A stretch of DNA of 24,487 bases from a virus. Made by a program: the position numbers and the translations under genes. Location of the stretch: positions 1 through 24,487 of IMG/VR virus record IMGVR_UViG_3300049783_001307. One strand, 5' to 3'. The notes below the pieces were generated by a model. That model did not search any database. It was not told the origin of the DNA and was given only the letters and a program-made list of their open reading frames with translations. Shown in pieces: positions 1-24,487 of the stretch (the first letter of the stretch is position 1; the number at the start of each line of letters is the position of its first letter).

Positions 1-203
1 ACGTGGCCCTGGCAGGCAGAATTCCAGTTAAAGTTATTGGCAAAGTAAATAAAGGTGATAGGCTTGTAGCTTCATCAGTACCAGGACATGCAATGGCAGG
101 CGTATTAGATCGTGCAAGCGTATATACTGTTATAGGCCGCGCACTAGAGAATAAAATTAACGACGAAGCAGGTGTCGTTGAGGCAGTAGTAGGAACAAAG
201 TAA
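1..203 (+). CDS. C-terminal end of a phage tail/virion structural protein (5' partial)
   Basis: The reading frame is open at the left edge, so only about the last 66 residues are seen. They contain the short pattern ALAGRIPVKV, then GDRLVASSVPG, and end in VIGRALENK and GVVEAVVGTK. From memory this is the conserved C-terminal domain of many phage tail fibre and structural proteins, often next to or part of a self-cleaving G2-type region. The GTG at position 3 is an internal valine codon, not a start. The stop codon is followed with no gap by the GTG start of the next structural gene, so the two are very likely cotranscribed. The family is recognised from pattern only; the N-terminal body and any receptor role lie outside the window. 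Confidence 0.75.
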   Translation, partial: VALAGRIPVKVIGKVNKGDRLVASSVPGHAMAGVLDRASVYTVIGRALENKINDEAGVVEAVVGTK

Positions 204-2273
204 GTGGTATTAACAACCGGACTACCAATTGAGGTTCAAGATTACAACACATTAGCATTAGAAGTCAATCGACTTTATAGTGATAATACTGTTGGCTTGG
301 GGTATTATAGTTCAAACATCATATTGAATACCATTCCGGGAAGTGATCAACCAGCAGGCACTGAGTTTACTCTAACAGGACAAATTACATCAGCTGACTT
401 TATTGTGGTCACATTAAATGATGTAACCCTGATCTCAGGAACAGATTATACAGTAAGCATAAATTTATCAGGCAATGATAGTGTCACAATTATTAGCCCA
501 GTGGTAGCCGGTACGCAAATTTTTGCATATGTACGAACAGCACACCGTTACGGGTGGGGACAGCAAGCAAGCGTTCATCCAATTGTAATTGGTGATCAAA
601 TTTTGTCTGATGAAGCTACATTGCAGGCCTATGTTGAGGCAAATACAAATAACCTTATTGACAAATTGAACATTACTGAATTGCGCACAGGTGGTACAAA
701 CGAAGTAACACGCGTTGCAGTTGGTGCTTTAATTACACCAACCGAATTTGTGGCCGTACAAAACTTTATCACTGCTGACATTTTAACTGGCGGTACTTAT
801 TGGGCAAATGATTTAGCAGTTGTATCTGGTAGTATTTTAACATATGCCCGATCAGAACCTTGGACAGCACAACTAGCAGCCACAACCAGATTTTCATGGA
901 CTACATATAATGATCTACGATATTTCTTAAATGCTGGTTGCGAAATACGTAGCGCACTGAGTATGACTGGCAATGCAAATAACCCTGGTTACGCAAACTG
1001 GAATCAAGTGGTAACTGAAATGGGTACCTTGATTATGAACTATGATACAGCCAGGCAAACTGGTTCAAATGGCATTACATCTGGTATTGGTGCATATGAA
1101 CTTACTGGAACTTATCAAACAGTGTTTACAAGCTCAAGCCCATCAAACCCTATTGACACTGACGGCACACCTGACGCATACTCAACATATAATGCATTAG
1201 TTATTCGCTGGGAGGCACGCCTATTAGAGAACGTCCCGTCAGCAGGCAATGTTAGTATTGATATCCGTGCAGTGTTGGATGACACAGACTTTCCACAATT
1301 TGTAGAAGGTACAACCACAAAGAATTCAGGATATACGTTAGCCGAGGCTGTAATAGACAATAGTGCAACTTATGCGGTAACTAATTTTATACCTACATTG
1401 ACAGCGCAAGAAAGTTTTGTTAGCACTGGTACATCATTCGCATCAGCGTTTACAATCGCAGGTGCCACACAGGCCAATCCAGTAGTAATTACAGTAAGTG
1501 ATACAACTGGATTGACAACTGGCGAGATGGTACGTATTGCTGATGTTGTTGGCATGACGGAACTAAACGGTAATTGCTACACAGTTACCGTAATTGACGC
1601 CACAACATTCAGCCTTGACGGTATAGATGGTACAGCATTTGGTGCATATACCAGTAATGCTGGTGTTGCGTATCGTAAGGAATCACTGAACTGGATCACG
1701 CAAGGTGGCGCAGGAACAGACCTTAGCTCTGGATTTACACAAGACACTGGTGTTATGAACGTGGTATACGCCTGGACAGCATTGCTAAGCGGTGCCACAT
1801 CAATAACAGCAACTTCTGCGGTATATGTTGGTACAGGTGAATGCTTTGATGCAAGCGGTAGTGCAATGACGCAACAAGGATCTGGTACCACAAGTGGCAA
1901 CCAAGCATCATTCTCGCTACAATTCCAAGCTAACCCTGGACAAGCTGCATCATCTAATGTCAATAATGTTGCGTTCCGAATTTCTGACATTGACGAAGGT
2001 GCCAATCGCAACGAAGCAATTACAGTAATCGCATATGATGCTGCAAACAATGAAACTGCGGTAGTTATTACACCAGGCGCCAACCTTAATGTTACAGCTC
2101 AAACTGTAGCAGCAACTGGTGGTACATTTTTACCAACAGATGCAGCGGCAAGCGCATTGTTCCAAATAGCTGGTCCAGTGTCACGAGTCAATATCACATT
2201 CAGCAGCACGTCAGGCGGCGGCGGTGTAGTAGATATGACAGACGTATACTTTGAGCCAATTCCTCTCTTTTAA
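204..2273 (+). CDS. Tail fibre/adhesin-like virion structural protein
   Basis: A 689-residue protein rich in Thr, Ala, Val, Asn and Gly with almost no Cys, typical of beta-structured phage fibres. The N-terminus (about residues 1-115) has the pattern ALEVNRLYSDN and then YGWGQQAS and GDQILSDEA, as in phage structural proteins that bind the tail. Around residues 416-490 there is a module with NPVVITVSDTTGL, GMTELNGNCYTV and DGIDGTAFGAY, which is the repeat often annotated in phage tail proteins as E1_FCCH-like. The C-terminus (about 570-689) contains AFRISDIDEGANRN, VIAYDAANNE and QIAGPVSRVNITF, a beta-sandwich module seen in other virion proteins. The start is GTG directly after the previous stop, with AGGA about ten bases upstream. 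The likely role is host recognition or the distal tail; the exact part is unknown. Confidence 0.75.
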   Translation: MVLTTGLPIEVQDYNTLALEVNRLYSDNTVGLGYYSSNIILNTIPGSDQPAGTEFTLTGQITSADFIVVTLNDVTLISGTDYTVSINLSGNDSVTIISPVVAGTQIFAYVRTAHRYGWGQQASVHPIVIGDQILSDEATLQAYVEANTNNLIDKLNITELRTGGTNEVTRVAVGALITPTEFVAVQNFITADILTGGTYWANDLAVVSGSILTYARSEPWTAQLAATTRFSWTTYNDLRYFLNAGCEIRSALSMTGNANNPGYANWNQVVTEMGTLIMNYDTARQTGSNGITSGIGAYELTGTYQTVFTSSSPSNPIDTDGTPDAYSTYNALVIRWEARLLENVPSAGNVSIDIRAVLDDTDFPQFVEGTTTKNSGYTLAEAVIDNSATYAVTNFIPTLTAQESFVSTGTSFASAFTIAGATQANPVVITVSDTTGLTTGEMVRIADVVGMTELNGNCYTVTVIDATTFSLDGIDGTAFGAYTSNAGVAYRKESLNWITQGGAGTDLSSGFTQDTGVMNVVYAWTALLSGATSITATSAVYVGTGECFDASGSAMTQQGSGTTSGNQASFSLQFQANPGQAASSNVNNVAFRISDIDEGANRNEAITVIAYDAANNETAVVITPGANLNVTAQTVAATGGTFLPTDAAASALFQIAGPVSRVNITFSSTSGGGGVVDMTDVYFEPIPLF

Positions 2274-2286
2274 CTATTTGTTTCCA

Positions 2287-2314
2287 TTGACAAAATTCAT
2301 ATAGATGCTATAAT
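2287..2314 (+). promoter_or_regulatory. Sigma70-like promoter upstream of the small conserved protein
   Basis: A perfect -35 hexamer TTGACA (2287-2292) and a perfect -10 hexamer TATAAT (2309-2314) are separated by 16 bp, in the only sizeable gap in this part of the window. AAGGA (2326-2330) lies nine bases before the ATG at 2340. It should start the transcript carrying the 2340-6341 genes and perhaps more. Confidence 0.8.
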
Positions 2315-2339
2315 GGTGTTATCATAAGGATGAATATAT

Positions 2340-2687
2340 ATGGATGACCGTTTAGAAAAGGCGCTGGCCTTTTCAAATTATCGTATCACGATTGAAAACC
2401 GCCGCATTGCACTAAAACGTAGATTTGAAACCATGATAGTAGTGCATCATAATGATGGTGTGTTTACCGCAGACAGTACAACAATTGGATTTGCAGCCAC
2501 ATTGTTGCTGGGGGGACATACTGAAGCTATTTTAATTGATACTCGTGGCAATACAATACAGGTAAATGATTTGCTTGTATTCAAAGATAAATTGATGAAC
2601 GCGTACTTTATGGCTACAAATGAATACTCTGTTGATTTGGCAAAGCTTGCAACTGCCCGTAACGTCAAGAAGGTAATGGATTGGTAA
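2340..2687 (+). CDS. Conserved phage protein of unknown function (115 aa)
   Basis: A 115-residue soluble protein, first in the transcript from the promoter at 2287. The N-terminus has DDRLEKALAFSNYR followed by RRFETMIV, and the C-terminus has YFMATNEYSVD and ARNVKKVMDW. From memory, small proteins with this order (charged N-terminal helix, beta core, ATNEY-type motif, ARNVKK tail) are common in T4-like phages, where they have no known function. No signal peptide, membrane segment or catalytic motif is visible. The stop codon TAA overlaps the ATG of the next gene by one base, suggesting translational coupling with the glycosyltransferase-like gene. The start is well supported by AAGGA. Confidence 0.8.
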   Translation: MDDRLEKALAFSNYRITIENRRIALKRRFETMIVVHHNDGVFTADSTTIGFAATLLLGGHTEAILIDTRGNTIQVNDLLVFKDKLMNAYFMATNEYSVDLAKLATARNVKKVMDW

Positions 2688-3580
2688 TGACAGAAACTTC
2701 CGGCGTCGTCTTATTTGCCTATAATACAAACGAAATTGATTATATTAAACTGGCAATAATAGCAGCGCGGTACGCCCGTTATGCGATGCCAGACAAGCCA
2801 GTATGTCTAATTACTGATGCTGGAACGCTGGAATATCATAAGCAAACGCCAACCAGCAAATTTACTGCTGACGCATTTGACGAAATCATATTAGTGGACA
2901 GCAATTTTACGCATAACAAAAGAATACATTATGACTCCCCGTACACTAACTTTGTAAGTGACTTTAAGAATACAAATAAGCATCGCATTATAGAATACAC
3001 GCCGTACGATCGCACGTTACTTTTGGATACTGATTATATTCTACAAAACAATCAGCTCGAGTACTGTTTTGATAGTAATGAAGATGTAATTATGTTTCAT
3101 GAAGCAGAAGACTTGATAGGCGAGCCGCCAGCTGACCCACAACAATTCTTGCACACCACTGGTATCCCGATGATTTGGAGCACTGCCATTTACTTTAATC
3201 GGAACAGTGATGGCGCCAATACATTCTTTGACTTGTGGGCACACATATCAGACAATTATAATTTTTATCAATTGCTTTATGGATTCCCCAAGGGAATGTA
3301 CAGAACTGATTTTTGCGTTTCAATTGCGCGTCATATCATGGATGGTATGGCGGCAGGAAGTAGTATTGGTAAATTTCCTGGTAAACTAATAAACATGAGC
3401 CAACGTGATGATATTGCAAAAATTAATGCAGTAGATGATTGGATTTATTTGGTGAACAATAATAAAGAAAATTGGAAAAATTCTCTTACTCGTATCACTG
3501 GTGAAAATATACATGTTATGAACAAGCGCAGTTTGGATCGAAACTTTACTGCACTTATAGAAAAATTGGATAGCAAATGA
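2687..3580 (+). CDS. Glycosyltransferase-like protein, GT-A fold
   Basis: A 297-residue protein. It begins with a Rossmann-like strand (VVLFAYNTN) and a helix YIKLAIIAARYAR, then CLITDAG, and carries LLLDTDYIL with a DxD motif at about D114 and D116, the metal and nucleotide-sugar site of GT-A enzymes. A later aromatic stretch, MIWSTAIYFNRN, fits the acceptor half. I chose the ATG that overlaps the previous TAA (TAATG) over the in-frame TTG six bases earlier. It forms an overlapping run with the next two genes. It probably transfers sugar to a virion or host surface component, or to modified DNA; the sugar and acceptor cannot be read from the sequence. Confidence 0.65.
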   Translation: MTETSGVVLFAYNTNEIDYIKLAIIAARYARYAMPDKPVCLITDAGTLEYHKQTPTSKFTADAFDEIILVDSNFTHNKRIHYDSPYTNFVSDFKNTNKHRIIEYTPYDRTLLLDTDYILQNNQLEYCFDSNEDVIMFHEAEDLIGEPPADPQQFLHTTGIPMIWSTAIYFNRNSDGANTFFDLWAHISDNYNFYQLLYGFPKGMYRTDFCVSIARHIMDGMAAGSSIGKFPGKLINMSQRDDIAKINAVDDWIYLVNNNKENWKNSLTRITGENIHVMNKRSLDRNFTALIEKLDSK

Positions 3581-4425
3581 AACAAGGGTATATCATTCTT
3601 GGTGTTGATGCTGCTGGTAGTATACAAAATATTAAAGCAGCATATGCGTTAAGCCTTAGTCTTAAGATCAGTGATCCACTACGCGAAACATGCGTTGTTG
3701 TTAATAATTTTCTTGATGTTCCTGCAGAATATGAAGAAGGATTCAATTATATTGTGGAATTGCCGTTCAAAAGAACAGAAGCAAGCCACAATGATATAAT
3801 GATTGATTGGTGGCAGATCTATTATTGCACACCTTTTGAAGAAACAATAGCCATACATAATTATAGTATTGCCCTGGACAATATGGAAATGCTGTGGCAT
3901 CAGACAAGTGATATTGATATAGCATTTGCTGACTCCTGTGATTTTCGCAGCATTTTATGTACTGATGTGGAGCGCACACATGCAAATGTCCGTAACAACA
4001 TTGCAGTATATAATGCAAAGGTGGTGTATTTTCGTAAAAGTCAAATTGCAAGTGAATTTTTTAAGATGGCTGATCCTGTATTTCGGTCCTGGCGGGAAAG
4101 CTATTATGCTACCTTACCTGAATATAGGCCAGCTGACTTTGATCTTGATTTGATGTGCGGTATAACTGTAAGCATGTTGGGTGAAAATTACCCCAAGCTA
4201 AAATTGTTTAACTACAATGACCTAAAAATTAATTTTTTGTTTGATCCCACAATTGAGAATCCGTTAAATTGGCAAGAGCAATACACTGTTTGGGTAACAA
4301 ATAATCTGCAAGTAAAAATAAACAATCACAGACAGCGTGGACTATTCCATTACGGTTACCCACAGTTCTTGACAACTGATATAATGCGAAAAATAAATGA
4401 CAGTTACAATACAAAAACGAGCTAA
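3577..4425 (+). CDS. Glycosyltransferase-like protein with degenerate DxD
   Basis: A 282-residue protein overlapping the previous gene by four bases (ATGA). The N-terminus YIILGVDAAG, AAYALSLSLK and CVVVNNF matches the opening of a GT-A-like family common in myoviruses, and the C-terminus (LQVKINNHRQRGLFHYG) also fits. Where relatives have a clear DTD, this protein reads ALDNMEMLW (about residues 99-107), so the canonical DxD is lost or replaced by D101 with E104. It may be metal-independent, use another residue, or be an inactive partner of the neighbouring GT. The family call rests on pattern memory; the function is inferred. No membrane segments are seen. Confidence 0.55.
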   Translation: MKQGYIILGVDAAGSIQNIKAAYALSLSLKISDPLRETCVVVNNFLDVPAEYEEGFNYIVELPFKRTEASHNDIMIDWWQIYYCTPFEETIAIHNYSIALDNMEMLWHQTSDIDIAFADSCDFRSILCTDVERTHANVRNNIAVYNAKVVYFRKSQIASEFFKMADPVFRSWRESYYATLPEYRPADFDLDLMCGITVSMLGENYPKLKLFNYNDLKINFLFDPTIENPLNWQEQYTVWVTNNLQVKINNHRQRGLFHYGYPQFLTTDIMRKINDSYNTKTS

Positions 4426-5368
4426 ATCTAATCCGCAATATTATGTTTACTATAATGATTGGACAGGTGAAATAATATCTGTTGGCCATGCTATACGTAA
4501 TGATATAACTGCACCGCTTTTGGTAACACAAGATGACATAGCACATCAGATTATCAAAGGCAACGATAGTGATCAAAATTATGTTGTGAGTAATCTACCT
4601 GAATTAGTATCCAAGTCAGAATATCTGCGGTTACGCATATGTGAAGAAGCTTTGTACCTGCTACCAAACCATAAGCTTGAAGAATGGGATATAAGGGTCA
4701 AGCTATATAAAAAGAATAAGATGTTAGTGTTTGAAGTAAATCAAGCTATGATTTCTCATCTTGTTGCACAAAATATACGACGTGAAATTCAAATTGATGG
4801 TCCTGATAATCTTGAGTTTCATATTACCAAGGACGGTGACCCAGATTATTTAATCCAGACGATAAGCTTTGCCCTGAGCGACCTTATACACAATGGACAA
4901 ATTGTGCATCACATTGGTGATGTTGCAAGATATAGCAACCCTTATGAGTTAAGTTTTCTAACACGCCGTTATTTTAAGAATTATTATTTTGAAGTTACAG
5001 ATGCTGAATATGTTGACACTAGCCTGGTAACTACTATTAATTTGCCACATATTTGGCAAGCTGTAAAAAATCAAACTGGTTCACATCTTGCGTTTACACA
5101 ATACAATAATTGTGTTACACTAAGTAGTAATATCAGTGCAGAGCAATTAACAGCAAGTGGTGTATTACACCGCCACATGACATTTTATGTTGTGGGCGAC
5201 TCTCCTGATATGTACCTGGCTGAATTTTCAATGGACATGAGTCGACTGAGACTGGGGCATCAGGAAAGATTTTTAGTTGATTTTGATATTGACGACGTTA
5301 ATATCATCTATCAAAATCCCACGCTTAAAGTAACCAAAAGGAAGATAAATGACACTTACCCCAATTAA
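4397..5368 (+). CDS. Phage protein of unknown function (323 aa)
   Basis: A 323-residue protein overlapping the previous gene by 29 bases. I do not recognise a characterised domain. The N-terminus contains PQYYVYYNDWTGEIISVG followed by a beta-rich segment, a pattern I associate with uncharacterised phage proteins that describe a small beta domain at the N-terminus. The rest is rich in I, V, D, Y and N, with no clear catalytic motif, signal peptide or membrane helix. Only two Cys-containing patches are present. It lies between two GT-A-like genes in an overlapping run, so it may be a structural or acceptor protein, or a partner of the GTs; this is inference from position only. The start is uncertain because no strong ribosome binding site precedes the ATG. 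Confidence 0.6.
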   Translation: MTVTIQKRAKSNPQYYVYYNDWTGEIISVGHAIRNDITAPLLVTQDDIAHQIIKGNDSDQNYVVSNLPELVSKSEYLRLRICEEALYLLPNHKLEEWDIRVKLYKKNKMLVFEVNQAMISHLVAQNIRREIQIDGPDNLEFHITKDGDPDYLIQTISFALSDLIHNGQIVHHIGDVARYSNPYELSFLTRRYFKNYYFEVTDAEYVDTSLVTTINLPHIWQAVKNQTGSHLAFTQYNNCVTLSSNISAEQLTASGVLHRHMTFYVVGDSPDMYLAEFSMDMSRLRLGHQERFLVDFDIDDVNIIYQNPTLKVTKRKINDTYPN

Positions 5369-6341
5369 TGATTTTGACATTGTTTTTATCAGCTATGATG
5401 AACCAAATGCAAATAATAACTGGCAGGATCTATTGGATAAATGTCCCTGGGCAAAGCGCAGCCATGGCGTGTATGGAAGTGATGCCGCACATAAAGCCGC
5501 TGCCAAGCTTAGCGAGACCTCCAGACTAATTACTATTGATGCAGATAATATTGTTGATGCAGAATTCTTTAATTTAGAAATTGATATGGACACCATTGGG
5601 CGTGATGATGTAATTAGTTGGGCAGCTAAGAATGAAATAAACGGACTTATATATGGAAACGGTGGCATCAAATGCTGGCCCAAGCATGTAATTGAACGTA
5701 TGCGCACACATGAAGCAGCACCTGAAAATGACCACAGTGCTCAGGTTGACTTCTGCTGGAACATCAACTACGTACAAATGAACAACGTGTATAGCCATGT
5801 ATATAATAACGCCAGCCCGTTACAAGCTTGGCGCGCAGGATTCAGAGAAGGCGTAAAGATGACGCTTGAAGCTGGTAATGTTGTGGACAAAACACACATC
5901 AAAAAAATTCACCGTAAAAACTATCAAAGATTGCTAACTTGGATGAGTGTGGGTGCTGATACAAAAAATGGAGTATGGGCGCTGTACGGCGCTCGTCTGG
6001 GCTGTGTGATGGCGAATCTGCGCCGTGATGAATGGGATTGGAAAAATGTTCGTGACTTTGAATGGTTGAACAATTATTGGTATAAAGAAGTTGCACCAAT
6101 GTTTGCAGCACATAGAGAATTAATCATGGGCATACAAACATGTGAATACACAGGATATATCTGGGACCGTATGCTGGTGTCAGATAGTAGCATTGCACTG
6201 GGAGACCTACTCAGGCAGGAACTTGACTTAGAGATTGCTGACCTGAGTATACAAGACTGTAAGTTCTTCAAGGAAGTATACATCAATCCTGCAAGGACCG
6301 CTCCAATGGTGCGAGAAGAACAAGTAGTTAATTTTATATAA
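5349..6341 (+). CDS. Glycosyltransferase-like protein (phage GT-A family, DAD motif)
   Basis: A 330-residue protein. It opens with DIVFISYDEPNANNNW, then CPWAKRSHGVYG and AHKAAAKLSETSRL, then ITIDADNIV with a DxD at D64 and D66. These are the hallmarks of a phage GT-A-like family that I recognise from other large aquatic phages, and the same family appears again at 13627. The C-terminal part (YIWDRMLVSD) is less conserved. The ATG at 5349 has AAAGGAAG (5337-5344) at good spacing, so the 20-base overlap with the upstream gene is probably real. It ends just before the first radical SAM gene. Donor and acceptor are unknown. Confidence 0.65.
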   Translation: MTLTPINDFDIVFISYDEPNANNNWQDLLDKCPWAKRSHGVYGSDAAHKAAAKLSETSRLITIDADNIVDAEFFNLEIDMDTIGRDDVISWAAKNEINGLIYGNGGIKCWPKHVIERMRTHEAAPENDHSAQVDFCWNINYVQMNNVYSHVYNNASPLQAWRAGFREGVKMTLEAGNVVDKTHIKKIHRKNYQRLLTWMSVGADTKNGVWALYGARLGCVMANLRRDEWDWKNVRDFEWLNNYWYKEVAPMFAAHRELIMGIQTCEYTGYIWDRMLVSDSSIALGDLLRQELDLEIADLSIQDCKFFKEVYINPARTAPMVREEQVVNFI

Positions 6342-6366
6342 GATACCCAATTGAAACGGAAAAGAT

Positions 6367-7923
6367 ATGGCCAAAAAATTTACTGATGTCAAATGGGATC
6401 GATATTCCCATGGTATGATACAGAACAATGCAAATAATAATACGAACATGCGCGACCTGTTGGATTCAACAGGGTGTGGTTTTTGCCTGGCCAAGTTTAC
6501 ACAGGTTACATTGCATCTGGGTACAGGAATGACGCATAGTTGTCATCATCCTACACCACATAAAATCCCACTAGATGAATTGGCAAAAAGTCCAAGTGCA
6601 TTGTTCAATACTTCACATCTGAAAAAAGCTAGAAAACAGATGTTAAATAATGACCGTCCAAGTGAATGTGATTATTGTTGGCGCATTGAGGATGATGGCG
6701 GCACCAGTGACCGTGTTTATAAAAGTATTGAACCCTGGGCAAATGAGCAACATGATCAAATAACTAAGTTGTCTGGTGACGAAAACATCTACCCATCCTA
6801 TCTTGAGGTTAGCTTTAGTAATGTGTGCAATTTAAAATGCACGTATTGTGGTCCTGAGTTTAGCAGCAAATGGGTTGAGGAGCTTAAAAAAGATGGGCCA
6901 ATCAAGTTGCTTGAAGGTACAGCACACGAAACAGAACAACATAACCACGCTGATCTTGATGCATTGAATTACAAAAAACGAGACCACAATCCATACATTG
7001 AAGCATTTTGGAAATGGGTTCCTGATGTAATGCCAAACCTCAAACACTTTCGTATTACAGGTGGCGAACCATTAATGAGCAAAGACACATTTAAAATTAT
7101 GGAATGGTTAATTGCGAATCCAAAACCTGATATGGAGTTTTCAATTAACAGCAACTTTAGTGTGCCAGACAAACTATGGGCGCAATTTATAGAATTGATA
7201 ACACGTATGCGTGATACAGATTGTGTTAAAAAAATTACATTGTATACTAGTATTGAAGGTTGGGGACCGCGTGCAGAGTATGCTCGCACAGGACTGGACT
7301 TTGAACTATTAAAAGCCAGGTCTGAAGAAATTGCTGCAATGGATAACATCAGACTGACAATCATGTCAGCGTTTAATATCCTGAGTATTACTAGCTTCAA
7401 ACAGATGTTGGAATGGGTCCATGCACTCAAGCTACTACATAGTCCAAATAATTCCATTGCACAATTATCTGAAAAAACTGGGTTCAAAATCGGAAACAAG
7501 GATTTTGCGACGCACAAGCTCAAAAACAAGTCACATATGACCACAGTAAGTTTGGATATCCCTTACTTGAGACACCCTGAGCAAATGGATGCACATTTTG
7601 CAACACATCAATTGGTGGAAGATCATTTGTTGCCAGCAATTGAATACATGGGAGCGCACTCAGTTACTGAAGGTTGGCCGCTACCTGGTGGATTTGAAAC
7701 ACATGAACTGGACAAACTTGCTAGGATTGTAAACCATAGGCTGTACTTTAACAAGAAGAATGCACCAGAACGGGAAGGCCATGCAGATATCCGTGTGGCC
7801 AGAGCCAAATTTTACGACTATATAAATACGCTTGACAAAAGACGTAATACTGATTTCCTCGCAGTGTTTCCTGAAATGACAGAATTTTATGCAGCATGTA
7901 AGCAAGCAAAAGAAGAACTATAA
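6367..7923 (+). CDS. Radical SAM protein with N-terminal SPASM/twitch-like module
   Basis: A 518-residue enzyme that should cleave S-adenosylmethionine at a [4Fe-4S] cluster to make a 5'-deoxyadenosyl radical. The cluster motif is CNLKCTYC (C154, C158, C161), followed by ITGGEPLMS (GGE at 232-234) for SAM binding. Before the core lie C37, C40, C59 (in THSCHHPTPH), C101 and C104 (CDYCWR), resembling a SPASM or twitch auxiliary-cluster module placed N-terminal. GGAAAAG precedes the ATG by a few bases. It is the longest of five radical SAM proteins here and overlaps the methyltransferase gene by one base. The substrate is unknown; SPASM relatives often act on peptides, proteins or small metabolites. 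Confidence 0.85.
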   Translation: MAKKFTDVKWDRYSHGMIQNNANNNTNMRDLLDSTGCGFCLAKFTQVTLHLGTGMTHSCHHPTPHKIPLDELAKSPSALFNTSHLKKARKQMLNNDRPSECDYCWRIEDDGGTSDRVYKSIEPWANEQHDQITKLSGDENIYPSYLEVSFSNVCNLKCTYCGPEFSSKWVEELKKDGPIKLLEGTAHETEQHNHADLDALNYKKRDHNPYIEAFWKWVPDVMPNLKHFRITGGEPLMSKDTFKIMEWLIANPKPDMEFSINSNFSVPDKLWAQFIELITRMRDTDCVKKITLYTSIEGWGPRAEYARTGLDFELLKARSEEIAAMDNIRLTIMSAFNILSITSFKQMLEWVHALKLLHSPNNSIAQLSEKTGFKIGNKDFATHKLKNKSHMTTVSLDIPYLRHPEQMDAHFATHQLVEDHLLPAIEYMGAHSVTEGWPLPGGFETHELDKLARIVNHRLYFNKKNAPEREGHADIRVARAKFYDYINTLDKRRNTDFLAVFPEMTEFYAACKQAKEEL

Positions 7924-9203
7924 TGGCCCATCCTGAGGACAGATTTGAACCGCTTGACACTATTGATGCAAATTCAATGTTTAAACTTCAGGCACAGATA
8001 ATACAGCAACATGGTATCAATAGTGTATTGGATGTTGGTTGTCGTTTGGCCCGTCCGTTGGAATGGCTTGACACCAACATAACATATCACGGATTTGATA
8101 TTGTGCCTGATGTGCCTGACAGGCTTGCAACCAAATACCCAGGCGCAAAATATCCCAACACAGATTGGAAAGAAGGTGATTGGGATAATCCTCCCTTCCA
8201 GGGATCTTATGATTGTTTGATTTTTGGCGGCATGTTCTATTACAATAAAGATCGTGTTGTGGAAATAATTGATGCCTATATTGCTCGTTATAATCCAAAA
8301 CTAATCTTAATATGTGATATTCATTATGACAACCCTGCACATTTTTGGCCTGCTGATTTTGCCGCCCTTAAATCTACATTCTACCACAAAGAACATATGG
8401 TGCAATTGCCTGACAGTTTTTATGGAATGAATAAGCGGGTAATATTTGAAATTAACCTAAATGATAATGCACAATCAAAACAAACTGCAAAACCGCAGCG
8501 TACTCTCCTACCAGTTAATCCCACATATACTGGCCTGCAATCGCCAAGTTATCCTGTAGAAGAAATGTTGGAATGGATCTACGTCACCAATACAGAGCCC
8601 CTGGACAATATTGGCAAAACAATGCACAAGGACTTTGTTTTGGATTATTGGATTGGTGTGGCGGCAGGATTTAAACCATATTATACCTTGTGCAAGTTTG
8701 GATTTACAACTGATACCAGAGTGATATATGCTGATATTAGCCCGCGCGAAATTCATTGGCGTAAACATTTTGATCAACATTACTATACAGATATAACTGA
8801 TGCAGCGTTGACAGACATGTATGTTCAATATCAAAAAGACAATCCAAGTTGTGATTTTATTCGCAGTGATATTAACTTAATAGGTAGCACTATTAGGAAA
8901 GAACGTGAGTTCCTAAATATAACTGATAGTGAATGGGAAACAATGTGGCATACATATCAGCAAGCTGAAAAAATCTATAAGGTAAGTAACATTATTGATG
9001 AAGTTGATACAGTGTTAGATCTTGTGCGCAAGCATACAAACAACGCCCCCACAACTGCTTATGTTTGGACCAGCAATGCATGGGATTGGCATCAATTTAG
9101 ATACAGCGAGCAAGACTATAATGATTGGCGCGCGCAAGTTGAAAAGCACATTGGTAGCCTTTATTATGATGGTAAGGTTCCGCCATTCAGTAGTATGGTA
9201 TAA
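7923..9203 (+). CDS. Two-domain SAM-dependent methyltransferase-like protein
   Basis: A 426-residue protein starting at a TAATG overlap with the radical SAM gene. Domain 1 (about 1-185) is a class I methyltransferase: motif I VLDVGCRLA (35-43), an acidic ribose-binding position in GFDIVPD (D59), then YDCLIFGGMFYY and LILICDIHYDN. Domain 2 (about 200-426) contains KFGFTTDTRVIYADIS (258-273) and near the end AYVWTSNAWDWHQFRY. From memory this second module occurs alone or fused in large aquatic phages and also looks Rossmann-like, but its motif I is weak. The product may therefore be an active methyltransferase fused to a binding or second catalytic domain. The target is not identifiable. Confidence 0.7.
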   Translation: MAHPEDRFEPLDTIDANSMFKLQAQIIQQHGINSVLDVGCRLARPLEWLDTNITYHGFDIVPDVPDRLATKYPGAKYPNTDWKEGDWDNPPFQGSYDCLIFGGMFYYNKDRVVEIIDAYIARYNPKLILICDIHYDNPAHFWPADFAALKSTFYHKEHMVQLPDSFYGMNKRVIFEINLNDNAQSKQTAKPQRTLLPVNPTYTGLQSPSYPVEEMLEWIYVTNTEPLDNIGKTMHKDFVLDYWIGVAAGFKPYYTLCKFGFTTDTRVIYADISPREIHWRKHFDQHYYTDITDAALTDMYVQYQKDNPSCDFIRSDINLIGSTIRKEREFLNITDSEWETMWHTYQQAEKIYKVSNIIDEVDTVLDLVRKHTNNAPTTAYVWTSNAWDWHQFRYSEQDYNDWRAQVEKHIGSLYYDGKVPPFSSMV

Positions 9204-9205
9204 TT

Positions 9206-9850
9206 ATGATTGATGTCATAAATGAATTATTTAATACTACATTTGATAGCAATAGCCAATACAGACAATTCCCCAATGGGGAGGTTGCACAGTTTGATAA
9301 CTTGAATGGTATGGAAAGTCAACATCATACCTATTGGGATGATACCTATAAAGTCAAGGCATATACTGAATTATATGGGCAGCATCTTTTTCAAACAATG
9401 ATGACTTTCAAAAATGCTGGGAACATTTATTTAAATGATATCTGGATAGATACCAAAACTAAAAACGGACATATGTACTTTCAATTTAAAATGATACCAG
9501 GCAGTGATCTGTTATTTTCACTTATTAATAATTTCTCAATTGATTTTGCAGTAGATAGTATTGTTGCAGCATATCAGGCAATCGAATCAAATGCAGCCTG
9601 CCAAATTGGTAATAAATATATTATAGCACACGATTACAAATTGTTTAATGCAATTAACTATAATGGCAATATTGTTTGTTTTGACTACGATAGATTTTCA
9701 ACAGTTGAAAATCTATCGTCATTATATAGCGAATTTTGGCATAAGGTTGAAGTGGACGACTTGGGCGCAATAGCATTGTGCATAGATGCATCTACTCAAC
9801 AACAGATTTTAAAGAGCAGCCATGAACGAATATCAAAATTATCTAAATAA
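9206..9850 (+). CDS. Putative small kinase-like (protein kinase-like fold) protein
   Basis: A 214-residue protein. A segment reads AHDYKLFNAINYNGNIVCFDYDRF: D143-Y-K145-x-x-N148 fits the catalytic loop DxKxxN, and D160 in CFDYD sits where the DFG-like metal-binding Asp would be. Upstream, YFQFKMIPGSDLL resembles the hinge of kinase-fold proteins, and YKVKAY (K49 or K51) could hold the ATP-anchoring Lys. It is short for a kinase and lacks a clear glycine-rich loop, so it may be a minimal or inactive kinase fold. It starts three bases after the methyltransferase stop and overlaps the oxygenase gene by 29 bases. A perfect 33-nt inverted repeat lies within its coding sequence, over the DYDRFSTVENLS codons. 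The function is inference from motifs. Confidence 0.5.
   Translation: MIDVINELFNTTFDSNSQYRQFPNGEVAQFDNLNGMESQHHTYWDDTYKVKAYTELYGQHLFQTMMTFKNAGNIYLNDIWIDTKTKNGHMYFQFKMIPGSDLLFSLINNFSIDFAVDSIVAAYQAIESNAACQIGNKYIIAHDYKLFNAINYNGNIVCFDYDRFSTVENLSSLYSEFWHKVEVDDLGAIALCIDASTQQQILKSSHERISKLSK
9687..9719. repeat. Perfect 33-nt inverted repeat (16-bp arms, 1-nt centre)
   Basis: The left arm ACGATAGATTTTCAAC (9687-9702) is the exact reverse complement of GTTGAAAATCTATCGT (9704-9719), with a single A at 9703. It lies wholly inside the kinase-like gene and is in frame with no stop. It can form a strong RNA hairpin or DNA cruciform. No T-run follows on either strand, so it is not a simple terminator. Confidence 0.95.
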
Positions 9851-10403
9851 TTTTATTGTTGACAGATTTAACAATTCTGTATTGATTACTGCCCCATTTG
9901 AGTATATGGTAATAAAGGATATTCTTCCCATAGAGGAATATAACCGAAGCCTGGACCATGCTACCTATGATCGTACTGATCTAGCAGCCGCTATGGCACC
10001 GTTGCAATCATATTTTTACCAATTATTTACACATGTAAAGGATCCTGAAGTCAAGAGCTTTAATTTGCAATTAACTGAATGGGACCAAGGATACAGTTAC
10101 AGGCCACATCTGGACGGCGGTCCCAGAGTGTTTTCTATGGTAATATATCAACCTGAACATGACAGACATCCTTGGTTAGGCACCAGTGTTTACCGTAAGG
10201 TCGACAACGATTTCAGAGTCGTCGACTACGCACCTTACTTGCCCAACACAGGAATTATATTTCCGTGTGGATTTGAAAATTGGCATGGTAACGAAATACA
10301 ATTAGAAGCGCACCGTCGCAAAGCCATGCTATGTTTCTTTTATAATAAAAAGCTAAAAGAAGCGCATGGTTGGGATATGGAAGGTTATACTGAATATGAA
10401 TAA
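9822..10403 (+). CDS. 2-oxoglutarate/Fe(II)-dependent oxygenase
   Basis: A 193-residue protein with the double-stranded beta-helix oxygenase signature: HxD in YRPHLDGG (H96, D98), a distal His in NWHGNEIQ (H155) and an Arg just after (R165 or R166) to hold the 2-oxoglutarate carboxylate, followed by AMLCFFY as the last strand. The size suits the prolyl 4-hydroxylase-like group. It should hydroxylate, or otherwise oxidise, a substrate using O2 and 2-oxoglutarate. It overlaps the kinase-like gene by 29 bases and the fibrinogen-domain gene by eight, so the three are probably translated from one message. The substrate is unknown; the adjacent adhesin-like protein is one candidate by position only. 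Confidence 0.7.
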   Translation: MNEYQNYLNNFIVDRFNNSVLITAPFEYMVIKDILPIEEYNRSLDHATYDRTDLAAAMAPLQSYFYQLFTHVKDPEVKSFNLQLTEWDQGYSYRPHLDGGPRVFSMVIYQPEHDRHPWLGTSVYRKVDNDFRVVDYAPYLPNTGIIFPCGFENWHGNEIQLEAHRRKAMLCFFYNKKLKEAHGWDMEGYTEYE

Positions 10404-10992
10404 TGCATGGCAAATCAAACAACTTTATCCAAATGCAGTTACTGGTTGGTATGAGATACAGGGATATTATATTTGGTGTGACATGACATCTGATGGCGGC
10501 GGCTGGATGCTAGTGGCCAATATCGGACTGGACTCAGCACATGTTACACGAGATGCGTTAAATGGTGATGTAGTACCAGGTGCAAGTGAATCATCTAAAT
10601 TCCATGATGATTTTATTAACCAACTACGAAGCAATAGTACATATTCAGGCAACACACCCTGGCGCGCCACCGCAACTAATTTTGATGTGTTTCCAGACGC
10701 ACCTGATGTCACAGTCCCTGACAGGTTGCGCACACAAACACAATTTATCAATGCAGCAATGACTGAATTTAATGCTGAAGCACAGGCGATGCATGTTCAC
10801 GGTGCAACATGGATGCACATTAATTACGAACATCCATATTGCATGAAACTTAAATATGACGAACGAACTATTGGATTTGGGGACAGATTTAAATCAGGCG
10901 ACACTTATTTTTCCTGGGCAGATGCAGATATTATGCGAGGATTTTCATCACATAATCGTAATTGCAGTCCAGGATCATTATGGGTAAAGTAA
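10396..10992 (+). CDS. Fibrinogen-like domain protein, putative adhesin/lectin
   Basis: A 198-residue protein consisting almost only of a fibrinogen-related module. Near the N-terminus it has YPNAVTGWYEIQG and then YIWCDMTSDGGGWMLVAN, the classic CDMxxDGGGW signature, and it ends with SSHNRNCSPGSLWVK, as in fibrinogen or intelectin-type lectin domains. C-terminal Cys residues could pair. There is no signal peptide, so it is more likely a virion part or a cytoplasmic binding protein than a secreted one. I chose the ATG at 10396, which overlaps the upstream stop (ATGAATAA) and has GGAAGG upstream, over an earlier GTG-type start. Such domains bind sugars or acetylated groups; here it may help host attachment or present a substrate to the neighbouring enzymes. 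Confidence 0.7.
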   Translation: MNNAWQIKQLYPNAVTGWYEIQGYYIWCDMTSDGGGWMLVANIGLDSAHVTRDALNGDVVPGASESSKFHDDFINQLRSNSTYSGNTPWRATATNFDVFPDAPDVTVPDRLRTQTQFINAAMTEFNAEAQAMHVHGATWMHINYEHPYCMKLKYDERTIGFGDRFKSGDTYFSWADADIMRGFSSHNRNCSPGSLWVK

Positions 10993-10999
10993 TACAAAT

Positions 11000-11033
11000 T
11001 GCGTGGATCACAAATATAAGTTTTTACCACGCA
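11000..11033. repeat. Short inverted repeat in the gap before the second radical SAM gene
   Basis: TGCGTGG (11000-11006) and CCACGCA (11027-11033) are exact reverse complements with a 20-nt spacer, in the 57-nt gap after the fibrinogen-domain gene. No T-run follows, so a terminator is not supported. It could be an RNA structure or operator upstream of the AGGAA ribosome binding site at 11038. Confidence 0.5.
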
Positions 11034-11049
11034 CTGCAGGAACATTGAA

Positions 11050-12258
11050 ATGACCAAGAACACACCTAATATACGGCCATTTGCGCCGCAGAATAATAGC
11101 CAAACATCAACTCCAGACTTTGGAGACGTTTGGATAAAAGACAGTAACGGCAGTGTTGCTGAGCAAAAAGATTTAACAGGGCGATATTGCAGTAAACCAT
11201 TTACCTGGGTTGAGATAGATATGTATGGTCGTGTATGGATGTGCTGCCCGTCCTGGCTTCCTTATTCCATTGGTAATATTCTTGAAGACGATATGAAAAC
11301 AATATGGAATAGTGAAAAAGCGCAGCAATTACGACAACAAGTTTTTAATGGCAAATGGAACTATTGTAATCATATACAGTGTCCACATATACAAGATGGT
11401 AGCCTGCCCACACTGGAATCTATTGAGTCTGGAAAATACCCATCTGCAATACCAGAATTTAAAGCGGTGTCCAATAGGTCAACTATAGTGGAAGAACTGC
11501 CCACAAAGATTAATTTTAGTAATGATGAAAGTTGCAATTTGAAATGCCCCAGTTGTCGTATCGGAAAAATATTGTTTACATCTGGCAAAGAGTATGATAA
11601 GCGCAAGCATATAAACGATCGACTTATTGCTGATTTTCTAACCACGCCTACTGACCGTAAATTTAGTATTCATGTTACAGGCAGCGGTGATCCATTTGCT
11701 AGTAAGATTTATAGAGACATGTTGACATCGCTAAAAGGCAGTGATTTCCCTAATCTAGTCGTTAACATGCAATGTAATGGTATTATGTTTACTCCTAAAA
11801 TGTGGGATAAAATTAAAAATATACATGATAATTTAGGCTACATCCGAATCAGTTATGATGCTGCACAAAAGCACACATACGAAAATGTTACCCGCCTTGG
11901 TGGAAAATGGGATCTATTATTAGAGAATTGTGATTTTTTGAATGCACGCCAAATTGAATATCCAAACATGAAACTATCTTACGACTTTGTAGTGCAAAAT
12001 GATAACTTCAGAGAGATGCCTGCCTTTGTGGATTTAATCAGGTCCCGTTATAATAATGCAACCAGCCTGAGTTTTAATCTTGTTACAGATTGGGGCACTT
12101 GGGATGCCGCAGCATATGAAGAAAAATGTATATGGAAGACCACCCATCCCAATCATGACGAATTTACACAAATACTAAAGGACCCAATTTTTGCCTACCA
12201 TAAGGTTAGCTTGGGGAATGTATTACCATACAGAGAGAAGGCACTTAATGGCAAATGA
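11050..12258 (+). CDS. Radical SAM protein with N-terminal SPASM-like module
   Basis: A 402-residue enzyme. The N-terminal module has C47 (in YCSKPFTWVEID), a CC pair at C65-C66 (VWMCCPSW), GNILEDDMKTIWN, and C106 and C111, the SPASM pattern. The radical SAM core follows with SCNLKCPSC (C162, C166, C169) and VTGSGDPF (about 209-216), where the SAM-binding GGE is replaced by GSGDP, as in some SPASM-family members. Arg and Lys-rich segments and SYDAAQKHTYE fit the later core strands. AGGAA lies seven bases before the ATG. It overlaps the next radical SAM gene by 11 bases. The two are probably paralogues acting on related substrates, but the reaction is unknown. Confidence 0.82.
   Translation: MTKNTPNIRPFAPQNNSQTSTPDFGDVWIKDSNGSVAEQKDLTGRYCSKPFTWVEIDMYGRVWMCCPSWLPYSIGNILEDDMKTIWNSEKAQQLRQQVFNGKWNYCNHIQCPHIQDGSLPTLESIESGKYPSAIPEFKAVSNRSTIVEELPTKINFSNDESCNLKCPSCRIGKILFTSGKEYDKRKHINDRLIADFLTTPTDRKFSIHVTGSGDPFASKIYRDMLTSLKGSDFPNLVVNMQCNGIMFTPKMWDKIKNIHDNLGYIRISYDAAQKHTYENVTRLGGKWDLLLENCDFLNARQIEYPNMKLSYDFVVQNDNFREMPAFVDLIRSRYNNATSLSFNLVTDWGTWDAAAYEEKCIWKTTHPNHDEFTQILKDPIFAYHKVSLGNVLPYREKALNGK
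12236..12241 (+). promoter_or_regulatory. Ribosome binding site deciding the start of the third radical SAM gene
   Basis: AGAAGG lies six bases before the ATG at 12248. This favours 12248 over the in-frame ATG at 12191, which would add 19 residues and lies deep in the upstream gene. Confidence 0.75.
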
Positions 12259-13567
12259 CTCCAAAACAGACTTAAAAAGTCTAATTGAAAATAATGCCAC
12301 TTCTGCGGATATTATTGAAAACACAAAAGCTTATTGTGTAATGCCCTGGGCACATTTGCACGTTGCAACTTCTGGGGATGTGTTGCCATGTTGTATTGCA
12401 GATTATAAGCATAGCATGGGCAATATTAATGAACTATCCTATGATGAAATTTGGAATGGCGAAGGAATGCGTGAGTTCCGACAAAGCATGATGGCTGACA
12501 AAAAACATAAAAGTTGCAAGTCCTGTTATGAAAAGGAAGCTACAGGTAATTGGAGTCAACGAATCGATGGAATTAATAAGTTTCAAAAAACTGTTGCGCC
12601 CTGGGTTCTGAATACCGCACCAGACGGTACTAGCACTGACAGCAAACCCATTTACTGGGATATCCGTTTTAGTAATATATGCAACATGCGGTGTCGAATG
12701 TGTGGTCATTTTTCTAGTAGCCGCTGGTTTGCAGATGCAAAAAAACTAAAAAAAGACTATAATGATAACCAGTATCTAACAGGAAATAGTGATAAGGCAA
12801 TTATGCATAGTGTAAAGGATTCAAATGGCTTATTGGATAGGTTAGAAGAATATTTGCCTAATGTAGAGGAATTGTATTTTGCAGGTGGTGAGCCGTTAAT
12901 TATGGACGAGCATTATCGTATTATTGAATATTTACACACCAACAAATTATTCAAAACAAAAATACGTTACAGTACAAACTTGGCCAAGTTAATATACAAA
13001 CGCAAGGATATAGTTGAGCTATGGAAAGATTTTGAATGGGTAGAATGTGTTGCTAGTATTGATGCATCAGGTGCAAGAGCAGAAATATTGCGAAAAGATA
13101 CAGTGTGGCAAGACATAATTGATAACAGTCATCGTATTAAAAATGAGGCACCTAATGTCTGGTTTAGAATTGCGCCAACTGTACAAATTTTGTCTATCTT
13201 TCAATTACCAGAATTGCACTTGGATTTTTTGCAGCGAGGATTGCTTGGGGCAAATGACTGTTTTTATAATATTTTAAGTACACCACAACATCATAATATA
13301 CAAGCGTTACCAGTTCATATGAAACAGCAAATACGTGAAAAATGGATGGATTATAAAAAACATCTGAATGATAATTATGACCCTGCTAAACTAAACACTG
13401 TATTTGGCACAATCGATCACACGTTGACATTTATGGATGCACATCAATTACCAGACAGCCACCTGACAGAATTTGTTAATAAAACCAGAGCACTTGATAC
13501 TATACGTGGCGAAGACACGCCGGGCACATTTCCTGAGCTTGACTTTATTTGGAAGAATTATGGCTAG
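12248..13567 (+). CDS. Radical SAM protein with N-terminal SPASM/twitch-like module
   Basis: A 439-residue enzyme. Before the core: C30 (YCVMPWAHLH), C48-C49 (VLPCCIAD), MGNINELSYDEIWN, then C90 and C93 (SCKSCYEKE), a textbook SPASM layout but N-terminal. The core has CNMRCRMC (C145, C149, C152) and LYFAGGEPLIMD (GGE at 213-215) for SAM binding, then VECVASIDASG. The C-terminus ends in TFPELDFIWKNYG, resembling the FPEMTEFYAA end of the 6367 protein and FPELDEYY of the 18237 protein, so the three are close paralogues. It is the last gene before the second promoter. Substrate unknown; related enzymes modify peptides, proteins or small molecules. Confidence 0.85.
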   Translation: MANDSKTDLKSLIENNATSADIIENTKAYCVMPWAHLHVATSGDVLPCCIADYKHSMGNINELSYDEIWNGEGMREFRQSMMADKKHKSCKSCYEKEATGNWSQRIDGINKFQKTVAPWVLNTAPDGTSTDSKPIYWDIRFSNICNMRCRMCGHFSSSRWFADAKKLKKDYNDNQYLTGNSDKAIMHSVKDSNGLLDRLEEYLPNVEELYFAGGEPLIMDEHYRIIEYLHTNKLFKTKIRYSTNLAKLIYKRKDIVELWKDFEWVECVASIDASGARAEILRKDTVWQDIIDNSHRIKNEAPNVWFRIAPTVQILSIFQLPELHLDFLQRGLLGANDCFYNILSTPQHHNIQALPVHMKQQIREKWMDYKKHLNDNYDPAKLNTVFGTIDHTLTFMDAHQLPDSHLTEFVNKTRALDTIRGEDTPGTFPELDFIWKNYG

Positions 13568-13580
13568 TAGATTCTTACAT

Positions 13581-13609
13581 TTGACATCACGCCCAGGATA
13601 TTGTATACT
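13581..13609 (+). promoter_or_regulatory. Sigma70-like promoter before the second GT-A paralogue
   Basis: TTGACA (13581-13586), a 17-bp spacer and TATACT (13604-13609) form a near-consensus host-type promoter in the 59-nt gap. AAGGA (13616-13620) follows six bases before the ATG at 13627. It should start the 13627-19490 transcript. Confidence 0.82.
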
Positions 13610-13626
13610 ATAAAAAAGGACCAATT

Positions 13627-14337
13627 ATGCTTGATGTATTTTTTCTAAGCTACGATGAACCGTTTGCTGACGACAACTTTAAATTGCTACAACTGTTTGC
13701 ACCAAACGCAAAGCGAGTACATGGTATCAAAGGTATTTTTGAAGCTCATCAAGAATGTGCTCGACAAAGCAAGACATCACATTTTTATGTGGTAGACGCT
13801 GACGCAATAATTGAAGAAGAATTTAGTTTTAAATTTACACCACAGTCTGATCGGTTTGTATACGAAACAATTCCAGAAACTGAATGTGTATTTGTATGGC
13901 GGTCCAGGAACCCTGTCAATGACTTAATATATGGGTATGGAGCAGCAAAACTATTTCCAAAACAAAAACTTCTTGACGCCACCCAGTGGAATGTAGATAT
14001 GACCACGAGTATTGGTGCTACGTTTGTGCCTAAATTTCAGATCAGCAACACTACTGCATTTAATACTTGCCCCTTTAATACATGGAAGAGTGCATTTAGA
14101 GAGTGTACAAAATTGTCATCTGCTATCATTCCCAATGGAGACAATACAGACAACATGTATCGCTTACAAAAATGGTGTCAGACTGTGACAAAGCGCCGGC
14201 CGTTTGCTGACTTTTGTAGGCTGGGGGCATTACAGGGCAGAGACTTTGGACAACGCTATGCTGCTCGGACAGACATCCTTAATAAGATTAATGACTTTGA
14301 TTGGTTAAAAGAAATGTTTGATAAACATGCTAACTAG
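13627..14337 (+). CDS. Glycosyltransferase-like protein, short paralogue of the 5349 gene
   Basis: A 236-residue protein of the same family as the one at 5349: DVFFLSYDEPFADDNF, APNAKRVHGIKGIFEAH, VVDADAIIEE with DxD at D57 and D59, then VWRSRNPVNDLIYGYGAAKLFP. The last motif is the usual one for this phage family; the 5349 paralogue has a divergent form (INGLIYGNGGIKCWP). It lacks about 90 C-terminal residues found in the 5349 protein. It leads the transcript from the 13581 promoter with a well-placed AAGGA. The likely role is transfer of a sugar, possibly to the virion or the host envelope. Its stop overlaps the next gene by 11 bases. Confidence 0.7.
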   Translation: MLDVFFLSYDEPFADDNFKLLQLFAPNAKRVHGIKGIFEAHQECARQSKTSHFYVVDADAIIEEEFSFKFTPQSDRFVYETIPETECVFVWRSRNPVNDLIYGYGAAKLFPKQKLLDATQWNVDMTTSIGATFVPKFQISNTTAFNTCPFNTWKSAFRECTKLSSAIIPNGDNTDNMYRLQKWCQTVTKRRPFADFCRLGALQGRDFGQRYAARTDILNKINDFDWLKEMFDKHAN

Positions 14338-15283
14338 AGAACAGCTTCTTGACAGGATGGAAATACTCTATCCCCACGACACACGATTTGCGGATTTGCG
14401 ACGTGCGTATATTGATCGTGACCCAAACAGCATACATCGTTCCATTATTAATTTTCATGGCGACGAGCTTGACAATTTACGGATCGCGTTGCGTGACGAC
14501 AATTGGCATAAACTATTCCATCTGATAGATGGATCCTGGAAGCCTGAATTCAATCCACGAGACGAAATGGGATCAGGGGACTTGCGTAAATTCCTGTTAG
14601 AAGATAATACTTGGAGCATGTATAGATTGTTACTTGACTTACAAGATAATCAAATTGTGCGTACAATTAAAAGCTGCCATGCAAGTGGCACACGTTTCGA
14701 TAATGATAGTCTGAGTCAAGGCCAACTCAGAAGCAAGATGTGGTTGATTAATGCAATAAAAACACTTGACATCAACCTGGGAACTGTGTTCTTATGCGCC
14801 GGTTGGTATGGTATTTTAGCAACACTGATGTTTGAGCATGGCATTGCACTTGACAAGGTTCGCAGCTTTGACATGGATCCAGCTGTTGTAGCTGTTGCTG
14901 ATAAGTTTAACGCCCCCTGGCAGGACAACTGGCAATTTAAGGCTATTACAGACGACATACACAATATTAATTTCAATAGTCATAGATGGACTGCTTGGAG
15001 CAATGCAAACGGTCGTTGTAGCAAGCCCATTACAGATACCCCAGACACGATCATTAACACAAGCTGCGAACATATTATTGACTTTGATAAATGGTATGAC
15101 AAAATCCCCACAGGCAAAATAGTAATATTGCAGAGCAATGATTATGCAGACATTGTTGAACATGTAAATACATCGCATGACCTTGATGCATTTAGATTAC
15201 AAACACCTTTGGCCAAAGTGCTATATGATGGTGAAATGAAATTAGAAAAATATACACGGTTTATGCGAATAGGAATTAGATAA
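14327..15283 (+). CDS. SAM-dependent methyltransferase of a phage family
   Basis: A 318-residue protein. The motifs are SQGQLRSKMWLI (130-141), a glycine-rich loop VFLCAGWYGILA (154-165), SFDMDP (180-185) at the ribose-binding acidic position, then DTIINTSCEHI (240-250) and LQSNDYAD near the catalytic face, ending EKYTRFMRIGI. From memory this set is a well-conserved family in large aquatic phages, annotated as methyltransferase with no proven substrate. The first 120 residues form an extra helical domain. I chose the ATG at 14327 over a TTG nine bases earlier. It follows the GT-A gene with an 11-base overlap and precedes a small membrane protein gene. Confidence 0.72.
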   Translation: MLTREQLLDRMEILYPHDTRFADLRRAYIDRDPNSIHRSIINFHGDELDNLRIALRDDNWHKLFHLIDGSWKPEFNPRDEMGSGDLRKFLLEDNTWSMYRLLLDLQDNQIVRTIKSCHASGTRFDNDSLSQGQLRSKMWLINAIKTLDINLGTVFLCAGWYGILATLMFEHGIALDKVRSFDMDPAVVAVADKFNAPWQDNWQFKAITDDIHNINFNSHRWTAWSNANGRCSKPITDTPDTIINTSCEHIIDFDKWYDKIPTGKIVILQSNDYADIVEHVNTSHDLDAFRLQTPLAKVLYDGEMKLEKYTRFMRIGIR

Positions 15284-15286
15284 CAA

Positions 15287-15493
15287 ATGTTAAATAGTGG
15301 ACAGAGTTGGCAGGAATTTGTGGTAGACACGCTAAGGGTATTTTTAGTGTCTGTGGCCATGCTAGCACTAACCATCTATGTAAGCAGCAGGTTCGATGGG
15401 CCGACGTTGCAGATATCATGTGTGGGGCCTGCTGAGCCAGTTGCAGAGCCAGGCGAAACGTTGTCATGTTTAAACACGTCAGGCACCAAGTAG
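15287..15493 (+). CDS. Small single-pass membrane protein (68 aa)
   Basis: A 68-residue protein with one hydrophobic helix at about residues 11-33 (VFLVSVAMLALTIYV). It is followed by a 35-residue tail with two Cys (C45, C61), two Pro-Glu pairs (PAEPVAEPGE) and SCLNTSGTK at the end. It starts three bases after the previous stop and ends 14 bases before the fourth radical SAM gene. AGGA is 12 bases upstream, a little far, so the start is moderately sure. There is no lipobox. Topology is unclear from charge. It may be an envelope-inserted phage protein; because it lies next to a SPASM-type radical SAM gene, its Cys-bearing tail could also be a modification target, but that is speculation. Confidence 0.6.
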   Translation: MLNSGQSWQEFVVDTLRVFLVSVAMLALTIYVSSRFDGPTLQISCVGPAEPVAEPGETLSCLNTSGTK

Positions 15494-15507
15494 ATAGGAT
15501 ATAAGCA

Positions 15508-16599
15508 ATGAACATTTTTAATCGAATTACATCGATACATATTGAACCAACATCTGAGTGCAATTCCAGATGTCCACAATGCGTTAGGACATTTGGTGCA
15601 TCACTGTTGGCCCATCCCAAATTAAACATAACAGAAATCTCACCTGAGCAAATATATAAGGCCATGTCTGATCCAATGTTATCAGAGGTTAACAATGTGC
15701 TATTGAATGGTAACTTTGGTGATATTGTAATGCATACCAAGCCAAAGGAATTTATAGAGGCAATCATGTTGTTTGATTTGCATACTATTAAGATCAATAC
15801 AACAGGCAGCGCGTTATCCACTAGTTTTTGGTCCTGGTTGGGAACAAACTCAAATGTAAAAGTTGAGTTTGGTATTGACGGGTTGGAAGACACGCATCAT
15901 TTATATCGACGCAATACCAGATTCGATACAATAATGAAAAATGCAAAAGCATATATTGCTGCGGGCGGCCACGCCACTTGGTCTATGGTTGTATTTAAAC
16001 ATAACGAACATCAAATTGACAAATGCGAAAAACTGGCAAATGAGATGGGCTTTGTTGTATTTAAGAGCGCGCCATCTACCAGGTGGCCCAAAAAGAATAC
16101 CAAATGTGTGGACAAAGATTTTAAAGTTAAATACGTGATAGAGCCTTCCACGAATATAGCACATGAGTTTAAACTCATGCCTGATGATCCACGAGATGCA
16201 GACTCTTATAAAAGTTACGATGGTGGAATTGCTGCTCCTATCCCAATCATAACAGAAAAGAAAACCATTAGCTGTAGAGCAAAAAAGCATGATCAAATCT
16301 TTATTTCGGCAGATTTTAAGCTTTGGCCATGTTGTTGGTTAGCAATATATCATACTCGACATGAGTGGAACGATGTTGTTAGTGACCTGCATATTATGCT
16401 ACATGACGAATTAGGATTGCCATCTAATTTTAATAGTTTAGATGATTTTAAGATTGAACAAATTTTTGATACACACGCGTTTACAGCAATTGAGAATTCA
16501 TGGACATCATCAAACCCAATGGTGGAATGCCATAAAACATGTGGACAGAACAACATGATTGATTTACGAGTTACACAAACAAAGGAAATAAAAACATGA
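15508..16599 (+). CDS. Radical SAM/SPASM protein with canonical domain order
   Basis: A 363-residue enzyme with the cluster motif near the N-terminus: IEPTSECNSRCPQC (C18, C22, C25). LLNGNFGDI (65-73) stands where the SAM-binding GGE region is expected. The auxiliary SPASM domain is C-terminal: C256 (ISCRAKK), C275-C276 (KLWPCCWLAIY), C341 and C345. This is the usual order, unlike the four other radical SAM proteins in the window. An 18-bp palindrome lies in its coding sequence at 16162. It follows the small membrane protein gene and overlaps the next gene by four bases. SPASM members commonly modify ribosomally made peptides or proteins; no obvious short precursor peptide is proven here. Confidence 0.83.
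   Translation: MNIFNRITSIHIEPTSECNSRCPQCVRTFGASLLAHPKLNITEISPEQIYKAMSDPMLSEVNNVLLNGNFGDIVMHTKPKEFIEAIMLFDLHTIKINTTGSALSTSFWSWLGTNSNVKVEFGIDGLEDTHHLYRRNTRFDTIMKNAKAYIAAGGHATWSMVVFKHNEHQIDKCEKLANEMGFVVFKSAPSTRWPKKNTKCVDKDFKVKYVIEPSTNIAHEFKLMPDDPRDADSYKSYDGGIAAPIPIITEKKTISCRAKKHDQIFISADFKLWPCCWLAIYHTRHEWNDVVSDLHIMLHDELGLPSNFNSLDDFKIEQIFDTHAFTAIENSWTSSNPMVECHKTCGQNNMIDLRVTQTKEIKT
16162..16179. repeat. 18-bp perfect palindrome in the fourth radical SAM gene
   Basis: CATGAGTTT followed directly by AAACTCATG, with no centre gap. It encodes part of the linker between core and SPASM domain. A palindrome of this length could occur by chance in a window of this size. Confidence 0.8.
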
Positions 16600-17489
16600 T
16601 TTTCTCTCTTATATTTTTAAATAGCAATAATGATGAATTTGAAATTGAGTTTGAGTCATATGACAATTCAATTAGTGACCGTTGGTCCATGGCACTATAT
16701 GACCAATGTCAGCGCGATAATCGTATAATAGAGCCAGACCGACTGTACAATTTTCCTGATGGGCAATGGACTGAAGAAATGATCGTTAATGAACTGAATA
16801 GTTGCATTGACGTGCTCAATCGATATAGCCAGGTAATCTCACACCGTGCATTTGTGGGAATGCCACAAGAGCAATTAAATAACTTGCATCATTATTTTGA
16901 AAATTTACGTGGCGGAGTTTTATCACCAGGCAGTTATTATAAAAGTGCAAATGCGTTACAACGTGATTGCCTTGACAGGTACAATGTTATTATTCACCGG
17001 GCAGAAAACTTTTACAGTGGGCACACCAAGCAAGGGGTATATCCACGAATTGTTTCTAGATTCCATAACCGCCAACGTTATCCATTAATGGATAAAGATT
17101 ACCAGCATTTTACATTTGAACGGTATTTTGGTGAACTCTACATCAATTACTGTGAAGTGGGTAAACCCATCTATGACGTATACAAAGATAATGATGACAT
17201 AGTTGGTGAAGATAATATTCGACCATTACGTTTTTACAGTCCAGACTTTACATGCTATTTTCATAATCGGTCCTTGTCCAGTATTCAAAACTTTGAAAAT
17301 GGGATGAATGAATGGTGGGACAGAAATGACAATTACCTAACTGCATTAGGATTTACAAAAGGTGATCCCCGCAACGCAATGGGATATATTCCAGTGGGTA
17401 AGCTCATCACTAAATATAGCGAACAACAATTGGTGCAATTGATTTGTGAATACAATACAATGGACCGAGTGGAAATTAAACATTTATAA
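16596..17489 (+). CDS. Conserved phage protein of unknown function (297 aa)
   Basis: A 297-residue soluble protein. Visible features are LYDQCQRDNRIIEPDRLYNFPDG near the N-terminus, then LNSCIDVLNRYSQVI, then LNNLHHYFENLRG (about 94-106), then RIVSRFHNRQRYPL and YFGELYINYCEVGKP. I recognise the overall pattern from uncharacterised proteins of large aquatic phages, often close to radical SAM or glycosyltransferase genes, but know no function. There is no signal peptide, membrane helix or catalytic motif I can name. It overlaps the radical SAM gene by four bases (ATGA) and is followed by the QueC-like gene. It may be a scaffold, substrate or partner of these enzymes. Confidence 0.75.
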   Translation: MIFSLIFLNSNNDEFEIEFESYDNSISDRWSMALYDQCQRDNRIIEPDRLYNFPDGQWTEEMIVNELNSCIDVLNRYSQVISHRAFVGMPQEQLNNLHHYFENLRGGVLSPGSYYKSANALQRDCLDRYNVIIHRAENFYSGHTKQGVYPRIVSRFHNRQRYPLMDKDYQHFTFERYFGELYINYCEVGKPIYDVYKDNDDIVGEDNIRPLRFYSPDFTCYFHNRSLSSIQNFENGMNEWWDRNDNYLTALGFTKGDPRNAMGYIPVGKLITKYSEQQLVQLICEYNTMDRVEIKHL

Positions 17490-17494
17490 AAGGA
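17487..17494 (+). promoter_or_regulatory. Ribosome binding site pointing to a GTG start at 17503
   Basis: TAAAAGGA lies eight bases before GTG 17503, while the ATG at 17446 would force a 44-base overlap and the ATG at 17515 has no binding site. A four-codon out-of-frame ATG-CGT-GTT-TGA reads through the same place (17499-17510) and is probably incidental. Confidence 0.65.
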
Positions 17495-17502
17495 ATATAT
17501 GC

Positions 17503-18237
17503 GTGTTTGAAACAATGAAATTCCAGGATGATTGGAACAATATAGGCATAATGTTGTCTGGCGGCGCTGATAGCAGTATAATTTATTATGCAGCTTGTGA
17601 TTATTATAAAGACAGAGACGATGTCAACATTTATGCACTCTCATTAAATTCTGAATGGAAGCCATGGTATGGTGATTTTGCGGCTGATGTGATCCGTATA
17701 ACTGAAGAATTAACAGGAAAAGCTTGTGCAGGCCATATTGTTGATTACACTGCCCTGCATAACTCACACGATTCTGGTCAAGAATATATTATTGGTCAAG
17801 AACGTATGACCACCAGGGCCATAGCAGAGTATAATCTTAATGCGCTATACAATGGTATAACACTAAACCCTAACATTGATGAAATGACGTCGCGTTTGAC
17901 GCAAGTGCATGGAGCAGGCTCACGCAATCTTAAAGAGTTCTTGGTTCACGTACCAGGTCGCGATCTATCACGTGACAATGCGCCAAATTGGAAGAACTTT
18001 AGCATCGACGACACAGGGTGTCACCGTATCCGACCGTTCATTCAGCGGGACAAAATGGTTACGTTTGAAGCCTATGACTATTATGGTGTAATAGACACGC
18101 TCTATCCGTTCACGTATAGCTGCGAGACACGCCCTGGTGATAATTTTTACGACCCACGTGCGTCAGATGATCATGTACACTGCGAGCAGTGTTGGTTTTG
18201 CTCAGAACGATTTTATGCATTTGGTAGAATTATCTAA
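17503..18237 (+). CDS. QueC-like PP-loop ATP pyrophosphatase
   Basis: A 244-residue protein with the N-type ATP pyrophosphatase P-loop MLSGGADSSII (SGGADS at 19-24) that adenylates or activates a carboxyl or carbonyl group. The C-terminus has YSCET (C207) and then HCEQCWFCSER (C227, C230, C233), a zinc site like that of QueC (C-x(n)-C-x2-C-x2-C), and AFGR after it. VPGRDLSR (about 150-157) resembles the QueC VPGRN stretch, and RPFIQRDKMV fits the later PL..DK motif. It is longer than typical QueC between the P-loop and zinc site. The stop overlaps the next radical SAM gene by one base. It may make a 7-deazaguanine-like nitrile or an amide or other adduct; no QueD, QueE, FolE or DpdA is seen here. 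Confidence 0.72.
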   Translation: MFETMKFQDDWNNIGIMLSGGADSSIIYYAACDYYKDRDDVNIYALSLNSEWKPWYGDFAADVIRITEELTGKACAGHIVDYTALHNSHDSGQEYIIGQERMTTRAIAEYNLNALYNGITLNPNIDEMTSRLTQVHGAGSRNLKEFLVHVPGRDLSRDNAPNWKNFSIDDTGCHRIRPFIQRDKMVTFEAYDYYGVIDTLYPFTYSCETRPGDNFYDPRASDDHVHCEQCWFCSERFYAFGRII

Positions 18238-19490
18238 TGGAAAATAAACCATGGTGCGTTGATCCATTTATACAAATGGCACATACAGCAGACGGATTTT
18301 ATCGTGTTTGCTGTATCGGTGAGGTTGATCGCAGCGCCGCGATGAATACACAAAACATGACGCCATTGGAGTTCTTTAATTCTGGTCATATGCAGCAAGT
18401 TAGAGCAGACATGCTTAAAAATGATCCTGACCAATTTACACAAGCGACCAAGCATTCATGCGGGCAATGTATTAGTAATACCCACAGCAAAATTACACAC
18501 CGTAGAATACAAGAAAATGACATGTATAGTGATTATACGCATGTTGCAGATAATGTTCGCAAACATAATAATGGAGAAAGCTATATATACGAAGACTTGC
18601 TCTATGTCAACTTTAAAGTGCTTGGAAACATCTGTAACCTAAAATGCATTATGTGCGGGCCCAGCGCCAGCAGTAAAATTGCAGCAGAAAGAAAAAAGTT
18701 CTTTACTGGTGATGCAGACAATTATGTTGAACTGAATCCATTTGATACCAATAACAGAGAACAATACTTTGATGAGATTGACAAGATTATTAGTAGCGTG
18801 AACAAATTTAATCTGGTAGGTGGTGAAAATATGATTCACCCTGACTTTGTTAGTTTATTTGAACGATTCATTAATAATCCCAATGCCAAGAATTTAAATC
18901 TAACTATTATTACAAACGGTACAATGGTTCCTCCAATTGTTCTTGACAATGCTCATCGGTTTAATAGTGTGTCCATGTTGTGCAGTATTGATGGTGTGGC
19001 CGAACGTGGAGCATATGTTCGTAGCGGACTAAAGTGGAATACATTTGACAAAAATATTCGCATCTATCAAAATCACCCGCACATTTCTACCAGCTTTTTG
19101 GTCGCTACCCAGATGCTTAATATAGGTTATCTGGGTGACATTTATGATTATTTGGTGTATGATTTAGGAATACCGTATAAACGTATCAACTGGAATAACG
19201 TTGTCACAAGTCCAGCAAAATGGCGAGCAGTTAATCTGCCAGATCACATTAAGGCCAAATATCTTGAAAAACTAAAAAAGCACGAGATATCACAATTGAA
19301 TTGGTTACCTTATGATAGGATTGAGCAAATTTTATTAAGCCCACAAGGTTCAAATGATGAATTTCTAAAAGGGATTCAAGAATTAAAAACTCTGGATGCA
19401 GTGCGCAATTCATACATGCCATTACATTTTCCTGAATTAGATGAGTATTACCAATTGGCGCCGGAACCAAAGATCAAACTATTAAGATAA
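18237..19490 (+). CDS. Radical SAM protein with N-terminal SPASM/twitch-like module
   Basis: A 417-residue enzyme. The cysteine module is at the extreme N-terminus: C7 (PWCVDPF), C25-C26 (RVCCIGEV), C75 and C78 (SCGQCIS). The core has NICNLKCIMC (C133, C137, C140), LVGGENMIHP (GGE at 195-197) for SAM binding, and LCSIDGVAERG. The C-terminus HFPELDEYY matches paralogues at 6367 and 12248. The ATG overlaps the QueC-like stop (TAATG), so the two enzymes are likely made together. It is the last plus-strand gene of the long cluster and ends two bases before the inverted repeat at 19492. The pairing with a PP-loop ATPase suggests sequential steps on one substrate, which is inference. Confidence 0.83.
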   Translation: MENKPWCVDPFIQMAHTADGFYRVCCIGEVDRSAAMNTQNMTPLEFFNSGHMQQVRADMLKNDPDQFTQATKHSCGQCISNTHSKITHRRIQENDMYSDYTHVADNVRKHNNGESYIYEDLLYVNFKVLGNICNLKCIMCGPSASSKIAAERKKFFTGDADNYVELNPFDTNNREQYFDEIDKIISSVNKFNLVGGENMIHPDFVSLFERFINNPNAKNLNLTIITNGTMVPPIVLDNAHRFNSVSMLCSIDGVAERGAYVRSGLKWNTFDKNIRIYQNHPHISTSFLVATQMLNIGYLGDIYDYLVYDLGIPYKRINWNNVVTSPAKWRAVNLPDHIKAKYLEKLKKHEISQLNWLPYDRIEQILLSPQGSNDEFLKGIQELKTLDAVRNSYMPLHFPELDEYYQLAPEPKIKLLR

Positions 19491-19491
19491 A

Positions 19492-19513
19492 ATGGTGCAG
19501 TATATCACACCAT
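19492..19513 (-). terminator. Candidate terminator hairpin between converging genes
   Basis: ATGGTG and CACCAT form a 6-bp stem, extendable with two wobble pairs to a 6-nt loop. On the minus strand it is followed by TTTATCTT, a weak U-tract, so it could end the 19505 transcript. On the plus strand no T-run follows. It overlaps the stop codon of the minus gene. Confidence 0.4.
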
Positions 19514-20176
19514 CAAGCCCCACTGGCGTTCAAGGCACCACCAGCAATACCCGCAATGGGGCACAAAGTCGATAAGTTCTTGATCAGCCCATTGGCCTGG
19601 ACACGAGCGAGTGCTTTGGATTAAGTCAAACACTTTCAACTCTTTAAACATACGAACTTCGTCTTGTTTGTCAATATTGGCTAATGGTCGATATACAGGT
19701 AAGCCATGTTGCTCTGCCCATTCAGAATGATCTCTGGCGCGTCTGTGCGGTAGTGGACATGCGTCATACAGATCAACTTCTTTCCCTATGTGATCACAAA
19801 CAACAGCACCTTGTGGTGGCGAAGCGTTTTGTCCAATTAACCAGACATCAGCCAAATCCTTTAATTCAACCATAGCTTGATTGCAGTGGTGGGTTTCTCT
19901 GTCATCATGGTAATGGGTAATATGGTAATCAATTGCACCAGGCGTTAACCGCTTAATAGTTTGCGCAAACGCTTTATTCGCCCACTCAAGATGTACACGG
20001 TTGTTTATGTAGCTGCAACCCGCTGTGACTGCAATTATCCGACGATGTGGGTAGCGTAACCCAGCTAAGTATAATAACAAGGTGCTATCCATGCCTCCGC
20101 TGAATAAGACTGCGATAGATTGATACTGTTCAGGAATATGGAAGTTGTGCATAGCATTATTTATTGGATACAACAT
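19505..20176 (-). CDS. QueC-like PP-loop ATP pyrophosphatase (second copy)
   Basis: A 223-residue protein with the P-loop LFSGGMDSTLL (SGGMDS at 26-31), close to the QueC/ExsB pattern. Near the C-terminus QSTRSCPG (C192) and HCGYCWWCLER (C208, C211, C214) form a QueC-like zinc site, and PLANIDKQDEV (about 164-174) matches the PL..DK motif. It differs strongly from the 17503 copy, so the two are not a recent duplication. The ATG at 20176 interlocks with the ATG of the plus-strand oxygenase (shared CATG); another in-frame ATG at 20152 is possible but lacks a ribosome binding site, while 20176 has GGAAGG about 12 bases upstream. The reaction is unproven; 7-deazaguanine chemistry, amidation and sulfur transfer are all possible for this fold. 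Confidence 0.75.
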   Translation of the reverse strand: MLYPINNAMHNFHIPEQYQSIAVLFSGGMDSTLLLYLAGLRYPHRRIIAVTAGCSYINNRVHLEWANKAFAQTIKRLTPGAIDYHITHYHDDRETHHCNQAMVELKDLADVWLIGQNASPPQGAVVCDHIGKEVDLYDACPLPHRRARDHSEWAEQHGLPVYRPLANIDKQDEVRMFKELKVFDLIQSTRSCPGQWADQELIDFVPHCGYCWWCLERQWGLMV

Positions 20177-20825
20177 GGCATTACTTTACCTTCCTCTTGA
20201 CATAGACTTTGATATTCCTGCACCATCAAAAGTAATTGATTGGTTTGATGCGAATAAGATTGACGATCCTGACTTTTGGGTATTTAAAGAAGGGCGCCAT
20301 GAATGGGCGCTAACTGCGACAAATCATACTCCGTCGCGATGGGACCGAATCAAGCCTTATGTGGACTGGTTAGATCAATCTAATCTCACTCGCGATAATG
20401 CAACCACCACGTTCAATCCATCGTTTGCTGAAGAATTTCCTGATTTGGCTCGCGCTATTGCACAGTTGCCATTCACTGAGATTGGGGCGGCGGGTATGCT
20501 CAAGCAGCTGAAAACTATTGAGCCACATACTGATACACCAGACCCGACGATGCCTCTTGAGCCGCGCAGATACATGTTCTATCTAACTGAACCAGAGGGC
20601 AACACCTTCTACTTGCAAAAGACAACAGGTGAACAAGTTGCTATCCAATTACCAGAGCATTGCCGCGCGTTTGCATTTAACAGTGTGGACGCACTGCATG
20701 GCGCAACAGAACCAATTGGTGTTAAAATTTTATTAAGTGTTGTGGGAATTTTGGATCATGCAGCGCACCAAGACCTTATTGCGCGTAGCCTGGCCCGATA
20801 TGGTGATTACGCAATTTATGATTAA
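20175..20825 (+). CDS. 2OG-Fe(II) oxygenase / aspartyl-asparaginyl hydroxylase-like protein
   Basis: A 216-residue protein. LKTIEPHTDTPD holds HxD (H118, D120), then RRYMFYLTEPEGNTFYL and ALHGATEP with a distal His (H175), followed by VKILLSVVGILD, the end of a cupin-like beta helix. This is the iron site of the AspH-like 2OG oxygenases, which in phages form small stand-alone proteins. An obvious Arg for 2-oxoglutarate is not placed after H175; K184 may serve, which is atypical. The ATG at 20175 is chosen over an upstream start at 20145 because it begins the conserved region and has GGA at proper spacing. It is the only plus-strand gene in this minus-strand end, and its stop interlocks with the GNAT stop. 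Confidence 0.62.
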   Translation: MALLYLPLDIDFDIPAPSKVIDWFDANKIDDPDFWVFKEGRHEWALTATNHTPSRWDRIKPYVDWLDQSNLTRDNATTTFNPSFAEEFPDLARAIAQLPFTEIGAAGMLKQLKTIEPHTDTPDPTMPLEPRRYMFYLTEPEGNTFYLQKTTGEQVAIQLPEHCRAFAFNSVDALHGATEPIGVKILLSVVGILDHAAHQDLIARSLARYGDYAIYD

Positions 20826-21358
20826 AGCGGATCGCCCAATGGCAAGATTGATCCATAATGAAGTTGCCAAACTCGTTGTGGTGTATAATATATTGTCTCC
20901 ACGCTAGAAAACGAGAAGCGCGGATCTCCGTCCACAATTTTGTCCAGGAACTGTCCCAGACGGTCACTGCTGGCCATACCTGCATTGTAGTTGGTTGTAA
21001 ACCAGAAACTCGTGGCACCATGCAGCCGTGCCCACATAACTTGCATGGGCAGTGTATAAGCTGACAGGCCTGCCGCGCTGACCAGATTGCGTTGGTGGGG
21101 GAAGCCCTTGCTACGATATGCAGGATGAGTTGCAGTCCTAGTGAACACGCGCCAACCACCAATTCTATAATTGCTGAAATCGTGGGTGTAACTCATTGCA
21201 GCTATCTTACCGTCGTCAATTACCAAAAATAAACCAGAGTCTTCGCGTTTGTCAATAGCTAATGAAGCGATGCTGATATTATTTTCCACATCACTTTCAT
21301 CAAAAAATCTATTAATTGCATCTTCATGCTTTACTGGATTGTAAATCTCGACCTTCAT
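20822..21358 (-). CDS. GNAT-family acetyltransferase-like protein
   Basis: A 178-residue protein with the GNAT layout: FLVIDDGKIAAMSY (strand 4 region, about 45-58), then TRTATHPAYRSKGFPHQRNL (about 73-92), where the RxxGxx segment RSKGFP is the acetyl-CoA pyrophosphate loop, slightly degenerate. The C-terminus has aromatic strands (SVETIYYTPQRVWQLHYG). It should transfer an acyl group from acyl-CoA to an amine. Starts at 21373 and 21358 are both possible; I prefer 21358 (MKVEIYNP), but neither has a good ribosome binding site. It overlaps the methyltransferase gene end by 35 bases and shares a TTAA with the oxygenase stop. Confidence 0.6.
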   Translation of the reverse strand: MKVEIYNPVKHEDAINRFFDESDVENNISIASLAIDKREDSGLFLVIDDGKIAAMSYTHDFSNYRIGGWRVFTRTATHPAYRSKGFPHQRNLVSAAGLSAYTLPMQVMWARLHGATSFWFTTNYNAGMASSDRLGQFLDKIVDGDPRFSFSSVETIYYTPQRVWQLHYGSILPLGDPL

Positions 21359-21929
21359 TCCACCACACCACATAATAATTGCTATTTTCTTCTAAAGGTT
21401 CAACAACAGGCAAGTATTTAGCAAATTTGTCTTGCAATTTAGATTCTGAATACAAGTTGTAATGGTCACTGTCAACAACACCATCTTGATATTGTTCATT
21501 ATAGAATACAAAGAATGCACCAGTACAATTTAGTCTGGTATATTGTTCAAGTAGCTTGCCCACGCCCAAATAATTGGCAGCGCCGAATAACGAAACTAGA
21601 ACGTCAGCATCACCCTGGTCACTTGGTAGTTGAGTTTCACAGTCATGCAAATAAAATTTATAGTCAGGAAATTTAATCATTGCATTGTCCAGCATACCTT
21701 GTGAGATGTCAAAACCGCGAAATTGGGCAGGAAATGGCCTACCAAGGATTTCAATATCTTGTCCAGACCCAACACCAAGGCTTACAATGTCGCCGCCCAG
21801 GCCTGACATCTGCCAATGAAAGCTAGCAAGCTTTTCGTCACGCAAATACGCATTATCTTCACCATTAACATATTTTTCTTCATAGTCAACAGCAAGAGTA
21901 TTATATATTTCGGCTACGTTGGGTTGCAT
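21324..21929 (-). CDS. Class I SAM-dependent methyltransferase
   Basis: A 201-residue protein. EIYNTLAVDYEEKYV is the usual N-terminal helix, IVSLGVGSGQDIEIL (48-62) is motif I with GxGxG, GFDIS (72-76) gives the acidic ribose contact, and DADVLVSLFGAANYL (107-121) is motif IV, followed by FFVFYNEQ. It belongs to the general small-molecule methyltransferase group, so it differs from the two larger methyltransferases in the plus-strand cluster. The start was set at 21929 because AGGAG (21936-21940) is six bases upstream; an upstream in-frame ATG at 22001 would overlap thyA heavily. The substrate is not predictable. Confidence 0.75.
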   Translation of the reverse strand: MQPNVAEIYNTLAVDYEEKYVNGEDNAYLRDEKLASFHWQMSGLGGDIVSLGVGSGQDIEILGRPFPAQFRGFDISQGMLDNAMIKFPDYKFYLHDCETQLPSDQGDADVLVSLFGAANYLGVGKLLEQYTRLNCTGAFFVFYNEQYQDGVVDSDHYNLYSESKLQDKFAKYLPVVEPLEENSNYYVVWWNEGRDLQSSKA

Positions 21930-21935
21930 TTGCAT

Positions 21936-21940
21936 CTCCT
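21936..21940 (-). promoter_or_regulatory. Ribosome binding site fixing the methyltransferase start
   Basis: AGGAG on the minus strand lies exactly six bases before the ATG at 21929, making this the clear start among three in-frame ATGs (22001, 21935, 21929). Confidence 0.8.
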
Positions 21941-21960
21941 GATTACGTTTTGTGCACCGG

Positions 21961-22833
21961 TTATACAGCCATTGGCGCTGTAATGGTTGGGTGAGGATCA
22001 TATCCCATCAACTTGAATGCATCAACAGGCAAAGCTATTAGCTCATCAAGGGTAGTAAACGACGGCATAATAATTTTGGGCAACTTCTTTGGTTCTCTGG
22101 TCAGTTGTAACTTTACTTGGTCGATATGATTCAAGTAGATATGCGTATCACCTGTGGAATGTACAAACTCGCCAACCTTTAATCCTGTCAACTGTGCCAT
22201 AATATGTGTCAAAAGCGCATAGCTTGCAATATTAAACGGAACTCCCAAGAACATGTCTGCGCTGCGCTGATATAGGTGACAGCTAAGTTCGTTATTAACA
22301 CTCACATAGAATTGTACTAACACATGGCAAGGTGGTAATGCCATGTCTGGCACATCTCCCACGTTCCATGCAGAAAGTATGTGGCGTCGCGAATATGGAT
22401 TATTACGAAGTTGCTGTAGCAATGATGAAATTTGATCCAAATGGGCGCCACTGCGAGTAACATCTGCTCCCCAACTTCGCCATTGTTTTCCATAAATTGG
22501 CCCCAGGGCGCGATAATCGTCGTTAACTGTATATCCCAATGCCACTGCCTGGTTAAGCGCATTAGCAGTCCATATCGTGTTGGTAGCTGGGTCACGATCG
22601 CCATACAGGATTTCTGCCAGGCGCCGCTCATCTGTGCTGCCTTCCAAGAACCAAAGAAGCTCGCTGACGACAGCGCGCCATGCAAGCTTCTTAGTTGTTA
22701 CAGCTGGAAACCCGTCTTTTAGATTGTAACGTGTTTGCATACCAAAAATACTTTTGGTCCCTGTATTAGTTCTGTCTGTCCTTGTTTCTCCGTTGTCTAG
22801 AATTTGTTGTAATTGGTTGTGGTATTGCTTCAT
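21961..22833 (-). CDS. thyA: Thymidylate synthase
   Basis: A 290-residue ThyA that methylates dUMP to dTMP using methylenetetrahydrofolate, for phage DNA synthesis in the cytoplasm. Seen motifs: RTNTGTKSIFG near the N-terminus, ELLWFLEGSTDERRL, GPIYGKQWRSW (111-121), SRRHILSAWN (dUMP phosphate Arg), LPPCHVLVQF with the catalytic Cys (C169), RSADMFLGVPFNIASY (D193, N201) and DTHIYLNH (H231, Y233). The length is close to the family norm. It overlaps the next upstream gene by four bases and lies in the same minus-strand run as DHFR, which recycles the dihydrofolate it makes. Confidence 0.97.
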   Translation of the reverse strand: MKQYHNQLQQILDNGETRTDRTNTGTKSIFGMQTRYNLKDGFPAVTTKKLAWRAVVSELLWFLEGSTDERRLAEILYGDRDPATNTIWTANALNQAVALGYTVNDDYRALGPIYGKQWRSWGADVTRSGAHLDQISSLLQQLRNNPYSRRHILSAWNVGDVPDMALPPCHVLVQFYVSVNNELSCHLYQRSADMFLGVPFNIASYALLTHIMAQLTGLKVGEFVHSTGDTHIYLNHIDQVKLQLTREPKKLPKIIMPSFTTLDELIALPVDAFKLMGYDPHPTITAPMAV

Positions 22834-23462
22834 GGTAGATCTACAAACTTTCCGTAATAGTGTACTTCGGCAATTTTGTTATTAAGTAACAATCCTTCGC
22901 CGTGTACATAGATAAGTGGCTGGTCACTGTCATCAGTGCCGCGATAAAGTACCAGAACTTGCTCGTTACTGGCCAGAGCAGTCTCGATAATTTCAGGCTC
23001 TGATGCGAAGTATGGCGCCTCAACATCAATCATGTCTTCTGATTCTTCGTCATATTGTTGAATTGTTTTAATTTTTGTGAAGCAATCGCGCACTGTTTCT
23101 GTTAAACTTGGATGACATACAATTGTATTACCATTGCCACGCTTGCTGAATGTGCCGATATTAGCAGCCGCCATACTAATCAAATGTGCAAGGCGGCTAT
23201 CTGCATCGATATGATTAAGTGGCGGACTACCATAGCATGGAAAAACCACACCTTCATCAAGTACCATTGCTTCGGCTGCGGCTAGGTTACCCACAACAAG
23301 AACATCATCACGAGTGCAGTTACCATACTCAAATTTGATGCGCGCCTGGCCTTTGACTGTACCGTCAGCCTGTTGGTCAAATGTTTCAAGGATTTTACGC
23401 TTTTTGACAAAAACTTCGATGTTACCGTGTTCGTCAAATTGTTGTTCCGATAGAAAGGTCAT
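22830..23462 (-). CDS. Unknown phage protein with weak capsid-like resemblance (210 aa)
   Basis: A 210-residue protein between thyA and DHFR. Residues 95-120 (MAAANIGTFSKRGNGN then TIVCHPS) and 168-194 (QVLVLYRGTDDSDQP then IYVHGEGLLL) recall segments of T4 gp23-type major capsid proteins, where an RGKGN-like motif and a YKG.SP.D.G..Y segment appear in the same order. It is much shorter than a capsid protein and has no visible N-terminal arm or insertion domain, so it might be a capsid-derived or decoration protein, or the match may be accidental. The start at 23462 has AAGGA at good spacing and is preferred over 23489. It overlaps DHFR by 29 bases. Confidence 0.6.
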   Translation of the reverse strand: MTFLSEQQFDEHGNIEVFVKKRKILETFDQQADGTVKGQARIKFEYGNCTRDDVLVVGNLAAAEAMVLDEGVVFPCYGSPPLNHIDADSRLAHLISMAAANIGTFSKRGNGNTIVCHPSLTETVRDCFTKIKTIQQYDEESEDMIDVEAPYFASEPEIIETALASNEQVLVLYRGTDDSDQPLIYVHGEGLLLNNKIAEVHYYGKFVDLP

Positions 23463-23946
23463 ATAGTTTCCTTGTAAGGTAAATTTCAAACTTTGTGGTT
23501 CTGTCTATTTCAACACTATCAATTAGTACAAACTGTGCAGCAATCTTGTCCATTGGCAAAAATGTGTCACAGTCATGGTCGCCAGCAACGCGTGTCAGAT
23601 GCAATATAGAAATATCATCAATCACTTGCTCAAAAAGAGCAGCGCCGCCAATTACAAATACTTTATTAGTTTGCGCAAGTGATGTCAAGCGTAAAGATAT
23701 GTTATCACTCAACACACTGGCTTCATTTAGTTGATAGTCTGTGTTGCGGGTAACCACAACATTTGTCCTATTAGGCAGGGGGGAAGGCATGTCAGGTGCC
23801 TCCCACGTTTTCCTGCCCATGACAACTATTGCGTCAGTTGTCAATTGTTTAAAGTGTTTGAGATCAGCCATGTTATGTGGCCATGGCATGATCCCGTCTT
23901 TTGCTATGCCGCCCAAGGCGTCACATGCTACTATTGCTCTGATCAT
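23434..23946 (-). CDS. folA: Dihydrofolate reductase
   Basis: A 170-residue DHFR that reduces dihydrofolate to tetrahydrofolate with NADPH, working with ThyA. Motifs: IRAIVACDALGGIAKDG at the N-terminus, MPWPHNMADLKHFK (W22, catalytic-position acidic D28), VVMGRKTWE (42-49) with NADPH contacts, VVVTRN, and KVFVIGGAALFEQ (about 114-126) with the conserved GG. The length and order match bacterial and phage DHFRs. The start overlaps the upstream gene stop by four bases; the binding site is weak, so translational coupling is likely. Confidence 0.95.
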   Translation of the reverse strand: MIRAIVACDALGGIAKDGIMPWPHNMADLKHFKQLTTDAIVVMGRKTWEAPDMPSPLPNRTNVVVTRNTDYQLNEASVLSDNISLRLTSLAQTNKVFVIGGAALFEQVIDDISILHLTRVAGDHDCDTFLPMDKIAAQFVLIDSVEIDRTTKFEIYLTRKLYDLSIGTTI

Positions 23947-24242
23947 TTTTTCAACTTGTTTAAGAGTATGTCTACATCAATTACAACATCTTTTTCTACA
24001 CGGTCATAATCAATACGCACTTGTAGATCTGTCAGACTATCATAGAAGTGTAAGCCTCTAATGATAGTCTCGATGTCGCCTGTTTCAAGTTCCTCTTGGG
24101 TAAAATCACTTTCGTGCAAGACAACCTTGGTACCATCGTTAAGATGGCAAGTAATGTCTTTGACAAACCTAAGTGGAACAACATCTACTTCAATATCTGC
24201 AAACATTTGGTGGAAATCGCGGTCACGTTGATATATTGCCAT
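23943..24242 (-). CDS. Small phage protein of unknown function (99 aa)
   Basis: A 99-residue, acidic, beta-rich protein: VDVVPLRFVKDITCHLNDGT, then VLHESDFTQEELETGDIE, then YDSLTDLQVRIDYDRVEKDVVIDVDILL. I recognise the general look of small phage proteins with a charged helix (ESDFTQEELE) flanked by strands, but no function. No Cys cluster, membrane helix or signal is present. Its stop overlaps the DHFR start by four bases and it lies 12 bases after the next upstream gene, in the same minus-strand run. Confidence 0.75.
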   Translation of the reverse strand: MAIYQRDRDFHQMFADIEVDVVPLRFVKDITCHLNDGTKVVLHESDFTQEELETGDIETIIRGLHFYDSLTDLQVRIDYDRVEKDVVIDVDILLNKLKK

Positions 24243-24254
24243 TTGGCTTTAGCC

Positions 24255-24487
24255 TTATTGGTTAGCAGGCTTCTTTGTTGCAGTGGATCGCTTTTTTGCT
24301 ACTGGCTTTAGTGCTTTAGCCTGTGCACGAAGACCTTTAGCTTGCGCCTCGAAGGTTTTCGCTTGGTCGATAAAGGTAGCTGCTAGTGCAGCATCATCCA
24401 ATACTACGTCGCCTGTCGTTGGTGTAGCTGATAATTCAGGCGTAGTAACTATGCTATTGGCAGTCTCTGTCACATCACGTGGTGAGG
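24255..24487 (-). CDS. Small Ala/Lys-rich protein of unknown function (5' partial)
   Basis: The frame stays open to the right edge of the window, so the true start may lie beyond it; a GTG at 24473 is an in-window alternative giving 72 residues. The visible part has a Thr-rich N-terminus (TANSIVTTPELSATPTT), an Ala/Glu/Lys helix (FIDQAKTFEAQAKGLRAQAK) likely to form a coiled coil, and a strongly basic tail (KKRSTATKKPANQ). Such tails bind nucleic acid or partner proteins. No enzyme motif is seen. It is the first gene in this window of the minus-strand run with DHFR and ThyA. Confidence 0.6.
   Translation of the reverse strand, partial: SPRDVTETANSIVTTPELSATPTTGDVVLDDAALAATFIDQAKTFEAQAKGLRAQAKALKPVAKKRSTATKKPANQ

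Follow-up and report, generated by a model that had tools for sequence, protein, structure and literature searches.

A radical SAM-rich island behind the tail-fibre genes of a marine tailed phage, with a possible role in glycan tailoring

Within 13.1 kb, a marine tailed-phage contig carries five radical SAM (rSAM) genes, all intact and divergent. In our judgement there is about an even chance that this block represents the rSAM-rich version of an island that builds and tailors glycans and that, in marine T4-like phages, follows the genes for tail fibres. Islands rich in rSAMs are common among marine phages, and their product, substrate and function have so far been without assignment. With the conserved core, the single-copy orthologue groups and the swap with sugar cassettes described here, what had been a vague mention of a "gene cassette" becomes a pathway that can be tested. 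The window analysed is the whole stretch of 24,487 nucleotides (IMG/VR record IMGVR_UViG_3300049783_001307, positions 1 to 24,487).

Architecture of the rSAM block

The five genes, rSAM 1 (6367–7923), rSAM 2 (11050–12258), rSAM 3 (12248–13567), rSAM 4 (15508–16599) and rSAM 5 (18237–19490), lie within about 13 kb, as the preliminary description had reported, and all are on the plus strand. Matches to PF04055 (6808–7260, 11533–11973, 12665–13147, 15541–16023 and 18621–19148), frames free of internal stops and a CX3CX2C motif, intact in each protein exactly as first written, place all five in the radical SAM superfamily. Two of them score below the Pfam cut-off for PF04055, with the CX3CX2C motif intact. 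The cysteines of an auxiliary Fe–S (twitch/SPASM) domain are likewise present in each, N-terminal in four and C-terminal in rSAM 4. The suggested HMM search for rSAM and SPASM subgroups assigned rSAM 1 (clade 0), rSAM 3 (clade 3) and rSAM 5 to the N-terminal twitch subfamily N_Twi_rSAM (NF033640; 315, 364 and 260 bits, cut-off 170 bits). The other two differ, rSAM 2 (clade 6; 76 bits) having a SPASM match of 44 bits and rSAM 4 scoring only 18 bits against NF033640.

The rSAM-containing run is tightly packed, with all genes on the same strand and overlaps, also noted earlier, at 7 of 13 junctions. Its left edge had been set at 6367, which proved too narrow: the conserved module begins at 2340, making the unit larger. 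Upstream lie the C-terminal piece of a tail-fibre-type protein (3–203, plus strand, open at the window edge), whose homologues occupy the same position ahead of the module in 22 loci, and a tail/fibre structural protein (204–2273, plus; PHROG 584 tail, E = 1e-8). The module adjoins a tail-fibre-type gene and fills 2340–6341 with a conserved 115-residue protein (2340–2687; family f4, single copy in 42 contigs), a GT8-like glycosyltransferase with a DTDY motif (2681–3580), a divergent GT-like protein (3577–4425) that clusters into the same family, f3, a conserved gene with no assigned function (f33; 4397–5368) that holds the same slot in relatives, and a GT-A-like transferase (f1; 5349–6341). 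All are on the plus strand, and rSAM 1 follows as a core member. The f3 family profile matches glycogenin (E = 3e-8). A model of the 5349 protein (pLDDT 90.5) gave top PDB matches that are nearly all GT-A enzymes (TarP, SunS, RmlT and TarS), with E about 1e-3 and TM about 0.3.

Behind rSAM 1, and likewise on the plus strand, is a class I methyltransferase with an extra C-terminal domain (7923–9203; Methyltransf_25, 27.7 bits, cut-off 27). It is one of two large methyltransferases in the preliminary description; the other (14318–15283; f6, conserved in 39 contigs) is methyltransferase-like by family profile alone, with MJ0882 as best PDB match (E = 0.0015). The protein at 9206–9850, called kinase-like by eye only, is conserved in the relative L010 and has no family match, leaving that label without database support. 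The presumed 2OG-Fe(II) oxygenase (9822–10403) falls below the Pfam cut-off (PF13640, E = 4e-4) but retains the HLD motif and a downstream His, and is 87% identical to its counterpart in a relative. The fibrinogen domain was confirmed in a YCDxxxxGGGW protein (10366–10992; NF040941, 32.9 bits, cut-off 30; PHROG 1959) that is probably an adhesin. Further genes are a second f1 GT-A-like transferase (13627–14337), a small membrane ORF (15287–15493) found in this phage only, and a protein with no assigned function (f36; 16596–17489), found in 6 contigs. The QueC-like N-type ATP-pyrophosphatase (17446–18237; f14, PHROG 1550) also held up, with an SGGxDS loop and a C-terminal four-Cys set (SC...CxxCWxCxER) conserved in the family, and a second copy lies on the minus strand (19505–20176; PF06508, 34.7 bits, cut-off 22). 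thyA and dfrA-type genes lie close to the block. No RNA elements or tRNAs were found.

A conserved module with exchangeable cassettes

Of 80 related IMG/VR contigs, about 50 share the order tail genes, 115-residue gene, two glycosyltransferases, f33 slot, GT-A-like transferase and rSAM 1. Clade 0, that of rSAM 1, is present in 65 of 67 contigs, which were themselves retrieved using rSAM 1. The number of further rSAM genes behind the module depends on the contig, from 0 to more than 15, and the richest case has 18 N-twitch rSAM matches on one 66-kb contig. Tandem duplication was rejected, since a nearest relative on the same contig was seen for only 8 of 195 rSAMs; the extra rSAMs form old, mostly single-copy orthologue groups. 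For rSAM 2 and rSAM 3, orthologues in a 32.8-kb relative gave a dN of about 0.10 with dS saturated or near 2.5, and both genes are under strong purifying selection. The cassette 7923–13567, comprising the methyltransferase, the oxygenase, the fibrinogen-like protein and these two rSAMs, is shared with L010 as one co-conserved block.

In rSAM-poor relatives, the slot used by rSAMs is occupied by sugar aminotransferase and esterase-like genes. Cassettes with DegT, GDSL or f9 stand behind the core in 0 of 16 rSAM-rich and 8–10 of 18 rSAM-poor contigs (p = 0.003 to 0.0004, uncorrected for phylogeny). With clade 0 left out and contigs thinned to 8, the gene-order signal is weak, being reached by 116 of 2000 shuffles, again uncorrected for phylogeny. 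The rSAM-rich islands contain a carbamoyltransferase, a UDP-sugar dehydrogenase and an NAD epimerase; partners across the relatives' islands further include a DegT sugar aminotransferase, an FkbM methyltransferase and a GT7 galactosyltransferase. QueC-like genes mostly lie no more than 1–2 genes from an rSAM gene. The longer contig of this phage has its own gene for SAM synthetase, which was found in contigs G001 and G005, and five relatives carry A-type Fe–S carriers.

The preliminary description had proposed a dedicated pathway and named scattered, independently gained genes as the observation that would speak against it. The related contigs show neither scatter nor independent gain. Neighbourhood and order are preserved across them for the module and for several rSAM orthologue groups, which, with purifying selection and the SAM synthetase, supports the proposal. 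The cellular neighbours of N-twitch rSAMs were set aside as a substrate clue, being too mixed, with GT2 only mildly over-represented (6 of 125 neighbours). Seven "bacterial" matches (L119, L128, L130, L134, L177, L180 and L188) are phage contigs binned into MAGs, so they carry no host information and were rejected as a guide to the host.

Glycan building and tailoring, and the alternatives

For substrate, acceptor, timing and order of reactions we infer the following. Late in infection, the GT8/glycogenin-like proteins (2681 and 3577) and the GT-A-like proteins (5349 and 13627) would assemble a short glycan. Its most likely acceptor would be a virion protein that binds the receptor, such as a tail fibre or a fibrinogen-domain protein; a host surface polysaccharide is less likely. 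The rSAM-twitch enzymes would then abstract hydrogen atoms from sugars or sugar nucleotides, each at a different step, with epimerisation, oxidation, dehydration and C–C chemistry as candidate reactions. Methyltransferases, the 2OG oxygenase and the QueC-like enzyme, which may activate a carboxylate with ATP and form an amide, would finish the decoration. A change in the cassette set would change the final structure, as in O-antigen loci.

This proposal draws on the recurrent module of tail genes, glycosyltransferases and rSAM 1, on the glycogenin and GT-A resemblances of f3 and f1, and on the sugar-enzyme partners in relatives' islands. The DegT, GDSL and f9 cassettes, confined to rSAM-poor contigs, are what alternative tailoring sets would lead one to expect, and the QueC-like neighbours, SAM synthetases and Fe–S carriers point the same way. 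So do the rSAMs themselves. The best solved relative of the rSAM 3 profile is BtrN (E = 2e-7), in a match that covers the twitch domain only and not the catalytic core; the twitch is common to both, C-terminal in BtrN and N-terminal in the window's N-twitch rSAMs. The rSAM 1 model (pLDDT 92.7) has BlsE and AprD4 among its neighbours, with viperin as top fold match and the RiPP maturase SkfB as match 2, all weak (TM 0.25–0.45). BtrN is an aminocyclitol dehydrogenase and BlsE a nucleotide-sugar decarboxylase, but identity to these sugar rSAMs, neighbours in sequence or fold, is far too low to transfer a substrate, and the structure searches of 5349 and 6367 yielded no more than a fold class. Against glycan tailoring stand these weak structural matches, the twitch-only BtrN match, the mixed cellular neighbourhoods and the window's lack of a classical nucleotide-sugar enzyme, for which the evidence comes from relatives only.

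The same rSAMs could instead modify amino-acid side chains of the tail fibre or fibrinogen-domain adhesin, proteusin-style, together with the oxygenase and methyltransferases, the glycosyltransferases being separate neighbours or decorating the same protein. The position directly behind tail genes, the SkfB match, the co-conserved 7923–13567 block and the SPASM/twitch domains, which are common among peptide maturases, fit this idea. We regard it as unlikely, as the partners easiest to recognise are sugar enzymes, PqqD/RRE domains occur in 0 of 18 contigs, and the window has no conserved precursor peptide: the 73-residue f19 peptide of relatives is missing, and the ORF at 15287, considered as a precursor, was rejected because it does not align with f19. 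An ordinary RiPP cluster is thus disfavoured. More doubtful is that the glycan chemistry acts on another acceptor, changing sugars of the host's LPS or capsule so that superinfecting phages are excluded. GT8-type transferases are present, and such types are typical LPS transferases. This role was proposed for pelagimyophage glycosyltransferases in the same kind of island (PMC7029224). However, a surface change would bring most benefit early, whereas the island follows late structural genes, and the window has no recognisable flippase, polymerase or undecaprenyl-phosphate glycosyltransferase.

Nucleotide or DNA hypermodification through QueC-like steps is improbable, despite the two QueC-like genes, the nearby thyA and dfrA-type genes and the likeness of rSAM 1 to viperin and QueE at fold level. 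TGT/DpdA was found in 0 of 18 contigs, which are partial, and QueD in only 2, so that the pair expected of 7-deazaguanine (Dpd/QueC) modification is lacking there; ThyA retains an Asn that we take to be that of canonical thymidylate synthase. We give slightly less weight still to an anti-host or anti-rival agent produced during infection, be it a chain terminator of the viperin kind or a diffusible antibiotic. Viperin does head the fold matches and pVip models match partially (22–34 bits), but these matches are limited to the generic rSAM core, none extends over a full-length viperin model, and no exporter or self-resistance gene was recognised. Among the substrates listed in the preliminary description, a glycan is favoured; deazaguanine-type DNA modification is disfavoured.

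A broader version of glycan tailoring can be offered tentatively: ocean T4-like phages may use up to about 20 non-redundant rSAMs, a combinatorial set with its own SAM or Fe–S supply in some genomes, to give the receptor-binding apparatus a strain-specific decoration that is new in its chemistry. If so, no modification system known from viruses would be denser in rSAMs, and phage–host recognition would gain a new layer. With the virion as target, the islands would bring unknown chemistry to the phage–host contact surface and represent a large untapped enzyme source.

Relation to known phage systems

The rSAM-rich island is of a kind already known; what is new is the detail on its conserved architecture, on the exchange of cassettes and on cofactor supply. 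The suggestion that the pathway may be undescribed therefore holds for function, none having been assigned, and not for the genes, since reports of rSAM cassettes in marine T4-like phages date from 2017 and 2020 (PMC5332604, PMC7029224). The host recognition cluster of pelagimyophages and other marine T4-like phages, placed between VrlC and gp14, combines tail-fibre genes, GT8-rich glycosyltransferases and rSAM cassettes in one variable island (PMC7029224), a combination also seen here. There the cassettes are mentioned in passing, whereas here a conserved core emerges, along with orthologue groups, exchange of cassettes and cofactor genes. The T4-like virus TARA_ERS488813_N000010 has 12 rSAM genes and an A-type Fe–S carrier (PMC5332604); the present contigs share the rSAM richness and, in five relatives, the carrier, but reach 18 N-twitch matches in 66 kb, with a SAM synthetase in this phage. 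Vibrio phage K566 and KVP40-like phages also have several clustered rSAM genes, but near a nicotinamide phosphoribosyltransferase gene, with 21–23% identity and no match to the window's glycosyltransferases.

No nucleotide match to cultured phages was obtained, and tblastn of the transferases 5349, 2681 and one relative against 50,697 phage records found none either, which leaves the island without a model in culture. The gp23 major capsid protein is clear in four relatives (G015, G022, G027 and G031), with only an 18-bit match in G001, which carries a phage DNA polymerase of PHROG 262. In G004, a giant virion structural protein (phrog_10938) lies upstream of the module.

The radical SAM enzymes of the window

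The window sequence is an IMG/VR virus record, and the five radical SAM (rSAM) genes reported in the preliminary description, starting at 6367, 11050, 12248, 15508 and 18237, are borne out: all are real, intact and divergent, with pairwise identities of 13–24% among the five proteins, and the cluster motifs match those written there. The start at 12248 is an internal ATG, the enclosing ORF opening at 12191. Each of the five proteins carries an auxiliary-cluster Cys set, and they are therefore assigned as twitch/SPASM-type enzymes. The NCBIfam N-twitch cut-off is passed by 6367, 12248 and 18237, and the nearest solved relative of 12248 is BtrN, matched via the twitch domain.

A conserved module behind the tail genes

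Searching with 6367 gave 304 viral matches, from which 80 loci were retained, and 67 non-redundant contigs were analysed. Most of these share a module: tail genes, a 115-aa protein (2340 in the window), two f3 proteins (the GT8-like 2681 and the divergent 3577), a member of f33 (4397) or f7, a GT-A-like f1 protein (5349) and a 6367-type rSAM. Behind this rSAM there often follow a second f1 gene, a methyltransferase-like f6 gene and then a variable gene set. In some relatives (e.g. loci L041, L053, L062 and L064) a highly conserved protein of 73–87 aa, f19, lies between f6 and the next rSAM; it is absent from the window and is a candidate carrier or substrate.

The number of rSAM genes per contig can be large, with N-twitch rSAM counts of 18 on the 66-kb contig G004, 15 on G005, 14 on G007 and 13 on G012. 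B12-binding (class B) rSAMs, as in the phage islands at L099:519-1955, L104:4064-5851 and L115:2408-3979, come in addition to this count in some contigs. The rSAM tree resolves into about 28 groups and 32 singletons, and, with the group of 6367 (clade 0) left out, 143 of 149 contig-group cells hold a single copy. For the order of the rSAM genes, 248 of 259 comparable pairs are concordant, the best of 2000 shuffles reaching 200. After thinning to eight diverse contigs the order agrees in 54/58 pairs, a value reached by no shuffle; without clade 0 it agrees in 24/28, which 116 of the 2000 shuffles reach. Conservation of order is thus solid for the anchor, clade 0, and suggestive for the remaining rSAM groups.

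The window phage and its nearest relative

G001, a 55.9-kb contig of the same phage, matches window positions 2898-24487 at 99.9% identity and encodes a phage DNA polymerase. This longer contig also carries a SAM synthetase gene (locus L091:18334-19428), and another lies on G005 (147342-147746), both with S-AdoMet_synt_C matches at E about 1e-59; the corresponding entry, PHROG 1569, is annotated there as of unknown function. About 12 small paralogous proteins (family f16, 69–207 aa) stand in tandem as genes 34–45 of the reversed G001 contig, a run confined to the window phage among the contigs compared.

In the near relative G002 (32.8 kb, locus L010) the order of block 2340-15283 is retained, with insertions separating the counterparts of 12248 and 13627 (the second f1 gene) and with other rSAMs coming after the block. 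Orthologues of the two phages are under purifying selection. Identity is 80–87% for 7923, 9822, 11050 and 12248, whereas it is 34–40% for 3577 and 4397, which indicates that the genes of 7923-13567 form a well-preserved enzyme cassette.

Likely substrate of the island

Several observations favour a glycan tailoring island. The f3 family matches glycogenin (GT8) at E=3e-8, and the f1 fold is predicted with confidence (pLDDT 90.5), its top PDB neighbours being nearly all GT-A enzymes, although distant ones. Islands of relatives contain genes for a carbamoyltransferase, DegT aminotransferase, NAD epimerase, UDP-sugar dehydrogenase, FkbM methyltransferase and GT7, and cassettes of DegT, GDSL and f9 occur behind the core on rSAM-poor contigs only, in counts that ignore phylogeny. 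The place of the island behind the tail fibres points the same way. The choice of acceptor, virion or host surface, is judged from position alone, and both substrate and acceptor are predictions. One island protein, a member of alignment A4, matches the RuBisCO large-chain catalytic domain (E=3e-28).

The QueC-like genes all encode SGG(A/M/L)DS along with a set of four C-terminal Cys, and most lie no more than 1–2 genes from an rSAM gene. Neither queuosine-type DNA modification markers nor RiPP markers were found in the contigs searched, most of which are fragments.

Relation to described islands and to cellular genes

The pelagimyophage host recognition cluster contains rSAM cassettes together with tail fibres and a GT8-rich set of transferases, and has been read as changing host LPS (PMC7029224). 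A study of 2017 mentions a T4-like ocean virus that carries 12 rSAM genes as well as Fe-S carriers (PMC5332604), and Tasman Sea phages are jointly enriched in rSAM and glycosyltransferase genes (PMC7150976). Islands of this kind are therefore already known, with function assigned in none of the three studies. The present analysis adds the conserved core, the division into orthologue groups, the exchange with sugar cassettes and the SAM synthetase gene of G001. No cultured relative of the transferases was present in the collections searched.

Seven island-bearing phage contigs (L119, L128, L130, L134, L177, L180 and L188) are binned into bacterial MAGs, including those of Ca. Pelagibacter, Rickettsiales and Rhodobacteraceae, and such binning gives rise to false annotation of rSAM genes as cellular. 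One MAG, Elusimicrobia bin-0981 (L136, L142-L144, L148, L150, L152, L155, L156 and L160), holds many N-twitch rSAM genes, up to seven per 20-kb locus; a cellular N-twitch rSAM expansion therefore exists too.
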